Assembly (NCBI GenBank): GCA_028284765.1
Contig: JANQRA010000005.1
Location: 1-64,000 of the forward strand
Source: Acidimicrobiia bacterium
GTDB taxonomy: Bacteria; Actinomycetota; Acidimicrobiia; Spongiisociales; ZC4RG35
Reading direction: 5' to 3'
DNA: 64,000 nt
Positions 1 through 64,000 of this stretch are shown here, piece by piece. The position numbers were made by a program, and so were the translations under genes. The notes under the pieces are model-generated. The model ran no database searches and had not been told where the DNA came from. It saw only the letters and a program-made list of their open reading frames with translations. How positions within the stretch are numbered: position 1 is the stretch's first letter; every line of letters starts with the position of its first letter.

Positions 1-2
1 CG

Positions 3-665
3 AATCCCGATCCTGCCGCAACCGTCGTCGCTTTGAGGGAGGCGCCGGAGGGGTTTGAGGTGCTTGTCGTAAAACGAAACTCCCGCGGCTTCTTCGGAAG
101 CCTCGTCGTGTTCCCTGGTGGACGCGTCGACGCCTTCGACATGAGCGAGGGTGAAACGGCCACGTCTGAGGCGGCCCATCGCCGAGCCGCCGTCCGCGAG
201 TTAGCCGAAGAAGCCGGCTTGGTGATCACAGACCGGGGAATCCGACCCGCCGTCGGCGTCAAAGGTCATGACTTCTATGAATGGCTCGCAAGCGAGAACA
301 TCGCGACAGACGCATCTTCGTTGGTGCTCATATCCAGATGGGTTACGCCGGAAGGCGCGCCACGGCGTTTCGATACCAGGTTCTATCTGCTGGCTTGTGA
401 CCAGACGCCGGATGTCGAAATCGATTCCGACGAGTTGGTCGACTTCCAATGGGTGACACCCGCCGAGGCCCTCCAGAGATACGAATCCGGAGATTGGCCC
501 ATGTGGCTCCCAACCATCGCTCACCTTCGTTGGCTCTCGAAGCGAAACTCGATTGCCGAGGCCATAGAGTCGGCGCAAGGAGCGGACGGCAGGACGTTGA
601 TCGAGCCAAAGCGTGTGGAAGATGGTTCGATAGTGCCCATCCACCTTCCAGCGGAGACGACGTGA
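3..665 (+). CDS. NUDIX hydrolase, 5'-truncated by the window edge
   Basis: NUDIX-fold hydrolase that would cleave a nucleoside-diphosphate-linked substrate, possibly a CoA-type ester. The Nudix box core RELAEEAGL is visible, but a long insert separates the leading Gly from it, as in NUDT19-like acyl-CoA diphosphatases rather than MutT. The frame stays open to the first bases of the window, and the residues before the TTG at 33 (PAATVVAL) read as the normal first strand of the fold. The true start is therefore outside the window and the TTG is probably not used. The stop overlaps the next gene's GTG by four bases, suggesting co-transcription with the metallo-hydrolase. The substrate cannot be decided from sequence. 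Confidence 0.85.
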   Translation, partial: NPDPAATVVALREAPEGFEVLVVKRNSRGFFGSLVVFPGGRVDAFDMSEGETATSEAAHRRAAVRELAEEAGLVITDRGIRPAVGVKGHDFYEWLASENIATDASSLVLISRWVTPEGAPRRFDTRFYLLACDQTPDVEIDSDELVDFQWVTPAEALQRYESGDWPMWLPTIAHLRWLSKRNSIAEAIESAQGADGRTLIEPKRVEDGSIVPIHLPAETT

Positions 666-1456
666 AGATCGATCGAGTTCTCGCCAACAACCCCGGCCCG
701 TATACGGGTCCCGGCACCAACACATGGGTAGTAGATGACGGGTCAGGGGCCGTCGGGATCATCGACCCGGGCCCGGTCGAGACCAAACACGTGAACGCCA
801 TCATGGACGTTGTGGGCAAACGGAAGGTGGATGCCGTGCTGGTCACACATACCCACATCGATCACGCGCCGCTTGCCAACCCCATGGCCCGTGACCTTGG
901 TGTTCCCGCCGTCGGCTATGCCCCGGGCCCCCACTTCCAGCCGGATATTCGCCTCCTTGATGGAGCAAGCTTCGACGTAGGAACGCTCCGGCTCGAGGTG
1001 GTGCACACGCCGGGGCATGCAGATGATCATCTCTGCTTTCGCGCCGGAAACGCCTTGTTCACGGGCGACCACATCATGGGTGGCTCGTCAGTAATGGTGG
1101 AAAAGATGGGTCCGTACCTCAAGTCGCTTGAAAGGCTGCGAGGGCGTGGCTTGGAGCGACTGCATCCCGGTCACGGAGAGGAAATGGACAGTCCTGACAA
1201 CGTCATCGACTGGTATCTCGAGCACCGAAGGCAGCGGCACGAGGAGATCTACCGGGCCATCTCAGCAGGGAACGACCGTGTGAGCGATGTGGTGGAGGTG
1301 GTCTATGCCGATGTTGACCGGAGTCTCCATCCACTTGCTGCGACGTCCGTCGAAGCTCACGTCACGTTGCTCAAGGATGAAGGGCGGATAGCCTTAGAGG
1401 GCGATCGGCTGATCGCACTCCCAGCCCCCCATGAAGAAGCTCCTTCGGACATTTAG
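662..1456 (+). CDS. Metallo-beta-lactamase-fold hydrolase, LACTB2-like
   Basis: Cytoplasmic MBL-fold enzyme. Zinc ligands are visible: the HTHIDH motif, the His of HTPGHADDH, the Asp of TGDH and the His of HPGHGEE. A C-terminal winged-helix-like tail of about 70 residues follows the fold, as in LACTB2-type nucleases/hydrolases. The chosen start is the GTG at 662 in GTGA overlap with the NUDIX stop. The frame is open further upstream to 449, but that part lies inside the NUDIX gene and has no family resemblance. Its last 26 bases overlap the start of the M23 peptidase gene. Ribonuclease versus thioesterase activity cannot be told apart here. Confidence 0.85.
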   Translation: MKIDRVLANNPGPYTGPGTNTWVVDDGSGAVGIIDPGPVETKHVNAIMDVVGKRKVDAVLVTHTHIDHAPLANPMARDLGVPAVGYAPGPHFQPDIRLLDGASFDVGTLRLEVVHTPGHADDHLCFRAGNALFTGDHIMGGSSVMVEKMGPYLKSLERLRGRGLERLHPGHGEEMDSPDNVIDWYLEHRRQRHEEIYRAISAGNDRVSDVVEVVYADVDRSLHPLAATSVEAHVTLLKDEGRIALEGDRLIALPAPHEEAPSDI

Positions 1457-2597
1457 CGGCCTCCTGATCGCAGCCCTCGCCATCCCGGTGGCGGCGCAGG
1501 TGACAGACGAGGACATCGACGCGGCTCGGCGCGAGGTCAATCGATTGGTCTCCGAGTCGTCAGAGTTGGGTGAGGCCGTCATCGAGGCGTACGGCCGCCA
1601 GCTAGATCTCGACCACGAGATCGAGAGTCTCAGTATCGCTATCGACCGCGCAGGTGTTCAGATCGCTGAGACCGAGGCCCGGTTGGCCGAATTGGCCGTC
1701 TCGCTTTACATGGGGTCGACCAGCGGGACGAACCTGTCGGTCCTCTTCTCAGCCACCGACGAGCAGTACCCCGCCAGTATGGAGTACCTGCGAGAGGTGA
1801 GTGGTGTTGACGAGGGTGTCGTCGATCAACTCGTCAACCTCAGGGGTGAGCTCGATCGCCAAACTCTCCGTCTCGGAGATGCCCTCGAAGAACAGACGAC
1901 ACTCACCGCCGAGCTCGAGAGCTTGGCTGTTGAGTTGCAAGAGGATCTCGTCGCAGCCCAGGTTGTGTACGACGAGCTTGTTGCCCAGCAGCAGCGTGAG
2001 GAAGAGGAGCGACGTCGACAGGAGGAGGAGCGGCGTCGAGCAGAAGAAGCCAGGCGTGCCGCGGAGGCGGCTGCGGCTGCAGCAACCACAACGACTGCGC
2101 CGAGCTCCACCGAGACCACTTCGGGCTCTGGAACGACGACGACAACCACTCCGGCCGCAACAACGACAACTTCGCCGCCTCCACCACCGTCGGGGGGTGG
2201 AGGGGCTTGCCCTGTCGCAGGGGCGGTGTCTTTCTCAGACACCTGGGGAGCACCCCGATCCGGTGGGCGGACACACAAGGGCGTCGACATGATCGCGGCA
2301 CGTGGAGTACCCATAGTTGCCATCTACTCCGGGCGGGTATCACGACTGTCCAACAGCGCTCTGGGTGGAAAGTCGGTCTACTTCATCTCGGATGCCGGTG
2401 ATCTCTACTACTACGCCCACCTCGACGGCTTCGGAGATATCTCGGCTGGCATGTCCGTCCCTGAGGGATATGTGCTCGGCTACAACGGCTCGACTGGTAA
2501 CGCTCCGTCGTGGCTGCCGCACCTGCACTTCGAGTACCACCCCAATCAGGCAGGCGCCGTCAATCCATACCCTTTGGTCAAGTCGATCTGCGGATAG
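1431..2597 (+). CDS. Secreted M23-family peptidoglycan peptidase with coiled coil
   Basis: Exported 388-residue protein. A signal peptide occupies about residues 1-23 (MKKLLRTFSG, then a hydrophobic stretch ending near AAQ). A coiled coil follows to about residue 200, ending in an Arg/Glu-rich helix, then a Thr/Pro/Ser-rich linker and a C-terminal LytM/M23 domain. Zinc/catalytic motifs HKGVDM, YYAHLDG and PHLHFEYH are present, so the enzyme should be an active metallo-endopeptidase, unlike degenerate EnvC-like activators. The architecture matches NlpD/EnvC/RipA-neighbour proteins working in septal wall remodelling. The start lies inside the end of the MBL gene and no strong ribosome-binding site is seen, so translation may be coupled. 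Confidence 0.9.
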   Translation: MKKLLRTFSGLLIAALAIPVAAQVTDEDIDAARREVNRLVSESSELGEAVIEAYGRQLDLDHEIESLSIAIDRAGVQIAETEARLAELAVSLYMGSTSGTNLSVLFSATDEQYPASMEYLREVSGVDEGVVDQLVNLRGELDRQTLRLGDALEEQTTLTAELESLAVELQEDLVAAQVVYDELVAQQQREEEERRRQEEERRRAEEARRAAEAAAAAATTTTAPSSTETTSGSGTTTTTTPAATTTTSPPPPPSGGGGACPVAGAVSFSDTWGAPRSGGRTHKGVDMIAARGVPIVAIYSGRVSRLSNSALGGKSVYFISDAGDLYYYAHLDGFGDISAGMSVPEGYVLGYNGSTGNAPSWLPHLHFEYHPNQAGAVNPYPLVKSICG

Positions 2598-2610
2598 GAC
2601 CAAATGAAAA

Positions 2611-2631
2611 CGAGGACCCGATGGGTCCTCG
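2611..2631 (+). terminator. Stem-loop after the M23 peptidase gene
   Basis: Perfect 9-bp inverted repeat (CGAGGACCC / GGGTCCTCG) with a 3-base loop, 14 bases after the stop codon. No T-run follows, so it is a Rho-independent terminator only in the loose high-GC actinobacterial sense. Confidence 0.6.
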
Positions 2632-2726
2632 TCCTCAGGGCCTCCCTAGCCCCAAACTCCCAGCGCTGGCCAGGTGCACGTTCTATGTGAATTGTCGTCA
2701 CGGAGAGTGATTGGTAAAGGATGGTT

Positions 2727-2753
2727 GACTAGTCACCCGGAGTGACTAGTCAC
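2727..2753. promoter_or_regulatory. Inverted/direct repeat upstream of the RDD gene, candidate operator
   Basis: GACTAGTCAC at 2727-2736 is followed by CCGGA and its exact complement GTGACTAGTC at 2742-2751. The same ten bases recur directly at 2744-2753, so the site is both a 10-5-10 inverted repeat and a 17-bp direct repeat. A TTGACT hexamer (2725-2730) overlaps its left edge. The position, about 80 bases before the RDD start, suits an operator for a dimeric regulator. The regulator is unknown. Confidence 0.5.
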
Positions 2754-2834
2754 TTGCTGTGGAAACGGCTTATCCCGACACGAGCGAGTCGTAGCTTCTA
2801 GGGTCGCCCCAGCCTCGATCTAGGAGACCACGCG

Positions 2835-3320
2835 TTGAGCACACCCGAACCCCCAAGCGACCAGCCTGTCCCAGCCCCCTCCCATCCGACGCCACTGGCC
2901 GACTGGGGAACTCGAGCCGTGGGCCTTCTCATCGACTGGATTCCAATCATTCTCCTCAACGTTCTCACGTTCTGGTCGTCGGCTCTACGCAACCTCGCAG
3001 GTCTCATCGGGATTCTCTATGTCGCTTACCTGGGATACATGGAAGGCATGACGGGACAGACACCCGGCAAGGCAGTCATGGGGACCCGCCTGGTGGATCA
3101 ACAGGGGTCAGTTCTCGGGACTGGTGCCGGTATAGGACGGAAGTTCGTCCACATCCTCGACAGTCTGGTTTGCCTGCTCGGGTGGTTCCTACCGATCGTC
3201 GACGACAAGCGTCAGACCATCGCGGACAAGGTCATGACCAGCTACGTGGTCGAAGGAGTGGAGAAGAAGCCCTTCGCAGTCGACCTGTGGATGCCTCCGA
3301 GCGATACTCCGGCCGCCTAG
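2835..3320 (+). CDS. RDD-family membrane protein
   Basis: 161-residue integral membrane protein of the RDD family, whose role is poorly known (some members affect ion or osmotic tolerance). A proline-rich cytoplasmic N-terminus (about 25 residues) precedes the RDD core with its conserved Arg in WGTRAVGLLIDW. Two to three hydrophobic segments follow, then the family's TPGKAVMGTRLVD block. TTG is used as start, with AGGAG about eight bases upstream. The preceding gap of some 230 bases carries a terminator-like hairpin and a palindromic repeat, so this is probably its own transcription unit. It converges on the Mrp gene and both stop codons lie in one shared CTAG. Confidence 0.8.
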   Translation: MSTPEPPSDQPVPAPSHPTPLADWGTRAVGLLIDWIPIILLNVLTFWSSALRNLAGLIGILYVAYLGYMEGMTGQTPGKAVMGTRLVDQQGSVLGTGAGIGRKFVHILDSLVCLLGWFLPIVDDKRQTIADKVMTSYVVEGVEKKPFAVDLWMPPSDTPAA

Positions 3321-4435
3321 GCCGCCCCGGCCTCCAGGTCGGCAATCAACTTGGCAATTCGTCCAGTACATGTTTCGAGGTCGGCCGGCGGGATCAAGAT
3401 CGCGATCTGATCCACTGCCTCCCTTAGAGCAGCACCCGCTTGGGAGCTTGAGTCGGTAATGGCTGGAACACCGGTGTCGCCACCGCTCACGATCGAGTGA
3501 TCGAGCGGGATCGAGCCAATAAACGGAACGCCGAGTTCCTCGGCGAGCTCGGTACCGCCTCCCGAGCCGAAGACCTCGCCTGACATGTTCTCGACGACGC
3601 CGATGACAGGCATGTGTGATCGACGGGCCATGTCGGCCACCCGGATGGCGACTCTTTGAGCCGCGCTCTGCGGTGTCGTCACCACGACCATCTCAGCCTG
3701 GGGGAGCATCCTTGTGAGCGCCATTTGTACGTCTCCTGTTCCCGGCGGCATATCGAGGATCAGGTAATCGAGCTCGCCCCAGTTGACCTGCTTCAAGAAC
3801 TGCTCGAGTGCCTTGGAGAGCATCAGTCCGCGCCACATGAGCGCCGTCTCTTCCGATTCCACGATGAGGCCAGTGCTGACCACCTTCACACCGTGGGCCG
3901 TGGTCGGTTCGATCAGCTTGGTTTCGGCGTCGGCCTCGAGACGTCCGGTGGCTCCCATCATCCGGGGAATGGAGAAACCCCAGATATCCGCGTCGAGAAG
4001 TCCGACTTTGAATCCGAGGTTGGCGAGCCCGACGGCCACGTTGACTGACATCGAAGACTTGCCCACGCCACCTTTTCCGGACGCAATAGCGATGACCCTT
4101 GTCGTCGAAGACACCTGAGTCGGCTCTGCGTTGTCTCGGGCCTTCTGTCTGGCAACGGACATCAACTCAGACCGCTGCTTCTTCGTCATGGCGGTTGTTC
4201 GAATCACCACGTCCTCGACCCCAGGCACAGAAAGAACTCGACGCTTGGTGTCACCTTCGATCTGGCTGCGCAGAGGACACTCGGCGATAGTGAGCGCCAA
4301 CCCAACCTCGACCACGCCATCGTCGATAGTGACGTCCCGGATCATGCCGAGTTCGACCACGTTCCCACCCAACTCGGGGTCGTTGACACCCTCGAGCGTT
4401 TTCATGATCAGGTCATGTGTGACCGTGGCAGCCAT
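3317..4435 (-). CDS. mrp: Mrp/ApbC-type P-loop ATPase, Fe-S cluster carrier
   Basis: Cytosolic ATPase of the Mrp/ApbC/NBP35 group that carries or inserts iron-sulfur clusters. An N-terminal MIP18/DUF59 domain covers about residues 1-85. The deviant Walker A GKGGVGKS sits at 120-127, and ILDMPPGTGD is the second nucleotide motif. Many homologues place a cysteine pair after the VENMS motif; here VENMSGEVFGSGGG has none, so cluster binding must use other residues or the protein acts differently. It is divergent from the A-type Fe-S carrier gene at 4522, with under 90 bases between, which supports a shared Fe-S role. The start is the ATG at 4435. Confidence 0.9.
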   Translation of the reverse strand: MAATVTHDLIMKTLEGVNDPELGGNVVELGMIRDVTIDDGVVEVGLALTIAECPLRSQIEGDTKRRVLSVPGVEDVVIRTTAMTKKQRSELMSVARQKARDNAEPTQVSSTTRVIAIASGKGGVGKSSMSVNVAVGLANLGFKVGLLDADIWGFSIPRMMGATGRLEADAETKLIEPTTAHGVKVVSTGLIVESEETALMWRGLMLSKALEQFLKQVNWGELDYLILDMPPGTGDVQMALTRMLPQAEMVVVTTPQSAAQRVAIRVADMARRSHMPVIGVVENMSGEVFGSGGGTELAEELGVPFIGSIPLDHSIVSGGDTGVPAITDSSSQAGAALREAVDQIAILIPPADLETCTGRIAKLIADLEAGAA

Positions 4436-4471
4436 AGCGTCAGGATAATTTCCCCTACGGCCATAGTGGAA

Positions 4472-4498
4472 TTACATGCTTGCATCGGTGGTTAGAAT
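4472..4498 (+). promoter_or_regulatory. Candidate promoter of the A-type Fe-S carrier gene
   Basis: TAGAAT (4493-4498) is a good -10 hexamer and TTACAT (4472-4477) a weak -35 with a short 15-base spacer. Transcription would start about 15-20 bases before the ATG at 4522, leaving room for the AGGTAGGAG ribosome-binding site. The prediction rests mainly on the -10 box. Confidence 0.4.
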
Positions 4499-4521
4499 GG
4501 AGGAGACTCAGGTAGGAGCCA

Positions 4522-4884
4522 ATGACACAGATTCTTTCCATCAAGTCGTCCAAACCACAGAAGACCGTCAACCTGACTGACACGGCTGTCACCAAGGTGG
4601 CTGAGCTCATCGCGGAAGAGGGAGAGGCAGGTCTCGCCCTCCGCATGGCTGTGCGTCCCGGTGGTTGTTCCGGATTCTCCTATGAGATGTTCTTCGATTC
4701 CGAAGTCGACGATGCCGACATCGTCGAAGAGTTCGGTGATGTCAGGGTGGTCGTCGACTCTCAGAGCGCTGAGATGGTTCGAGGCGCAACCCTTGACTAC
4801 AAAGAGGGTCTGATGGGTGCTGGCTTCGCCATCGACAACCCCAACGTGACTCGTAGCTGCGGCTGCGGCAACTCCTTCAGCTAG
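4522..4884 (+). CDS. A-type iron-sulfur carrier protein (ErpA/IscA/HesB family)
   Basis: 120-residue carrier that accepts Fe-S clusters from the scaffold and delivers them to apo-enzymes. The three invariant cysteines are present: Cys49 in GGCSGF, and Cys113 and Cys115 in CGCGNSF near the C-terminus. Length is normal for the family apart from about 15 extra N-terminal residues. The ATG at 4522 has an AGGAG-type ribosome-binding site. It stands alone rather than in a suf or isc operon, but faces the Mrp ATPase gene across a short divergent promoter region. Confidence 0.92.
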   Translation: MTQILSIKSSKPQKTVNLTDTAVTKVAELIAEEGEAGLALRMAVRPGGCSGFSYEMFFDSEVDDADIVEEFGDVRVVVDSQSAEMVRGATLDYKEGLMGAGFAIDNPNVTRSCGCGNSFS

Positions 4885-4912
4885 ACCTCCCAAATCTCGG
4901 TACTCTCCGGGG

Positions 4913-5293
4913 ATGCCCAAAAGTGTTCCCGAAACTCCATCCGCGCCTCAAGCGATGGGACCGTATTCGTTCGCTACGGAGGCCAACGGTCTCGTCTTTC
5001 TGTCCGGCCAGGTCGGACTGATTCCCGAAACCGGGGGTCGAGCCCCCGACGACGTGTCTGCTCAAACCCATCAGGCGATGTCGAACATCGGTGGGGTGCT
5101 GAGCGACCTTGGGCTGGGATACAAAGACATCGTGAAGACCACGATCTTCCTGGCTGACATGGACGACTATGCCGAGGTGAACGAGGTCTACGGGTCCTAC
5201 TTCGAGAGCGAGTTTCCGGCTCGGTCGGCAATCCAGGCCGGTGCCCTCCCAGGGGGATTCCTGGTCGAGATCGAAGTGATCGCCACACGATGA
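4913..5293 (+). CDS. RidA-family (YjgF/YER057c) enamine/imine deaminase
   Basis: 126-residue small protein, trimeric in its family. RidA enzymes hydrolyse reactive enamines/imines formed by PLP enzymes. The conserved Arg of FPARSAIQAGALPGG and the C-terminal Glu of VEIEVIA are present, as is the N-terminal AMGPYS motif, so it should be catalytically competent. Its stop overlaps the ATG of the aldehyde dehydrogenase by four bases (ATGA), indicating one mRNA. With an aminoadipate-semialdehyde-type dehydrogenase next door, a role in disposing of cyclic imines from lysine breakdown is plausible, but that is inference. Confidence 0.9.
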   Translation: MPKSVPETPSAPQAMGPYSFATEANGLVFLSGQVGLIPETGGRAPDDVSAQTHQAMSNIGGVLSDLGLGYKDIVKTTIFLADMDDYAEVNEVYGSYFESEFPARSAIQAGALPGGFLVEIEVIATR

Positions 5294-6804
5294 ACCAGCA
5301 AGAGATATTCGAAGCGCTGGGGATTGCCGAACAGAACAGTGGCGTATATGCAGGTGAGTGGCTGGAGGCCACCGGGGACACCATCGATGTGACCAATCCT
5401 GCGACCGGCGAAGTCATGGCCTCAGTGACGCTGGCGTCGCTCGACGACTACGAGAAAGTCGTTGAGTCCTCCGTTGAGACATTCGAACGTTGGCGCACGC
5501 TCCCTGCTCCGAAGCGGGGCGAGTACGTCCGTCTGTTGGGAAATGCCTTGCGGGAGAACATCGACACATTGGGCGCACTCGTCACCCTGGAGATGGGCAA
5601 GATCCATGCGGAGGGTGTCGGCGAAGTTCAGGAGATGGTCGACATCTGTGACTTCGCAGTTGGCCTGTCCCGTCAGCTCTACGGGAACACCATGGCCTCC
5701 GAGCGCCCGAATCACCGTATGTACGAGCATTGGCACCCGTTGGGCCCGGTGGGTGTGATCTCGGCGTTCAACTTCCCGGTTGCCGTTTGGTCGTGGAATT
5801 CGACAATCGCAGCTGTCTGTGGCGACACCGTGCTTTGGAAGCCTTCCGAGGCCACCCCACTCACCGCGATCGCTGTCACGAAGATTGCTCAGGGGGTCAT
5901 GGCTGGGTCCGGTTTCGAAGGTCTCTTCAACCTCGCAATCGGCGACGGCAAGACCATCGGAAACGCGATGAACTCCGACATCCGGCTCCCGCTCATTTCT
6001 GCGACCGGCTCATGTGACATGGGGCGGATAGTCGGGCCGGCAGTGGCTCAGCGAATGGGCCGGACGATCCTCGAGTTGGGCGGTAACAACGCAGTGATCG
6101 TTATGGATGACGCCGATCTGGACCTCGCGGTGCGGGCGGCCCTGTTCTCTGCCGTTGGCACCTCCGGTCAGCGATGCACAACCCTTCGGCGTCTTCTCGT
6201 TCATCGGGCTGTAGCGGACAAGGTGGTCAATCGTCTTGCTGAGGCCTACGGCCAGGTGACGATTGGGGACCCTCTGGATGCTTCGACCTTGATGGGGCCC
6301 GTGGTCTCGGAGCGAGCCATCGATCAGATGATGAACTCACTTGAGATCGCTCGGGAGCAGGGTGGAGAGATGGTGACCGGTGGCAACCGACTCGATCGTG
6401 ATGGCTACTTCGTTGAGCCGACCATCGTCAAAGTTCCGAAGTCTGCATCGATCACACAGGACGAAACGTTTGCGCCGATCCTCTGGGTGATTGAGTTCGA
6501 CACACTCGATGAGGCGATTGAGATCCAGAACGGCGTGACCCAGGGGTTGTCCTCAGCGATATTCACGGAGTCGATGAAGAACGCCGAGCGCTTCCTCTCT
6601 GCCGCTGGCTCTGACTGCGGCATCGCCAACGTGAACATCGGCACCTCCGGAGCCGAGATCGGCGGTGCGTTTGGTGGCGAGAAGGAGACCGGGGGCGGCC
6701 GTGAGGCCGGCTCGGACGCGTGGAAGGCGTACATGCGCCGTCAGACGACGACCATCAACTGGGGCGACGATCTGCCCTTGGCCCAGGGAATCGAGTTCGG
6801 TTAG
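5290..6804 (+). CDS. ALDH7-family aldehyde dehydrogenase (aminoadipate semialdehyde / piperideine-6-carboxylate dehydrogenase type)
   Basis: 504-residue NAD(P)-dependent aldehyde dehydrogenase. General base Glu262 is in LELGGNN and catalytic Cys296 in GQRCTT. The blocks VGEVQEMVDICDFAVGLSRQ, SAFNFPVAVW and SGAEIGGAFGGEK, and the C-terminal end PLAQGIEF, are those of ALDH7A1/antiquitin-type enzymes, which oxidise alpha-aminoadipic semialdehyde in lysine catabolism. The usual FTGS nucleotide-site motif reads SATGSC here, a small deviation. It follows RidA in ATGA overlap. The substrate could differ, but subfamily membership looks firm. Confidence 0.92.
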   Translation: MNQQEIFEALGIAEQNSGVYAGEWLEATGDTIDVTNPATGEVMASVTLASLDDYEKVVESSVETFERWRTLPAPKRGEYVRLLGNALRENIDTLGALVTLEMGKIHAEGVGEVQEMVDICDFAVGLSRQLYGNTMASERPNHRMYEHWHPLGPVGVISAFNFPVAVWSWNSTIAAVCGDTVLWKPSEATPLTAIAVTKIAQGVMAGSGFEGLFNLAIGDGKTIGNAMNSDIRLPLISATGSCDMGRIVGPAVAQRMGRTILELGGNNAVIVMDDADLDLAVRAALFSAVGTSGQRCTTLRRLLVHRAVADKVVNRLAEAYGQVTIGDPLDASTLMGPVVSERAIDQMMNSLEIAREQGGEMVTGGNRLDRDGYFVEPTIVKVPKSASITQDETFAPILWVIEFDTLDEAIEIQNGVTQGLSSAIFTESMKNAERFLSAAGSDCGIANVNIGTSGAEIGGAFGGEKETGGGREAGSDAWKAYMRRQTTTINWGDDLPLAQGIEFG

Positions 6805-6814
6805 TCCAGATCGG

Positions 6815-7966
6815 TTACGCGTGGCCTAATGCCGCGTCGAGCGCGGCGATCAGGTCTTCAGCGTCTTCCAGGCCGACTGACAGGCGCACCAACCCGTCGG
6901 TTATGCCAGCAGCGATTCGCTCGTCGCGAGGAACGGCGGCATGGGTCATGGTCACCGGGTGTGTGATCAGCGATTCAACTGAGCCGAGATTCTCCGCCAG
7001 AGTCCATAGTTCGATGTTGTCCATGAGTCGTTTCCCGGTTTCGACTCCACCCTTGACTTCGAAGCAGACCATCGCGCCGTAGCCGCTGGCTTGTTTGGAG
7101 GAGAGATCGTGTTGAGGGTGGTTCGCCAAACCGGGGTAGTTGACGTAGTCGACCTTGCTGTGCGTCTGTAGAAACTCGGCGACGGCCATCGCATTTGCCG
7201 ATTGTGCGTCCATCCGCACGGACAGGGTCTTGGTTCCCTGGAGCGTGAGCCAGGCGACCATCGGGGACATGACTAGCCCTGCCGAGATCCGCGCAAACGC
7301 GATCTTCTCCTGGAGCTCTTTGTTGTTGACGACCACCGCACCGCCGAGGGTGGCGTTGTGGCCGTCGAGGAACTTGGTCGTGGAGTGAACGATGACATCG
7401 ACCCCAAGTTCAAAAGGGCGCTGGAAGTAGGGAGTGAGGAAGGTGTTGTCCGTGACGTGGATCACGCCGTTGGCCTTGCAGATCTCAGACACGGCTGCGA
7501 TGTCGGTGACCTTGAGCGTTGGGTTGGCGGGGCTCTCGGTGAAGACGAGCTTGGTGTTGTCTTTGGTGGCGTTGGCGACCGCCTCTGTTTCTGAAGCGTC
7601 CACGAACGTGACATCCACGCCGAGCTTGGAGAGGAACTGGTCAGCGAACCGGTAGGTGCCGCCGTACACGACGTCGGCAACAACGATGTGGTCACCCGCC
7701 TCCAGCAGAGCGAGGAACACGGCCACGGTGGCAGCCATCCCGGATCCGTATGCGGTGGTATCCACCCCGCCTTCGAGTGCGGTGAGTTTCTGCTCGAAGG
7801 CCCGTACGGTCGGATTGCCGGCCCGGGAATACGAGTACCCCTTCCCCATGTAGGTGTCGACCGACTCCTGGACAAAGGTCGTGGACTGGTGGATCGGTGT
7901 GAGGATGGCCCCGGTGGTCGGATCCGGTGTCACACCCTCGTGTACCTGCTTCGTGCGAAATCCCAT
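6815..7966 (-). CDS. PLP-dependent trans-sulfuration enzyme (cystathionine gamma-synthase/lyase type)
   Basis: 383-residue enzyme of the Cys/Met-metabolism PLP family. Schiff-base Lys198 is in HSTTKFLDGH, the PLP-phosphate motif YGSGMAA is at about 73-79, and the YSRAGNPT motif is near 45-53. This family interconverts homoserine esters, cystathionine, cysteine and homocysteine. Sequence alone does not separate MetB (synthase) from MetC/CGL (lyase), so no symbol is given. It is read leftward, ends 10 bases from the ALDH gene stop and starts at an ATG. The 43-bp hairpin repeat at 7990-8032 lies just upstream. Confidence 0.9.
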   Translation of the reverse strand: MGFRTKQVHEGVTPDPTTGAILTPIHQSTTFVQESVDTYMGKGYSYSRAGNPTVRAFEQKLTALEGGVDTTAYGSGMAATVAVFLALLEAGDHIVVADVVYGGTYRFADQFLSKLGVDVTFVDASETEAVANATKDNTKLVFTESPANPTLKVTDIAAVSEICKANGVIHVTDNTFLTPYFQRPFELGVDVIVHSTTKFLDGHNATLGGAVVVNNKELQEKIAFARISAGLVMSPMVAWLTLQGTKTLSVRMDAQSANAMAVAEFLQTHSKVDYVNYPGLANHPQHDLSSKQASGYGAMVCFEVKGGVETGKRLMDNIELWTLAENLGSVESLITHPVTMTHAAVPRDERIAAGITDGLVRLSVGLEDAEDLIAALDAALGHA

Positions 7967-7989
7967 GCGCTGGATTGTGCCACCTTCCT

Positions 7990-8032
7990 GCGTGAGCAGA
8001 TAGTCCGCTGTGAGCGGCCTATCTGCTCACGC
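7990..8032. repeat. 43-bp palindromic repeat, copy 1
   Basis: Long hairpin: perfect 14-bp arms (GCGTGAGCAGATAG at 7990-8003, complement at 8019-8032) enclose a second 5-bp stem CCGCT/AGCGG with loop GTG, separated by one T/C mismatch. The stop codon of the DUF559 gene lies inside its right arm. It matches copy 2 at 8981-9023 in 37 of 43 positions by eye, in the same orientation. It could act as a bidirectional terminator or be a REP-like mobile palindrome. Confidence 0.85.
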
Positions 8033-8935
8033 ACGACCGACTGCGAGCAGTCGACGCATGCACTCGTCCTCCTCGTATCGAAGCATCTGCCACGTCAGCC
8101 TCAGTACTCGATACCCCGCTGCAAGGGCTGCCGCGTCGCGAGCTCGATCACGATCATGGTCGGCCTGCCGGTTGTGCCACCGACGCCCATCAGCCTCAAC
8201 AATCAGGTGCCATTCGGGAATCAATGCGTCGACGCGGGCAGAGGTTCCGTTGAGATTCAGGGTCACTTGCCGTTGATATGTCGGTATCGGTGCCTCCTCC
8301 AAGAGGTTGTAGAGCAGTCTTTCGAGTGCAGACGACGGAGGCTGGTATCCAATCGGCGATCGCTCTTTGAGCAGTCTCCGGAGGGTGGGTAGGCCAGGCT
8401 GTCGCGCAAATGCCAGACGATCGAGGATCGGGTGGAAATCCTGTATCGCCACCTTCTTTGCGGCCATCTGATCGTCAATCATGCGCTCAACCAAGGATGG
8501 CGATAGCCACATCGACAGTGTCAGGATGGTCTCACTCGCCGAGGTGGCGGTGAATCCGTCGATGTGAACTGTCTCTACGTCGTCGAAGTGGCGGGCTCGT
8601 ATCACGCGAGCTATCGGTGACCGATTGCTCCCTCCGTACGGAACCAGGATCTGTGGGCGGCCAGGCCCAAATCCCGGAATGCCCAGCAGGAAGGCGGCTG
8701 ATCTGCCTCCCGCCACGGCTCGAGGATGGTCGAGCAACGCGGCAGTGAGCTGCCGCCCCCAGGTCGCCGGAGCAGCCGAACTGGCATAGACGCCGGACGT
8801 CAAGCGAACCCATCGACCAGATCCGACCCGCTGCGCAATCTGATGTCTGGTGAGCCCGAGTTCGAACGCCTGCGCACGACTGATGACCCCATGTTGTCTG
8901 CGCATCAGCGCCGCTTCCGGCTCCGTATCCCCCAC
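8027..8935 (-). CDS. AbiEi-N/DUF559 protein, VSR-like endonuclease fold
   Basis: 302-residue protein with two recognisable parts. The N-terminus (about 1-60, RRQHGVISRAQAFELGLT) resembles the helix-turn-helix start of AbiEi-type antitoxins. The C-terminal 100 residues are a DUF559 domain of the PD-(D/E)XK/VSR type, with Glu in SALERLL, Asp in ARVDALIPEW, Glu-Ala-Asp in LIVEADGRRWH and the DRDRARDAAAL helix. Such proteins are common and scattered in actinobacteria; their role (mismatch nuclease, defence or selfish element) is unsettled. There is no AbiEii toxin partner nearby. It is bracketed by two copies of the same 43-bp hairpin, one overlapping its own stop. GTG at 8935 is taken as start; ATG at 8905 is an alternative. 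Confidence 0.8.
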   Translation of the reverse strand: MGDTEPEAALMRRQHGVISRAQAFELGLTRHQIAQRVGSGRWVRLTSGVYASSAAPATWGRQLTAALLDHPRAVAGGRSAAFLLGIPGFGPGRPQILVPYGGSNRSPIARVIRARHFDDVETVHIDGFTATSASETILTLSMWLSPSLVERMIDDQMAAKKVAIQDFHPILDRLAFARQPGLPTLRRLLKERSPIGYQPPSSALERLLYNLLEEAPIPTYQRQVTLNLNGTSARVDALIPEWHLIVEADGRRWHNRQADHDRDRARDAAALAAGYRVLRLTWQMLRYEEDECMRRLLAVGRA

Positions 8936-8980
8936 GTACCCATAGGTACGTGAGTGCGGTTGCGTCTTCTAGACCCTTGT

Positions 8981-9023
8981 GCGTGAGCAGTTAGTCCGCC
9001 GTGATCGGCTTATCTACTCACAC
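8981..9023. repeat. 43-bp palindromic repeat, copy 2
   Basis: Same length and orientation as the copy at 7990, with six substitutions. The arms (GCGTGAGCAG..., ...CTACTCACAC) are less perfect but the stem-loop is kept. It lies between the DUF559 start and the stop of the GlnR-like gene, 10 bases from the latter. Confidence 0.85.
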
Positions 9024-9033
9024 ACAGACCGAA

Positions 9034-9663
9034 TCAGCCGAAGCGGTACCCGACCGATCGGACCGTGGTGATCCAGCTAGATCGTTCTTCGCCGAGTTTG
9101 GCCCGGAGTCGGCGCACGTGGACGTCAACGGTCCTCGCTCCGCCGTAGTACTCGTACCCCCACACCTTGGACAACAGCTGCTCGCGCGACCAGACCCGCA
9201 CCGGGTTCTCCACCATGAAACGGAGCAACTCGTACTCCATATACGTGAGATCCATCGCTTCTCCGCCAAGCGTCGCCTGGTAGTTCAGTGGATTGAGCTC
9301 GAGGTCTTTGAAGACGAGGATCGCCTCTACATCGCCGGTCTTGACCAGACGCTTGAGCCGGATGCGGAATTCGACCGGATCGGCAGGGGCCACGACGAAC
9401 TCAGTATTCATGCTTTCGACGACGGTGAAATGCTCCGGCCTGATCACAACCAGGACCGGCAGGCCGAGCACTTCTTCGATGCGACCTACTTCCCTCAACG
9501 TCCTCACAGCCCCTTCAGCGGCCTCCACGACCAACACATCTATGTCGAGTTCCGCCACTGCTTCGACCGAGAGCTCGTCGAGTTTCGAAGTCTGCGCTCC
9601 GGCCAGTGCCAGGCCGTCTACCACCTCAGCTGAGAGATCAGCGGGGTAGACCGCAGTGTTCAC
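9034..9663 (-). CDS. GlnR-like orphan OmpR-family response regulator
   Basis: Transcription factor of about 209 residues with a receiver-like N-terminal domain and a C-terminal OmpR winged helix. The DNA-binding part (DLTYMEYELL, VWGYEYYGGARTVDVHVRRL) closely resembles actinobacterial GlnR, which controls nitrogen genes including glnA. The receiver looks atypical: the strand that should hold the phospho-acceptor Asp reads DVLVVEAAEG, with Glu, as expected for a phosphorylation-independent GlnR-type protein. The GTG at 9663 overlaps the glnA stop by four bases; the frame is open to 9723, but that would run 64 bases into glnA. Position directly after glnA supports a nitrogen role. Confidence 0.8.
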   Translation of the reverse strand: MNTAVYPADLSAEVVDGLALAGAQTSKLDELSVEAVAELDIDVLVVEAAEGAVRTLREVGRIEEVLGLPVLVVIRPEHFTVVESMNTEFVVAPADPVEFRIRLKRLVKTGDVEAILVFKDLELNPLNYQATLGGEAMDLTYMEYELLRFMVENPVRVWSREQLLSKVWGYEYYGGARTVDVHVRRLRAKLGEERSSWITTVRSVGYRFG

Positions 9664-10985
9664 AGAATTGGAAGATAGGTATCGAGCTCGAAGCCCGACA
9701 CGTGGTGCTGGTACCTCTGCCACTCAGCTCGCTTGTTGCGTAGGAACCAATCGAATACGTGCTCCCCAAGTGCCTCGGCTACGAGATCTGATGACTCCAT
9801 CAGGTCCAGGGCCTCGGCGAGAGTCTCTGGGAGACGACGAACCCCCATCGCTTGCCGCTCGGAGTGAGTCATCTGCTTGACATCAGCTGCGATCTCAGCG
9901 GGAAGCTCGTAGCCCTCCCTGACACCCGTCAGTCCGGCCGCCAGCATCACCGAAAGAGCGAGGTATGGATTGCATGCCGCATCTGGCGCCCTGTATTCGA
10001 CCCGCACCGAAGTTGGCTTGCCCTTCTTGACCGACGGGACCCGCACCAACGCCGACTGATTGTTCCTTGCCCAGGACATGTAGACCGGCGCATCAAACCC
10101 GTCCACCAAACGCTTATAGGAGTTGACCCACTGGTTTGTCACCGCAGTCATCTCAGCGGCATGTCGCAAAAGCCCCGCGATGAAAGCTTCTCCGATCTTC
10201 GACAGGCCGCCTTGGGTGCCTGGCTCGTGAAACGCGTTGATATCACCTTCAAAGAGTGACAAGTGCATGTGCATGCCGGAGCCGTCGTAGTCCTCGAGAG
10301 GCTTTGGCATGAACGTCGCGTATATGCCGTGCTGCAAGGCAACCTCTTTCACCGTCAAGCGCGAGGTCATGATGTTGTCGGCCATCGTGAGCGCGTCCGT
10401 ATACCGGGCGATGATCTCGTGCTGACTTGGGGCGACTTCGTGGTGAGAGTGCTCGATCGGGATTCCCATTTGCTCGAGTGCGTTGATCGTCTTGCGTCTG
10501 TATTCCTGGGCGACGTCGAGCGGGGTGAGATCGAAGTAACCGCCGCGGTCTAGAACTTTCGGATTCGGACCGCTGTCCTCGAAGTAGAAGAACTCGAGCT
10601 CAGGCGTGGCGAAGAAGGTGTAGCCCATCTCCGACGCCCGTTCGAGGTTGCGTTTGAGGACGGTGCGCGGGTCGCCATCAAACGGCTCGGAATCAGGTGT
10701 TTGGATATCGCAGAACATTCGGGCGACCTGCTGCTCGGAACGCCAGGGAAGAATGGCGAAGGTCGAAGGATCGGGTTTGGCCAGCATGTCGGCTTCTTGA
10801 ATGCGGGCGTACCCGTCGATCGAAGAGCCGTCGAAGGTCATTCCTTCTTCGAAGGCCACCTCTAGTTCAGCTGGGCTGATCGAAACCGACTTGAGGAAGC
10901 CAAGGACGTCCGTGAACCACAGTCTGATGAATCGGATGCCGCGTTCTTCAACGGTCCGCAGGACGTAGTCGGATTGTTTGCTCAA
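9660..10985 (-). CDS. glnA: Type I glutamine synthetase
   Basis: 441-residue glutamine synthetase, making glutamine from glutamate, ammonium and ATP. Catalytic signatures include GMTFDGSSIDGY, the Glu-rich ATPELEFF block, SHHEVAPSQHEI, FMPKPLEDYDGSGMHMHLSL and VEYRAPDAACNPYLA. The length and the absence of the Tyr adenylylation loop near the C-terminus point to the short GSI-alpha type as in Bacillus, not the adenylylated GSI-beta of mycobacterial GlnA1. TTG is the likely start, 12 bases after the whiB stop, so whiB, glnA and the GlnR-like gene probably form one operon. Confidence 0.92.
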   Translation of the reverse strand: MSKQSDYVLRTVEERGIRFIRLWFTDVLGFLKSVSISPAELEVAFEEGMTFDGSSIDGYARIQEADMLAKPDPSTFAILPWRSEQQVARMFCDIQTPDSEPFDGDPRTVLKRNLERASEMGYTFFATPELEFFYFEDSGPNPKVLDRGGYFDLTPLDVAQEYRRKTINALEQMGIPIEHSHHEVAPSQHEIIARYTDALTMADNIMTSRLTVKEVALQHGIYATFMPKPLEDYDGSGMHMHLSLFEGDINAFHEPGTQGGLSKIGEAFIAGLLRHAAEMTAVTNQWVNSYKRLVDGFDAPVYMSWARNNQSALVRVPSVKKGKPTSVRVEYRAPDAACNPYLALSVMLAAGLTGVREGYELPAEIAADVKQMTHSERQAMGVRRLPETLAEALDLMESSDLVAEALGEHVFDWFLRNKRAEWQRYQHHVSGFELDTYLPIL

Positions 10986-10997
10986 ACTCGAATGAAT

Positions 10998-11285
10998 CTA
11001 TGCGGAGCGACGACGCTCTGCCAGCCACTTTCTACGAAGGGACTTGCGTTCTTTCTCCGATGTTCCACCCCAGACTCCTGACCTTTGGTTGGTCTCCAGC
11101 GCGTAGGTGAGGCAATCCTCTGCCACGGGGCACACTGCACAGATCCCCTTGGCTTTGGAGATGATCGCCTCGTCCGGTGACTCGCCCACCGGGAAGAACA
11201 GCTCGTTGGGATATCCGGCGCAGGCGGCTCGGACTCTCCAGTCCGCAGCCAGGTCGGCTGCGATTTGTGTCGGCCCGTAGGTCAC
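10998..11285 (-). CDS. WhiB-family Fe-S regulator
   Basis: 95-residue actinobacteria-specific regulator. Four cluster-binding cysteines are seen: Cys22, Cys49, Cys52 and Cys58 (CAVCPVAEDC), followed by the GVWGG turn and a basic tail (RKSLRRKWLAERRR) for DNA or sigma-factor contact. WhiB proteins bind a redox-sensitive Fe-S cluster and act with the primary sigma factor. GTG is the start, and it sits inside a 13-bp inverted repeat (11275-11313). The gene lies directly upstream of glnA with a 12-base gap, an unusual pairing that suggests redox or nitric-oxide input to nitrogen assimilation; that link is inference. Confidence 0.93.
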   Translation of the reverse strand: MTYGPTQIAADLAADWRVRAACAGYPNELFFPVGESPDEAIISKAKGICAVCPVAEDCLTYALETNQRSGVWGGTSEKERKSLRRKWLAERRRSA

Positions 11286-11313
11286 ACAGCCATATTCGCG
11301 GTGTGACCTACGG
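11275..11313. promoter_or_regulatory. Inverted repeat spanning the whiB start codon
   Basis: CCGTAGGTCACAC (11275-11287) and its exact complement GTGTGACCTACGG (11301-11313) are separated by 13 bases. The whiB GTG (11285-11283) lies in one arm. It could be an autoregulatory operator, or an mRNA hairpin hiding the start codon if transcription begins far enough upstream. No ribosome-binding site is seen before the GTG. Confidence 0.6.
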
Positions 11314-11327
11314 CTCGCAAAACGAGG

Positions 11328-12527
11328 TCAGTCGTCTCCGAATCCGGCGTCGCGGTCCATCTTCTCCTCGTCGATCAGACTGTCAAGGCCGGAGGCCTCG
11401 GCGATCTCTTGGTGATCTTCCTTGGTGAGACCGCTGGTGTCTCGCAGCTCGCCGGTCTCGGAATCCCACATGCCAGCTTCGTAGTCGGTGCCCTTCGCAC
11501 CTCCAGCAATCGCGGTCGCAATGCTCTCATCGCCCCCGTCGCCGCTGTTGCTCAAGTCATCGAGATCGACGTCGCCGTCGCCGTCAGTGTCTCCAGGAAC
11601 ACCTGCTCCGGCACCGGCTGCACCTGCGGCCGGAACGCTGTCAGTCCAGGCGGAGGTGTCTCCCGATTCGAAACCGTCGGTGAACAGCGTCTCGTCATCA
11701 GGATCTTCGCCAGGCTCGCCTGCGCTATCACCACCTGCAGCTGCCGCTGCTCCACCAGCTCCAGCCGCCGCGGCCGTTGCGCTCTCCACAGCTGCCTGTC
11801 CACCGCGTCCGGCGAAGGTCAAGATGATGATGATGATCAGGATGATGATGATCAGGATGATCGCCACGATCGAAGGCGTCGTCAGACCGTCGCTGGTCAA
11901 CTCCACGAACCCGAACCCATCACAGGTGCTGGCAAAACCGCCCACCATGAACACACCGGTGAGTTGGTCGATCGGGATGCCCTGGGCTTCGGCATAAGCC
12001 CTCACGTTGGGGATGTCGCCTTCGTTGGCCGGGCTCCCGCCCTCGTTGCCTTCTTCGCCGTCATCGAACGGAACTGCGATTCCACCGATCTCGACCCACA
12101 TCTCCCACTGGTAGTTCATGAAGATGGTTGGCGAAGCTGCCTGCCAGTTGAGTGAACCATCGGGATCTATCTGGAACGGATTTCCGCGCGAGGTATCGGT
12201 CACTGTGGTGGAGTCCGGTACCGAGCTTGTCGCTTGAACCAGGCATCCACCATTGAGCTGGCCGCTCTCACCTGCCTCACCGATTCCGAGAGCGCCCCAA
12301 ACCAGTGCCGGAATGAGGAGGATCAGTGCGATCACATAGGTGACGGTGGACCCTTCCCTGCCAACGCTCAGTAGCAGCATGACGATCACGCCGGTGACAG
12401 CGGGAATCAGGAACACGGTTATCTGGTCGAGTGGCCAAACGCCCTGCTGCTGGAGCACCACGGCTAAGGCCAGACCCAGGATGAAGCCGAGGATGGCTCC
12501 GGTGAGTGGCTTACGCATGCCCCACAA
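11328..12527 (-). CDS. Membrane protein with acidic, Ca-loop-containing C-terminal region, function unknown
   Basis: 399 residues, not recognised as a whole. Three N-terminal hydrophobic segments (about 10-90) precede a soluble region of about 110 residues containing two cysteines. A nearly pure Ile/Leu membrane helix (AIILIIIILIIIIILTF, around residue 235) comes next, then an Ala/Gly-rich and very acidic tail. The tail carries the motif FTDGFESGDTSAW, known from many surface proteins of other phyla, and a dockerin/EF-hand-like loop DTDGDGDVDLDDL that should bind calcium. It lies 42 bases upstream of whiB on the same strand, so it may head the whiB-glnA operon. The start could be the ATG at 12527 or at 12518. 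Confidence 0.6.
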   Translation of the reverse strand: MWGMRKPLTGAILGFILGLALAVVLQQQGVWPLDQITVFLIPAVTGVIVMLLLSVGREGSTVTYVIALILLIPALVWGALGIGEAGESGQLNGGCLVQATSSVPDSTTVTDTSRGNPFQIDPDGSLNWQAASPTIFMNYQWEMWVEIGGIAVPFDDGEEGNEGGSPANEGDIPNVRAYAEAQGIPIDQLTGVFMVGGFASTCDGFGFVELTSDGLTTPSIVAIILIIIILIIIIILTFAGRGGQAAVESATAAAAGAGGAAAAAGGDSAGEPGEDPDDETLFTDGFESGDTSAWTDSVPAAGAAGAGAGVPGDTDGDGDVDLDDLSNSGDGGDESIATAIAGGAKGTDYEAGMWDSETGELRDTSGLTKEDHQEIAEASGLDSLIDEEKMDRDAGFGDD

Positions 12528-12578
12528 ACTACGCGATTCGTTCTATGTCCTGCCGTTTCTTTTGCTCCGCGCGACGAA

Positions 12579-12584
12579 TAGCCT
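12579..12584 (+). promoter_or_regulatory. Candidate -10 box of a leaderless tetR transcript
   Basis: TAGCCT fits the TAnnnT actinobacterial -10 pattern, and exactly seven bases separate it from the ATG at 12592. There is no ribosome-binding site and no convincing -35 box. Confidence 0.35.
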
Positions 12585-12591
12585 CTAGCCG

Positions 12592-13194
12592 ATGCCACGG
12601 ATTCGGGCTGCCTCAATCGATGAGCACAAGGAACAAACGCGGCGCGCTCTGCTCGAGGCTGCCCAGGCGATGATCGATGACGCCGGTACGGCTGAGGTTC
12701 CCTTAGGCGAGATAGCACTCGCCGCGGGGGTAGGTCGGACCACCTTCTACGACTACTTCGACGACCGCGACGATGTGATCGCTTCCCTGGTGGAGGAGGA
12801 GCTGCCTGGTGTCCTCAGCGATCTGATCGGTTCGGTTCCCACCAATCTCCCAGCCGACCAACGTCTGGCCGCGCTGGCGAGTCGGCTTGTCGAGTTTGTT
12901 GCATCAGACAGAGTTCTCGGTGTCATCCTCCACAAGGAGGTCGGCCGCATGGGTGTGGGGGCTCAAGAGCGAATTGCCGCAGCACATGCGCAGTTGGCCA
13001 GCGAGATGGCTTCTATCTACCGGAGCGGAGTTGAAGAAGGAGTCTTCCGCGCGTTGCCCCCATATCTCGCCGGTCGCTTCATACAAGACATGATCATGTC
13101 GGGAGCCAGGGCGCTCTTCGATGACCCTCGCCGGGTCGAGGAAGTGAAGAAAGAGCTAGAGACCTTCCTTTTGGGCGGCCTCCGCAATGGCTGA
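12592..13194 (+). CDS. TetR-family transcriptional regulator
   Basis: 200-residue TetR-type repressor. The N-terminal helix-turn-helix runs from about 12 to 60 (RRALLEAAQAMIDDAG ... GVGRTTFYDYFDDRDDVIA), followed by an all-helical ligand domain. The effector is unknown. No Shine-Dalgarno sequence precedes the ATG. The last 8 bases overlap the start of ppk, so the two are almost certainly co-transcribed and the regulator may control polyphosphate synthesis; that assignment is inferred from the overlap only. Confidence 0.88.
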   Translation: MPRIRAASIDEHKEQTRRALLEAAQAMIDDAGTAEVPLGEIALAAGVGRTTFYDYFDDRDDVIASLVEEELPGVLSDLIGSVPTNLPADQRLAALASRLVEFVASDRVLGVILHKEVGRMGVGAQERIAAAHAQLASEMASIYRSGVEEGVFRALPPYLAGRFIQDMIMSGARALFDDPRRVEEVKKELETFLLGGLRNG

Positions 13195-15241
13195 CCTCGT
13201 CAATGCCGACACCTATGTCAATCGTGAGCTCTCATGGCTCGAGTTCAACAAGCGCGTGTTTTCTCTCACCGGCCGAGAAGACTTCCCGTTGCTTGAGAAG
13301 GCGAAGTTCCTGGCCATCTGGTCATCGAACCTCGACGAGTTCTTTCAGGTCCGCGTTGCTGGTCTGAAGGAGCAACTCGCTTACGGACTCAAGTCGTCGA
13401 CACCGGACGGTCTGTCGCCCGGCCAACAGCTGGCCGCCATTCGAGCCGACGTCGACGCCCAGTACTCAGAGGTCTCCAAGCGGTTTCTCGCCGAGATCGC
13501 ACCGGCACTGGCACGTGAAGGGATCGTCTTCAGCGATTACTCAACGCTCGACGACGACGATCGCGAGTTTCTCGACGAACAGTTCCGCGAGCTGGTGTTC
13601 CCGGTCGTCACGCCTCTGGCGGTAGACCCTTCGCACCCCTTTCCGTACATCTCGAATCTTTCTTTGAACCTGGCGATCTTCGTTCGCAATCCGGAGACGG
13701 GGCTAACGAGATTTGCTCGCGTGAAGATCCCGCCGATCCTCCCGCGATTTGTCGTGTTGCCGGACGGCGAGCGATTCGTTCCGCTGGAGGAAGTCATTGC
13801 CTCGCACCTTGGGTCGCTGTTTCCGGGGATGGAAGTGCTGGGACATCACGTGTTCAGGGTCACCCGCAACGCCGATTTCGAGGTGGAAGAAGACGAAGGC
13901 GGTGACCTCCTAATGACGATCGAGTCGGAACTCACCCAACGTCGGTTCGGGCGCGTGGTCAGGTTGGAGGTACATCCGGACATGCCCGACGACGTGCTCG
14001 ATCTCCTCATGAGGGAGATGGGTGCCAACGAGGACGACGTCTATCGAGTCGAGGGCCCCCTGGATTTGTCCGGATTGTGGAATGTCTTCGATCTTGATCG
14101 TCCAGAGCTCAAGTTCGATCCCTTCACCGGGATCACTCCGCCACGACTCGCGTCGAGTTCGACGGAACAGGTGGACTTCTTCGAGGTGATACGGCAGGGG
14201 GACCTCATGGCCCATCACCCTTACGACACCTTCTCGTCGACGGTGGAGGCGTTTGTCCGCCGAGCCTCCCGCGATCCCGATGTGCTGGCGATCAAGATCA
14301 CGCTGTACCGCACCAATCGGGACAGCCAGATTATGCAGTCGCTCATCGATGCAGCTCGGGGCGGCAAGCAGGTTGTGGCACTTGTCGAGTTGAAGGCACG
14401 TTTCGATGAGGCAAGGAACATCGAGTGGGCCCAACGACTCGAGGATGTAGGCGTGCACGTCACATACGGCGTTGTGGGACTAAAGACCCACACAAAGCTG
14501 GCTCTAGTCATGCGTCGGGAGGGCGATCGCGTCGTCCGGTACGCACACATCGGCACCGGCAACTACAACGAGAACACGGCGCGCATCTATGAGGATGTCG
14601 GGGTCTTCACATCGGACCAGGCCCTCGGGTCCGACTTGTCCGACCTCTTCAACTACCTCACCGGCTACTCACGGCAGACCCAATACCGATCTGTGGCGGT
14701 ATCTCCACAAGGAATCCGCAGGCGCATCGTCGAATTGATCGAGGACGAAGCCTCACGAGATGACGGGCACATCACGATGAAGATGAACTCCCTCGTGGAT
14801 GCCGGAATCATCGAAGCTCTCTATCGAGCATCCCAAGAAGGGACGCGAATTGATCTGTGTGTGAGAGGTATCTGTGGTTTGGTGCCAGGAATCCCAGGGA
14901 TCTCAGAGAACATCAGCGTTCGTTCGATCGTGGGGCGCTATCTCGAGCATTCCCGTATCTACCGGTTCGGTGCGCGTGGTCGGGAGCGGACGTATCTGTA
15001 TGGCTCCGCCGACATGATGCCGAGGAACCTGGACCGACGTGTTGAGGTGCTGGCTCCGATTTCCGACCCCGATCTGCAATTCAGAATCGATGAGATGTTG
15101 GACGTGGTGTTTGCCGACGACAACCTCTCATGGGAGTTGGGCTCCGACCGCGAGTGGACGCGCGTTCCTGTCGAACACGGCATTGACGCCCATGTTGCGC
15201 TTCAAGAACTGGCCCAAACGCGCGCCTCCGGCACGCTTTGA
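13187..15241 (+). CDS. ppk: Polyphosphate kinase 1
   Basis: 684-residue PPK1, which reversibly transfers the gamma-phosphate of ATP to polyphosphate. The N-terminal block RELSWLEFNKRVF, the helix NLDEFFQVRVAGLKEQ, the phospho-histidine region HIGTGNYNENTARIYED and the C-terminal YLYGSADMMPRNLDRR are all present and full length. Co-transcribed with the TetR gene upstream. A PHO-box-like repeat and pstS follow immediately, placing the gene in a phosphate-responsive neighbourhood. Confidence 0.95.
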   Translation: MADLVNADTYVNRELSWLEFNKRVFSLTGREDFPLLEKAKFLAIWSSNLDEFFQVRVAGLKEQLAYGLKSSTPDGLSPGQQLAAIRADVDAQYSEVSKRFLAEIAPALAREGIVFSDYSTLDDDDREFLDEQFRELVFPVVTPLAVDPSHPFPYISNLSLNLAIFVRNPETGLTRFARVKIPPILPRFVVLPDGERFVPLEEVIASHLGSLFPGMEVLGHHVFRVTRNADFEVEEDEGGDLLMTIESELTQRRFGRVVRLEVHPDMPDDVLDLLMREMGANEDDVYRVEGPLDLSGLWNVFDLDRPELKFDPFTGITPPRLASSSTEQVDFFEVIRQGDLMAHHPYDTFSSTVEAFVRRASRDPDVLAIKITLYRTNRDSQIMQSLIDAARGGKQVVALVELKARFDEARNIEWAQRLEDVGVHVTYGVVGLKTHTKLALVMRREGDRVVRYAHIGTGNYNENTARIYEDVGVFTSDQALGSDLSDLFNYLTGYSRQTQYRSVAVSPQGIRRRIVELIEDEASRDDGHITMKMNSLVDAGIIEALYRASQEGTRIDLCVRGICGLVPGIPGISENISVRSIVGRYLEHSRIYRFGARGRERTYLYGSADMMPRNLDRRVEVLAPISDPDLQFRIDEMLDVVFADDNLSWELGSDREWTRVPVEHGIDAHVALQELAQTRASGTL

Positions 15242-15243
15242 CA

Positions 15244-15288
15244 GTTCATCTCCCGTTCACCTGAACATTGCCGGAGAGTTAACCCGTC
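15244..15288 (+). promoter_or_regulatory. PHO-box-like direct repeats upstream of pstS
   Basis: Two adjacent 11-base units, GTTCATCTCCC (15244-15254) and GTTCACCTGAA (15255-15265), match the GTTCACC-type PhoP/RegX3 direct repeat of actinobacteria. A third, weaker unit GTTAACCCGTC lies at 15278-15288, roughly two helical repeats on. The probable binding protein is the response regulator encoded at 20432. AAGGAG (15332-15337) is the pstS ribosome-binding site. Confidence 0.65.
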
Positions 15289-15348
15289 TCCTTAGCTTTG
15301 CCCGCGGCTCTGGGAGGGCTGTAACGCTATCAAGGAGATAACGACGCA

Positions 15349-16452
15349 ATGAAAACGCGAACCTGGGCTGCGCTGATTGCCATTCTGGCGCTAGTCCTCG
15401 CGGCTTGTTCCCCTTCGGGTGGTGACGACACCACGACTACCGAAGGTGATGCCGGCGACACCACGACGACTGCCGGTTCCGATGGCGGAGACGACGGTGA
15501 CGACGGTGACGACATGGAGATGTCCCAGTGGGGCCTCCCGATCATCAGCCCGCTCGACGCAACACCCGGTGATATCGGAATCGCCGGTTCCTCCACAGTC
15601 TTCCCACTCTCGACAGCAGTGTTGACGCAGTGGATCGACGAAGGTGGCACCGAGTACACGATCGATTCGATTGGATCCGGTGGTGGTTTTGAACGGTTCT
15701 GTGTCGAGGGTGCATCTGACATCTCGAACGCAAGCCGTGCGATCAAGGATGAAGAGTTTGCGGACTGCACCGCGACGTGGGGTGACGAGCCGATCGAGAT
15801 TCGTGTCGGTTCTGATGCTCTTTCGCTGGTCATCAGTCCAGGAAACACCTTTGCCGGAGAGTTGACGCTCGAGCAGATTGCAACGGCGTACTCGCTTCCC
15901 GCCGGTTCAACTTGGGCTGACGTAGATCCTTCGTTCCCCGCGCATCCGCTGCAGACATTCTCACCGGGTGCTGACTCTGGAACGTTCGACTACTTCAACG
16001 AGGTTGTCTTCGACGAGGCAGACCCCTCGCCGATCCTTTCCTCCGGAGCCCAAATCGTGGGTGAAGATGACAACATCACCGTCGAAGGTGTTGCTGAGGA
16101 TGGCTGCACCGAGGGTGACACATCGACCACCTGCGCAATCGGATACTTCGGATATGCCTTCTTCCAGCAGAATGCCGACCGACTCTCCGTCGTGTCAGTC
16201 GACGCTGGTGAAGGCGACGGCCCAATCGTGCCGAACGACGAATCGGTGAACGAGGGCACGTACCCGATCGCTCGCCCGCTGTACATGTACACGGCACCGA
16301 GCGTCGTTGCCGACAAGCCTCAGGTGGCGGAGTTCATCGCCTACTACCTGAACAACGTCAACGACATCATCGGCGACGTGGGTTACTTCCCCGCTCCCGA
16401 CGACAAGCTCCAGGAAGCTGCAGACAACATCAAGGCTGCCGCTGGTTGGTAA
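15349..16452 (+). CDS. pstS: Phosphate ABC transporter substrate-binding lipoprotein
   Basis: 367-residue phosphate receptor anchored outside the membrane. Signal peptide with lipobox LVLAAC (lipidated Cys20), an acidic DTTTT/DGGDDGDD linker to about residue 60, then the periplasmic-binding fold. Phosphate-contact segments GIAGSSTVFPLS and SGGGFERFC, and the later GADSGTFDYF, are recognisable. First gene of pstSCAB-phoU. A strong hairpin follows its stop, typical for making more receptor than channel. Confidence 0.93.
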   Translation: MKTRTWAALIAILALVLAACSPSGGDDTTTTEGDAGDTTTTAGSDGGDDGDDGDDMEMSQWGLPIISPLDATPGDIGIAGSSTVFPLSTAVLTQWIDEGGTEYTIDSIGSGGGFERFCVEGASDISNASRAIKDEEFADCTATWGDEPIEIRVGSDALSLVISPGNTFAGELTLEQIATAYSLPAGSTWADVDPSFPAHPLQTFSPGADSGTFDYFNEVVFDEADPSPILSSGAQIVGEDDNITVEGVAEDGCTEGDTSTTCAIGYFGYAFFQQNADRLSVVSVDAGEGDGPIVPNDESVNEGTYPIARPLYMYTAPSVVADKPQVAEFIAYYLNNVNDIIGDVGYFPAPDDKLQEAADNIKAAAGW

Positions 16453-16468
16453 CCAAACCCTGACAGTT

Positions 16469-16498
16469 GGATCCTGGCCGATGATTCGGCCAGGATCC
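16469..16498 (+). terminator. Hairpin between pstS and pstC, partial terminator/attenuator
   Basis: Perfect 12-bp stem GGATCCTGGCCG / CGGCCAGGATCC with a 6-base loop, then TTCT. It is 16 bases after the pstS stop. It probably stabilises pstS mRNA and lowers read-through into pstCAB. Confidence 0.7.
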
Positions 16499-16514
16499 TT
16501 CTGGGTGAACTTCT

Positions 16515-17474
16515 ATGACTGAGACCTCGACCAGAACTCCAAGACGCTCCCTCGGCGGGCAGCGGCGCGTTTCGGAGAAGCTGATCCTGGTCTCGTTGTT
16601 CGTTTGTGGGGCGATTTCGATCGCCACCACCATCGGAATCATCTACGAGCTCGGCAAGGAATCTCTCCTTTTCTTCCAGGACCCTCAGGTCTCGTTCTGG
16701 GAGTACATCACGGGCACCATCTGGCAGCCTCAGGCCGGGAGCTTTGGTATCTGGCCTCTGATTCTCGGCACCATGCTCATCACGGTCATCGCGTTGACCG
16801 TGGCCATCCCCATCGGGCTCGCCTCGGCTATATATCTGTCGGAATACGCGAGTCCCCGGGTGCGCGGTTTCTTCAAGCCTGCACTCGAAGTTCTCGTCGG
16901 AATCCCGACGGTTGTCTTCGGCTTCTTCGCCGTGACCTTCATGACCCCAATCCTTCGCGACATTTTTGGAGCGGATGTTGTCGGGTTCTTCAACGTTCTC
17001 TCAGCCGGCATCGTGGTGGGGATCCTCATCATCCCGCTGGTCAGTTCCCTTTCTGAAGACGCCCTCTCCGCAGTCCCGGATTCACTCCGTCAGGCTGCCT
17101 ACGGCTTAGGTGCCTCCAAACTCGAAGTATCCCTCCGGGTAGTCGTACCCGCGGCGCTGTCGGGCATTGCCGCCGGCATCGTGATCGCTATGTCTCGCGC
17201 TGTCGGCGAGACGATGGTGGTGACACTGGCTTCTGGTGCAGCCCCTAGGAATTTCGTCTTGGGTCAGGACCCTTGGTCCTACATCCTGAGCCCGTTTGAA
17301 TTCGGGCAAGCGATGACTGGCTACATCGTCATCACCGCTTCGGGTGACCTCTCCTACAACACGATCGACTACAACTCGATCTTCGCCATCGGTCTGACGC
17401 TGTTCTTGATGACCCTGGGCCTGAACTCGCTGTCACGAAGAATCGTGGACCGATATCGGCAGGAGTACGAATGA
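16515..17474 (+). CDS. pstC: Phosphate ABC transporter permease PstC
   Basis: 319-residue inner-membrane permease with six predicted membrane segments and the MetI-type permease loop (DSLRQAAYGLGASKLEVSLRVVVP) that contacts PstB. An N-terminal cytoplasmic tail of about 25 residues precedes the first helix. It overlaps pstA by four bases (ATGA). The region VLVGIPTVVFGFFAVTF is a typical PstC helix. Confidence 0.93.
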   Translation: MTETSTRTPRRSLGGQRRVSEKLILVSLFVCGAISIATTIGIIYELGKESLLFFQDPQVSFWEYITGTIWQPQAGSFGIWPLILGTMLITVIALTVAIPIGLASAIYLSEYASPRVRGFFKPALEVLVGIPTVVFGFFAVTFMTPILRDIFGADVVGFFNVLSAGIVVGILIIPLVSSLSEDALSAVPDSLRQAAYGLGASKLEVSLRVVVPAALSGIAAGIVIAMSRAVGETMVVTLASGAAPRNFVLGQDPWSYILSPFEFGQAMTGYIVITASGDLSYNTIDYNSIFAIGLTLFLMTLGLNSLSRRIVDRYRQEYE

Positions 17475-18871
17475 GCATCGAAGCGCCACTCCGGCCTACC
17501 GAAGAGTTCTATCCATCGGGAGATGAGTACGACAAGTTCCTGAGTCGTAGGAAGCGTCGCGGCCGGATCGTTCAGATGATCTTTCTGCTCGCTTTGGCGA
17601 CCGCGGTTCTCGCACTCATCACTCTCCTCTACACCATCATCAACGACTCTTTTGGGCTGACCGCGGTCGTGAACGAAACCGAGCCGGAGGAAGTTGTCGC
17701 CTCACTTGGGTACGACCCGGCCGAAGTGGCGATCGAGGACTTGAGTTTCGACGAGTTGGTTGGTGTGCTCCAAGGGGCTATCTCAAACAACGTCGGCCGG
17801 CGTCTCGAGCGTGAGCAGCGGTTCTATGAGGACCGGCTGGTGTTCGAAACAGAATCGGTGTGGGCAGAGATCTGCTCGTCAGGGGAGCCGCCTGCCGGAT
17901 GTGATGCAGCTCCGAGAAGTCAAGCCAGCGTCTTGCAACTGGTCTATGAACGTGTCGTGGTGCCAGATGTGATCGCCTCCTATGAGTTGGTGCCCTCTCT
18001 GTTTGCCCCTGAGGCATTCGAAGAAGAGATCGAAGAGATATTCATCACCAGCCCCGACCGCTTTCCGGACTACACCTTCGATCAGGTCCAGTTCGAGTGG
18101 CGCGCATGGCTGAGCTGGACGTTTGTCACCGCTCCTGCCAACTCGAAGCCCGAGATCGCTGGAATCAGAACTGCGATCCTCGGCTCGATGTGGTTGGTGG
18201 CAATCACTATCTCGTTTGCCGTGCCGGTTGGTGTTGGCGCCGCCGTCTATCTCGAGGAGTTCGCGAGGCCCAACAGGTTCAATAGCTTCATCCAGACGAA
18301 CATCAACAACCTCGCCGGAGTCCCTTCGATCATTTACGGAATGCTCGGTCTGGCGGTGTTTGTACGAATATTCGAGCCGTTCACGTCTGGGGCCATATTT
18401 GGCATCGAAAACGACAACGGTCGAACTGTCGTCGCTGCCGGGCTGACCCTTGGGCTTCTGACGCTTCCGGTTGTCATCATCAGCTCCCAAGAGGCCCTCA
18501 AGGCCGTACCGAACTCTCTTCGACAGGCCGGCATGGGTCTCGGTGCAACGCGGTGGCAGACCGTCAGGAGTCAGGTTCTACCCGTTGCCCTGCCTGGCAT
18601 CCTGACGGGTACGATTCTGGCGGTGGCACGCGCAATCGGGGAGACGGCACCGTTGATATTGGTGGGTGCGGCCAGCTTTATCACCTCCGACCCGACTGGC
18701 CCGTTCTCAAAATTCACGGCATTGCCCATTCAGATCTTCCAGTGGACGTCGCTTCCTCAGGAGGAGTTCCGCAATCTGGCCGCCGCGGCTTCCCTCGCAC
18801 TCCTTATCCTGCTCCTCGTACTCAACGCCGGAGCAGTCATCCTTCGCAACAAATACTCCAGGAGAATCTAA
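17471..18871 (+). CDS. pstA: Phosphate ABC transporter permease PstA with a large extracytoplasmic insertion
   Basis: 466 residues, about 160-170 longer than a usual PstA. After the first membrane helix (about 34-56), residues roughly 65-215 form an extra acidic, hydrophilic domain facing outward, with two cysteines (135 and 144) that could form a disulfide. The normal permease body follows, with the EAA loop SLRQAGMGLGATRWQTVRSQVLP and GETAPLILVGAASF. The insertion has no motif I recognise. The gene is in frame, overlaps pstC and abuts pstB, so it is not a fusion artefact. Confidence 0.9.
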   Translation: MSIEAPLRPTEEFYPSGDEYDKFLSRRKRRGRIVQMIFLLALATAVLALITLLYTIINDSFGLTAVVNETEPEEVVASLGYDPAEVAIEDLSFDELVGVLQGAISNNVGRRLEREQRFYEDRLVFETESVWAEICSSGEPPAGCDAAPRSQASVLQLVYERVVVPDVIASYELVPSLFAPEAFEEEIEEIFITSPDRFPDYTFDQVQFEWRAWLSWTFVTAPANSKPEIAGIRTAILGSMWLVAITISFAVPVGVGAAVYLEEFARPNRFNSFIQTNINNLAGVPSIIYGMLGLAVFVRIFEPFTSGAIFGIENDNGRTVVAAGLTLGLLTLPVVIISSQEALKAVPNSLRQAGMGLGATRWQTVRSQVLPVALPGILTGTILAVARAIGETAPLILVGAASFITSDPTGPFSKFTALPIQIFQWTSLPQEEFRNLAAAASLALLILLLVLNAGAVILRNKYSRRI

Positions 18872-19750
18872 GTGACCCATGAGACGCAAGCTCCCGTGAC
18901 CAAGCAAGAAGAGCCCGCCACGAAGGTAGATGAGACGACGGCTGAGGGAATGCCAGCGCCGGAGGCGCCAGGCGTCATTCAGACAGTCGGGATGGACATC
19001 TATTACGGCGACTTCAAAGCCGTCCATGATGTCTCACTGAACTTCGCCTTCAACGAGATCAGTGCGTTGATCGGCCCGTCGGGCTGTGGCAAATCAACGG
19101 TGCTCAGATCCCTGAATCGCATGAATGATCTGATTCCTACTGCGCGAACTGACGGTGAGGTCTTCTATCACGGTGAGAACATCTATGGGGAGGGCGTCGA
19201 CGCGGTAGAGGTGCGGCGCCGGATCGGAATGGTGTTTCAGAAGCCCAATCCGTTCCCGAAGACGATCTATCAGAACATTCTCTGGGGCGCCAAGATCAAC
19301 GGGTTCAAAGGCTCCAAGTCGGATGCCGACGCATTGGTGCAGGATGCCCTAGAGCAAGCGGCCCTTTGGGAAGAAGTGAAAGATAAGGTGAACGAGAGCG
19401 GCCTCTCGTTGTCAGGTGGCCAGCAACAAAGACTGTGCATCGCGCGGGCGATCGCCACCAAGCCTGATGTGGTTCTGATGGACGAACCGTGCTCTGCCCT
19501 CGACCCAATCGCAACACTTCGCATTGAAGAGTTGATGCTGCAGCTGAAGGAGAACTACTCGATCATCATCGTGACCCACAACATGCAGCAGGCGGCTCGG
19601 GTTTCCGACAAAACGGCCTTCTTCAATGTGGAGTTGAATACCAAAGGCCAGCGGACCGGAGAACTGGTCGAGTTCTCCCCAACCGAGAAACTCTTCACGT
19701 CCCCTGATCGTAAGGAGACCGAGGACTACATCACTGGAAGGTTTGGATGA
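18872..19750 (+). CDS. pstB: Phosphate ABC transporter ATP-binding protein
   Basis: 292-residue ATPase of the phosphate importer. Walker [10 protein letters not shown], signature [14 protein letters not shown], Walker [14 protein letters not shown] and the switch His in [10 protein letters not shown] are intact. About 35 extra N-terminal residues (Thr/Glu/Ala-rich) precede the domain. GTG directly follows the pstA stop; the end overlaps phoU by four bases. Confidence 0.95.
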
Positions 19751-20445
19751 CCGACGTTCACGACACCCAAACTCACTTCCACGGTGAGTTGGCTGCTCTA
19801 GAGCAAAAGGTGTTGGGCATGGTCGACCGGTGCGAAGGCATGGTCGAGCAAGCCGTCGCCGCAGTGACTCACGGAGATCTGGAACAAGCTGCCGATGTGA
19901 TCGAGGCTGACGGGGAAATCGACGAGGTCTATCTCGAAGTCCATTCGGAGTGGACCACGCTGATGGCCCGCTATCAGCCACTCGGTTCGGACTTGCGGCG
20001 GATGACGATTCTCCTGCACCTCAACACAACGTTCGAGAGAATGAGTGCGCAGTGCGCCAACATCGCCGAGGTGGCTGTAGCCAATCATGAACTGCCCAGT
20101 GTCGAGAGGATCAATGAGCAGGTGCGTGAGATGGGCGACTTGGTCCGTCCGATGATAAGGACCGCTCTTGGAGCGTACGTCCGAGAAGACTTGGACGAGG
20201 CCAGGCTCCTCCCGGCCATGGATCATCCCGTGGATCGCATCAACGCCAATATGTACAAAGAAGCTGTCGCGGCGGGAGGCAGTCCCCAACTCCTGGAGTG
20301 GGCGGCCAAGATGATGCTCGTTTCGAGGGCACTCGAGAGGATCGGTGACCAGTCGGTCGACTTCGCCGAGCAAACGGCATATCTGATCACCGGTGACCGG
20401 GCCGGCTTCTACGAGAGCCTTCCAGCCGACGATGACGCTGACTGA
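19747..20445 (+). CDS. phoU: PhoU phosphate-signalling protein
   Basis: 232 residues made of two PhoU three-helix repeats. Metal-binding acidic motifs of the family are seen around [13 protein letters not shown] and [14 protein letters not shown]. PhoU relays the transport state of PstSCAB to the histidine kinase and represses the pho response in high phosphate. ATGA overlap with pstB; its 3' end overlaps the regulator gene. Confidence 0.93.
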
Positions 20446-21142
20446 TCACCGTCGGCACCGAATTCTCCTGATTGAAGACGAACCCGGTCTTGCAGACTCG
20501 GTCCGGTATTCGCTCGAAGCTGAGGGATTCGATGTCGACGTCGCCGACACGGGTGTGGCCGGGCTTGAGGCAGCCCGCCGTCTCGAACCCGACCTTGTGT
20601 TGCTCGACCTGATGCTTCCCGAGATGTCGGGTCTCGACATCTGTCGGCAGATCAGGACCAGTTCCGATGTTCCCATCGTGATGCTGACCGCCAAGGACTC
20701 AGAGGCGGACAAGGTGACCGGCCTCGAGTTGGGCGCTGATGACTACATGACGAAACCGTTTTCGATGCGAGAGCTGATCGCACGAGTCCGCGCACAGCTG
20801 CGACGCGCCACCCGAACAGGGGTGCTGTCAGAGACCAACGAAGTGCTGCGAGGCGGCCCTGTCGAACTGGACATCGATGCTCATGTGGCGCGTGTGTCAG
20901 GTGAAGAAGTCGAACTGCGACCAAAAGAGTTTGAGCTTCTCGAGTCACTGATGAGACGAAAGAACCGGCTGGCCGCCAGGCATGCACTGATCGATGAGGT
21001 GTGGGGACCGTCCTACTTTGGTGATACCAAGACCCTGGACGTACACATCAAGAGGCTCCGCGAGAAGCTCGAGGACGATTCCTCCAACCCGAAACACATT
21101 GTCACGGTGAGAGGTCTCGGCTACAAGTTCGTCGATGAATAG
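20432..21142 (+). CDS. OmpR-family response regulator, PhoB/RegX3-like
   Basis: 236-residue regulator with phospho-acceptor Asp59 (LVLLDLMLPEMSG), the conserved Lys in DDYMTKPFSMRELIARV and a C-terminal winged helix (PKEFELLESLMRRKN ... TLDVHIKRLREKLEDD). It lies between phoU and a PhoR/SenX3-like kinase, so phosphate control is the obvious role and the PHO-box at 15244 a likely target. The ATG at 20432 is preferred, giving a 14-base overlap with phoU and placing ILLIEDE at the usual distance from the N-terminus. The frame opens earlier, at 20393. Confidence 0.9.
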   Translation: MTLTDHRRHRILLIEDEPGLADSVRYSLEAEGFDVDVADTGVAGLEAARRLEPDLVLLDLMLPEMSGLDICRQIRTSSDVPIVMLTAKDSEADKVTGLELGADDYMTKPFSMRELIARVRAQLRRATRTGVLSETNEVLRGGPVELDIDAHVARVSGEEVELRPKEFELLESLMRRKNRLAARHALIDEVWGPSYFGDTKTLDVHIKRLREKLEDDSSNPKHIVTVRGLGYKFVDE

Positions 21143-22850
21143 TCGGGCGAAGCTCTCCACCAGGCTTCTCCTCCTCTATTCGATCATCTTCCTGCCTCTT
21201 CTCGGTCTGATGGCTGTCGCCGTTGACCGGGTCGCAAGTGCGCAGCTGCTCGAAGACATTCAGGAGAACCTCGCCGTTGCCGCCGACCTGGCCTTCACCA
21301 GCCTTCCTTCCGACCCGGCCGAGTATGAAGCTTGGGCGGAAGAGATCTTCGAGATCGGGGCATTCCGGACAACTCTCATCGACGAAGACGGTGTGGTGCT
21401 GGCTGACTCTCACACTGACCCAGCGACGATGGAGAACCATGGCCAGCGCGAAGAGATACTGGAAGCTGCCGCTGGCGAGATTGGTCTCGCTCGTCGGTTG
21501 AGCGTCAGCACTGGCTTCGATCAGCAATATGTGGCCCTTCCGCCTCGCGACGGTCTGTTCATGCGCACGTCAGTCTCCACGAGAGTCATCAACGACGATC
21601 TGAATGCGCTGCGCTGGGGGATCGCGATATCGGGTCTGGTTGTGGCCGGAATCGGGATCGTGGTCGTCGCAGTGCTCGCACGAAGGATGGCACGACCCAT
21701 CACCGAACTGACCGAACAAGCCGAAGCTGTGGCAGCTGGGGACCCATCGGTCGAGCCCAGGCGATCGACCGTCGCTGAGATTGACGCGCTTGGTGTGGCG
21801 ATATCGACCATGGCGACAAATCTGCGGTCCCGTGTGTCGGACGCGGAGCAGGCGACCGAAACTCTCGATGTCGTCCTCTCTGCGCTGCCGCAGGGGACCC
21901 TTCTCATCGGTTCGACTGACGAGATCGTTTACTCGAACTCATCGGCCGAGCAGCTATTGGGCAGGATTCCGGACAACCTGAGTTCCCTCGCACCCCACCA
22001 ACTGCAGACGGTCGTCCGCGATGCTCGAGATGAAGGTGAAACAGTGCGGGTTGACCTCGAGCATGGAGTCCCCGCACGGCGACTTAGGGCACTCGCCATG
22101 CGCTTCTCCGACGACAACCGTGTCCTCTTGCTGGTCATTGACGTGACCGAGCGCGACCGGGCCGATTCGATACGCCGCGACTTCGTAGCCAACGCATCAC
22201 ATGAGCTGAAGACTCCGGTGGCGACAATCATTGCTTCTGCTGAAGCGATGCAGATTGCGTTGGATCGCGGCGACCAATCCGCTTCCGGATTCGCCGAGCG
22301 AGTGGAGAGCTCGGCCCGCCAACTGGACAGCCTTGTCAGTGATCTTCTCGACCTGTCCCGACTGGAGCGAGAAGAACCGGAGGTGGCCAAGACCAGGGTC
22401 GACCTCCTGGTTAGGGACGAGATCGAGAGAGCGCGTCAGCCCGCTATAGAGAAGGGTCTGTCGATCGACGTCGACGTGGAACCGGTCGTCGCCAATCTGA
22501 GTCACCGAGACGTTTCTATCGCAGTTCGCAATCTGCTCGACAACTCGATCCGCTACACCAACGAAGGGGGGACCGTTGGTATCAGCGTCCAGGCTGAAGA
22601 CCAACTGACGATCTCAGTGTCGGATACCGGCGTGGGGATACCTACAAGAGATCTGGAACGCGTATTCGAGCGTTTCTACCGAGTCGATTCGGCACGCTCA
22701 CGAGCCACCGGCGGGACCGGCCTTGGTCTCTCCATCGTGAAACATGTGGCCGAATCTCATGGAGGATCGGTGGCTGTTTCGAGTGAGCTGGGTGTCGGGA
22801 CAACCGTCACCATCTCCCTCCCAATAGGGGAAGATCCGAGCGACAACTAA
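21135..22850 (+). CDS. Membrane sensor histidine kinase, PhoR/SenX3-like
   Basis: 571-residue kinase: membrane helix at about 10-30, an extracytoplasmic sensor region to about 155, second helix (GLVVAGIGIVVVAVLA), HAMP, a PAS-like domain around 240-330, then HisKA with the phospho-acceptor His in NASHELKTPVATII and an HATPase domain (NLLDNSIRYTNEG, DTGVGIP, GGTGLGLSIVKH). It overlaps the regulator gene by eight bases. Unlike typical E. coli PhoR, it has a sizeable extracellular loop, as in Gram-positive PhoR proteins. Confidence 0.92.
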   Translation: MNSRAKLSTRLLLLYSIIFLPLLGLMAVAVDRVASAQLLEDIQENLAVAADLAFTSLPSDPAEYEAWAEEIFEIGAFRTTLIDEDGVVLADSHTDPATMENHGQREEILEAAAGEIGLARRLSVSTGFDQQYVALPPRDGLFMRTSVSTRVINDDLNALRWGIAISGLVVAGIGIVVVAVLARRMARPITELTEQAEAVAAGDPSVEPRRSTVAEIDALGVAISTMATNLRSRVSDAEQATETLDVVLSALPQGTLLIGSTDEIVYSNSSAEQLLGRIPDNLSSLAPHQLQTVVRDARDEGETVRVDLEHGVPARRLRALAMRFSDDNRVLLLVIDVTERDRADSIRRDFVANASHELKTPVATIIASAEAMQIALDRGDQSASGFAERVESSARQLDSLVSDLLDLSRLEREEPEVAKTRVDLLVRDEIERARQPAIEKGLSIDVDVEPVVANLSHRDVSIAVRNLLDNSIRYTNEGGTVGISVQAEDQLTISVSDTGVGIPTRDLERVFERFYRVDSARSRATGGTGLGLSIVKHVAESHGGSVAVSSELGVGTTVTISLPIGEDPSDN

Positions 22851-22876
22851 ACTGAGGGGGCCTCCGCGGCTCTCTC

Positions 22877-24721
22877 ATGATCGAATCCATCTCTCAGCCT
22901 CACGACCTACGCTCGCTCAGCTACGAGCAGTTGGACGACCTCTCGACAGAGATCCGTAGCTTCATTCTCGAGAAGGTCTCAAAAACCGGTGGCCACCTAT
23001 CTCCCAACCTCGGGGTGGTGGAGTTGACCTTGGCTTTGCATCGCGTGTTCGACTCACCCCGGGATCGATTCATCTGGGATGTAGGCCATCAGTCTTACGT
23101 GCACAAGATCGTCACCGGACGTGCTGACCAATTCGACGACCTCCGCCACACCGGGGGACTGTCGGGCTATCCGAGCCGCGAAGAGTCGGAGCACGATTTC
23201 GTCGAGAACAGCCACGCTTCGACCTCCCTGAGCTACGCACTTGGCCACGCTCTTGCTGACTACGAGGGGTGGACGATCGCCGTCATCGGTGACGGTGCCC
23301 TCACCGGGGGAATGGCCTATGAGGCCCTCAACCACATCGCGGTGGCCAAACCCGAGCGCTTGATCATCATCCTCAACGACAATGGGCGTTCGTACGCACC
23401 GACTGTCGGCGGTCTAGCGGCGCTATCCAACATCGCCCACTATCGAATCGACCCCCGATACGAAAAGGCGAAACAGACCCTCGGGCGGATGCTGAGGGGT
23501 ATCCCTCTAGTCGGTGAAACCGCGGACGAGATGGCCAGCCGGATGAAGGATGCCGTCAAGCAGATCGTTGACCCCGCCACGGTGTTCGACGCCCTGGACC
23601 TGAAGTACACGGGTCAGATCGACGGCCACGACATCGAACTCCTCGAAGAGATCCTCAACCAGGCGAAGACCTACGAAGAGCCTGTTGTCATCCATGTGAT
23701 CACCGAGAAGGGGAGTGGGTACAAGCCGGCCATCGAAGACGAAGAAGAGAAGCTGCACGGTGTCGGCGCATTCGATGTCGCCACAGGCAAGGCCCACAAG
23801 TCCGAGCTCAAGCTGACCGAGGTTGCAGGACGCGCGCTAGCCGAAGCGGCGGCGAGCCGACCGGATCTGATCGGTGTCTCGGCCGCAATGGTCTCGACCA
23901 CCGGTTTGAAGCAGATGTCGCAGCGATTCCCAGAGCGTGTCATCGACACCGGCATCGCCGAGCAGCACGCGGTGACGTTGGCTGCGGGTATCGCCATGGC
24001 AGGGAAGAAGCCGGTTGTTGCCTTGTATTCGGCTTTCCTGCAACGAGCTTTTGACCAGGTGGTCGCCGACGTGGCTCTGCACGATCTGCCGGTCACTTTC
24101 TTGATCGACCGCGCCGGGATTACCGGTCCCGATGGGCCGTCGCACCACGGCGTATTCGATCTTTCGTATCTTCGAATGGTGCCCAACCTCGTCGTCGGTG
24201 CGCCTGCAGATGCCACAGAGTTGTGCGCCATGATCGAGACCGCGGTCGACCATGACGGGCCCATTGCGATCCGCTACCCAAAAGGTGGAGCGGTATCAGT
24301 TCCGTCAGTGCCAGTAGCCCCGCTGGAGATCGGTGAAGCCGAGCTCTTGAGTGGGGGAGAAGACGTCCTTCTGGTGGCCATCGGGAGAATGGTCGAAACG
24401 GCAGAGAAGGCAGCCGCCGAGCTCTCGTCTCGAGGGTTGCAAGCCGGAGTGGTCAACGCCCGCTGGGTCAAGCCGCTCGATCCAAGAATCGTTGAGTGGG
24501 CTGGATCGGCCAAACGCGTGGTCACCTTGGAGGACAACGTTGTAGCCGGTGGTTTCGGTGCTGCTGTCATGGAAGCGCTCGCTGCTTCAGGTGTGACCAA
24601 AGACGTCCTCAATATCGGTGTGCCTGATGAGTTCCTTCCGTTTGGCTCGCCCGGCGATGTGATGGAGTCGGTGGGCATGGACCTCGACTCGGTGGTGGAG
24701 CGCATTCTCCTCGAGGGCTAG
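22877..24721 (+). CDS. dxs: 1-deoxy-D-xylulose-5-phosphate synthase
   Basis: 614-residue thiamine-diphosphate enzyme that condenses pyruvate and glyceraldehyde-3-phosphate in the first step of the MEP isoprenoid pathway. Markers are SKTGGHLSPNLGVVELTLAL near the N-terminus, the ThDP motif GDGALTGGMAYEALN and the transketolase-type pyrimidine-domain segment DTGIAEQHAVTLAAG. Full length. Independent of the phosphate genes except for position. Its TAG stop and the TAG of the permease gene on the other strand are the same CTAG. Confidence 0.95.
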   Translation: MIESISQPHDLRSLSYEQLDDLSTEIRSFILEKVSKTGGHLSPNLGVVELTLALHRVFDSPRDRFIWDVGHQSYVHKIVTGRADQFDDLRHTGGLSGYPSREESEHDFVENSHASTSLSYALGHALADYEGWTIAVIGDGALTGGMAYEALNHIAVAKPERLIIILNDNGRSYAPTVGGLAALSNIAHYRIDPRYEKAKQTLGRMLRGIPLVGETADEMASRMKDAVKQIVDPATVFDALDLKYTGQIDGHDIELLEEILNQAKTYEEPVVIHVITEKGSGYKPAIEDEEEKLHGVGAFDVATGKAHKSELKLTEVAGRALAEAAASRPDLIGVSAAMVSTTGLKQMSQRFPERVIDTGIAEQHAVTLAAGIAMAGKKPVVALYSAFLQRAFDQVVADVALHDLPVTFLIDRAGITGPDGPSHHGVFDLSYLRMVPNLVVGAPADATELCAMIETAVDHDGPIAIRYPKGGAVSVPSVPVAPLEIGEAELLSGGEDVLLVAIGRMVETAEKAAAELSSRGLQAGVVNARWVKPLDPRIVEWAGSAKRVVTLEDNVVAGGFGAAVMEALAASGVTKDVLNIGVPDEFLPFGSPGDVMESVGMDLDSVVERILLEG

Positions 24722-25560
24722 TCGCCGATTCTGCCGGGAATGGCCACTCGGCGCTCGTACCAACGGAGAACCAAGCTCAACCCGAGTGTGAGCACCACGT
24801 AAATGACGACCAGAATGAAGAACGACTCACGGAATCGGAACGTGCTTCCCGAGTAGAGACGGGCCAACTGGGTCACCTCACGCACTGCGAGCACAGTCAC
24901 CAGCGAAGTGTCTTTCATCAGTGAAATGAGATCATTGCCCAGGGCGGGGAGCATGTTGCGGACCGCTTGGGGCAAGACAACCTTGCTCATGATCTGTCTT
25001 TCTCGAAGCCCCAACGACCGTCCTGCCTCGGTCTGCTCTCGATTCACTGATTGGATGCCAGCTCTGAACACTTCAGCAATAAATGCCGCATAGAAGAGTG
25101 ACAGAGCTGCGGCACCGCGGAACGCCTGAGGAAAAGACCGACTGGGCTGGTTGATGAGATCGGCGAAGGACGGGACCAGCACAAAGGCCACGACGAACAG
25201 GAAGACGATCATCGGGATTCCGCGTATGAACTCGATGTAGAGGGCGGCCGCGTTCTTCAGGAAAGTGTTCTTAGAAACCCTGGCGAGCCCGATGAAGAGT
25301 CCCAAGACCAGCGCTACGACAAACGAGCCGAAGGTGAGGTAGAGGGTCATGAGGATGCCCTCGGTGGCTCGCAGTGGCCAGGGGAAGATGTTCTCGAACG
25401 CCTCCCGGTACTCGGGGCTGAATATCACCGCGATCACCAGCGCTGCGACAATGCTCAACATCGCAACGAGCCACCATGGGAACTCCTTGGCGTCGAAGCG
25501 GTAGGCGCCTCCCACTGTGGGGGCTAGTGGAGCCGCCTGTGGATCAGGTTCTTGTGTCAT
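24718..25560 (-). CDS. Polar amino-acid ABC transporter permease
   Basis: 280-residue permease of the HisM/GlnP type: a 30-residue cytoplasmic N-terminus, four to five membrane segments and the EAA loop EAGRSLGLRERQIMSKVVLPQAVRNMLP. The family segment GILMTLYLTFGSF...LGLFIGLARVS and the motif YIEFIRGIPMIVFLF are present. It is downstream of a substrate-binding protein gene, with a hairpin between them. No ATPase gene accompanies the pair, so it probably borrows the ATPase at 30168 or one elsewhere. Confidence 0.9.
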   Translation of the reverse strand: MTQEPDPQAAPLAPTVGGAYRFDAKEFPWWLVAMLSIVAALVIAVIFSPEYREAFENIFPWPLRATEGILMTLYLTFGSFVVALVLGLFIGLARVSKNTFLKNAAALYIEFIRGIPMIVFLFVVAFVLVPSFADLINQPSRSFPQAFRGAAALSLFYAAFIAEVFRAGIQSVNREQTEAGRSLGLRERQIMSKVVLPQAVRNMLPALGNDLISLMKDTSLVTVLAVREVTQLARLYSGSTFRFRESFFILVVIYVVLTLGLSLVLRWYERRVAIPGRIGD

Positions 25561-25568
25561 AAAGGAAA

Positions 25569-25590
25569 CGCCCGGTCAGAAGACCGGGCG
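25569..25590 (-). terminator. Hairpin between binding-protein and permease genes
   Basis: Perfect 9-bp stem CGCCCGGTC / GACCGGGCG with loop AGAA, followed in the leftward direction by TTTCCTTT. It likely attenuates transcription into the permease, keeping the binding protein in excess. Confidence 0.65.
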
Positions 25591-25622
25591 CACCTTATCC
25601 AGATAGTTGTTGGGCCAGTCGA

Positions 25623-26432
25623 CTAGCCCAGGTCGTCGTAGGTCACGTCAAAGTCAGGACCGAACCACTTGCGACCTAAGTCGTCCATGGTTCCGTCGTC
25701 GATCATGGCCTGAATGGCCTCATTGACCGGGTCGACCAGCTCTGAGTCGAGCGGGAAGATGAAGCCAAGGGGATCGGACTGCAGCGCGTCGTCGATCGTC
25801 TCGATCTCTTCCGCGTTTTCACCGATGTATCCGAGGCCAGCGGCGTCGTCGATGATGACCACGTCGACATCGCCTGCAATCAGCGCCTGTACGGCCAGGG
25901 CAAACTGGTCGAACGCCTGAATGCGATCAGCTCCAACCAACTCCTCGGCCAGCTCGAAGTTGGTGGTACCAACCTGAGTTGCGACGACAGCATCAGAATT
26001 GATGACGTCGTCGGCGCTCGAGAAGCGATCGTCGCCTAGCTGCTTGATGAACTTCTGGGTGACTGTCATGTACGGATCAGAGAACGCAACGATTTCTTTG
26101 CGCTCGTCTGTGATGGAAATCCCATCAGCCGCAGTCATGATTTCGCCCTGTGCGACCTGATCGATCACGGCAGGCCAAGCAGCCTCCACGAACTCGGGCA
26201 CGCAATTGAGGCGCTCACAGATGTCATTCCATGCGTCGTAGTCCCAGCCCTGTCCTTCGGTCTCACCCGCAAGGATGTAGTTGAAGGGGAGGTAGGCGTT
26301 TTCGACACCGACGGTGACAGTCATTCCGTCGAGATCGGAGCCGTCGATGGTTCCGCCCGAATCATCACCACATGCGGCGACGACCAAGGCAAGTACCGCC
26401 ATGAGGGCAACGATTCTTGCTTTTTTGATCAT
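25623..26432 (-). CDS. Amino-acid ABC transporter substrate-binding lipoprotein
   Basis: 269-residue family-3 solute-binding lipoprotein: MIKKARIV start, hydrophobic core, lipobox VVAAC, then the binding fold with NAYLPFNY near its start and WDYDAWNDICERLN. Ligand is probably a polar amino acid. The start is the ATG at 26432, preceded by AGGAGG. The frame is open much further (to 27020), but that part is antisense to the divergent binding-protein gene and is not coding. It faces that gene across 160 bases. Confidence 0.9.
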   Translation of the reverse strand: MIKKARIVALMAVLALVVAACGDDSGGTIDGSDLDGMTVTVGVENAYLPFNYILAGETEGQGWDYDAWNDICERLNCVPEFVEAAWPAVIDQVAQGEIMTAADGISITDERKEIVAFSDPYMTVTQKFIKQLGDDRFSSADDVINSDAVVATQVGTTNFELAEELVGADRIQAFDQFALAVQALIAGDVDVVIIDDAAGLGYIGENAEEIETIDDALQSDPLGFIFPLDSELVDPVNEAIQAMIDDGTMDDLGRKWFGPDFDVTYDDLG

Positions 26433-26592
26433 TTCTAAGGGTCCTCCTATCGGAACCAAACCAGAAGGGTATTGGCGAAGACGCCAAGTTGCGAACCGGG
26501 TTTTGGGCGGCATCGCCAGGAAGGATATGGCTAGGGTCGATCGTCGAGCGCGCTGCGCTTTTGGCTGCGCGCACCCTAAATACGGAGGAGTA
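26433..26592. promoter_or_regulatory. Divergent promoter region between two amino-acid transport operons
   Basis: 160 bases serve two divergent operons. Ribosome-binding sites are clear on both sides: AGGAGG for the leftward gene (26443-26448) and GGAGGAG before the ATG at 26593. A perfect TTGGCG / CGCCAA palindrome with loop AAGA lies at 26472-26487, and could be a regulator site. I see no firm -10/-35 pairs. Confidence 0.5.
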
Positions 26593-27696
26593 ATGAAGAG
26601 AAGCAAGCTCTTGGTGGCCTTGGTCGCCCTGACGCTGGTCTTCGCAGCCTGTAGCTCAGAAGGTGGTGACGACACCACCACCACCGCCGGTGAAGACGGC
26701 GGAGGTGACGGAGGAGGCGACGGAGGCGGTTCCGCACTGCAGGAGGTCCTTGACCGCGGTGAAGTCAACTGCGGTACACGCGACGCCCTGACCGGTTTCG
26801 CAGTGCTTACCGAAGATGGCGAGCACGTCGGTTTTGACTCCGACTTCTGCCGAGTGATCGCTGCGGCCCTGTTCGGCGATGCCGAGGCCGTAAACCACGT
26901 CGATCTTGAAACGGCAGACCGGTTCACCGCATTGCAATCAGGCCAGATTGACGTCCTGGTGCGCAATACGACTTGGACCGCTAGCCGGGACGGCAGCGAA
27001 GGCGCCACGTTCTTGGCCACGACGTACTACGACGGTCAGGGAATGATGGTCCCAGCCGACGCTGGATACTCGAGCATCGAAGACATGGACGGCGTGATCG
27101 TCTGCGTCGCCAAGGGAACGACCACTGAGGGCAATGCGGCCGCCACGGCGGATCGTCTTGGTCTCGACTGGGAAGTTCGTCCCTTTGATGACAACGATCT
27201 GATCCAGGAAGCCTTCGGCGCTGGCCAGTGCGACGGATGGAGTGCAGACTCCAGTGCCCTCGTCGGTCTCCGTGCCGACCAGCCTGACGGTCCTGACAGT
27301 GTCTCGATCCTTCCTGAGGTCTTCTCGAAGGAGCCTCTCGGTCCTGCAGTTCTCGATGGCAACGACGCTCTCGCACAAGCTGTGAACTGGGCGATCTTCG
27401 CCACGATTCAGGCTGAGGAGTGGGGGATCACGTCTGCGAACGTCGATACGTTCTTGGACTCTGAGGATTCGAATATCAGGAAGTTCCTTGGAGCCTCGTT
27501 CACCGACGGTGACGGCAATGAGACGACACTCGATGCTGGCCTGGGCCTGCCCACTGATTTCGCCTATCAGGTGATCAGCCAAGTGGGCAACTACGGCGAG
27601 ATCTTCGAGGCGCATCTTGCGCCACTCGGTCTGGAGAGAGGCGTCAATGCCCTCTGGTTCGACGGTGGCCTGATGTACGCACCGCCTTATCGCTAA
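26593..27696 (+). CDS. General L-amino-acid ABC transporter substrate-binding lipoprotein (AapJ-type)
   Basis: 367-residue lipoprotein: MKRSKLL, lipobox VFAAC, DTTTT and Gly/Asp linker to about residue 50, then an AapJ/BztA-type fold. The blocks RGEVNCGTRDALTGF, GFDSDFCRVIAAALFGD, RFTALQSGQIDVLVRNTTWT and YYDGQGMMV follow the general amino-acid receptor pattern closely. First gene of a four-gene importer, with a 14-bp hairpin after the stop. Confidence 0.9.
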   Translation: MKRSKLLVALVALTLVFAACSSEGGDDTTTTAGEDGGGDGGGDGGGSALQEVLDRGEVNCGTRDALTGFAVLTEDGEHVGFDSDFCRVIAAALFGDAEAVNHVDLETADRFTALQSGQIDVLVRNTTWTASRDGSEGATFLATTYYDGQGMMVPADAGYSSIEDMDGVIVCVAKGTTTEGNAAATADRLGLDWEVRPFDDNDLIQEAFGAGQCDGWSADSSALVGLRADQPDGPDSVSILPEVFSKEPLGPAVLDGNDALAQAVNWAIFATIQAEEWGITSANVDTFLDSEDSNIRKFLGASFTDGDGNETTLDAGLGLPTDFAYQVISQVGNYGEIFEAHLAPLGLERGVNALWFDGGLMYAPPYR

Positions 27697-27706
27697 AACC
27701 TGAAAC

Positions 27707-27737
27707 GAGTGTGGGTGGCCGACGGCCACCCACACTC
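27707..27737 (+). terminator. Hairpin after the AapJ-type gene
   Basis: Perfect 14-bp stem GAGTGTGGGTGGCC / GGCCACCCACACTC with loop GAC, 10 bases after the stop and 8 bases before the permease ATG. Acts as a partial terminator or mRNA-stabilising structure inside the operon. Confidence 0.75.
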
Positions 27738-27745
27738 CGTTCTGA

Positions 27746-28924
27746 ATGACCGCACCACCAACAGCGCGAGCACCCGCACCGGAGGCCAAACCTCCGTTTT
27801 ATCGCAACGTCAAGGTCCTTTCGTGGGCCTTCCAAGTTGCAGTGTTCTTCGTTGTTCTGGCCTTTCTGCTCTGGCTATGGAGCAACTATCTGACCAACAC
27901 CGCAAATAGCGGGATCCCCACCAACTTCGATTTTCTTTCCAATCCGGCGAGCTTTGCGATCCCGGGGGCTGAATTCGACTCGAATGAGTCTGTACGCAAC
28001 GCATACATAATCGGTCTGCTCAACACGATCCGAATCTCGATCGTCGGCATCATTCTCGCCACCATCCTCGGCACCCTCGTCGGTATCGGCCGTCTTTCAC
28101 AAAACTGGGTCGTCCGCAAGCTCTCAACGGTATATGTGGAAGCGATTCGGAATACCCCGCTTCTCGTTCTCATGACGTTCACTTTTCTTGGCGTAGTGCT
28201 CCAGGTGCTTCCTGCGATCGATGAGGCCTGGGACCTTGGCTTCCTAGTGGTTTCGAATCGTGGGATAGGTGTCCCGTGGTACTCAGAGGTTTCCGGTCTA
28301 TACCTGCTCGCCGTACTTGGGCTCGGTCTCCTTGGCTTTTGGGCAGTCGCTCGTTGGCGGCGAAGCGTCGCCGACCGCACCGGCACACCAGCCAGAGCCG
28401 GGCTCTATGGGTTCTCGGTCTTTGTGTTGATCTGGGCCGTTGGTTGGCTCATTGCCGGACCCACTTTCACGCTGCCGGAGATCGACGGGCGACAGATCGA
28501 AGGTGGTATTCGCGTTGATCCGTCCTATTTCGCAGTTCTGATTGCACTGGTGCTCTACACCGCTAGCCAGATCGCTGAAATCGTTCGCGGCTCGATCCTC
28601 GCTGTGCCAAAGGGCCAGGGAGAGGCCGCCAGTGCACTCGCGCTCTCGGGCTTTCAGCGGATGTCGTTGATCATCCTTCCCCAGGCGATGCGAATCGCCA
28701 TACCGCCGTTGGGCAATCAGTACCTCAACCTCATCAAGAACTCGTCACTCGGTGCGGCCTTTGCATACTTCGAGTTGACCAATGTCACCCAGATCACCGT
28801 CGGCAACGGGTCACCCGCGGTTCCGGCCTTCTTCCTCGCACTCGTCTTCTATGTGGCGCTGTCGTTGATCACTTCCGCGGTGGTGAACCTGGCCAATAGT
28901 CGCTTCAAGTTGGTGGAGAGATGA
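27746..28924 (+). CDS. General L-amino-acid ABC transporter permease (AapQ-type)
   Basis: 392-residue permease. Multiple membrane helices, the motif VYVEAIRNTPLLVLMTF, the long periplasmic stretch typical of AapQ (about 60-170), and the EAA loop [24 protein letters not shown] are present. It pairs with the second permease, whose ATG overlaps its stop by four bases. Residues FSNPASF/FLSNPASFAIPG near the N-terminus resemble AapQ proteins of proteobacteria. Confidence 0.9.
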   Translation: MTAPPTARAPAPEAKPPFYRNVKVLSWAFQVAVFFVVLAFLLWLWSNYLTNTANSGIPTNFDFLSNPASFAIPGAEFDSNESVRNAYIIGLLNTIRISIVGIILATILGTLVGIGRLSQNWVVRKLSTVYVEAIRNTPLLVLMTFTFLGVVLQVLPAIDEAWDLGFLVVSNRGIGVPWYSEVSGLYLLAVLGLGLLGFWAVARWRRSVADRTGTPARAGLYGFSVFVLIWAVGWLIAGPTFTLPEIDGRQIEGGIRVDPSYFAVLIALVLYTASQIAEIVRGSILAVPKGQGEAASALALSGFQRMSLIILPQAMRIAIPPLGNQYLNLIKNSSLGAAFAYFELTNVTQITVGNGSPAVPAFFLALVFYVALSLITSAVVNLANSRFKLVER

Positions 28925-30171
28925 CAACTGTGACCGACGACAAACGCGCGACACCGCCGACTGGCGCCGCCTACTGGGTCCGCAAGAACCTGTTCCGATC
29001 TCCGCTGGACGGCGCAATCACCGTTGTCTTCGGCTCCCTCTCGATATATCTGCTCTTCAGAGCGGTCATGTTTGTTTTCGTCAACGCTCGCTGGGAGATC
29101 ATCAGAGTCAACCTCAAGTTGCTCCTTGTGGGTCGCTGGCCATCTGACGAACTTGCGGTACTGGCGATTTCGTTTGCGGTGCTCGGCATCTGGGGTGGGA
29201 TGGTTGCGGGGATCATCGCGGGAAGGCAGCGACAGGCCGGCACATCTGAAGCCGCCAAGATGACCCCGTCACAGCGCACGTCCGACCTCGTGAGACGCTT
29301 CGGGCTGATAATCGCCACGATCCTCCTGTTGCTGCTCCTCACCACCGGGTCTGGACCGTGGTTGGCCATGTTGATAACTCTCGTCGGTGCTGTGTCGGGC
29401 TACTGGCTGGGCCGCATGATTGGGTCACGACGGCTCGGATCAGCGGGTAACTGGGCTCTCACCCTGGTGATGCTGGCCATTCCGGTTGCGATCTTCTTCT
29501 ATATGACCTCTTCAGTCCCTCTCGCCGAGTGGGAGGGGTTCATGTTCAACCTGACATCGGCGGCGGCCGGTATTGCCCTCTCGTTCCCAATTGGTGTCCT
29601 GTTGGCTCTGGCCAGGCGTTCGAAGCTCCCCCTTCTGAAATCGACAGCCATCGTCTACATCGAGTTCGTTCGAGGTTCACCTCTATTCGTGTTGCTGCTC
29701 CTTGCCAACGTTTCGCTCGAGTTCTTCGTGCCCGAAGCGCTGGCTCCATCAAAGGTCGTCAGGGCGATCGTCACATTCACGGTTTTCTCAGCGGCCTACA
29801 TCGCGGAGATTGTTCGAGGCGGTCTTCAGTCGGTTCCGAATGGGCAATCCGAGGCAGCGAAGGCGCTTGGGCTCTCGCCGTACAAGCAGACTTCCCTCAT
29901 CATCCTGCCGCAGGCTCTCCGGGCAGTGATCCCAGCACAGATCGGGCAGTTCATAGCCCTTTTCAAAGACACGACCCTTGCGGGCGTCGCGTTGGGAATT
30001 CTCGACCTGCTCAATGGAGCCGGAGCCATTACCCAGCAGCCGGACTTCCGTGGCCAAGGCCTGATTATTGAAGCGTTGGTGTTCGTAGCCTTCTTGTTCT
30101 GGGTCGGCTCGTTCACCATGTCGAGAGAAAGTCAACGTTTAGAGAAGAAACTTGGAGTTGGGATTCGATGA
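28921..30171 (+). CDS. General L-amino-acid ABC transporter permease (AapM-type)
   Basis: 416-residue second permease of the importer. An AapM-like N-terminal half has several extra helices, and the conserved motif [20 protein letters not shown] and the EAA loop [27 protein letters not shown] lie in the C-terminal half. ATGA overlaps on both sides tie it to the AapQ-type permease and to the ATPase. Confidence 0.9.
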
Positions 30172-30947
30172 CTGACATCAATTCAGAAGTGTTTGCTGAC
30201 GCGACCGCCGTTCAGGGCGACGTGATGATTGAGCTGATCGGAGTCGACAAGTTCTTTGGCTCGTTCCAAGCTCTCACCGACATCAACCTGAAGATTGCTC
30301 GCCAAGAAGTGGTTGTGGTCATCGGGCCGTCTGGTTCCGGTAAGTCCACGATGATTCGTTGCATCAACCGGTTGGAGGAGCACGACGCCGGCCGCATCAT
30401 CGTCGACGGGGTTGAGCTCTCCGAGGACGTCAAGAACATCCAGGAGATCAGACGGGAGACCGGCATGGTCTTTCAGCAGTTCAACCTGTTCCCTCACCTC
30501 TCGGTCCTCGACAACGTGACACTTGCTCCCAAGCAGGTCCGCAACATGCCCAAAAAGGAGGCTGAGGATCTGGGCATGGAACTCCTGACCAGGGTGAAGA
30601 TCCCGGAACAGGCCAAGAAGTATCCAGGGCAGTTGTCCGGTGGGCAGCAACAGCGCGTTGCTATTGCCAGGTCTCTCGCGATGACCCCGAAGGTCATGCT
30701 GTTCGACGAGCCGACATCGGCTCTCGACCCCGAGATGATCGGCGAGGTCCTCGACTCGATGAAGGACCTGGCGAAGGAAGGCATGACGATGATCGTCGTG
30801 ACCCACGAGATGGGGTTTGCCCGTGAGGTGGCTGACCGCGTGGTCTTCATGGCCGACGGTCAGATAGTCGAGGTGGGCACCCCGGAGCACTTCTTCACCA
30901 ACCCCCAGGAAGAGCGCACCAAACTCTTCCTCTCCCAAATCCTCTAA
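30168..30947 (+). CDS. Amino-acid ABC transporter ATP-binding protein (AapP/GlnQ-type)
   Basis: 259-residue ATPase with Walker [10 protein letters not shown], signature [16 protein letters not shown], Walker [15 protein letters not shown] and switch His in [16 protein letters not shown]. Last gene of the importer operon. Since the divergent binding-protein/permease pair lacks an ATPase, this subunit may serve both transporters. A weak palindrome GAACCC-G-GGGTTC follows at about 30960. Confidence 0.93.
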
Positions 30948-31049
30948 CCCCTTTCTGCGAACCCGGGGTTCATATCGCCATATTTGGCTGATATCACCCC
31001 GAGAACGTGACTCTGGATAGCGGGGTCGGCTATTTAGCCTTATGGACCG

Positions 31050-32141
31050 GTGTCCACCAGTTCCCTCCGTCGTGTCTCCATGTTCGCCGCTGCTGCCGCG
31101 CTGGTGCTGAGCGCCTGCAACGTCGTGCTTGGCGAGGAGGCCACTACCACGGTGCCCGACCCCACCACCACGACCACTTCTTCAACGACGACCACCTCGT
31201 CAACCACGACAACGTCGACATCAACGACCACGACAACAACCATCCCGCCAAAGCTCGAGCTGACAATCTCGGGTACCGGCGACGTCAACCTGGACCCCGA
31301 CTACATCTCAGCCTTTCGCTCCAATCCTTATTCCTACGCTTGGGACGAGGTGAGGGACATCCTGCTCGCGGATGACCTGACGGTCATCAATCTCGAGTGC
31401 GCGGCCTCCGATCTGGGTTCGCCCGAGCCCAAGGCTTTCACTTTCCGATGCCCGACTGAATCGTTGACCTCTCTTGCGCCCGGTGGTGTTGACGTCGCTT
31501 CTCTCGCCAACAACCACGGCGGAGACATGGGCAAAGAAGCCTTGCTCGACGGCCGGGTTCAGTTGGAAGCGGTTGGCGTAGCTCCGGTTGGTGTGGGTGC
31601 CAACACGACGGAGGCTGGCGAGCCAGCATTCTTCGATGTCAACGGATGGAGGGTCGCAGTTGTGGGCATGGGTGGGGTCAAACCTCACAACGGCTGGTTC
31701 GCCACCGAAGACAACCCGGGGATGCTCAACGGCGACGACATCCCAACGATGGTCGAAGCGATCGAATGGGCCGCCTCACAAGCTGACATCGTCGTCGCGA
31801 CCATCCATTGGGGTGTAGAGCTCGACCTGACTCCGAGAGCCACCGATATCGAGATCGCCGACGCTTTGATCGCGGCAGGCGCCGACGTGATCTTCGGTCA
31901 TCATCCTCATCGTCTCCAGCCGTATGAGGTGAGAGATGGCGCGGCAGTGTTCTGGTCTCTTGGCAACTTCGTCTGGCCTACGCTGTCCACTCTTGGCAGG
32001 ACAACAGGTGTAGCCCAGGCAGTGATCCAACCGGACGGGACTATCGATGCGTGTTTGATCCCTGCTTTCATCGAACAGCCAGGTCAGCCGTGGCCGACCG
32101 GTGAACGCGAATGCGTGTCTGACACGTTGGATACTCCGTGA
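31050..32141 (+). CDS. CapA/PgsA-like metallophosphatase-fold lipoprotein
   Basis: 363-residue exported protein: signal peptide with lipobox VLSAC, a 45-residue Thr/Ser linker, then a CapA-type domain. Family motifs include GTGDVNLD, INLECA, SLANNHGGDMG, TIHWGVELDLTP, VIFGHHPHRLQPYE and VFWSLGNFVWP. CapA proteins take part in poly-gamma-glutamate or capsule handling and belong to the calcineurin-like fold, but many bacterial members are uncharacterised. The GTG at 31050 gives Arg residues before the hydrophobic core; ATG at 31080 would remove them. Stop overlaps the next gene (GTGA). Confidence 0.85.
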   Translation: MSTSSLRRVSMFAAAAALVLSACNVVLGEEATTTVPDPTTTTTSSTTTTSSTTTTSTSTTTTTTIPPKLELTISGTGDVNLDPDYISAFRSNPYSYAWDEVRDILLADDLTVINLECAASDLGSPEPKAFTFRCPTESLTSLAPGGVDVASLANNHGGDMGKEALLDGRVQLEAVGVAPVGVGANTTEAGEPAFFDVNGWRVAVVGMGGVKPHNGWFATEDNPGMLNGDDIPTMVEAIEWAASQADIVVATIHWGVELDLTPRATDIEIADALIAAGADVIFGHHPHRLQPYEVRDGAAVFWSLGNFVWPTLSTLGRTTGVAQAVIQPDGTIDACLIPAFIEQPGQPWPTGERECVSDTLDTP

Positions 32142-33724
32142 GATCGAGAACCGGCCCCGCGGTCCTGATCGTCGCCTTCGGGGTGATGCTCGGCTTCGTC
32201 GCGTTTCTGGTCGTCGGTCCGCGTGAGTCGACGGGAGATACGACGGCTACGCCGTCAACCCTGACAGAGAATCCAGACGACACGACTCCACCTGGCTCCG
32301 AAGGGCCGGGAACCACTGACGACAGCCCACCCGCGACAACCACCACAACGCTTTCCGACCTTGTCCGGGAGCCAAACACCATTCCGGGGTGGACTATCGG
32401 TAGGCCCTGGGGCGAGACGGTTGGCCTGACCATGTTCCGGGGCAACCCAACCCGGACGTACTACGGAACCGGTCCCATCGGAGACAATCCGACACGACAG
32501 TGGACCTACCCAGACGCTCCAATGTGCTCGCAGTCGACCAACCTCGGCCAGACGACCACCTGGTGTGGCATGGGATGGACCGGGCAACCCGCCGTCTACG
32601 AACGTGAAGATGGTGTCACTGAGTTGATCTTTGGTGCCTACGACCGGGCTATCCACTTCGTCCATGCCGAGACCGGCCAAGACATCCGCCCTCGATTCGT
32701 GACCGGCGACATCATCAAGGGGAGCGTCACCGTCGACCCCGACGGCTACCCGTTGCTGTACTCGGGATCTCGGGACAACAAGCTCCGGATAATCGCACTC
32801 GATCGAAGCGAACCAACTGAGCTTTGGTCATTGGATGCCTACGCGGTCGACGGGATCTGGAATGACGACTGGGATGCCAACCCGTTGATCATCGACGACA
32901 TGATGTACGAAGGCGGAGAGAACGGTTGGTTCTTCGCCTACGAGCTGAACCGTGGGTACGACGCCAACGGAAACGTGACTGTTGACCCTGAGATCAAGTT
33001 CTCGATGAGGTCGTGGAACCAGTCACAGCTCGATCGTCTCGCCGACAGCAACGTGTCCGTCGAGAACTCAGCCGTGGCCTTCGAGGACCGGGTCTACTTC
33101 GCCAACTCGGGTGGCCGCATAATCGGGCTCGACGTCTCAGATATCCGTAACGGCAACGCCCCCATCGTGCTCGACTACTGGGCCGGTGGTGATGTCGACG
33201 CCTCGTTGATCGTTGACGAGGACGGCTTTGTCTATGCGTCCATCGAATACGAGCCATCGCAGATGGGGCCGACGGAGCAGGCCCGTCAGGACGAAGTCGG
33301 CCAACTGATAAAGCTCGATCCCAACAACCCCGACAACCCTCGCGTTTGGGGCCTGGACCTTCGTGTCCAGGGCAGTGACTCAGGTCTTTGGGCCACCCCC
33401 GCTCTTCATGAGGGGTACCTGTACACGAACACCCACCAAGGCTCGCTGATTGTGGTCGACACCCAGACCGGAGACATCGTCTGGTCAGACAACTCGATTG
33501 GCTGGCACTCCTGGTCCTCACCATCCGTTGTGGGTCAGACTCTCGTATCTGCCACCTGCACCGGCGAGTTGCGCGGCTATGACCTCGCCGACCCCGCTGA
33601 CCCGCAGCGCATCTGGTCGGTGGATGTTGGCAATGCCAAAGCCTGCGTCGAGGCCACGCCGGCCATCTGGAACGGAACCATCTACATCGGTTCCCGTGAC
33701 GGCTACATGCGAGCGTTCAGGTAG
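32138..33724 (+). CDS. Membrane-anchored PQQ-like beta-propeller protein
   Basis: 528 residues with an N-terminal membrane anchor (about 8-28), a Thr/Pro-rich linker to about 75, and an extracytoplasmic domain of repeated strands ending in Trp motifs (FVHAETGQDI, LIVVDTQTGDIVWSDN, YIGSRDGYMRAF). These are characteristic of PQQ/quinoprotein-like propellers. No PQQ-ligand set or catalytic residues can be assigned, so it may be a binding scaffold. The start overlaps the CapA-like gene by four bases, suggesting the two work together at the surface. Confidence 0.75.
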   Translation: MRSRTGPAVLIVAFGVMLGFVAFLVVGPRESTGDTTATPSTLTENPDDTTPPGSEGPGTTDDSPPATTTTTLSDLVREPNTIPGWTIGRPWGETVGLTMFRGNPTRTYYGTGPIGDNPTRQWTYPDAPMCSQSTNLGQTTTWCGMGWTGQPAVYEREDGVTELIFGAYDRAIHFVHAETGQDIRPRFVTGDIIKGSVTVDPDGYPLLYSGSRDNKLRIIALDRSEPTELWSLDAYAVDGIWNDDWDANPLIIDDMMYEGGENGWFFAYELNRGYDANGNVTVDPEIKFSMRSWNQSQLDRLADSNVSVENSAVAFEDRVYFANSGGRIIGLDVSDIRNGNAPIVLDYWAGGDVDASLIVDEDGFVYASIEYEPSQMGPTEQARQDEVGQLIKLDPNNPDNPRVWGLDLRVQGSDSGLWATPALHEGYLYTNTHQGSLIVVDTQTGDIVWSDNSIGWHSWSSPSVVGQTLVSATCTGELRGYDLADPADPQRIWSVDVGNAKACVEATPAIWNGTIYIGSRDGYMRAFR

Positions 33725-34082
33725 CGAGATCCTGCGCGGCGGCCAAGAAGTGGCGCGCCAACCTCTCGACCTTTGAGTCCCAGTTCGTGACATCGAGGTA
33801 GCGGGTTCGGGTGCCATCGCCCAGCAGAACGTCGTCCGGATCGTCGAACTCGATGCCGTGCTCGAAGAGCAACGAAACACCCCCTGGTCTTAGGAAGACC
33901 CCACCGATGTAGCCGACATCTGTGTGATAGCCGAGCCCCTTCCACCCGTTGTAGACCCGCTCTTCAGCGTCGCGGAGCACGTCCAGAACGACTTCTCTCA
34001 CCTCTAGGGCGACGTCACCGATCTCTGCTGGGAACTGTGCGAGAAGCTCGTCGACGGTGAGTCCGGGTTTACCCATCAGCAC
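33717..34082 (-). CDS. DUF1801-like small protein
   Basis: 121-residue soluble protein resembling DUF1801/YdhG-type domains: helix EVREVVLDVLRDAEERVYNG followed by strands with GGVFLRPGGVSLLFEHG and the closing GTRTRYLDV. Function is unknown in the family. It converges on the propeller gene with an 8-base overlap of 3' ends and is divergent from a small lipoprotein gene. Start may be at 34082 or 34076. Confidence 0.65.
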   Translation of the reverse strand: MLMGKPGLTVDELLAQFPAEIGDVALEVREVVLDVLRDAEERVYNGWKGLGYHTDVGYIGGVFLRPGGVSLLFEHGIEFDDPDDVLLGDGTRTRYLDVTNWDSKVERLARHFLAAAQDLAT

Positions 34083-34101
34083 TCCATATCATCGTCGGCT
34101 G

Positions 34102-34629
34102 ATGAAAAGACTGCTGGCGCTCACCCTTGTCCTGGCTGCCTGCTCGGGAAGTGGATCGACCGATGATCAGACGACCCAGCCGACACCTGCGGACACGACC
34201 ACGACTGCACCGGTGGAGACAACCTCAACTACTCAACCGCCACCCGACTGCCCTGCAGCTCCATATGAACTGACTTGGCTTCCTGTTGACGTTGGAACTG
34301 GTGAATTGAATCCGGACGAGTTGGAGCCTGACGTTTGGACCAGTGTCCCTGGAACCAACACAACGTTCATCCCGAGGTCCGACGACACTGTGGCGATCGC
34401 CTTGATTCGGGGAACTCTCCCCGCCGTTGATTGGCCAGGGGACAAGATCGAAGTCTTCATCGATGGCACCAGGGGAGTGGTAGGTCCGCACCCTGATGGG
34501 GTGTGGGCGGCCGGATGGTTTGAAGAGCCTGGCGAGCGGTGCGATCAGTATTCGATGGTCTTCTATCCACCTTGGAGTCGCGAAGATGTCGAACAGGTGC
34601 TCTTCTCGATGAACCGGGTAGGCGGATAG
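34102..34629 (+). CDS. Small lipoprotein, function unknown
   Basis: 175-residue predicted lipoprotein: MKRLLALTLVLAACSG gives a clear lipobox within the first 15 residues. A DTTTTAPVETTSTTQPPP linker reaches about residue 50, then a compact domain with two cysteines (the first right after the linker, the second in GERCDQ). I recognise no family. The ATG at 34102 is chosen because the frame upstream of it (from 34057) would put a hydrophilic tail before the signal. A strong terminator follows. Confidence 0.7.
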   Translation: MKRLLALTLVLAACSGSGSTDDQTTQPTPADTTTTAPVETTSTTQPPPDCPAAPYELTWLPVDVGTGELNPDELEPDVWTSVPGTNTTFIPRSDDTVAIALIRGTLPAVDWPGDKIEVFIDGTRGVVGPHPDGVWAAGWFEEPGERCDQYSMVFYPPWSREDVEQVLFSMNRVGG

Positions 34630-34645
34630 ACACCGGTGGCACGAA

Positions 34646-34671
34646 GAAAGGGCCCCTTTCGGGGCCCTTTC
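34646..34671. terminator. Bidirectional terminator
   Basis: Perfect 11-bp stem GAAAGGGCCCC / GGGGCCCTTTC with a TTTC loop between convergent genes. A- and T-rich stem ends give short U-tracts on both strands. Confidence 0.8.
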
Positions 34672-34686
34672 GCTTGCTTGCTCTGA

Positions 34687-35625
34687 CTACTGGGGTGAGC
34701 CGGCTGGCTGCGTGCCGTTCTGGCTCTCCTGCCACATCTCGCCCATGGCGGCGACTGCTCCCAACACACCCGACGTGTCGAGCGGTAGGAAGATCTTCGA
34801 CGCCTGACCATCTGCCACTCCCTGAAGTGTCTCCAGGTAGCGAATGGCGATGAGATCCGGTGTCGGGTCTCCGTTGTGGATGGCCAAGAACACTCTTTCG
34901 ATCGCCTGACCTTCACCTTCGGCCACTGTGAGCTTCTGGTACTTCTCGGCGTCAGCGACTCTCTTGATCGCTTCTGCCTGACCATCGGCTTCCAGCACCT
35001 GAGATTCTTTCACACCCTCAGCCTTGAGGATGGCGGCTCTCTTCAGACCTTCAGCCTCGGTGACGGCGGCACGCCGATCACGCTCAGCCTTCATCTGACG
35101 GTGCATCGCGTCGGTCACGTCGACCGGCGGCTCGATGCGCTGGATCTCGACACGGACCACACGAACGCCCCACTTGTCAGTGGCGTCGTCGAGGATCTGC
35201 CGGAGCTTGGCGTTGATGATCTCTCTCGAGGTCAACGCGGCGTCCAGGTCGAGATCGCCGACCACGTTTCTCAAGTTGGTCTGTGCCAACTTGGTGATGG
35301 CGAGGATGAAGTTTCCCACGTTGTATTGGAGCTTCACCGGGTCGGTAGCCTCGTAGTAGATCACTGCGTCAACAGTGACTACCACGTTGTCTTTGGTAAT
35401 GACTTCCTGCGGGGGAACGTCGATGACCTGCTCACGCATGTCAACCTTGGTAAGCCGCTTGACGAAGGGCATGACCCATCGCAATCCAGAATCCACGGTC
35501 TTCTCGTACCTACCTAGGAACTCGATGAGTCCCTTCTGATAAGGGCGGACCACCTTGAACCCCGCCGCGGCCACCACGATCAATACGACCGCGAGGAACA
35601 CAAACAGGATTACTACTGCTTCCAA
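34687..35625 (-). CDS. SPFH/stomatin-like membrane protein
   Basis: 312-residue band-7 protein: an N-terminal hydrophobic hairpin (about 3-22), the SPFH domain ([21 protein letters not shown] ... VQRIEPP equivalent [11 protein letters not shown]), then the Ala/Glu-rich coiled coil ([20 protein letters not shown]) and a C-terminal tail. Such proteins form ordered membrane microdomains and pair with NfeD proteins; here the NfeD partner is the next gene upstream on the same strand, 73 bases away. TTG is the start codon, with a GGAAAG ribosome-binding site. Confidence 0.9.
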
Positions 35626-35698
35626 TTTCTTTCCTTTCTTCTCCTACGTCTGAATTCGATCGTTCTGGGCAGTGTTCTCACTGCGACCTGAGCGAAGG

Positions 35699-36478
35699 TC
35701 AGGCGTCCTCTAGTTGCTCGACGATCAGCCGAGCGCCGTCTACTTCCGTCACCACGATGCTGGAGCCGGCAGGGATCTTCCCCAATGCCGTTGCCCTCCA
35801 CTCCTCATTGAGGATCCGCACCATGCCTGAGCCGGTGTGGGGGTCGATGCCTTGCAGCACGACACCCTCTGAGCCGACCCAACGGTTGGCACCCACACGG
35901 GGTTGTTCGGCCTCGTCCTGCCGATTGATGAACTTGCGGAGGTACAACAACGAAATCGTTGAGACCCCGAAGAACACGAGCCATTGGGCGAGGAGGTTCA
36001 CTCCAAGCCACGCCAGAATTGCTGCCGCGGCTCCCCCTATGGCAAATGGCAGGAGGAAGAAGCCGGCGGTGAATATCTCACCAATGCCGACGACGATGGC
36101 AAAAATTGTCCATAACCACCGCCATATCTCTTGGTCCACGTCGCTACCTCCTTGTCCTGCGACGACCGCGGCCGCTACTAGCGCCGTTGTCGCCACTCCG
36201 TAGAAGAACGTCTCTCTACGGAACTCTCTTCTCCTCCTGGTACGTCCGCTCTGAATGTCTGACCAGCTGTCCACGGGACGTCCCCGCACGGCAGCAGCCC
36301 AGCCTTCGGCAAAGACGGCCAGATCGCCGACGACCTCGTCGACCGTCCGCCCGTCTCTCTCCGCTTCGGCGAGGTGCATGGCCAGCTCGTTGCTCATGCC
36401 TTCCACGACGTCGTGGGCAAGGCCGGTCTCGAGCCAGTACTTCTCGGCGTCGGCAACTACTTGAGCCCGATCGCTCAC
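35699..36478 (-). CDS. HAAS-like domain fused to an NfeD-like membrane protein
   Basis: 259 residues in two parts. The first 90 residues (SDRAQVVADAEKYW ... DEVVGDLAVFAEGWAAAVRG) look like the helical HAAS/DUF1700 signalling domain that normally accompanies PadR regulators. The rest is NfeD-like: several membrane helices (ATTALVAAAVV, WTIFAIVVGIGEIFTAGFFLLPFAIGG) and a C-terminal OB-fold-like domain (WVGSEGVVLQGIDPHTGSGMVRI). The GTG at 36478 overlaps the PadR stop by four bases; the frame to 36529 is inside padR. The fusion links a PadR circuit to the stomatin/NfeD membrane pair. Confidence 0.8.
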   Translation of the reverse strand: MSDRAQVVADAEKYWLETGLAHDVVEGMSNELAMHLAEAERDGRTVDEVVGDLAVFAEGWAAAVRGRPVDSWSDIQSGRTRRRREFRRETFFYGVATTALVAAAVVAGQGGSDVDQEIWRWLWTIFAIVVGIGEIFTAGFFLLPFAIGGAAAAILAWLGVNLLAQWLVFFGVSTISLLYLRKFINRQDEAEQPRVGANRWVGSEGVVLQGIDPHTGSGMVRILNEEWRATALGKIPAGSSIVVTEVDGARLIVEQLEDA

Positions 36479-36825
36479 TTGCCACCTCCGTTCAGCACAC
36501 CATCGACCGAATCGCTGAATGCGTGCCATTCGTCACGCCATCTGGACAAAGTCTCTCGACCCTCGTCCGACATTCGGTAGTACTTGCGGGCAGGGCCCTC
36601 CGAGCTCTGAACCAGATATCCCTCGATCAATCCCTGCTTCTGCAGTCGGGAGAGAAGGGGGTATATCGAGCCCTCACTCGCCAGGTCGAGTCCTCGTTCA
36701 CTCAGTTTGCTGACCATCTCGTACCCGTATGACTCCTGCTCATCGATGATCGAGAGCAGGCACATGTCGAGTACGCCATGTAGCAACTGGGTTGTATGAC
36801 CCTGCCCGGCACCTTTAGGTACCAT
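36475..36825 (-). CDS. PadR-family transcriptional regulator, leaderless
   Basis: 116-residue PadR winged-helix repressor: GVLDMCLLSIIDEQESYGYEMVSKLSERG, the recognition helix region EGSIYPLLSRLQKQGLI, and the wing ARKYYRMSDEGRETL. The ATG at 36825 is chosen over the ATG at 36834 because the latter lies within the predicted -10 box, while 36825 coincides with the expected transcription start, so the mRNA is probably leaderless. It precedes the HAAS-NfeD gene in GTGA overlap and the stomatin gene; it probably represses the whole unit through the palindrome over its own promoter. Confidence 0.88.
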   Translation of the reverse strand: MVPKGAGQGHTTQLLHGVLDMCLLSIIDEQESYGYEMVSKLSERGLDLASEGSIYPLLSRLQKQGLIEGYLVQSSEGPARKYYRMSDEGRETLSRWRDEWHAFSDSVDGVLNGGGK

Positions 36826-36860
36826 GTCCAACATGATACCTTAAGTCGCCAGGTTGTCAA
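36817..36860 (-). promoter_or_regulatory. padR promoter with overlapping palindromic operator
   Basis: Read leftward: -35 TTGACA (36860-36855), 16-base spacer, -10 TATCAT (36838-36833), then seven bases to the ATG at 36825. An 11-3-11 palindrome (AGGTACCATGT-CCA-ACATGATACCT, 36817-36841, 10 of 11 pairs) covers the -10 box and start codon. It contains the ATGT/ACAT half-sites typical of PadR operators. Autorepression is the expected consequence. Confidence 0.75.
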
Positions 36861-36894
36861 CACGACAAGGTTGCTTGCGGGGCAAGGGCCCGTT

Positions 36895-36960
36895 TCTCGA
36901 CCGTTCTGTGTCAGATGTGGGCGGTGATAGGGCCCCGGGTTGACACAGAACGAGTCGAGA
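36895..36960. repeat. Long interrupted inverted repeat
   Basis: A 19-base left arm (36895-36913, core GTTCTGTGTCA) pairs with a 20-base right arm (36941-36960, core TGACACAGAAC) across a 27-base GC-rich loop; only one to two bases per arm fail to pair. It lies in the gap between the divergent padR promoter and the unknown gene at 36975. It could be an operator pair, a structured leader or a transposon-end relic. Confidence 0.6.
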
Positions 36961-36974
36961 GGTGCGTTTAGTGA

Positions 36975-37835
36975 GTGTTTGGAGGTGTCTTCAACAATCG
37001 GGGCATGGCATCAGGATGGTTTGGCGGTGGGGTCTCCACGACTTCCGGGTACGTGGCAATAGGTGTGTTGGGGACCTTGGGGGTGGCTGTCGTCGCACTG
37101 GGCCTCGCACTCACCAACAGTGAAGACGCCCCGGAGGCGATCGATTGCAAGTACGAAGCCGTTGAGGTCATAAGTGAGGCAACTGTCGATCTACCGGACG
37201 AACCCCAGGCTCCCGAAGAAGGCGGACCACCCACGTGGACACCGGAACAGTTCCTCAACAATCACTACGAGAATTGTGTTGCCGAAGGGGAGACAAAGGT
37301 CATAGTCAATGGTCTCCCTGATGTTTCCGGTGTGTACTCCACGACCGGAGGCAACGTGTCTCTCGAAGGTTGGTCGCTGGGCGACAACGAGTTCTTCGTG
37401 AACGTTGGTCGCTGCTATCTCGATGATTCACATGTCTTCACGACCAAGGCGATCCAAGTGTCAGACACAGTGAGCGAATTGGCTGAGGACGGCTCCGACG
37501 CCGTTGTGGGAGGCGAGTTCATCACAGTGCACTTCGGCATGACGGGTGAAGGTGGACCATTTGCCGCCGTCACCAGGGAGGAGCTTCTGTCGATCGAAAC
37601 GACGGAGGGGGACGGAGCTGTGCTTCCCTCGATGGGCCTATCCCGGGTCACCCATAACTACTCGCCCCACGTGGACGTCACGATGGTTCCCGGTGTCTTT
37701 GATCCCGAGACATTCAAAGGTGCGTTTGCCTTCGGGTCGCAGGCATACAACGACCGAGACTTCCAGCCCTGGACGGATGCCCCGTGGAACGGCACCCCGG
37801 ACTATCTCTTCGAGATCCTGGTCTTCTGCAAGTAG
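36975..37835 (+). CDS. Membrane-anchored secreted protein, function unknown
   Basis: 286 residues with one N-terminal membrane helix (GYVAIGVLGTLGVAVVALGLAL, about 26-47) and an extracytoplasmic acidic domain with four cysteines (in IDCKYEA, ENCVAEG, GRCYLDD and the final VFCK), which may form two disulfides. No recognised family. GTG at 36975 is taken as start; ATG at 37005 would still include the helix. It is followed 62 bases later by an LpqH-like lipoprotein gene on the same strand and may share its transcript. Confidence 0.65.
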   Translation: MFGGVFNNRGMASGWFGGGVSTTSGYVAIGVLGTLGVAVVALGLALTNSEDAPEAIDCKYEAVEVISEATVDLPDEPQAPEEGGPPTWTPEQFLNNHYENCVAEGETKVIVNGLPDVSGVYSTTGGNVSLEGWSLGDNEFFVNVGRCYLDDSHVFTTKAIQVSDTVSELAEDGSDAVVGGEFITVHFGMTGEGGPFAAVTREELLSIETTEGDGAVLPSMGLSRVTHNYSPHVDVTMVPGVFDPETFKGAFAFGSQAYNDRDFQPWTDAPWNGTPDYLFEILVFCK

Positions 37836-37897
37836 AGCGTTTAGAGGACGTTTGGTCTCGCCGGATAGATCTGGTCGCAACAGAAAGAGGAGTTGTG

Positions 37898-38500
37898 ATG
37901 GAGAAGAGATTCACCGTGTACGTTGTGTTGGCGCTTTTGCTCGGAGCGTGTGGAGGTCAGGCAGTTGAAGACCCGGAAGTCCAATCGACCGCTCGGCAGG
38001 AGCAGCCTGAGCCGACTTCGACGACAGTCTCGGCCGAGGCCCCGACCTCTCAGGTCGCCAGCCAACCTGCCGAAGGCGACGGCACCGTCACGATCGGTTC
38101 CCAGACGTGGACGTTCGCTCTCAACGGCAACGCCAGCGAGATCTGCATGCCGAACACTGGTGGGTCCTTCTTCGTCAACATGTTCGGGGAGGCCGACGAC
38201 GGCACCCAGATTGCTCTAAGCATTCAGACGCTTGGCGACGGAAACGCAATCGTCCAAGCTGGGGCTGTTCAGATCACGGGTGAGTTGTGGAAGGCCGACA
38301 GCAATGTCTACGACACCGTTGCGAACGTGGAGGGCTTGCCAGAGGGCATCGGAGCCGAAGTGTCTGTTGAGGGGAAATCCATTTCAGGTACCGGCGTGTT
38401 TTACGAAGATCGAGCCCTAGCGGAGGCGCGAGCTGGCGGATCGAACTACGACGCGGGCGTGTTGGAAGGCACCTTCTCGGCCACTTGTCCGGATGGTTAG
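37898..38500 (+). CDS. LpqH-like (19-kDa antigen type) lipoprotein
   Basis: 200-residue predicted lipoprotein: MEKRFTVYVVLALLLGACGG, then a Ser/Thr/Pro/Glu linker to about 60. The C-terminal domain starts with GTVTIGSQTWTF and an early cysteine (EICMPN), and ends with GTGVFYEDRA ... EGTFSATC. The order VTI-G, Cys, SGTxxF, GxFxxxC recalls mycobacterial LpqH-type antigens, and the same pattern recurs in three other genes of this window. Ribosome-binding site AGAGGAG. Its stop overlaps the FAD-oxidase ATG by eight bases. The family match is my reading of the pattern, not a search result. Confidence 0.7.
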   Translation: MEKRFTVYVVLALLLGACGGQAVEDPEVQSTARQEQPEPTSTTVSAEAPTSQVASQPAEGDGTVTIGSQTWTFALNGNASEICMPNTGGSFFVNMFGEADDGTQIALSIQTLGDGNAIVQAGAVQITGELWKADSNVYDTVANVEGLPEGIGAEVSVEGKSISGTGVFYEDRALAEARAGGSNYDAGVLEGTFSATCPDG

Positions 38501-39857
38501 TCGGCTAGACGCTCCCTCCGTGATGACGCTTCGAGGGCGGCTCAGAGGAGAGTTGATCTCTCCAGAGGATTCGTTGTACGACGATGCTCGCAAGGTTTGG
38601 AACGGAATGATCGACCGACGCCCCGCCCTGATTGCCTACTGCGAGGGCACGGCCGATGTCATTGCGTGCGTCGACTACGCCCAGACGACCGGTACTCCGG
38701 TGACCGTACGAGGCGGTGGCCACAGCGTGGCAGGCAGAGCCGTTGCTGATGACGCACTTCTCGTCGACTTGTCGCACATGCGGTCGGTCCAGGTCGATCC
38801 ACAGGGAAAGACCGCGCGCGTAGGCGCAGGGGCGACGTGGGGAGTCGTCGACCATGAAACCCAAGCCTTCGGGCTTGCGTTGACCGGCGGTGTCGATTCT
38901 CGGACGGGTGTTGGAGGGCTTACGTTGGGCGGTGGCGTCGGGTTCCTGGCGAGACCATTCGGACTTACGATCGATCATCTCCTTGGCGCTGAGGTCGTGC
39001 TCGCTGATGGGCGGGTTGTCAACGCCGCTGAAGACGAGCATTCAGACCTGCTTTGGGCCCTCCGCGGTGGGGGAGGCAATTGTGGGGTAGTCACCGCGTT
39101 CGAATACCGACTCGATGAACTCGGTCCGGAAGTGATGCACACTCAAGTCTTCCTACCCATGGGCCAGGCTGCGGAAGGCCTCTCCTTCTATCGGGACTTC
39201 ATGGCAGCGTCATCAGAGTCGGTCAGTTGCTTCGCCCTCTTCATCAATGTGCCTCCCGTGGAGCCGTTTCCCGAAGAGTCGTTCGGTGAGACATGCCTGG
39301 CACTGGTGGCCATGCATGCTGGCTCAGTCGACGAAGGGGAGGCTGAACTGAAGCCGTTCGCCGAGTTTGGCTCGCCCTTGCTCTCCGTTCTGGAGCCAAT
39401 CCCTTACGCAACCTTGCAGTCGAGCTTCGATACGGGTGCTCCCGACGGTGGCCGCTACTACTGGAAGGCCCAGTACCTGAATGGTCTCACCGACGGCTTC
39501 ATCGAGACACTCGTGGACAGGGTTGACCCTCTACCCGGAGCTTTCTCCAACGTGTTCATAGAGCCGTTGGGCGGAGCAGTGAGCCGGGTCGATCCAACAG
39601 CTACGGCCTTTCCTCACCGGGATGTCGAATTCGGGCTTGGTATCTCATCGGGTTGGGAAGACGCAGCTGAGGACGGGAAGGCAATCGCATGGACTCGCGC
39701 ACTCCACGATGACCTGCTCCAATTCGGGACCGGCAGTGTCTACATCAACTACGTCGATCGTGACGAAGATCGAGCTACCGATGCCTACGGGGCCAATCTG
39801 AGACGGTTGGAAGCGATCGGAGCGAAGTACGACCCGCACGGGATGTTCAGACGCTGA
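38493..39857 (+). CDS. FAD-linked oxidase, berberine-bridge type
   Basis: 454-residue flavoprotein oxidase with the FAD PCMH domain: VTVRGGGHSVAG with His77 for covalent FAD, GAGATWGVVDHETQ, TGGVDSRTGVGGLTLGGGVGFL and LWALRGGGGNCGVVTAFEY. The C-terminal BBE substrate motif is YINYVDRDED ... ANLRRLEAIGAKYDPHGMF. The Cys of the usual bicovalent flavin link is not apparent (VGFLARPFGLT), so only the His link is expected. No signal peptide, so cytosolic. Substrate unknown; carbohydrates or aromatic alcohols are common in the family. Confidence 0.9.
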   Translation: MVSRLDAPSVMTLRGRLRGELISPEDSLYDDARKVWNGMIDRRPALIAYCEGTADVIACVDYAQTTGTPVTVRGGGHSVAGRAVADDALLVDLSHMRSVQVDPQGKTARVGAGATWGVVDHETQAFGLALTGGVDSRTGVGGLTLGGGVGFLARPFGLTIDHLLGAEVVLADGRVVNAAEDEHSDLLWALRGGGGNCGVVTAFEYRLDELGPEVMHTQVFLPMGQAAEGLSFYRDFMAASSESVSCFALFINVPPVEPFPEESFGETCLALVAMHAGSVDEGEAELKPFAEFGSPLLSVLEPIPYATLQSSFDTGAPDGGRYYWKAQYLNGLTDGFIETLVDRVDPLPGAFSNVFIEPLGGAVSRVDPTATAFPHRDVEFGLGISSGWEDAAEDGKAIAWTRALHDDLLQFGTGSVYINYVDRDEDRATDAYGANLRRLEAIGAKYDPHGMFRR

Positions 39858-42800
39858 GCAGCCCCTCGGCCAAATCCGACAGATACCTGGCGCCGACCCG
39901 GTCTGCTTCAGCCTTGGCGTCCATCAGAATCTCGACCGATTGTGCTGCTTCACCCTGGCGAATCTGCGCATACAAGCGGTAATACAGGTTGTCGGCGGCC
40001 TCTTGTGCCTCGGTCCACAACTCCGGACTCGACTCTTGTAGGCGGGACGCCTCAGCTGTTGCGAAGGCGATTGTGGTCCTTGGTGTCTCCATCTGGTCGG
40101 AAACGTCCAGCATTGCCCCTGGGTTCGACTTCAGCTCCACAATGCTGTCCATTGCACCGTCGATGGCCTCTCGCGTCTCGTCGATTGTTGTCTTGCCCTC
40201 CAGGAAATTGTCCACCTCGGCGCGAATCAGCACGGCCAATGACATGATCTTCTTGGCTTGATCCGCACCCGAATACTCCCTTGATACGTATTCGTCGACG
40301 ATCGCTCGCACCTCTTCGATATCGCTTCGGCTGGAGTGGACCTCCGCCGAGAGCGTGTAGTACGCATGCTCCCACTTTGGGTTGAGGCCCGCATCAACAA
40401 CTCTGATCAAGTCCTCTTGCGCCGCGGTCAAGTCGCCACGCATCCAGTCGTATCCGGCTTTCACAAACAGATGGTTGAGCAACTCGTAGCCCACGACGTG
40501 CCGGTCGGCCTCGCCGACCGCGACCAGCGCCTCGACCAGGTCCCAGTCCCCGGACTGAAGGTATGCCCAACCAACCCAACCGAAGTGATAGTGCCGCCAC
40601 TTCGGATAATCCCTCGCTGCTGCGACCGTTCGGTCGGCATATCGCTTGAAACGTTCTCGCCGCGCACCTGGCGTTAATGCTGCTACTTCTAAGGCAGCCT
40701 CGTTCACGGCCATCGTGGACTCGATGTCACCCGCTGTGGGTGCCATCTCCGCAGCCCTGTCTAGCTCTTCGAACGCCGCTTTGCTGTCCCCCGTCCAGGC
40801 ATAGGTCAGAGCGAGGTTGAGTCTCGACCTCACCTCTGCAACCTGATGCTCCAGTTCCACAGCGATGTCTACTGCTTCGTTGGCGTATCTGAAGCTGGCA
40901 TCCATGTCTTCACCCAACACTCGGGTGAGGCTGCCCATCGACCTCGCCACGAACGACTTCACAACGGAAGCAGGGGTTGAGGAGAAAACCTCGTATGCGA
41001 ACTCTCCTTCGGCGAGAGCGGTGGCGGCATCATTCATTTGGAAGTGTCCGCCCATGCTCATTGCCCTCAACTCGGCGCGTCTCAGCGGAACGTCGCACGT
41101 CTCGATCGCTCGCTCCATCCACATCATGGTGTTGGTTCCGTGGTCGAGGTCCTCCCAGTGCCAGAGGATCGCCGAAGCGATCTGGCCCGCCGCAACACCG
41201 TTGCCCTGTGACTCCGCCCATTCGTAGCCAGCCAGCAGGTTCTCGTAGTCGAGGTGTATTCGGTCGAGAAGGTCAGACCTCCCAGCTTCGTGGATCCGTT
41301 CGTAGACAGATTCAGAGAACTGAACACACCAGCCGCTGTGTCGCTGGCGAGCTGCGCCCGTCGGATCTGACGCCTCGAGCTTCTGCGACGCATATTCACG
41401 GATTGTCTCGAGCAAGCGAAAGCGTTGAGTGTCAGTCCGGACTTGGCTACTGACTAGAGAGCTGTCGACGAGGGTCGCCACCATCGCTGCAACCCTCGTC
41501 TTTGGGATCTCGTCGTCACTGCAAACGAACTCGGCCATGTCCAAGTCGAAGCCCCCCTGAAAGACGGTGAGTAAGTCGAGGACCCTTCGCTCTTCGGGGG
41601 CGAGCAGGTTGTAGCTCCATTCGATGGTCGCTCTCAACGTCTGGTGTCGCTCGGGAGCGGTGTTCTGACCAGCAGTCAAGAGGTCCAACCTGTTGTCGAG
41701 CCGCGCTACAACATCGGCAGGGGATGTGGTTGCGGCTCTGGCTGCGGCCAACTCAATCGCCAGCGGCATTCCTTCCAGTCGGCGACAGATGTCCGCAATT
41801 ACGTCAGGCTGAGTATTCCGGTCGAGCCGAGCGCGCTCAATGAATAGCTCCATGGCTTCAGCTGGTTCGTTGTCGACCTCCGAAAGCTCGAGACCGGGGA
41901 CCCTGAATACGGTCTCTCCCCTGGCGCGAAGAGGTGCTCGACTGGTGGTGAGGACCTTCAGGCTTGCCCCCGACTCGAGGAGCTCGGTCGCCACCTGACT
42001 TGCCTCCACCACAAGGTGCTCGCAGTTGTCCAGGATGACCAGCGCTCGATCGTGGGCCATCACCCGACAGATTGTTTCGAGTGCGCTCTCTCCTGGGTCC
42101 AGGCCCGCCGCATCGGCGATTCGCTCCGGAATTCGGCCACCATCGTTGAGGTCAGCCAATTCGACAAACCACAACCCGTCGGGGAACCGGTCCTGCACGC
42201 CGCGAGCCGTCTTGATAGCCAGCCGAGTCTTCCCACTTCCGCCAGCACCGGTGAGGGTCAGTAGCCGTGTGGTGTCGAGCCGCTCGGAGATTTCGTCGAT
42301 CTCACGCTGCCTGCCGACGAACGAATCAAGTTCTACTGGCAGGTTGTCTCGTGCCTGGGAGAGTGACGAGTCGTGAAGGAGGATCTTCTCTTCGAGACGT
42401 CGAAGTCGCTCACCTGGCTCGGTGCCGATCTCTGCGAGGTGGTCTCCGACCTCTTGGTAGGCGCGCAACGCATCCGTGGTCCGGCCGAGTCGATACCTAG
42501 CGGTCATGAGGTGCTGCCAGAGCCGTTCCCGATACGGGTGCTCGATCACGAGCGCCTCGAGAGCTGGCAGCGCCTCCTCGGATCTCCCCAATTCGATCAA
42601 CAGCTCGGAATGCCTTTCCAGCATCTCGAGGTGCACTTCAGTCAATCGGGCGATCTCCGGGCGAGCGAACTCGTCATCCGCCACGTCTTGATAAGGGTTG
42701 CCAGCCCAGTGGGCGAGGGCTGACTCGACCGCGGCCAGAGCCTGTTCACCGCTCTTTTTGGTGGCGGAGGAGGCAAGCATGTCCAACTCTTGCGAGTCGA

Positions 42801-43086
42801 GAGTGTTGTCCTCGAGATTCAGCCGATAGCCGTAGCCCTCAGTTGCAATAACCCCGTCTCCGAGCTCCTTTCGCAACCCAGAGATGTGGGTTTGGAGCGC
42901 TGCCCTAGCTGTCTCAGGAGGCTGGCTATTCCAGAAGCGGTCGATGAGAACGTCCGTCGAAACGCGCCCACCATTGGCAAGCGCCAGGATTGCGAGCAGT
43001 CTCCTGCGGGCAGGTCTGTCAAGGGAGACCTGCTCCCCATCACGCTCGACTTGGAGCGGCCCGAGCACCTTCACCTGAAGGCCCAT
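39847..43086 (-). CDS. AfsR/SARP-type giant transcriptional regulator
   Basis: 1079-residue regulator: an OmpR-like winged helix (about 1-95), a BTAD helical domain (96-240), an NTPase domain with Walker A GAGGSGKT (280-287) and Walker B ALVILDNCEHLV, then a long helical repeat region (about 570-1079) of TPR type. This is the AfsR/SARP large-regulator layout of actinobacteria, often controlling secondary metabolism or stress genes; here no biosynthetic cluster is adjacent. It converges on the FAD-oxidase gene with 11 bases of overlap. The ATG at 43086 is 36 bases after the DUF998 gene on the same strand. Confidence 0.92.
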   Translation of the reverse strand: MGLQVKVLGPLQVERDGEQVSLDRPARRRLLAILALANGGRVSTDVLIDRFWNSQPPETARAALQTHISGLRKELGDGVIATEGYGYRLNLEDNTLDSQELDMLASSATKKSGEQALAAVESALAHWAGNPYQDVADDEFARPEIARLTEVHLEMLERHSELLIELGRSEEALPALEALVIEHPYRERLWQHLMTARYRLGRTTDALRAYQEVGDHLAEIGTEPGERLRRLEEKILLHDSSLSQARDNLPVELDSFVGRQREIDEISERLDTTRLLTLTGAGGSGKTRLAIKTARGVQDRFPDGLWFVELADLNDGGRIPERIADAAGLDPGESALETICRVMAHDRALVILDNCEHLVVEASQVATELLESGASLKVLTTSRAPLRARGETVFRVPGLELSEVDNEPAEAMELFIERARLDRNTQPDVIADICRRLEGMPLAIELAAARAATTSPADVVARLDNRLDLLTAGQNTAPERHQTLRATIEWSYNLLAPEERRVLDLLTVFQGGFDLDMAEFVCSDDEIPKTRVAAMVATLVDSSLVSSQVRTDTQRFRLLETIREYASQKLEASDPTGAARQRHSGWCVQFSESVYERIHEAGRSDLLDRIHLDYENLLAGYEWAESQGNGVAAGQIASAILWHWEDLDHGTNTMMWMERAIETCDVPLRRAELRAMSMGGHFQMNDAATALAEGEFAYEVFSSTPASVVKSFVARSMGSLTRVLGEDMDASFRYANEAVDIAVELEHQVAEVRSRLNLALTYAWTGDSKAAFEELDRAAEMAPTAGDIESTMAVNEAALEVAALTPGARRERFKRYADRTVAAARDYPKWRHYHFGWVGWAYLQSGDWDLVEALVAVGEADRHVVGYELLNHLFVKAGYDWMRGDLTAAQEDLIRVVDAGLNPKWEHAYYTLSAEVHSSRSDIEEVRAIVDEYVSREYSGADQAKKIMSLAVLIRAEVDNFLEGKTTIDETREAIDGAMDSIVELKSNPGAMLDVSDQMETPRTTIAFATAEASRLQESSPELWTEAQEAADNLYYRLYAQIRQGEAAQSVEILMDAKAEADRVGARYLSDLAEGLLSV

Positions 43087-43122
43087 CAGGGCGATACTGC
43101 CACTTTGACAGCGGGCTCTGCT

Positions 43123-43806
43123 CTACGGATTCAGCTTGTCCCGCCTCACGACCTCAGCCGTGACCAGGATCCAGGCCACGGTGGCGAACATGATCATCCA
43201 CTCGAGAAACGATGGAAGCCAGAACCCTGGACGATCGGGACCCGACGGACCCTCCAGCATCGTGTCTCGGTCGATGTCCATGACTAGCGATGGCATGAAG
43301 AGAAACAGGATGAAGCTGAGTGCCGCCACGCCGCTAGCAACGGCGAGCCACTTAGGAAACGGCGAGGCGGACGATCTCAACACGTAGATCGTGAATGCTG
43401 TCGTGAACACAAATCCACCGAGGAAGAAGGTCAGGGCAGCCAGGGTGTGATTGCCGAGGGCCTCTGGCGGACCAATCGGGAACAGGCCGACTGCGCTGAT
43501 CCCAAGCGCGGTGATCACTCCGATCGTGGAGATCACGGTCATGGCCTTCGTGCGCGCATACCTGCCGAGGCTCATCATGAAGAAGGCGAAGATCAGTCCC
43601 CCAATGATCAACCCGACGTTGAACACCCAGGCCAGTTCAGACACGCCGGTCTCTCCCAGTTCGGAGATGTTGTGGTTCAAGAAGGAATACGAGTCCCCGA
43701 ACTCACCCTCGTACGCGACCGCGGCGATCAGTGACGTCGTCGCGACGACGATCGACCCGATCCAGCCTGACATATAGATGGATCTGCTGAGGCTGTTGTT
43801 TGCCAT
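43123..43806 (-). CDS. DUF998-family membrane protein
   Basis: About 227 residues with six predicted membrane helices, starting SIYMSGWIGSIVVATTSL; the NHNISELGETG loop after helix one and the later FPIGPPEALGNHTLAA segment fit DUF998. Function unknown; proteins of this type are common in actinobacteria. ATG at 43806 is preferred, with GGTGGG ahead of it; GTG at 43815 is possible. It is likely co-transcribed with the giant regulator. Confidence 0.75.
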   Translation of the reverse strand: MANNSLSRSIYMSGWIGSIVVATTSLIAAVAYEGEFGDSYSFLNHNISELGETGVSELAWVFNVGLIIGGLIFAFFMMSLGRYARTKAMTVISTIGVITALGISAVGLFPIGPPEALGNHTLAALTFFLGGFVFTTAFTIYVLRSSASPFPKWLAVASGVAALSFILFLFMPSLVMDIDRDTMLEGPSGPDRPGFWLPSFLEWMIMFATVAWILVTAEVVRRDKLNP

Positions 43807-43854
43807 GCCCACCACTTTGGTGTGACGGACGGCCGATTCAGTCGATTTCGACAG

Positions 43855-44748
43855 CTACCAGATGAAAGAGGGCTGAGTCATCACGTAGCGGTCGAGGCTC
43901 ACCACGGGTGAATCCATCAAGAGCATCTCATAGAAGGGATCAATTCGGTATCCGTTCTCGAGGGCCCATCGAACCGTCTCGGCGGCTGCGGCAGGGATGG
44001 TGATTCGGAAGTCCTCGGCTCCTTCTCGCCCTGCAGCTGCTTCGAGCAGCGCAACGGTCGGCTGGAGGTCCTTGGCGTCCTTCACTCCAACCGGCCCCAC
44101 GTACATCCCCTGCAGGCCAAACGCATAGCCAACGGTCTCGGTCCCCCGTATCACCCGAAATAGGGGTCGGTCGTTGGTCAGGAATTCGAGGTCGATGTCG
44201 CGCTCGTAGCCGACCACATCCCGGTCGATCTCTCGTACTTCGTCGGTCAATTCCGTCGGCTCGAGCTGGATGTCACCGTCCGGCTCAAACCTCCGCGGTG
44301 CGCGTCCCAGTTCGATGCTGTTGCCATAGACACTCACGCCCGACCGCAGGTACAGGCTGAGGGCGAGCGGGTTCTGCGTCGCAAGGATCGACCGCGACGT
44401 GCCGCGCGTTTGTGGAAAGGCCCGTTCCAGGATTCCCCTCCCGACACCTCGTCCCTGAGCATCAGGGTGAACGAAGAAGTGAGTCAGCTGGAGGTGCCCA
44501 CCTCGTTCGACCGAACGACCCCAACCAACGATGTTCCCGTCGAGCTCGGCCACCCAGTCTTCGGCAACGGTGTTCTCGAGATGGACCATCATCGACCCCT
44601 GCCGGCCCCACGCACCTTCAACTCCGTCCTTCTCCTCGGGGCTGACCAGCCCGATGTCTTGGACATACTTGAACACCGACGCCCGGAACATCCGGTAGGA
44701 ATCGTGCCGGTCGTCCGGTTCATGCCGGCGATATCTCACTTCGCTCAT
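43855..44748 (-). CDS. GNAT-family N-acetyltransferase
   Basis: 297-residue protein with a complete N-terminal GNAT domain: HFFVHPDAQGRGVGRGILERAF is the acetyl-CoA loop (motif A, Q/RxxGxG), followed by LATQNPLALSLYLRSGVSVYGNSIEL (motif B). A second, degenerate GNAT-like half makes up residues about 170-297, as in tandem GNAT proteins. The ATG at 44748 is chosen; the frame continues upstream across the clpB promoter but without family features. It is divergent from clpB. Substrate unknown. Confidence 0.85.
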   Translation of the reverse strand: MSEVRYRRHEPDDRHDSYRMFRASVFKYVQDIGLVSPEEKDGVEGAWGRQGSMMVHLENTVAEDWVAELDGNIVGWGRSVERGGHLQLTHFFVHPDAQGRGVGRGILERAFPQTRGTSRSILATQNPLALSLYLRSGVSVYGNSIELGRAPRRFEPDGDIQLEPTELTDEVREIDRDVVGYERDIDLEFLTNDRPLFRVIRGTETVGYAFGLQGMYVGPVGVKDAKDLQPTVALLEAAAGREGAEDFRITIPAAAAETVRWALENGYRIDPFYEMLLMDSPVVSLDRYVMTQPSFIW

Positions 44749-44805
44749 GGGGAAGAACCTAGGCGGTCCCACTTGCAGGGTCCTTGCAGATCTGCGGCGT
44801 CTGAA

Positions 44806-44840
44806 CTTGACATGACAGCACTCAAGTTTCCTACTAAACT
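44806..44840 (+). promoter_or_regulatory. HAIR element and promoter of clpB
   Basis: CTTGACA-N7-ACTCAAG (44806-44826) matches the HspR operator CTTGAGT-N7-ACTCAAG in 12 of 14 positions; the right half is perfect. TTGACA (44807-44812) inside it doubles as -35, with TACTAA (44832-44837) the best -10, so repressor and polymerase would compete. The HspR-like gene at the right edge of the window is the candidate repressor. Confidence 0.7.
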
Positions 44841-44851
44841 GTGGATAACCT

Positions 44852-47389
44852 ATGAATCCTGAGAAACTGACAGCAAGAACCCGTGAGGCCCTGGTCCTAG
44901 CGACTGGACTGGCACGCGAGCACAACCATTCTTCGGTCCTGCCTCAACACCTGGCATTGGCTCTCCTCGGTCAGCAGGGTGGAATCGTCTACCCGGTCCT
45001 CGACCGGATGGCAGTCAACCCTGCAGAACTGAGACGTAGCCTCGAAGCCAGCCTCGACAGCCAACCACACGTATACGGGGATGCCGAAGTCGCAACTTCG
45101 AATGAGCTCTCAGCCGTGCTCAATGAGGCTGAGCAGGTCAGATCATCGATGGGAGACGAATACCTATCGATTGAACACCTCATGTTGGCCCTCGCTGAAA
45201 CTCTTGGGCTTGATCGACCCCAACTCGAGTCGATCGTGGCCGAGGTCCGTGGCGGTCGGCGTGTCACCTCCGACAATCCTGAGGACACACTTCAGGCGCT
45301 AGAGCAGTTCGGCCGCGACCTCACGGCCATCGCCCGTGAAGGGAAACTCGACCCGGTAATCGGGCGTGACGACGAGATCCGACGCACCATCCAGGTCCTC
45401 TCTCGACGCACCAAGAACAACCCCGTGCTGATCGGTGAGCCAGGTGTCGGCAAGACAGCCATCGTCGAAGGCCTCGCCCGACGCATCGCTGATGGCGATG
45501 TTCCTGAAGGTCTGAAGACCAAGCGCATAGTGGCACTCGATCTGGGAGCCATGGTCGCCGGAGCCAAATACCGAGGTGAGTTCGAAGAGCGCCTCAAGGC
45601 TGTCCTCGACGAGATCAAGCAGGCCGAGGGTGAGATCATCACCTTCCTCGACGAGCTTCACACTCTGGTCGGTGCCGGAGCTGCCGAAGGTGCGATGGAC
45701 GCTTCCAACATGTTGAAGCCCCTGCTCGCCCGAGGTGAGCTCAGGCTGATTGGTGCCACCACGCTCGACGAATACCGCAAGCACATCGAGAAGGACGCTG
45801 CACTCGAGCGTCGGTTTGCGCCGGTGCTCGTTGAGCCGCCCAGCGTCGAGGAGGCCGTCGGCATCCTCCGTGGCCTCAAAGAGCGTTACGAAGTCCATCA
45901 CGGCGTTCGCATCACCGATTCGGCCCTGGTGGCTGCCGCTGTTCTCTCCGACCGCTACATCACAGCTCGGTTCCTACCGGACAAAGCCATCGATCTGATC
46001 GACGAGTCCGCATCGCGGCTTCGCATTGAGATCGACTCGATGCCGGAAGAGATCGACGAACTGACACGCAAGCGGATCCAGCTGGAAATCGAGCGTGAAG
46101 CCCTCAAGAAAGAGAAGGACAAGAACTCCAGAGAGCGTCTCGACAGTGTTCAGCAGGAGATTGCCGACCTCACCGAGGAGATCGATGGCCTCACCGCGCG
46201 TTGGGATCTGGAAAAGGAGGCGATCTCTCAGATCCGTGACCTCAAGGGCCAGATCGAAGCCGCCAGCCGCGAGGCGGAACTCGCCGAGCGCGGCGGAGAC
46301 CTCGGCAAGGCTGCCGAGCTTCGCTACGGGACCATCAACGATCTCGCCTCCAGGCTCGCCGAGAACGAGGCGGAGCTGGCCCGGATCCACGAGCAGGGTT
46401 CGATGCTGTCCGAAGAGGTCACCGACCAAGACGTCGCGGAGGTGATCGCCCGCTGGACCGGCATTCCGGTCACCAAGCTGATGGAAGGCGAGACCGAGAA
46501 GCTCATTCATCTCGAAGAGCATCTCCACCAACGGGTCGTCGGTCAGAGCGAAGCGGTGAAGGCGGTCTCCAACGCCATCCGCAGGAGTCGCGCCGGTCTG
46601 AGTGATCCGCACCGACCGGTTGGGTCGTTTCTCTTCCTCGGTCCTACCGGAGTTGGAAAGACCGAGCTTGCCAGGGCTCTTGCGGAGTTTCTGTTTGACG
46701 ATGAACGTTCAATGGTCCGAATCGACATGTCCGAGTACATGGAGAAGCACTCCGTCAGCCGTCTCATCGGAGCTCCTCCTGGCTACGTCGGCTACGACGA
46801 GGGAGGGCAACTGACCGAAGCGGTGCGGAGACGGCCGTATTCGGTCGTGCTCCTCGACGAAGTGGAGAAGGCGAACCCGGAGGTGTTCAACGTTCTTCTT
46901 CAGCTTTTAGACGATGGACGTCTGACAGACGGTCAAGGGCGAACGGTTGATTTCACGAACGTCGTATTGATCATGACCTCCAACCTCGGCTCCCAATTCA
47001 TCGATCCCGATCTTCCGAGAGAAGTGGTCAGCGAGAGAGTCATGGGTGCGGTCCGCGATCAGTTCCGACCTGAGTTCCTCAATCGGATCGACGATGTGAT
47101 TGTCTTCGACAAACTCAGCCAAGAGGACCTGCGCCAGATCGTGGAGATTCAAATGAAGTCCTTGAACTCCCGTCTTGAGGCCCGGGGCATCGAACTGGCG
47201 GTGACCGAGGACGGTCTCGACCTTCTCGCCGAGAGGGGATACGACCCGGTCTATGGGGCTCGACCCCTGAAACGTGTCCTCCAGAGGGACCTGGCCGACC
47301 CGATCGCGACTGCAATCCTCGAAGGCCGCTACTCCGACGGAGACACGATCAAGATTTCGGTCGGTGACGGTGAACTGGACCTCGACTGA
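44852..47389 (+). CDS. clpB: ClpB-type AAA+ disaggregase
   Basis: 845-residue Hsp100 chaperone that, with DnaK, extracts proteins from aggregates. A Clp-N repeat domain (about 1-145) precedes NBD1 with Walker A GEPGVGKT (195-202) and Walker [17 protein letters not shown] coiled-coil middle domain lies at about 395-515 and NBD2 contains [14 protein letters not shown] and [11 protein letters not shown]. The middle domain and the lack of a ClpP-binding IGF/L loop indicate ClpB rather than ClpC or ClpA. Likely heat-induced through the HAIR element just upstream. No partner gene is adjacent. Confidence 0.95.
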
Positions 47390-47440
47390 TCTGTATTCTC
47401 GTCTTGAGGAGATTGTTGGTTCTGCCGAGCCGACTACCTG

Positions 47441-47629
47441 ATGACCCACCTTCCCCGAGATCCAGCTGATCAGGTTGCGACCAAAGCCGATATCGCCCGG
47501 CTCGAGGCGCGTTTCGACCGACTGGAAGATCGGCTCGACAGCATGCAGCGTTTCTACGTCGGCACAGTCGTGGGGTCGATGACGGGGCTTACCGCGATCT
47601 TCTCGCTTGTGGTGGCATTTCTGGGCTGA
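47441..47629 (+). CDS. Small coiled-coil membrane protein
   Basis: 62 residues: an amphipathic heptad region (ADIARLEARFDRLEDRLDSMQR) followed by one C-terminal membrane helix (VGTVVGSMTGLTAIFSLVVAFLG). The layout resembles small XhlA/DUF1640-like or phage-associated coiled-coil proteins, but is common enough that function cannot be assigned. It follows clpB by 51 bases; the GAGGAG at about 47405 is too far upstream to be its ribosome-binding site, so the start is uncertain. Confidence 0.6.
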   Translation: MTHLPRDPADQVATKADIARLEARFDRLEDRLDSMQRFYVGTVVGSMTGLTAIFSLVVAFLG

Positions 47630-47642
47630 CCAGTAGCTCTCG

Positions 47643-48239
47643 TTAACTCGGCAGGCCGAATTCCCGTTCGGCCAACAACGGCTCGGTGTTTAGCGCCCAC
47701 CAGACAACCCCGACAGCAGCGCCGATGTGCCATATCCCGTGCATCTGCAGCCACGATTGGGGGTCACAAAGAGGGTTCCCCGTCGCTCCGAGGCGACCGA
47801 TCACAGCGGTGACTCCGATGAGGCTCATGGGCAGGAGCGTCCGAAGCGATCGGTCCCTCCCCAAAACGAAGTAGACGGCGGCGACAGTGACAGCCAGTGC
47901 CGCTGGGTCGGCTACGGACGGCAATGCGGCGAAGAGGACTCCGAACCCGACCAGACCCGGTAGCCGGGACCACCCTTCCCAACTCTGACCGAGTCCTGCG
48001 ATGACCAGGATCAGCCACGCAAGGGACACGTCGTGAGCCCACTCGGATCCGGCCCACATCGGACCGTGGAAGAGGATTGAGCCGACGCCTGTCGCGATCA
48101 GCGCTATTCCGATCCAACGGAGGCGTGGCTTGGCGAGGAGGTATCCACCGCCGATCAGGAATGCGGCACATGTGATGGTGTTGATGGGCTGGCCGAGGAA
48201 ACCAGTCCCGATCGCCTCACAGTCCGTGGCTGCACCCAT
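47643..48239 (-). CDS. CREST/alkaline-ceramidase-like membrane hydrolase
   Basis: 198-residue seven-helix membrane protein. The CREST metal-hydrolase pattern is visible: Ser54 and His58 (GSILFHG), Asp70 in WAHDVSLAW, and the late His167/His171 pair in LQMHGIWHIGAA. Alkaline ceramidases and PAQR/Per1 relatives share this arrangement. A bacterium of this type need not make ceramide, so the substrate may be another amide lipid. Start ATG at 48239; convergent with the small coiled-coil gene. Confidence 0.7.
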   Translation of the reverse strand: MGAATDCEAIGTGFLGQPINTITCAAFLIGGGYLLAKPRLRWIGIALIATGVGSILFHGPMWAGSEWAHDVSLAWLILVIAGLGQSWEGWSRLPGLVGFGVLFAALPSVADPAALAVTVAAVYFVLGRDRSLRTLLPMSLIGVTAVIGRLGATGNPLCDPQSWLQMHGIWHIGAAVGVVWWALNTEPLLAEREFGLPS

Positions 48240-48316
48240 TCACGTCAAGGTACCTGCCCACACTCGCAAGCGGCTGGGGTCAGGCATGAGACGCCTGAGC
48301 CTGGCAAGCCAAGTCA

Positions 48317-48994
48317 TCACAAGCTGCAGTCGACCACCTCCACGATGTCGAGATCAAATGTCACGTCCAAGGGACCACCCTCTCCTTCGACCGTGAAGCT
48401 GCCGGAAAGGTTGTTTCCGTTGATCTCCAGAGGAGCCGCGTCCATCTCGACGCCCTCATGTGCGAGATCCATTGCGAGAGACCTGGGAACGCTTCCGATT
48501 TCGTCGACGTACCAAGTCCCGTCAGGTCCCGTGACAAATGGTCCGGCTTCGAAGTTGCCGAACGACCCCGAGTCGGTTCGAAGCTGGAGCTCAGGCCGGA
48601 ATTGCACGTAGGTGTACGCGTCGGCATCCGGCGGCACACCGATCACATCCTTGTTCGAGATCTCGAGAAACAGTGCTTCGAGACCACCGTCCAACTACAC
48701 GTTGATGTCGAGATCACCGGGTTGCGGATCGAACATGTCGTCGATCATGCAGTTTCCGACCCACGCCGGTTCGATGGTTTCGCCGTTGATAGTCACAGTT
48801 CCCGAGCCTCCGGGCGGCAGTCCCGAAGACTGAGAACCACCTTCGTTGGCTCCGTCGTCCGAGTCGTCGGCCTGGTTCGTGGCAGGGGGGTTGGTGCCCG
48901 ACTGAGTCTCGTCACCTCCGGTGTCGTCACCGGACCCACACCCGGCCGCTATCAACACCATCAGCAGTAGCAGGACCACCAACCTGAATCTCAT
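48317..48994 (-). pseudogene. LpqH-like lipoprotein gene interrupted by an in-frame TAG
   Basis: From the ATG at 48994 (preceded by GGAGGA) the frame encodes MRFRLVVLLLLMVLIAAGCG, a lipobox, a Gln/Asp/Gly-rich linker and GSGTVTINGETIEP with the early Cys. It is then cut by TAG at 48697-48695. The same frame continues without shift for 125 codons, to SGSFTVEGEGGPLDV and a final VVDCSL. A single base change therefore separates it from a complete LpqH-like protein. It could be a recent pseudogene, a sequencing error or a read-through codon. The upstream part alone would give a 99-residue lipoprotein. Confidence 0.75.
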
Positions 48995-49143
48995 TCGGCT
49001 TCCTCCAGCGCGTCGACCAAGGAGCGTTGTCGCCCCGCACTGAACGTACGGGATGACGGTTCGGGCGCCCGTACTCAATCCCAGCCGCAGACCTACTCAT
49101 TTCCGTACGCCGGGGACTTCGTTGCCGAGTAGCTTGAGAAGCA

Positions 49144-51642
49144 ATGGCGGCAACGTTGGTAGGGCGAGAGAACGATCTGCGTCGTGCCCGGAAGGTTCTC
49201 GACGACAGGGGGGCGGTTCTCCTTCATGGGCCTTCCGGAATCGGCAAGACGGCGATCTGTGACGTGCTCGCCGACGAGTGGCTCTCGAACCAACAGCGTG
49301 TGGTGGAAATCCGCGGTACTGAGGGTTTGCGCAACGTTCCGTTTGGGGCACTGACACTATCGTTGCCGTTGTCACTGGAAGGCTCAGACTCCGACATCCT
49401 TGCTCGCGTTCGGGCGCTACTAGCTGACGGAGAGGATCAGGTTCTCGTCGTTGTGGATGACACCCACCTGCTCGACCCGCAGAGTGCAGCTGTTGTCAGC
49501 GGGCTGGCCCAAGTGTCGGATGTTGCCTTGGCCATGGCGGTTACCTCTGGCGAGCGAGTCTCCTCCGACATCACTGCCCTTTGGGCAAGATGGCCTGAGT
49601 GCCGCATTGAGGTCGGACCACTCGCTCGAGCTGAGGTGCAGGAGCTCGTGAAGAACCTCACCGGGGTGATGCTCGATACCCGTATGACCGAAGTCGTCGA
49701 GAGTCTCACCCTCGGATATCCGCTCTACGTAACTGCTGTTGCTTCAGAGCTGGCGCATCTGCAGGTGGTTGAAGGCCCAGATCTTGAGAGCTGGATCCAC
49801 GCCCTGTCAGGCTCCACCGATCGTCTAGTCCGATTGATGGAGCGTCGTCTCGGGCGGCTGGACCGGGAGGACAGGCGTCTCTTCGACCTCATCGCATTCG
49901 CCGAAGACCTTCCGCTCGCCATCTTCTCCGATCAGTCCTCGATTGCATCGCTGGAATCCCTGAACGGTGGTGGGCTCGTCAGAGTCACAGCCGATCGGGT
50001 TCAAGTGGCCCACCCGCTTCTTGGTTCAGTTGCCCGCAGCACCCTGACCACCGAGGGGAGGAGAAGCTGCGCTCGATTGGCAATCAGTCTTCTCGACGGT
50101 CAGACCGAGGACGGCGATGTTGCCGCCGTTGTGCGTAAGGCACTCAATGTTGGCGTTGTCCCAGACGTCGAGCATCTGCGCGCCGCCGCAGAGGTGGCTT
50201 TCAATTCACGGGACTACGGCAGTGTGTCGCGAATAACCGGTGTTGTCCCCGAGGATCCGCAGTTGAGAACACTGCGCGCACGCGCAGGACGCTTTCTCGG
50301 AGAAGTCCCCGACACTGACATCCCTCTCGGCCTCGACGACGATGGCCTCACCGAATACCTGAGTGGCACATCACATGCCATCGCCTATGTCGAACGTCGT
50401 TTCACTGACGCCATCGATTACTTGCGAGATGGCATGGGCTTGGTCCAAGGCCAACAAAACCGGAATCGTCTAGCCCTCGAGTTGATGATCCTCTCTGCCC
50501 TGGTCGGAGACCTGGACGCGATGCTGGGAGCGTCACGAATTGCAGCTGACAATTCAGACCCCGGGTCCCGACTACTTGCCCTCTCGAGCACACAACTGGC
50601 CGAAGCGCTGACGCTGTCTACCGCCTCAGCGGAAGACACTTATGCCGAGGGCCGCGTTCTGGTCGACGAAGGGGCCACCCAGGGAATGCTCGAAGAGCAA
50701 CTCGCGATGAGTCGAGTCATGGTCCATTTGGCCGAGGGTCGATTCATGTCCGCACGCGCCGGATGCGAGTCGTTCGGAGAGAAGACCCTCGCCGGGTCGT
50801 GGTTGACGGTGGAATCGGTTCTAGCCGACGCCTGGTTGCCCTCAGCGGAGGCTCTTCGACTGGCGGAGGCGGCAGTCGCATCTCTCGAGGAGTTCGATCC
50901 CCTGGCGAACCTTGCGCAGGCGAGATACGTAGCGGATATGCGAAGAGCCCAGCTGGGCCTGAGCCCAGCGTCGACCGATCACGCGACACACGAAGAGGGG
51001 GTAGCCCGGATCGATCAGCTCATGTCTCAGCGAGCGGATGCGTGGTGGGCTTTGGCAGACGGTGACTCGACCGCCGCGAAACGTCTGGTGGAGGTCGGTC
51101 GAGAGGGTGTTGCGATGGGGCATAGGTTCTGGGGTCTGTGTGCCTTCATCGATGCGATCCGTCTTGGAGCAGGCGAAGAGGTTGTTGGAGACATCGAGCA
51201 CCTCGTGATCACCCGGGGTGCTGGTCTTGCCGTTCTCGCTGCGCGCGCAGCCCGTGCGTCCATGCCTGAAGAGCGGTGGGCCTTGTCCCGAGACTGGTGG
51301 TCGGCTGGTGCTGACACATACGCGATCGAGGCTGGGCTCCGGAACGCCGAATCAGGCGACATCGACTGCCAGTTAATGGTGCACTTGATGGCGCGTCGTG
51401 GCGCAAAACCGCTCATCGGAGACCTCAGCTCGATGGAAAGCCCTTTGTCTGATCGACAGATTGAGACCGTGGAGGGTGTGCTTCGAGGGGCAACCAACGA
51501 GTCACTGGCCGAGGAGTTGTTCGTCTCGCGCCGGACGATCGAAAACCACCTTCACAATGCCTATCAGGCTTTGAGTGTTCGCGGAGGAAGAGAGGAACTG
51601 CGAGATCGATTCGGTTGGGTCTACCGCGAATCGGGCACCTAG
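49144..51642 (+). CDS. LuxR-family ATPase regulator (LAL/MalT-like)
   Basis: 832-residue signal-transduction ATPase: N-terminal AAA domain with Walker A HGPSGIGKTA (about 29-36) and Walker B VLVVVDDTHLLDP, a long helical sensor middle, and a C-terminal LuxR helix-turn-helix (LSDRQIETVEGVLRGATNESLAEELFVSRRTIENHLHNAY). LAL regulators respond to small ligands. It is divergent from the interrupted LpqH-like gene and converges, through a shared CTAG stop, on a DUF3179 relic. Its targets may include the adjacent lipoprotein genes; this is inferred from position. Confidence 0.9.
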   Translation: MAATLVGRENDLRRARKVLDDRGAVLLHGPSGIGKTAICDVLADEWLSNQQRVVEIRGTEGLRNVPFGALTLSLPLSLEGSDSDILARVRALLADGEDQVLVVVDDTHLLDPQSAAVVSGLAQVSDVALAMAVTSGERVSSDITALWARWPECRIEVGPLARAEVQELVKNLTGVMLDTRMTEVVESLTLGYPLYVTAVASELAHLQVVEGPDLESWIHALSGSTDRLVRLMERRLGRLDREDRRLFDLIAFAEDLPLAIFSDQSSIASLESLNGGGLVRVTADRVQVAHPLLGSVARSTLTTEGRRSCARLAISLLDGQTEDGDVAAVVRKALNVGVVPDVEHLRAAAEVAFNSRDYGSVSRITGVVPEDPQLRTLRARAGRFLGEVPDTDIPLGLDDDGLTEYLSGTSHAIAYVERRFTDAIDYLRDGMGLVQGQQNRNRLALELMILSALVGDLDAMLGASRIAADNSDPGSRLLALSSTQLAEALTLSTASAEDTYAEGRVLVDEGATQGMLEEQLAMSRVMVHLAEGRFMSARAGCESFGEKTLAGSWLTVESVLADAWLPSAEALRLAEAAVASLEEFDPLANLAQARYVADMRRAQLGLSPASTDHATHEEGVARIDQLMSQRADAWWALADGDSTAAKRLVEVGREGVAMGHRFWGLCAFIDAIRLGAGEEVVGDIEHLVITRGAGLAVLAARAARASMPEERWALSRDWWSAGADTYAIEAGLRNAESGDIDCQLMVHLMARRGAKPLIGDLSSMESPLSDRQIETVEGVLRGATNESLAEELFVSRRTIENHLHNAYQALSVRGGREELRDRFGWVYRESGT

Positions 51643-51750
51643 CCGCTGGTTGCCAGTCCAGATCTTGGTTCTTCGTGGAACAGGCTCCACTCGAACCAGA
51701 AGGCTTCCTGGGTCGGGAGTTCCTCGCTGGACCAGTCGTCCAGAGCTTTG
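51639..51750 (-). pseudogene. 3' remnant of a DUF3179-type gene
   Basis: On the minus strand, immediately beyond the LuxR-type gene, the frame reads SSEELPTQEAFWFEWSLFHE, clearly homologous to the C-terminus of the intact DUF3179 protein at 55303 (SGEELTTHEAFWFAWSQFHE). Upstream of this block no further similarity is seen, and the frame hits a TGA near 51850. The fragment keeps its own TAG stop in the CTAG shared with the LuxR-type gene. It is therefore a decayed paralogue whose 5' part is deleted or scrambled. Confidence 0.75.
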
Positions 51751-51921
51751 AATAGGTAGGCGCTGCGCCCGATATGAGTAGTGGCTCCCGCTTGATCCCC
51801 TTGTAGCTTCGCTTGGAATGGCGAGACGTCGACCGATGAACGCAGGCTTCACAGCGGTGGGCGCGCTGACGATCGTCCTGTGGCAAGCCGGTCGTGGTGG
51901 TAGATCGGCAGCGAGAGACTG

Positions 51922-52284
51922 TTGAACCCGTTGCGGGCCGGTGCCAGCCCTCAGAGGACCAGCTTCGACTTGTCCAGACTGCTTCGGCGGCTGGTCGTTT
52001 TGGTATTTGCCCTGATCCAGGCGGTCCTCGTTGCTCGAATCTTGCTCGATCTGGGTCTGTTCTCGACGGAGAGCGGCTTTGGTGAGTTCGTTGTCTCGAT
52101 GAGCGACTTCCTGGCGGCGCCGGTACAGGGTATCGGCAGTGGTATCAGCAACATGTTCGGCGGGCCGGGCCTCGAGAGCATCGCCGGAGAAGGGTTCAAT
52201 GCCGTGATGCTGGTGGCCTTGGCTGGTTGGTCGGTGGTTGAAGGCCTGGTGATGCGAGTCGTCCGCAAGTTCGACCAAGTGTAA
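51922..52284 (+). CDS. YggT-like small membrane protein
   Basis: About 120 residues with two membrane segments: LVVLVFALIQAVLVARILLDL and AVMLVALAGWSVVEGLVM, joined by a stretch with SDFLAAPVQGIGSGI that recalls the PLLxPIR loop of YggT proteins. YggT proteins are linked to osmotic tolerance or cell division, but remain poorly defined. TTG at 51922 is the first start; later TTG codons are also possible. It ends four bases before the 862-residue lipoprotein gene, so the two are probably co-transcribed. Confidence 0.6.
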   Translation: MNPLRAGASPQRTSFDLSRLLRRLVVLVFALIQAVLVARILLDLGLFSTESGFGEFVVSMSDFLAAPVQGIGSGISNMFGGPGLESIAGEGFNAVMLVALAGWSVVEGLVMRVVRKFDQV

Positions 52285-52288
52285 GAAC

Positions 52289-54877
52289 GTGATGCTGGCG
52301 ACTTCCCAAATGAGCCATCGCCGACGCGGGCCAACCTATCGGACCGCTGGCACTCCACTTGTAATGATGGCCCTGATCTTCCTGCTCAGTGCGTGTGGTG
52401 GAGACCAAGCGGGAGAAACCCCACAGGAATCCACCGACGTCGAAACGCGGCCAGACATAACGCCGTCCTGCGTGGAACTCGACTATCCATGTGATTGGAG
52501 AGACGCGGACCGGGAGGTGCTGATTGACACCCTCAAGCTGCTCGATGAGGTGGCGGATGCGTTGGCAACGGGCGAGTCCGTAGAAGACGTCGCGGCCCGG
52601 CTGCAGTCCACCGCAGGCGTTGTCTCAGTCAACTGGGCGGAGGAAGGGATCATATTCAGAAGGGACGGAGGCCTTCCTGTAACAGCCTTCACCGAATCGG
52701 CCTCACCTGTCTACACGTCATCCGATGCCACTGAACCAGAGACTTCGGCGGCTGCGTTCTCTCCGGACGCGATTCGAGCTTCATTGCCCAACGAAGCTGC
52801 AAGTCCGGCGATTCTGGCGCAGTCGGCTACAGAGTCCTCCTATGAGCCGGCCAGGGCACCCGACATTCGACCCAGACAAGTCATGGTGCTCAGTCCCACA
52901 CGCTCTGCGGACCTGGCCGCAGCGGTAGCTGCCAGCAGTGGTGCTGGAGTGCTCCCTCCGTCCGCTCCTCCCAGTCAAACTCGAGACACGTTTTCAGCAA
53001 GCGAAGACTTCGAAGTGTTGGACCTGCCCGATGAACAGGCCCATCCGGGGCATTGGGCAAACATGGGGGCGTTTGACGCTGTTGTGATCGAAACGCACGG
53101 CGCGTACTACGAATGTCGGGACGACGGTTCGGTCTGTGGGCTCTTCCTCGCTGGACCGCTCGCCGGGCCCTACCTCGAGGCTCTGGGCTTGACGGAGGAA
53201 GATGTCGCGAGCGAGTTCGAACCCGGCGCAACGGATCCTCAAGTCGCCTATCAGGACTTCGGTGGATTTACGTTCGCTCGGCTCTCCATCGACGGACGAA
53301 TCCACATTTCCTTCGACGACGACTTCTTCCACCAACTGCCGGGCAGCGGCGTAGGAAGGAACATCGTCATCGTCAACGCCTGCAAGATGGGTGAGGAACA
53401 GGTCTCGACTACAGCTCTTGCCAGCAATATCGCAGGGTCGCGAGGCGCTGTCTTCTCTTGGGACAGAGGGATTCCCCGAGTGTCCTCTGACGCCGTTACA
53501 GCGACCCTCGCCGAATTGCTCATCGAAGGTGCTGACCCTGATGCCGCGATGGAACAGATGCGACAAGATGGCCTCAACACAGCGCTCTATCGCGGTATCG
53601 AAGCCCGGTTGCTCTTGTATCGCGAGCCCGGTGTGAGCTTGCGAGCGCGCGATGTTGTCGTCACTCACGTTGATGGTGTAGTCGCCGAGCCTGGCGCGAC
53701 AATCTCGGCCAAAGGAAGGCCCGAGGATGGTCAGAATGACCGGATCGGCGGTGTTGAGATCCGTATCGACGGTGTCAACTGGAACGATCGCGACTCGACC
53801 ACCGTCGAAATCAAGGTGGATGGTCAGCCCATCAAGGTGGTCCAAGACGGCAACGAAACGACATCGCCTGCTCTCAGCGATCGCACCGAAAGAGGATCGA
53901 CATCAGGCTCGTGGGAGAGGCATGTAATCGATCTAGACAACGCAATTCTTCCGTTCGATCTGACGAGGGAGGACGTCACGCAAGGCCGAGGTCATGTGTG
54001 GGAGGTGATCGTCCAGGGATCAACAGGCGGACCTTCGATACACAAGATCGAGCCCGTCATCTTCCGCCTGGGTTCCGTCCGCATACTCAATCCCAACAAC
54101 ACCGCACCGTTGGAGCCCAACGATCAGGTATTCATTGAAGGTGAGGCGGGTGACGGTGAATCTGAGACCTACCAACTCATCGTGCGCGTTGAGCACCTCG
54201 ACGAATCGGCCGATTCGGCCGCCTACAAAGTCGAGGTTTCGTTTGATGGCAATGACGAAGTCTTGGCTCTCACCGAGTTTGAGAGTCTCGGAGATGGGGC
54301 CTATCGATATACCAGAGAGGTCGACCTGGGGGATCTCCAGATGCGAGAGAATCCGGTTCCGGTCTCAGCGAAGTTGACGCTGGCTTCGGACGGTGAGGTC
54401 GAGATGGTTGACGAAGTTGACGCGACGCCGATTGTGCTCGTACTGGAAGAGAGCGGCCCGGGTGAAGCGACGATCATTGTTGGAGGATCCGCATGGGAGT
54501 TTGAGCTGACCGAACTCTTGGGCGCCTCTTGCCGGCTCGACGAGAGTTCACTTCTGGTATCGGGAGCGGTAGACGGAGACCAGGAAGGCGTCACCTTCTC
54601 GGCTGACGTGCGTTCCGACGGCAGTGGGTACCTGGACGTCAACGACTATCCGAACGATCAGTTTTGGATGGCCGCCGCTGATCGAGAGAACATGACTGTC
54701 CTTCATCTCGTGCCGGACGGGCAGAGCCAAATCGACTCGATTTCATTTGACGGCCGTGTCGTCAGCGGAGAGGCGACGTTCATCGATGCGAGGGCGTTCG
54801 AGGACGCATGGCTCACCAATGGGGCCTATCCGGCCCCGGTCACGGGTTCTTTTGAAATCCGCTGCCCGGCCCCGTAG
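52289..54877 (+). CDS. Lipoprotein with caspase-fold-like (CHAT/clostripain-type) domain and LpqH-like C-terminus
   Basis: 862 residues. A basic N-terminus and hydrophobic core end in lipobox LLSAC (lipidated Cys36). Residues about 60-190 are helical and acidic. Residues about 195-440 look like a clan-CD/caspase-fold unit: strand RQVMVLSP, DAVVIETHG with candidate catalytic His270, and NIVIVNACKMG with candidate Cys365. The SRGAVFSWDRGIPRVSSDAV helix region then resembles the end of CHAT domains. Beta-rich Ig-like segments follow (about 450-720). The last 138 residues (725-862, GEATIIVGGSAWEF ... SGEATFID ... GSFEIRC) repeat the LpqH-like pattern of the small lipoproteins nearby. I know no family with this order. 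The predicted site is extracytoplasmic, unusual for CHAT-type proteases. Catalysis is inferred from motifs only. Confidence 0.7.
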   Translation: MMLATSQMSHRRRGPTYRTAGTPLVMMALIFLLSACGGDQAGETPQESTDVETRPDITPSCVELDYPCDWRDADREVLIDTLKLLDEVADALATGESVEDVAARLQSTAGVVSVNWAEEGIIFRRDGGLPVTAFTESASPVYTSSDATEPETSAAAFSPDAIRASLPNEAASPAILAQSATESSYEPARAPDIRPRQVMVLSPTRSADLAAAVAASSGAGVLPPSAPPSQTRDTFSASEDFEVLDLPDEQAHPGHWANMGAFDAVVIETHGAYYECRDDGSVCGLFLAGPLAGPYLEALGLTEEDVASEFEPGATDPQVAYQDFGGFTFARLSIDGRIHISFDDDFFHQLPGSGVGRNIVIVNACKMGEEQVSTTALASNIAGSRGAVFSWDRGIPRVSSDAVTATLAELLIEGADPDAAMEQMRQDGLNTALYRGIEARLLLYREPGVSLRARDVVVTHVDGVVAEPGATISAKGRPEDGQNDRIGGVEIRIDGVNWNDRDSTTVEIKVDGQPIKVVQDGNETTSPALSDRTERGSTSGSWERHVIDLDNAILPFDLTREDVTQGRGHVWEVIVQGSTGGPSIHKIEPVIFRLGSVRILNPNNTAPLEPNDQVFIEGEAGDGESETYQLIVRVEHLDESADSAAYKVEVSFDGNDEVLALTEFESLGDGAYRYTREVDLGDLQMRENPVPVSAKLTLASDGEVEMVDEVDATPIVLVLEESGPGEATIIVGGSAWEFELTELLGASCRLDESSLLVSGAVDGDQEGVTFSADVRSDGSGYLDVNDYPNDQFWMAAADRENMTVLHLVPDGQSQIDSISFDGRVVSGEATFIDARAFEDAWLTNGAYPAPVTGSFEIRCPAP

Positions 54878-55046
54878 GGATGGATCGATATCGGCCGCGA
54901 CAGCTCGCCTTGTACCGGAGGTCACGCTGCGAGGTCCGTCGCGTGGGCAAATCGTGATGCATCTTTGAATAGCCCCGGTTTGTCTGGTCACCAGTAGCCG
55001 TGCCGTCGCCTGACCACGCTCGGAACCCTCGGTTCGTCAAATAGGC

Positions 55047-55232
55047 CTATTCCTCGTCGAGGTTCTCTACGTAGTCCTTTGCCACCTCTTGGCCCTTGTC
55101 GACGTGCTCTGAGTGCTGGCCACCCGTCTTATCGTCCACGAAGTCTCCGGCCTTGTCGATGCCATCCTTGACGGCGTCTTTGTTCTCGGCGGCAGCCTTC
55201 TTGCCCTTGCTGAACCAGTCTTTGATTCCCAT
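55047..55232 (-). CDS. MT0933/Rv0909-type antitoxin-like protein
   Basis: 61-residue charged protein: MGIKDWFSKGKKAAAENKDAV ... GIDKAGDFVDDKTGGQHSEHVDK, the hallmark of the MT0933-like antitoxin family in actinobacteria. ATG at 55232 is chosen by family pattern; the open frame reaches 55358 but that part overlaps the DUF3179 gene. In mycobacteria the partner toxin is an adjacent gene (Rv0910-like); no such partner is present here, so a stress-related role apart from toxin-antitoxin action is equally possible. Confidence 0.8.
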   Translation of the reverse strand: MGIKDWFSKGKKAAAENKDAVKDGIDKAGDFVDDKTGGQHSEHVDKGQEVAKDYVENLDEE

Positions 55233-55302
55233 GTCGTCTCCTCGCAATCGGAAGGCGGATCCTATTCGACTGGGGAGGGCCACCGGTGGGGCTGATCGCT
55301 CT

Positions 55303-56703
55303 CTAGCTCCCGAGCCCGGTCCAGACCTTTGTGCCCTCGTGGAACTGGCTCCACGCAAACCAGAACGCCTCGTGTGTTGTCAGTTCCTCGCCAGATTCGT
55401 CGTAGACCCGGATCGAGTCGTCGAGACGGACGGTCATTCCGTCGTACTCGATCGGTCCTTGTTCGAGAGCCGAGCGAGTGGCCGCTACAGGGAATGCCAC
55501 AGGAGTTCCGTCAGGTGCGAAGACCCCGACGACCTTTTCCTGGATAGGCAGACGGGGATCGACATCGCCGATCGGGAAGATTGGACCGTCAGCGTCGCGA
55601 TCACCTAGCGGGTTCTCCCGATAAGTGCGTCCAATGCCACCGTCTCGGGCGAGGATCCGCGTGTCGGGATGTGCCTCTTTCCACTCTGCCCAGGTCGAAG
55701 CTACGACGGAGACCTGTTCCAGGACGACGTCATCCTCGGCGAGTGGACCGGTTAGGGCTTCTCCGGTGAAGGTGTCGATACCTGATCCTGTTGTCAGGTC
55801 GTACATGAACTTGTTCGAACGAGACAGCAGTCCTGAGGTGCGAAGAACCACGCGATCGACGCCCTCAACATTGTCAGTGAAGTACGCCTGAGCTGACCCG
55901 CAAAGAGTGCAATAAGGAATCCCGAGCTCGCGGCCGCCAAGAGTGAGATTGAGCATCTCATGGACTTCCATCTGGTTCTTGGGGAGTGCGAGTGCTTCGC
56001 CGTTGACCACCACCCCGAAGACAGTCTTGTCGTCGTCGTACCAGTCCCCGCCTGCTGCGTTGGTCGTCTCCGGGTTGTCTAGTGCTGGGATGCAGTTGCA
56101 GGGGCCGTTGTCGTCGAACTCTCGTGTGTCGGCGAGGACTCCTCCCCAGGTGATCCATCGCCAATCCACATCGCCCTGGTCACCGTCGAAGAAGGCACGC
56201 CAGGTCGGCTCCACACCACCGAAGACCTTTGCCTTGGCCTCGGGGTAGCCCTCCCAGGCCGGCAGGTCCCAGCTCATGAGTGCGTTCGTAGCCCAAACAA
56301 AATCCACTTCAGCGGGTTGGAATGGTGCGCCGGTCAAACGGCTGAAGGCACCGACAAGCTCGTCGCGTGCCGGTCCGCCCTGGTAGAAGCGGAGCAGGTC
56401 AGCGATGAGCCATCCCACCCTGGGATCATCATGTGCAACGAGATCGTTGACGATGTCGACCTCCCACTCGGACATGAATAGCCCGTCCAACAGTTGATCG
56501 ACATCCGCTTGAGCTTCTGCGCTCAAGGGGCCATCAGGTATTGGCGGCGGAGGAGGCAACTCGGGCTCAGGAGGAACCGAGGTCGTCGTCTCGGGTGCAG
56601 TGGTCGAGCTGTCGGCAGGAGTTGTTGTCGTTGAAGCAGCAGGTTCAGCCACGGTCGCACACCCGGCCAAGACCAGCACACCCAGAACAATCGACAATCG
56701 CAT
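55303..56703 (-). CDS. DUF3179-domain lipoprotein
   Basis: 466 residues: lipobox VLAGC within the first 15, a Thr/Pro-rich linker to about 55, then a large domain with the DUF3179 pattern. Recognised blocks are GVVVNGEALALPKNQMEVHEMLN, the cysteine motif YCTLCGSAQAYF, FMYDLTTGSGIDTFTGEALTGPL and the C-terminal EAFWFAWSQFHEGTKVW. CxxC suggests a redox or metal role, but the function is unknown. A truncated relative lies at 51639. ATG at 56703; the next gene is divergent. Confidence 0.85.
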   Translation of the reverse strand: MRLSIVLGVLVLAGCATVAEPAASTTTTPADSSTTAPETTTSVPPEPELPPPPPIPDGPLSAEAQADVDQLLDGLFMSEWEVDIVNDLVAHDDPRVGWLIADLLRFYQGGPARDELVGAFSRLTGAPFQPAEVDFVWATNALMSWDLPAWEGYPEAKAKVFGGVEPTWRAFFDGDQGDVDWRWITWGGVLADTREFDDNGPCNCIPALDNPETTNAAGGDWYDDDKTVFGVVVNGEALALPKNQMEVHEMLNLTLGGRELGIPYCTLCGSAQAYFTDNVEGVDRVVLRTSGLLSRSNKFMYDLTTGSGIDTFTGEALTGPLAEDDVVLEQVSVVASTWAEWKEAHPDTRILARDGGIGRTYRENPLGDRDADGPIFPIGDVDPRLPIQEKVVGVFAPDGTPVAFPVAATRSALEQGPIEYDGMTVRLDDSIRVYDESGEELTTHEAFWFAWSQFHEGTKVWTGLGS

Positions 56704-56791
56704 TGATGGTCAAGGTAGATCCGATGATGTCTTGTGGGGTTAAAGGTCAGAATCTGGTCAGAGTTGGCACGAAACTCACCTAATCAGGCTT

Positions 56792-57709
56792 ATACCCATC
56801 GAGAACATCGTCGCTGCAGCGGACCGCATCGCGTCCCATGCCGTTGTCACACCTGTGGTGTCGTATGAATCAGTACTGCTCAAAGCTGAGAATCGTCAGC
56901 GCGCCGGCGCCTTCAAGTTCAGAGGGGCCTTCAACAGACTGAGCCAGATCCCGGAATCTGAGCGTTCTGCCGGTGTCGCTGCAGTCTCGTCCGGCAATCA
57001 CGGAGCGGCAGTGGCCTCCGCCGCTGAGATCCTTGGGATCCCGGCAACCATCTTCACTCCGAAGGACGTACCAAAGGCGAAGCTCGACTTGATGGTGGAC
57101 GCTGGTGCCGATGTTCAGACGTTCGACCGGTCGATACCCGACCGGGAGGCCCCAGCCCGAGCATTTGCTGAGGATTCCGGCGCAACGTTCATCCACCCGT
57201 TCGAGGACCCCGAAATCATGGCAGGTGCGGGCACGACTGCGCTTGAGCTCCATCGACAGGTCGGCAAGCTGGATCAGCTGTTCGTGCCGATGGGTGGTGG
57301 AGGTTTGATGGCCGGATGTGCCTCGGCCATGTCGGTGCTCGACACGCAGTGTCGGCTCGTCGGGGTCGAGCCCGAGGTTGCCGACGACACCCGACGCTCT
57401 TTCAACGCTGGTGAGCCAGTCACAGTTGAGAACCCTCAAACGATTGCGGACGGACTTGCTGTTCCACGTCCAGGAGACAACACCTTTGCCATCAACTCTC
57501 GCCTGGTATCCGAGGTGATGACGGTGAGCGAGAGCGAGGTCCTGGAAGCAATGGCATTGCTGTTCACCGAAACAGGTGAGGTGGTCGAGCCCAGTGGAGC
57601 CGTTGCCGTCGCCGGTGTTCTGAAGGCTCAGCCCTCCGGAGGGGTCGCTGCGATCCTCTCAGGCGGAAACGTGGACGTGGACCGCTTCCCGCAAGTATTC
57701 AATCGATGA
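56792..57709 (+). CDS. Threonine/serine dehydratase-like PLP enzyme without a canonical start codon
   Basis: Fold-type II PLP enzyme: AGAFKFRGAFNRL with the Schiff-base Lys, SSGNHGAAVASAA, the Gly-rich phosphate loop PMGGGGLMAGCA and a C-terminal SGGN. Homology begins well before the first GTG (56855): IENIVAAADRIASHAVVTPV is the usual first helix. In that frame no ATG, GTG or TTG exists between the stop at 56741 and 56855. The best-placed codon is ATA at 56792, possibly a mutated ATG. If GTG 56855 were used, about 21 residues of the fold would be lost. It converges on the nitrilase gene (11-base overlap). Coordinates assume the ATA. Confidence 0.75.
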   Translation: MPIENIVAAADRIASHAVVTPVVSYESVLLKAENRQRAGAFKFRGAFNRLSQIPESERSAGVAAVSSGNHGAAVASAAEILGIPATIFTPKDVPKAKLDLMVDAGADVQTFDRSIPDREAPARAFAEDSGATFIHPFEDPEIMAGAGTTALELHRQVGKLDQLFVPMGGGGLMAGCASAMSVLDTQCRLVGVEPEVADDTRRSFNAGEPVTVENPQTIADGLAVPRPGDNTFAINSRLVSEVMTVSESEVLEAMALLFTETGEVVEPSGAVAVAGVLKAQPSGGVAAILSGGNVDVDRFPQVFNR

Positions 57710-58628
57710 AGTCAGCCGGCTCGCGTCGTTGACGATTGACCATCAGCCTGAGGACATCAGGGCGGGAGTAGTGGCCCGTTGGGTCGAAGTTGTGGCGTTC
57801 TCTAGAGATCATCGAGAGGTCGAGGTCCGCAAAGATGACCGTTTCCTCTCCTGGCGCACCCTCAGCCAGGGTCGAGCCATCGGGTGCCACGATGATCGCG
57901 CCACCGGTCGAATACGTATCGCCTTCATCCACCATCGCATCGCGAAGAATGAAGTCATCGGGAATGTGGTCAGCGGTGAGAACCGCTCCTGAGCTGATCA
58001 CAAACACCCGGCCCTCACGTGCAATGAAACGCGATATGTCGTGGCTCACTGCCGGGGACCCTGGCCACGCGGCGACATGCACTTGGGTTCCTTGGGAGTA
58101 CATGGCGGTACGGGCCAGAGGCATCCAGTTTTCCCAGCAATTCAGTCCGGAGACTTTGACGCCCTCCCAGTCGTGGGCCATGAGTCCCGCACCGTCCCCA
58201 TCGGCCCACATCAGACGCTCGCCGTAGGTGGGTTTCAGCTTCCGGTGGACACTGACGATGCCCTTGTTCGGGTGAATCGCGACCAGCGATGCGTAGACGG
58301 AGCCGCGAGATGGTGCCTTCTCGACGATGCCCAAGTACGTGAAAACCCCTGAATCGGCGACGGTGGCGACGACGTCCTCGAGGTCTCCCGCAGCGAGGTC
58401 GACGGCCTGGTCGATGTAGCGAGCCCACGCTTCTTTCTGATCAGGGTGATCGAAATAGGAGGCGTGGGTGTAGTCGGCCCAGGACGGGTAGCCGGGAACA
58501 AACGTCTCGGGAAAGGCCATGAGTTGCCCGCCCTCCGTCCCGGCTCCGGTGATGGCCTGACTGACCTTCGCCAGGGTGGCCTTCTTGTCGAGGTAGACGG
58601 GTGCAAGTTGGGCGGCAGCGACACGCAT
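57699..58628 (-). CDS. Nitrilase (carbon-nitrogen hydrolase family)
   Basis: 309-residue nitrilase-branch enzyme hydrolysing nitriles to acids. The catalytic triad is visible: Glu41 (FPETFVPGYPSW), Lys130 (VHRKLKPT) and Cys164 (GLNCWENWMP). The CWEN motif and overall length are typical of true nitrilases and cyanide-type hydratases rather than amidases. ATG at 58628. Divergent from an LpqH-like lipoprotein gene, with a palindrome between. Aliphatic or aromatic preference cannot be told. Confidence 0.92.
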   Translation of the reverse strand: MRVAAAQLAPVYLDKKATLAKVSQAITGAGTEGGQLMAFPETFVPGYPSWADYTHASYFDHPDQKEAWARYIDQAVDLAAGDLEDVVATVADSGVFTYLGIVEKAPSRGSVYASLVAIHPNKGIVSVHRKLKPTYGERLMWADGDGAGLMAHDWEGVKVSGLNCWENWMPLARTAMYSQGTQVHVAAWPGSPAVSHDISRFIAREGRVFVISSGAVLTADHIPDDFILRDAMVDEGDTYSTGGAIIVAPDGSTLAEGAPGEETVIFADLDLSMISRERHNFDPTGHYSRPDVLRLMVNRQRREPADFID

Positions 58629-58659
58629 GGGGAAATCCTACGACACGAGAATTGAGTAG

Positions 58660-58673
58660 TTGAAGGACTTCAA
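58660..58673. promoter_or_regulatory. Palindrome between the nitrilase and lipoprotein genes
   Basis: TTGAAG-GA-CTTCAA is a perfect 6-2-6 palindrome about 30 bases upstream of the nitrilase ATG, flanked on both sides by ATTGAG. Candidate operator; no regulator is known. Confidence 0.4.
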
Positions 58674-58745
58674 TTGAGCGAACAGGGTGCGCGGTAGATG
58701 GGTAGGTTTTGAATTCCGAACGCCCGGATGCATGAGAGGAGTCCG

Positions 58746-59369
58746 ATGAAACGCCTACTAGTTCTACTGATGCTGTTGTCCCTCCTGGTCGCTGCGTGCG
58801 GTGGCGGAGACACTGAAGACGGTGGAGACGACAACGCCGATCAACCCACCGCGACCCAGGCGCCATCCGGGGACGACAGTGACGACGCGCCACCGACAAC
58901 TTCAGATGTGAACGACGACGAGGACGACTCGGAACCTGAGGGCGAAGGCCCGTCCACAGCGACCGTCACGATCGGTGACATGACCTACGAATTCTCATCG
59001 GAGGGCGCAATCGTCGCACAGTGTCTCCCCGACCTGTTCGGAATCATGTCCGTTCAGCTGCCCATGGCAGATGGTGGTGATGGCTCCATTGAATTGGCTG
59101 CCCTGCATGAAGGCACTGACCCAGCGGTCGTTGGGCAAATCAACGCGATAACAGTGAAAATCGGCGATGACGACTGGGTGGCCGATCCTGAAGACGTCAG
59201 AATCGCCGGCAATGCCGACTACGAGGGCCTGAGCCAGGTTGATTCGGTAACCGTGAGCGGCAGCAATGTGACGGGTACAGCGACATTCGTCAACACATCC
59301 AGTTTCGACGGTGTCGAAAGTGCCACCGGGACGTTCGAAGCCACGTGTGGTGAGGAGCGGACCTCCTAG
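58746..59369 (+). CDS. LpqH-like lipoprotein
   Basis: 207-residue lipoprotein: MKRLLVLLMLLSLLVAACGG, an acidic Asp/Glu/Thr/Pro linker to about 75, then STATVTIGDMTYEF, an early Cys (VAQCLPD), SGSNVTGTATFVNTSSF and the end GTFEATCGEE. Same pattern as the genes at 37898, 48317 and the C-terminus of 52289. AGAGGAG ribosome-binding site lies before the ATG at 58746. Its TAG stop shares CTAG with the convergent AlkC-like gene. Confidence 0.75.
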   Translation: MKRLLVLLMLLSLLVAACGGGDTEDGGDDNADQPTATQAPSGDDSDDAPPTTSDVNDDEDDSEPEGEGPSTATVTIGDMTYEFSSEGAIVAQCLPDLFGIMSVQLPMADGGDGSIELAALHEGTDPAVVGQINAITVKIGDDDWVADPEDVRIAGNADYEGLSQVDSVTVSGSNVTGTATFVNTSSFDGVESATGTFEATCGEERTS

Positions 59370-60487
59370 AGCACAACCTCAAACGAGTCTGAGCCCACGG
59401 GCACTCCGTTGGCGACAACGGTTAGTCCGTGGGTTCCTTCGTACAGGGTGTAGGTCGTCGCGTTCGCCCGCAATGGGTGGCGCTTCTTCAGGGCTTTTGT
59501 TTCCCCCTTCGACATCTCGATCGTTTTCAGCTTGAAGACCTTGGGCTTTGTTTCACCATTCGCCTTCACGAAGTCGATTGCGTAATCGACGATCAAGCTC
59601 TCATCCGCACTCGCCTCGAGAACCACGTCGAATTCCAATGCCTCTCCCGCCTTGACCACCGGGGATGAGACATGAACCTTCGCGGTGACATCAGGATCGG
59701 TTGAGAAACCAAGCAGTTCGAGTGCCTCTTCATTGCCCTGTTTGATCAGAGTTCTCAGGGCATGTTTGGTCATCCAGGCCAACTCATATGGCTCCTGCCG
59801 CCCATCGGACTCCCACCGACGGAGACGCTCTACGACCAGCGACGGATGGACCTTCGCTATGTCGTTGAGGTGGTTGGCCACCGATCGTGTCACGTATCGA
59901 GTCGAGTCTGCATGCAACGCGTCGAGGAGCGGTAGGGGGCGTTCGATGTCGGTCGATAGCCGTCCTGCCCAGGGCAACCTCGGCCGGGTGCCTTCGCTGA
60001 CCAAACGTCGAACGTGGTAGTTGTCGTCTTTGGTCCACTCCATCAAGCGTTCGAACACCGAGTCCGGGTAGCGATCGATGAACGGTCGTATCGGTCCCTC
60101 CATCGAGAACCGCATCGTCAACTCGCGCAAGAGAGCGAGAGACGTTTCGAGATTGTCGAGGCCACGGTCCTCCACGTACTTGCCGAATGGGGCGATGATG
60201 AAATCGCCGAAGTCGTCGTCGGAGAGGCTTGGATCGAGGGGAGGCGGCAGCGAGGCTTCTATCTGTCGTGCCGCGACATCGAAATCATCGTCCAACTGTT
60301 TGCCCATGGTTCCCGCGATGAGCGAGATGCGTTCTTTCAGCTCCAGATCGAGCATCTCGGCCATCACCTCTGACTCGAATTGCTCTTGTTCGAATCCGTC
60401 GACCCCACGCGAGAGAAGGCCGCCGAGGTAGGCGACCTTCTCCCTGTTGAACAGATGGTCTTTGAGGCTAAATCGCTCTTCCGTCAC
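59366..60487 (-). CDS. AlkC/AlkD-like DNA alkylation repair protein
   Basis: 373-residue helical-repeat protein of the DNA-alkylation-repair (HEAT-like) superfamily, nearest in feel to AlkC: it begins SLKDHLFNREKVAYLGGLL, continues with the ELTMRFSMEGPIRPFI helices and the block NYHVRRLVSEGTRPRLPWA, and has RSVANHLNDIAKVHPSLV. AlkC enzymes excise 3-methyl-purines. The C-terminal 90 residues form an Ig-like beta-sandwich (VKAGEALEFDVVLEAS), a known addition in AlkC relatives. GTG start at 60487. Confidence 0.8.
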   Translation of the reverse strand: MTEERFSLKDHLFNREKVAYLGGLLSRGVDGFEQEQFESEVMAEMLDLELKERISLIAGTMGKQLDDDFDVAARQIEASLPPPLDPSLSDDDFGDFIIAPFGKYVEDRGLDNLETSLALLRELTMRFSMEGPIRPFIDRYPDSVFERLMEWTKDDNYHVRRLVSEGTRPRLPWAGRLSTDIERPLPLLDALHADSTRYVTRSVANHLNDIAKVHPSLVVERLRRWESDGRQEPYELAWMTKHALRTLIKQGNEEALELLGFSTDPDVTAKVHVSSPVVKAGEALEFDVVLEASADESLIVDYAIDFVKANGETKPKVFKLKTIEMSKGETKALKKRHPLRANATTYTLYEGTHGLTVVANGVPVGSDSFEVVL

Positions 60488-60506
60488 AGCGGTTGAGCGT
60501 ATTCGC

Positions 60507-61001
60507 TCAGCCCCGGGAGGCGTCCGTCTCCACGTGCCAGACCATCGTGACGCTGGTATCTGTCACTTCAACAGACTTGAGCGTGCTGTCCGGGTCCTTC
60601 TTGCCTTCCTTCTCCAGTTCCCTGGCCAAGGCGTTGTTCCAGAACTCGACGATCCATTCAGGCATGGGCTCGCCATTCCATGTGGCGTCGTAGATGTCCA
60701 CAGTCAGGAACCCCTCGCTGGACACCCCGAGAGTGGCCTCGAACGTCACATCGTTGATCTCACCCGTGTCCTCATCGGGGCCCGTGCCGTCGATGGCGAT
60801 GTATCCGTCGTGGAAATTCACATCCAGCTTCTCAGTCGATGGGTCTTCGATCTGCGTCTGGATGGCTTCCTGAAGCTTCTGCTCGTCGATCACTGACTCC
60901 ACCGTCAGCGATCCGTCGGGGTTCGCTTCGATGTCAATAGTGCAAGCCGCTGTGAGGAGCCCGAAGGCTACAACCGTGGCTACAAGTGTCATTCTCCGCA
61001 T
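60507..61001 (-). CDS. Small lipoprotein, function unknown
   Basis: 164-residue predicted lipoprotein: MRRMTLVATVVAFGLLTAAC with a lipobox, then a domain of mixed strands and helix (DGSLTVESVIDEQKLQEAIQ ... VEFWNNALARELEKEG ... VTMVWHVETD). The overall feel is that of DUF3153-type lipoproteins, but I cannot assign it. A very strong AGGAGGTG ribosome-binding site lies before the ATG at 61001. It is 19 bases from the AlkC-like gene on the same strand and may be co-transcribed with it. Confidence 0.7.
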   Translation of the reverse strand: MRRMTLVATVVAFGLLTAACTIDIEANPDGSLTVESVIDEQKLQEAIQTQIEDPSTEKLDVNFHDGYIAIDGTGPDEDTGEINDVTFEATLGVSSEGFLTVDIYDATWNGEPMPEWIVEFWNNALARELEKEGKKDPDSTLKSVEVTDTSVTMVWHVETDASRG

Positions 61002-61086
61002 TTGTTCACCTCCTGGGGTGTGTCTCTTGCCCTCAAGTCGACCGAAGATGACGCAAAGTCGGTAGTGGCTGCTGCCACGATTGGCC

Positions 61087-61137
61087 CATGACAGATGTCA
61101 TGAGTGTGTTGACATCGAGCACGTCGACCCCCAGCCT
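61087..61137 (+). promoter_or_regulatory. Promoter and 7-2-7 palindrome of the NarL-type kinase operon
   Basis: CATGACA-GA-TGTCATG (61087-61102) is a perfect 7-2-7 palindrome, the geometry used by NarL-type regulators. Downstream lie TTGACA (61109-61114) and, 17 bases on, CAGCCT (61132-61137), with the ATG at 61147 about 10 bases further. This supports the start at 61147 and suggests control by the operon's own response regulator. Confidence 0.5.
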
Positions 61138-61146
61138 TTTGTCGAA

Positions 61147-62367
61147 ATGAAGGCGCAGAAGCAGCCAATTGAGCCAGGAATCCTGAGGATCTTCAGGTGG
61201 TACGTAGGGATCAGGCTCGCCTTGCTTGCTCTTGTCGCATTGGCCAACCGTGGTGACAGCCCGCCCGATCCACCTCAGTTCCCGGGTACAGGTTTGGTTT
61301 TCTTTGGAGTCCTCTTTCTGTGGCTCATGTGGCCGCCCGTTGAGAGAAAGGCGGGTCGTTGGTTTCTGCCGTTTGCGATCTTGCTCGCCACCGTTGCCCC
61401 AATTGCTGACACCATGGCCAATATCGCCGGTCGGCTTGAGGCAGGAGTGGGACCCAACGACTCACTCGCCGACTACTGGCTGCCGTTCTTTCTCCTCTTC
61501 ATACCGTTCATCATCACCGCCTGGCAGTACCGCTATCGGTGGGTGGTCGTGTTTGCCGTTTTCTCGACGGTGGTGGAGATCGTCGCTCTCTCGGCGGTGT
61601 TCCTCGATGAAAACGTCGAGCAGATAGAGATTCTGGGTGCCCTGCTCGCTGCCCGCGGCCTGCTGTTTGCCTTCCTCGGCTTCTTCGTGTCCAAGCTCGT
61701 GGCTCGCCAACGCGACCTGCGAGCGGAGTTGGAGAGTCAGGCGTTTGTCCGGGAGCAGCTCGCTGCAGGGAGGGAGAGGACGAGGCTTGCTCGAGAGTTG
61801 CATGACACCCTGGCCCATACGATGACCGCCACAGCTATCCAACTCGAGGCAGCGGAAGCGTTGTGGGACAGCGATCTAAAGCGGGCGAGAGAACACGTTG
61901 AGGTCGCGCTCGATGGAACCAGGGTTGGTCTCGATGAGGCCCGTCGGGCTATTGAAGCTCTCCGTGCGTCACCTCTCGAGGAGTACGGCTTGCAGGGTTC
62001 ATTGGAGTGGCTGAGCCAAGAGACAACTGCCAAGACCGGTGTCACGACGCTGCTGGAACCGAATGACGGGATTGGAGATTTAGGACCGGACTTGGAGCAA
62101 TCCGTCTACAGAATCGTCGACGAGGCGATCGCCAATGCCATCAGGCACGGACAGCCGAGCATGGTGAAGGTCGGTCTGACAGCCACCGACGGTGAGGTGA
62201 CAGTGTCGGTCTGCGACGACGGCTCGGGCTTCGACCCCGACGCCGAAAGGCCGGGCCACCACGGCATCACCGGAATGCGAGAGAGAGCCGAGCTTGCCGG
62301 AGGCACTCTTGAAATTGACTCCTCCGATGGTGGGACCACGGTCACGTTTAGGGCTCCGGTTTCATGA
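61147..62367 (+). CDS. NarL/DesK-type sensor histidine kinase
   Basis: About 406 residues: four to five membrane helices in the first 170 (LALLALVALAN, VFFGVLFLWLMW, FAILLATVAPIAD, FFLLFIPFIITAW, VVVFAVFSTVVEIVALSAVFL), a short coiled linker, HisKA_3 with phospho-acceptor His in ERTRLARELHDTLAHTMTA, and an HATPase domain (DEAIANAIRHG, DDGSGFDPD, HHGITGMRERAELAGG). TTG at 61081 would add 22 residues but runs through the predicted promoter. Transmits an unknown membrane or envelope signal to the regulator that overlaps it (ATGA). Confidence 0.88.
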   Translation: MKAQKQPIEPGILRIFRWYVGIRLALLALVALANRGDSPPDPPQFPGTGLVFFGVLFLWLMWPPVERKAGRWFLPFAILLATVAPIADTMANIAGRLEAGVGPNDSLADYWLPFFLLFIPFIITAWQYRYRWVVVFAVFSTVVEIVALSAVFLDENVEQIEILGALLAARGLLFAFLGFFVSKLVARQRDLRAELESQAFVREQLAAGRERTRLARELHDTLAHTMTATAIQLEAAEALWDSDLKRAREHVEVALDGTRVGLDEARRAIEALRASPLEEYGLQGSLEWLSQETTAKTGVTTLLEPNDGIGDLGPDLEQSVYRIVDEAIANAIRHGQPSMVKVGLTATDGEVTVSVCDDGSGFDPDAERPGHHGITGMRERAELAGGTLEIDSSDGGTTVTFRAPVS

Positions 62368-63002
62368 TCCGAATTCTCATTTGTGACGATCAGGAAGTCG
62401 TTCGCGAAGGCCTGCGGACGATTGTCGACCTGGTTCCGGAGTTCGAGGTCGTTGGTGTGGTCGGAGATGGGTCTGCGGCAGTCGACTTCGTCGGGGCCAA
62501 CCAAGTCGATCTCGTGCTCATGGATCTGCACATGCCGGTCATGAACGGGGTCCAGGCTATCCGTGAACTCGATGCTCATCATCCTGATGTCAAGACTCTC
62601 GTACTCACGACCTATGGCGATGAGTCCTGGGTACTCGATGCGATACGCGCCGGAGCGTCGGGGTACCTGTTGAAAGACGCGCCCAGGGCTCGGCTCGTGG
62701 ATGCGATTCGGGGGACGATGGATGGCGAGACCCACCTCGACCCATCCGTAGCCGGAGGATTGTTGGTGAAGCTGGCCAGCCAGCCAGTCACTGAGTCTCT
62801 GTCGCTGGGCAACGAACTAACTGACCGGGAGTCTGAGGTCCTGGCGTTGTTGGGCAAGGGGCTATCCAACGCAGAGATAGCGGATCGTCTGTATCTGTCG
62901 GAAGGAACCGTGCGCAATTACGTGAGCTCGGTTCTGTCCAAACTCGGAGTCCACGACCGAACGCAAGCCGCAGTGCTGGCGGTCAAACACGGCCTAGCCT
63001 GA
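62364..63002 (+). CDS. NarL/FixJ-family response regulator
   Basis: 212 residues: receiver with Asp54 (LVLMDLHMPVMNG), conserved Lys in SGYLLKDAPRARLVD, and a LuxR helix-turn-helix (LTDRESEVLALLGKGLSNAEIADRLYLSEGTVRNYVSSVLSKLGV). Cognate partner of the kinase that precedes it. The 7-2-7 palindrome at 61087 is its likely site. Confidence 0.93.
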   Translation: MIRILICDDQEVVREGLRTIVDLVPEFEVVGVVGDGSAAVDFVGANQVDLVLMDLHMPVMNGVQAIRELDAHHPDVKTLVLTTYGDESWVLDAIRAGASGYLLKDAPRARLVDAIRGTMDGETHLDPSVAGGLLVKLASQPVTESLSLGNELTDRESEVLALLGKGLSNAEIADRLYLSEGTVRNYVSSVLSKLGVHDRTQAAVLAVKHGLA

Positions 63003-63006
63003 AGTC

Positions 63007-63378
63007 ATGAACCTCTTGCTCTGGGTGGTCGCATGGGCGCTTGCCGCCCTGTTTCTGATGGTTGGCTTCGTCAAACTGACCAGTACCCGCGAGGAGCTAC
63101 TGGCACAAATGGAGTGGGTGGAGGAAGTAAAGCCTCGGACCATCAAGATCATCGGGGTTCTGGAGATACTGGCCGCAGTTGCACTGGTGATACCGCCGCT
63201 GCTCGGTGTCGCCGTCTTCCTCACCCCGCTGGCGGCTGCCGGCATCGTCTTCCTGATGCTCGGCGCAGGCATGCTTCATCAACGCCGTCACGAGAATTCG
63301 ATGCTGCTGATGAATCTCATCATCGCAATGATGGGAACCTTCGTCGCGGTGGGCCGATCCTCTTGGGAGCCCTTCTAA
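63007..63378 (+). CDS. DoxX-family membrane protein
   Basis: 123-residue membrane protein with four helices: WVVAWALAALFLMVGFVKL, IKIIGVLEILAAVALVI, LLGVAVFLTPLAAAGIVFLML and LMNLIIAMMGTFVAVG, with RRHE before the last. DoxX relatives act in redox or quinone-linked processes, mostly unproven. Four bases after the regulator gene, so the third gene of the operon. A hairpin repeat follows. Confidence 0.85.
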   Translation: MNLLLWVVAWALAALFLMVGFVKLTSTREELLAQMEWVEEVKPRTIKIIGVLEILAAVALVIPPLLGVAVFLTPLAAAGIVFLMLGAGMLHQRRHENSMLLMNLIIAMMGTFVAVGRSSWEPF

Positions 63379-63430
63379 GCGTGAGCGCTAAGCGCGAGAT
63401 GCTCGCGCCATCTGCTCACACTGGGCTTAG
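63375..63430. repeat. Palindromic repeat between convergent genes, third relative of the 43-bp hairpin
   Basis: GCGTGAGC ... CATCTGCTCACAC shares its ends with the repeats at 7990 and 8981 but differs inside, where GCGCGAG / CTCGCGC (63392-63398, 63402-63408) forms the central stem. Outer arms CTAAGC (63375-63380) and GCTTAG (63425-63430) extend the pairing. It sits exactly between the ends of two convergent genes, as a bidirectional terminator would. Confidence 0.7.
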
Positions 63431-63702
63431 AACGGGGGGTTGCCGAAGCCGGTCACGGACGACGAGAAGCGGTCGGTGCCGACGTCGCCTTGAGGAGTGA
63501 GCTGCGCTTTAGCCTTGCCACCGTCGGGTATCTCGAGTTCGACCAGGAGCGCCTTGCCGGCGACGGCGGTCCCCCGCAGAGTTTGGACGATTCCTTTCCA
63601 GGAGCCCATCTCGGAGTCGAGTTCGAGCGCGGCGGCGCCCGTGGTGAGGAGGATCCCGTCGCTCCCAGAGATCCGGACTGGGCCTGTATACGAATCTGCC
63701 AC
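63427..63702 (-). CDS. Small protein of unknown function downstream of the HspR-like gene
   Basis: 91 residues, probably a small beta-rich soluble protein (strands VRISGSDGILLTTG, ALELDSEMGSWKGIVQTL, KALLVELEIPDGGKAKAQL). No cysteines, no signal, no family recognised. GTG at 63702 overlaps the TAG of the preceding gene by one base, so it is translationally coupled to it. Expression would therefore follow the heat-shock regulator. Confidence 0.65.
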   Translation of the reverse strand: MADSYTGPVRISGSDGILLTTGAAALELDSEMGSWKGIVQTLRGTAVAGKALLVELEIPDGGKAKAQLTPQGDVGTDRFSSSVTGFGNPPF

Positions 63703-64000
63703 TAGTTGTCCCCTCCGTAGATCCGGCGCACCTGTGATCTCAGAACGATCTCTGGTGGGCGCCCGGCCTTCTCCGCTTCCTCTTCCATGGTTTCGATCTT
63801 GTCGCGAAGCCGGTCCAGCTTCTTCTTGAGGCGTTTGTTCTCTTCTTGAAGCACCAATACGCGGCGTACGCCTTCGAGGTTCATTCCCTCAGCCGTCATG
63901 TCTTGGATCAGCTGCAGGCGTTCGATGTCTTCTTGCGAGTATCGGCGTGTGCCACCCGGTGTGCGAGCAGGATCGATCAGCCCTTTCCGCTCATAGATGC
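63702..64000 (-). CDS. HspR-like MerR-family heat-shock repressor, 5' end outside the window
   Basis: Only the C-terminal 99 codons are present. IYERKGLIDPARTPGGTRRY, SQEDIERLQLIQDMTAEG and the LEGVRRVLVLQEENKRLKKKL coiled coil match the HspR branch of MerR regulators. HspR binds HAIR elements with DnaK as co-repressor, and a HAIR-like site stands in front of clpB in this window. In actinobacteria hspR usually ends the dnaK-grpE-dnaJ operon, which would lie just beyond the right edge on this strand. The last part (about 70-99) is charged and loosely conserved. Confidence 0.85.
   Translation of the reverse strand, partial: IYERKGLIDPARTPGGTRRYSQEDIERLQLIQDMTAEGMNLEGVRRVLVLQEENKRLKKKLDRLRDKIETMEEEAEKAGRPPEIVLRSQVRRIYGGDN

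Follow-up and report, generated by a model that had tools for sequence, protein, structure and literature searches.

A predicted surface lipoprotein of an Acidimicrobiia bacterium with a CHAT-like His/Cys domain

CHAT domains are normally found inside bacterial cells, and those CHAT proteases whose function is established, Craspase for instance, serve as switches in the cytosol that cut a partner upon a signal. A gene of an Acidimicrobiia bacterium raises the question of whether such a domain may also operate outside the membrane. The gene lies in a stretch of 64,000 nucleotides analysed here as a whole (contig JANQRA010000005.1, assembly GCA_028284765.1; hereafter the window). A sequence-only reading had proposed that its product is an exported lipoprotein joining a caspase-fold-like His/Cys domain to Ig-like segments and an LpqH-like terminal domain. 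Taken alone, the 862-residue protein gives no significant family match in Pfam, NCBIfam, PHROGs or PADLOC. Its map, as drawn from the results described below, is the following.

52289-54877, +: whole gene, lipoprotein of 862 residues with a CHAT-like domain (open frame; 172.5 bits with a profile built without this protein)
52289-52396, +: type II signal peptide, residues 1-36, lipobox LSAC, predicted lipidated Cys36 (sequence)
52469-52690, +: N-terminal module, residues 61-134, with CX6C (Cys61/Cys68) and FRRDGG (CX6C in 10/10 members with an intact N-terminus)
52691-52870, +: Ala/Ser/Pro-rich linker, residues 135-194 (little conserved in the alignment)
52874-53659, +: CHAT-like clan-CD domain, residues 196-457 (family profile; fold from a homologous domain)
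53096-53098, +: codon of His270 (ETHG), predicted catalytic His (conserved in 11/11)
53114-53137, +: Cys276 to Cys283, probable disulfide loop right after His270 (Cys276 in 11/11; a second Cys follows in all members)
53381-53383, +: codon of Cys365 (NAC in NACKMG), predicted catalytic Cys (11/11; sole unpaired Cys of the mature protein in the cysteine inventory)
53660-54058, +: first Ig-like/beta module, about residues 458-590 (to residue 513 within the family profile, remainder by inspection)
54077-54403, +: second copy of the Ig-like module, about residues 597-705 (second profile match at 597-655, 19.6 bits; E 3.0e-5 in another search)
54431-54874, +: C-terminal beta domain of the small-lipoprotein type, residues 715-862, with Cys748 and Cys859 (phmmer matches; alignment)

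The frame starts with GTG, an ATG at residue 2 or 8 being equally possible. The lipobox, LSAC36, follows a hydrophobic stretch, and the N-terminus is that expected of an SPase II lipoprotein, with lipidation predicted.

A rare family with an invariant His and Cys

Ten divergent relatives, seven from actinobacteria and three from Burkholderiales, were reached by chained searches in which a weak match from the same order (L009) led to two strong relatives and these to further ones. A pattern scan of named genomes yielded Piscinibacter caeni and P. defluvii (L035, L036) as well as the metagenome-assembled genome Acidimicrobiaceae bacterium NAT239 (L037); G899 is the third Burkholderiales member. 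With the window protein, the family thus comprises 11 proteins spanning two phyla, and identity to the window protein over the core is 21-28%. A profile made from nine relatives, the window protein being left out, matches that protein with 172.5 bits (E 7e-49 for a search space of a million sequences), covering residues 61-513 from end to end with the His and the Cys in register. No match to the family profile was obtained with 2000 shuffles of the window protein. Some candidates were discarded along the way: L006/L008 (G041) is an antisense chance match with an internal stop, L024 is a different lipoprotein caught through the similarity of its lipoprotein signal, and the matches of L023 and L025 lie mostly in the signal and linker region.

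His270, Gly271, Cys276, Cys365, Arg452, Arg454 and Asp511-Gly512 are among the residues invariant in all 11 sequences, and Cys61 and Cys68 are invariant in the ten members with an intact N-terminus. The lipobox, the His270 of ETHG and the Cys365 of NACKMG, all picked out in the sequence-only reading, are confirmed. Since they are identical in 10/10 relatives at only 21-28% core identity, the positions of His270 and Cys365 are not due to chance. The distance between these residues is 95 in the window protein and ranges from 65 to 125 across the family.

The cysteine content follows a simple rule. Two pairs recur in each member, the CX6C pair and one that closely follows HG; beside them stand the predicted catalytic Cys and at most two more pairs. 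To these are added the lipobox Cys, absent from G503 and from G125, which is truncated at a contig end, and sometimes an extra Cys in the signal peptide. After subtraction of the anchor Cys, the signal-peptide Cys and the obvious pairs, every member retains a single Cys, the predicted catalytic one. A single unpaired Cys per member fits a cysteine enzyme residing in an oxidising extracytoplasmic compartment. In the window protein, we infer disulfides Cys61-Cys68, Cys276-Cys283 and Cys748-Cys859 from this pattern.

Searches outside these relatives gave little. A search of the genome of the window protein returned only the protein itself, and the genomes sampled in its own family returned matches to the C-terminal domain and no full-length relative. 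No relatives were found in plasmids, nor were near relatives of the window protein found in the viral and genome contigs scanned with it. The phage search gave one weak partial match (E 2e-3): positions 3872-4210 of MT835937.1, a bacteriophage record that has no annotation and derives from human fecal samples, show 31% identity to part of the CHAT-like domain of G256. The family was found in 2/138 genomes of the order, 3/296 of the class and 3/326 across the phylum. It occurs in 4/121 genomes of the family of G138, all of one genus, in 2/66 of the class of G503 and in 2/191 of the family of Piscinibacter. It is thus a rare and apparently unnamed family of actinobacteria and one proteobacterial group. 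The deep branching order is left unsettled by its tree, in which the window protein and G747 form long branches; horizontal spread between Actinobacteria and Burkholderiales would be plausible.

Placement of the domain within clan CD

Because the single-sequence model of the window protein was unusable (pLDDT 38.6), its fold is taken to be that of a homologue, to which the protein is tied by its profile match. The domain of a Piscinibacter homologue, modelled with AlphaFold2 from four sequences, reached a pLDDT of 76.7 and a pTM of 0.79. Foldseek gave SAVED-CHAT as the best match of this model (E 1.1e-5), with caspases and DdvA also below 1e-3. VIA-align returned Z scores of 14.8 for SAVED-CHAT, 14.5 for DdvA, 12.1 for the gingipain RgpB and 11.7 for Craspase TPR-CHAT, and of about 11 for legumain, separase, metacaspase and caspases. 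With Z values of 14.8-10.7 over 155-184 residues, the homologue's domain has the caspase-type fold of clan CD. His68 stands right after strand 62-65 of the model and Cys146 right after strand 140-143; in clan CD, the His/Cys dyad stands at the ends of equivalent strands (PMC4357240). The two checks attached to the sequence-only reading, caspase-like topology and conservation of the dyad among homologues, thus came out in its favor, and the proposal of a lipoprotein that is exported and bears a CHAT-like His/Cys domain of clan CD is supported by the lipobox, the family profile and the fold of the homologue.

Comparisons of sequences point to the same neighborhood. The Pfam CHAT model (PF12770) matches 6/10 core sequences, with a best E of 1.5e-7. 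The full G138 protein exceeds the gathering score (32.8 against 24 bits), two others nearly reach it, and the window protein itself has no match. As only one relative passes the cut-off and the window protein does not, the term CHAT-like family is used here and the protein is not filed as a CHAT member. Against the PDB, the only significant match of the family profile is SAVED-CHAT 8tl0 (E 0.0022), aligned at the Cys of NAC. Comparison by hhalign with CHAT stretches of related genomes gave a P of 5.4e-6 and a probability of 86%, aligned on the Cys motif, whereas five column-shuffled controls gave 0.1% or less. In five Pfam CHAT stretches of related genomes (L045, L046, L047, L048, L049), the HG motif is present and no AC motif is recognisable; to judge from their sequences, these may possibly be pseudo-enzymes. 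The window protein is among the most divergent members of the family and is without the conserved aromatic stretch after LSP. Taken together, the model and the profile place the family as CHAT-like, its closest fold and profile within clan CD being SAVED-CHAT.

The family shares with CHAT proteins (PF12770; SAVED-CHAT 8tl0; Craspase TPR-CHAT/Csx29) the clan-CD fold and the order HG...(N/S)AC. It differs from them by its signal peptide and lipobox, its Cys pairs, its CX6C N-terminal module and a longer loop between His and Cys (65-125 residues), whereas no lipobox pattern is seen in the CHAT proteins sampled, several of which look rich in TPRs. DdvA, a transmembrane anti-sigma factor (PDB 8rw5, 8rot) whose residues 800-991 align over the whole model, likewise holds a CHAT-like fold within a membrane protein; in DdvA, however, this fold is part of a large anti-sigma factor. 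The gingipain RgpB (C25), iotapain and other C11 enzymes, and legumain (C13) are exported cysteine peptidases with the same fold. Nevertheless, no family member matched the Pfam models of C11, C13, C14 or C25 (hmmscan, ten core members to E 5 and eight full proteins to E 1). The comparison with peptidase families that had been proposed therefore favored CHAT, matched by relatives, and left C11, C14 and C25 unmatched.

In a survey of C14, 30 of 671 prokaryotic caspase homologues were predicted to be extracellular and 98 to be membrane-associated (PMC3501461). The exported metacaspases predicted earlier are Peptidase_C14 proteins, a model that the present family does not match. A search of the open-licence literature found no description of an exported or lipoprotein CHAT family. 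From sequence and model, the protein would be a CHAT-like clan-CD protein relocated to the cell surface.

Anchors, accessory domains and neighboring genes

The lipobox is found in 9/11 members, including the window protein, and stands at the same place in 8/9 relatives with an intact N-terminus. G503 (L017:6153-9179) has no lipid anchor; its CHAT-like module is joined instead to three cell-wall-binding repeats of the CWB2 type (E 8.7e-53). Judging from these sequences, one anchor is swapped for another within the family. The C-termini also vary: two relatives carry a Lipocalin_4 signal below the cut-off, and the small-lipoprotein domain that closes the window protein was not seen in other members. 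Considering these different anchors and C-termini, the constant part of the family consists of the N-terminal module, the CHAT-like domain and one Ig-like module. The Ig-like segments noticed in the sequence alone are borne out as a repeated module, the family profile covering residues 61-513 and its last 60 or so positions matching again at 597-655. Among the Pfam models, neither Ig nor TIG gives a significant match to the 862-residue protein (TIG E 0.19).

With residues 701-862 as query, phmmer found the C-terminal domain at two other places in the window:

58728-59369, +: small lipoprotein with the same C-terminal domain (phmmer match at 58713-59366, E 2.6e-6)
37703-38497, +: another small lipoprotein with the same domain, open frame (E 1.1e-5)

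The same residues also match small lipoproteins of four related genomes, L002-L005 (E 1e-5 to 5e-9; 4.7e-9 for L002). All these small lipoproteins have in common with residues 715-862 their C-terminal domain, but they are about 200 residues long and devoid of a protease domain. The kinship with nearby small lipoproteins, suggested earlier, is therefore retained. The label LpqH-like is not, since the Pfam model of LpqH, the mycobacterial 19-kDa antigen, matched none of seven domain members at E<=10. Another small lipoprotein gene (MRFRLVVLLLLMVLIAAGC...), at 48317-49078 on the minus strand, is interrupted by an in-frame TAG, its remainder being open; either the gene is broken or the sequence contains an error. 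Several more open frames whose signal peptides are of the lipobox type lie in the window at 15325-16449, 26296-27693, 31038-32138 and 60510-61097.

Just upstream of the 862-residue gene lies a candidate for the YggT-like membrane protein that had been proposed as a co-transcribed partner:

51922-52284, +: YggT-like membrane open frame with two helices (Pfam YGGT 15.5 bits, below the cut-off of 27; E 0.023)

This frame ends four bases before the GTG, a gap that makes co-transcription plausible in this genome. A role as functional partner is not supported: the YggT match is below the cut-off, no YggT-like neighbor was recognised beside the relatives, and their flanking genes vary between loci with no conserved neighborhood, so that no partner is indicated. 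A STAND-like, ATPase-type transcriptional regulator also adjoins the gene (49144-51642, +, LuxR type). In Piscinibacter, such regulators, of a winged-helix type by inspection, occur at 4734-7358 (-) in L035 and upstream of 7392 in L036. As a partner, this regulator was set aside, having been recognised beside no relatives other than those of Piscinibacter.

Peptidase, receptor or ligase

Which activity may be assigned to the protein? In Craspase, the His/Cys pair of the CHAT domain, H585 and C627, is that of a regulated protease and C627 mutants are inactive (PMC9729208). The His/Cys domain of the present family is probably an active peptidase. Considering the sequences and the homologue model, it appears likely, with room for doubt, that the protein is a cysteine peptidase that acts outside the cytoplasm, tethered to the membrane, with a CHAT-like domain of clan CD as its core. 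Against this stand the missing Pfam CHAT match of the window protein, its divergence and the loss of the aromatic stretch after LSP, the borrowing of its fold from a homologue, its His-Cys spacing of 95 compared with 42 in Craspase (PMC9729208), and several cytosolic control CHAT stretches that lack a recognisable AC motif, from which it follows that inactive CHAT-like proteins may exist.

The last observation would also suit a CHAT-like fold retained without catalysis, for binding or as a receptor, in an envelope adhesin or sensor where the His and Cys would be structural. Fusion to beta modules and to a lipoprotein-type domain agrees with this idea, and pseudo-enzymes do occur among caspase-like proteins, as illustrated by pseudo-orthocaspases (PMC6426788). 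Such a role is nonetheless unlikely, because the His and the Cys are identical in 11/11 members at 21-28% identity to the window protein while nearly all else varies, the Cys at the catalytic position is never paired, and a structural function leaves the retention of both members of the dyad unexplained. Sequence cannot decide between protease and receptor, but the strict conservation of the dyad speaks for catalysis. A different enzyme on the same fold, such as a transpeptidase or ligase attaching proteins to the envelope, may also be imagined, as this fold also occurs in peptide asparaginyl ligases and in the GPI-transamidase subunit, which are among the structural matches, and the protein is predicted to be envelope-anchored. 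The nearest structures by Z are nonetheless SAVED-CHAT and DdvA rather than ligases, and neither a conserved partner nor a sorting-signal gene was recognised in the neighborhood, which makes such an activity improbable. Finally, the gene could be a degenerate or misassembled, non-functional fusion in which a CHAT lipoprotein and a duplicated small lipoprotein were joined by chance. The window copy is indeed divergent, its C-terminal domain was not seen in other members, and a neighboring small lipoprotein gene is broken. Yet the 862 codons are fully open, and all invariant residues and Cys pairs are kept; a chance fusion is accordingly very improbable.

If the protein is a tethered peptidase, Sec export and acylation of Cys36 would place it at the cytoplasmic membrane, on its outer side. 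In the oxidising envelope, the disulfides would then close, with Cys365 remaining a free nucleophile beside His270. The N-terminal CX6C module, together with its flexible linker, may possibly serve as a pro-domain; the beta modules may either extend the enzyme outward or attach to the substrate or the wall. Because there is one copy per genome and the family is rare, a local envelope protein would be a likelier substrate than those of nutritional proteolysis. A more ambitious proposal, which we hold tentatively and judge somewhat more likely to be wrong than right, is that of an unrecognised clan-CD family of envelope-tethered CHAT-like zymogens. These would combine a disulfide-closed active-site loop, a CX6C pro-domain, interchangeable anchors (lipid or CWB2) and C-terminal sensing domains, and would carry out regulated proteolysis outside the membrane with a sparse spread over Actinobacteria and Burkholderiales.

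Since no Pfam or NCBIfam model catches the window protein, members of this family easily stay hypothetical proteins; the invariant residues and the cysteine rule offer a simple route to find more of them. If the peptidase assignment is true, a lipid-anchored, disulfide-stabilised CHAT would move a cytosolic cleavage switch to the cell surface. It would also extend the caspase-type chemistry of the bacterial envelope beyond gingipains, clostripains and the predicted exported metacaspases.
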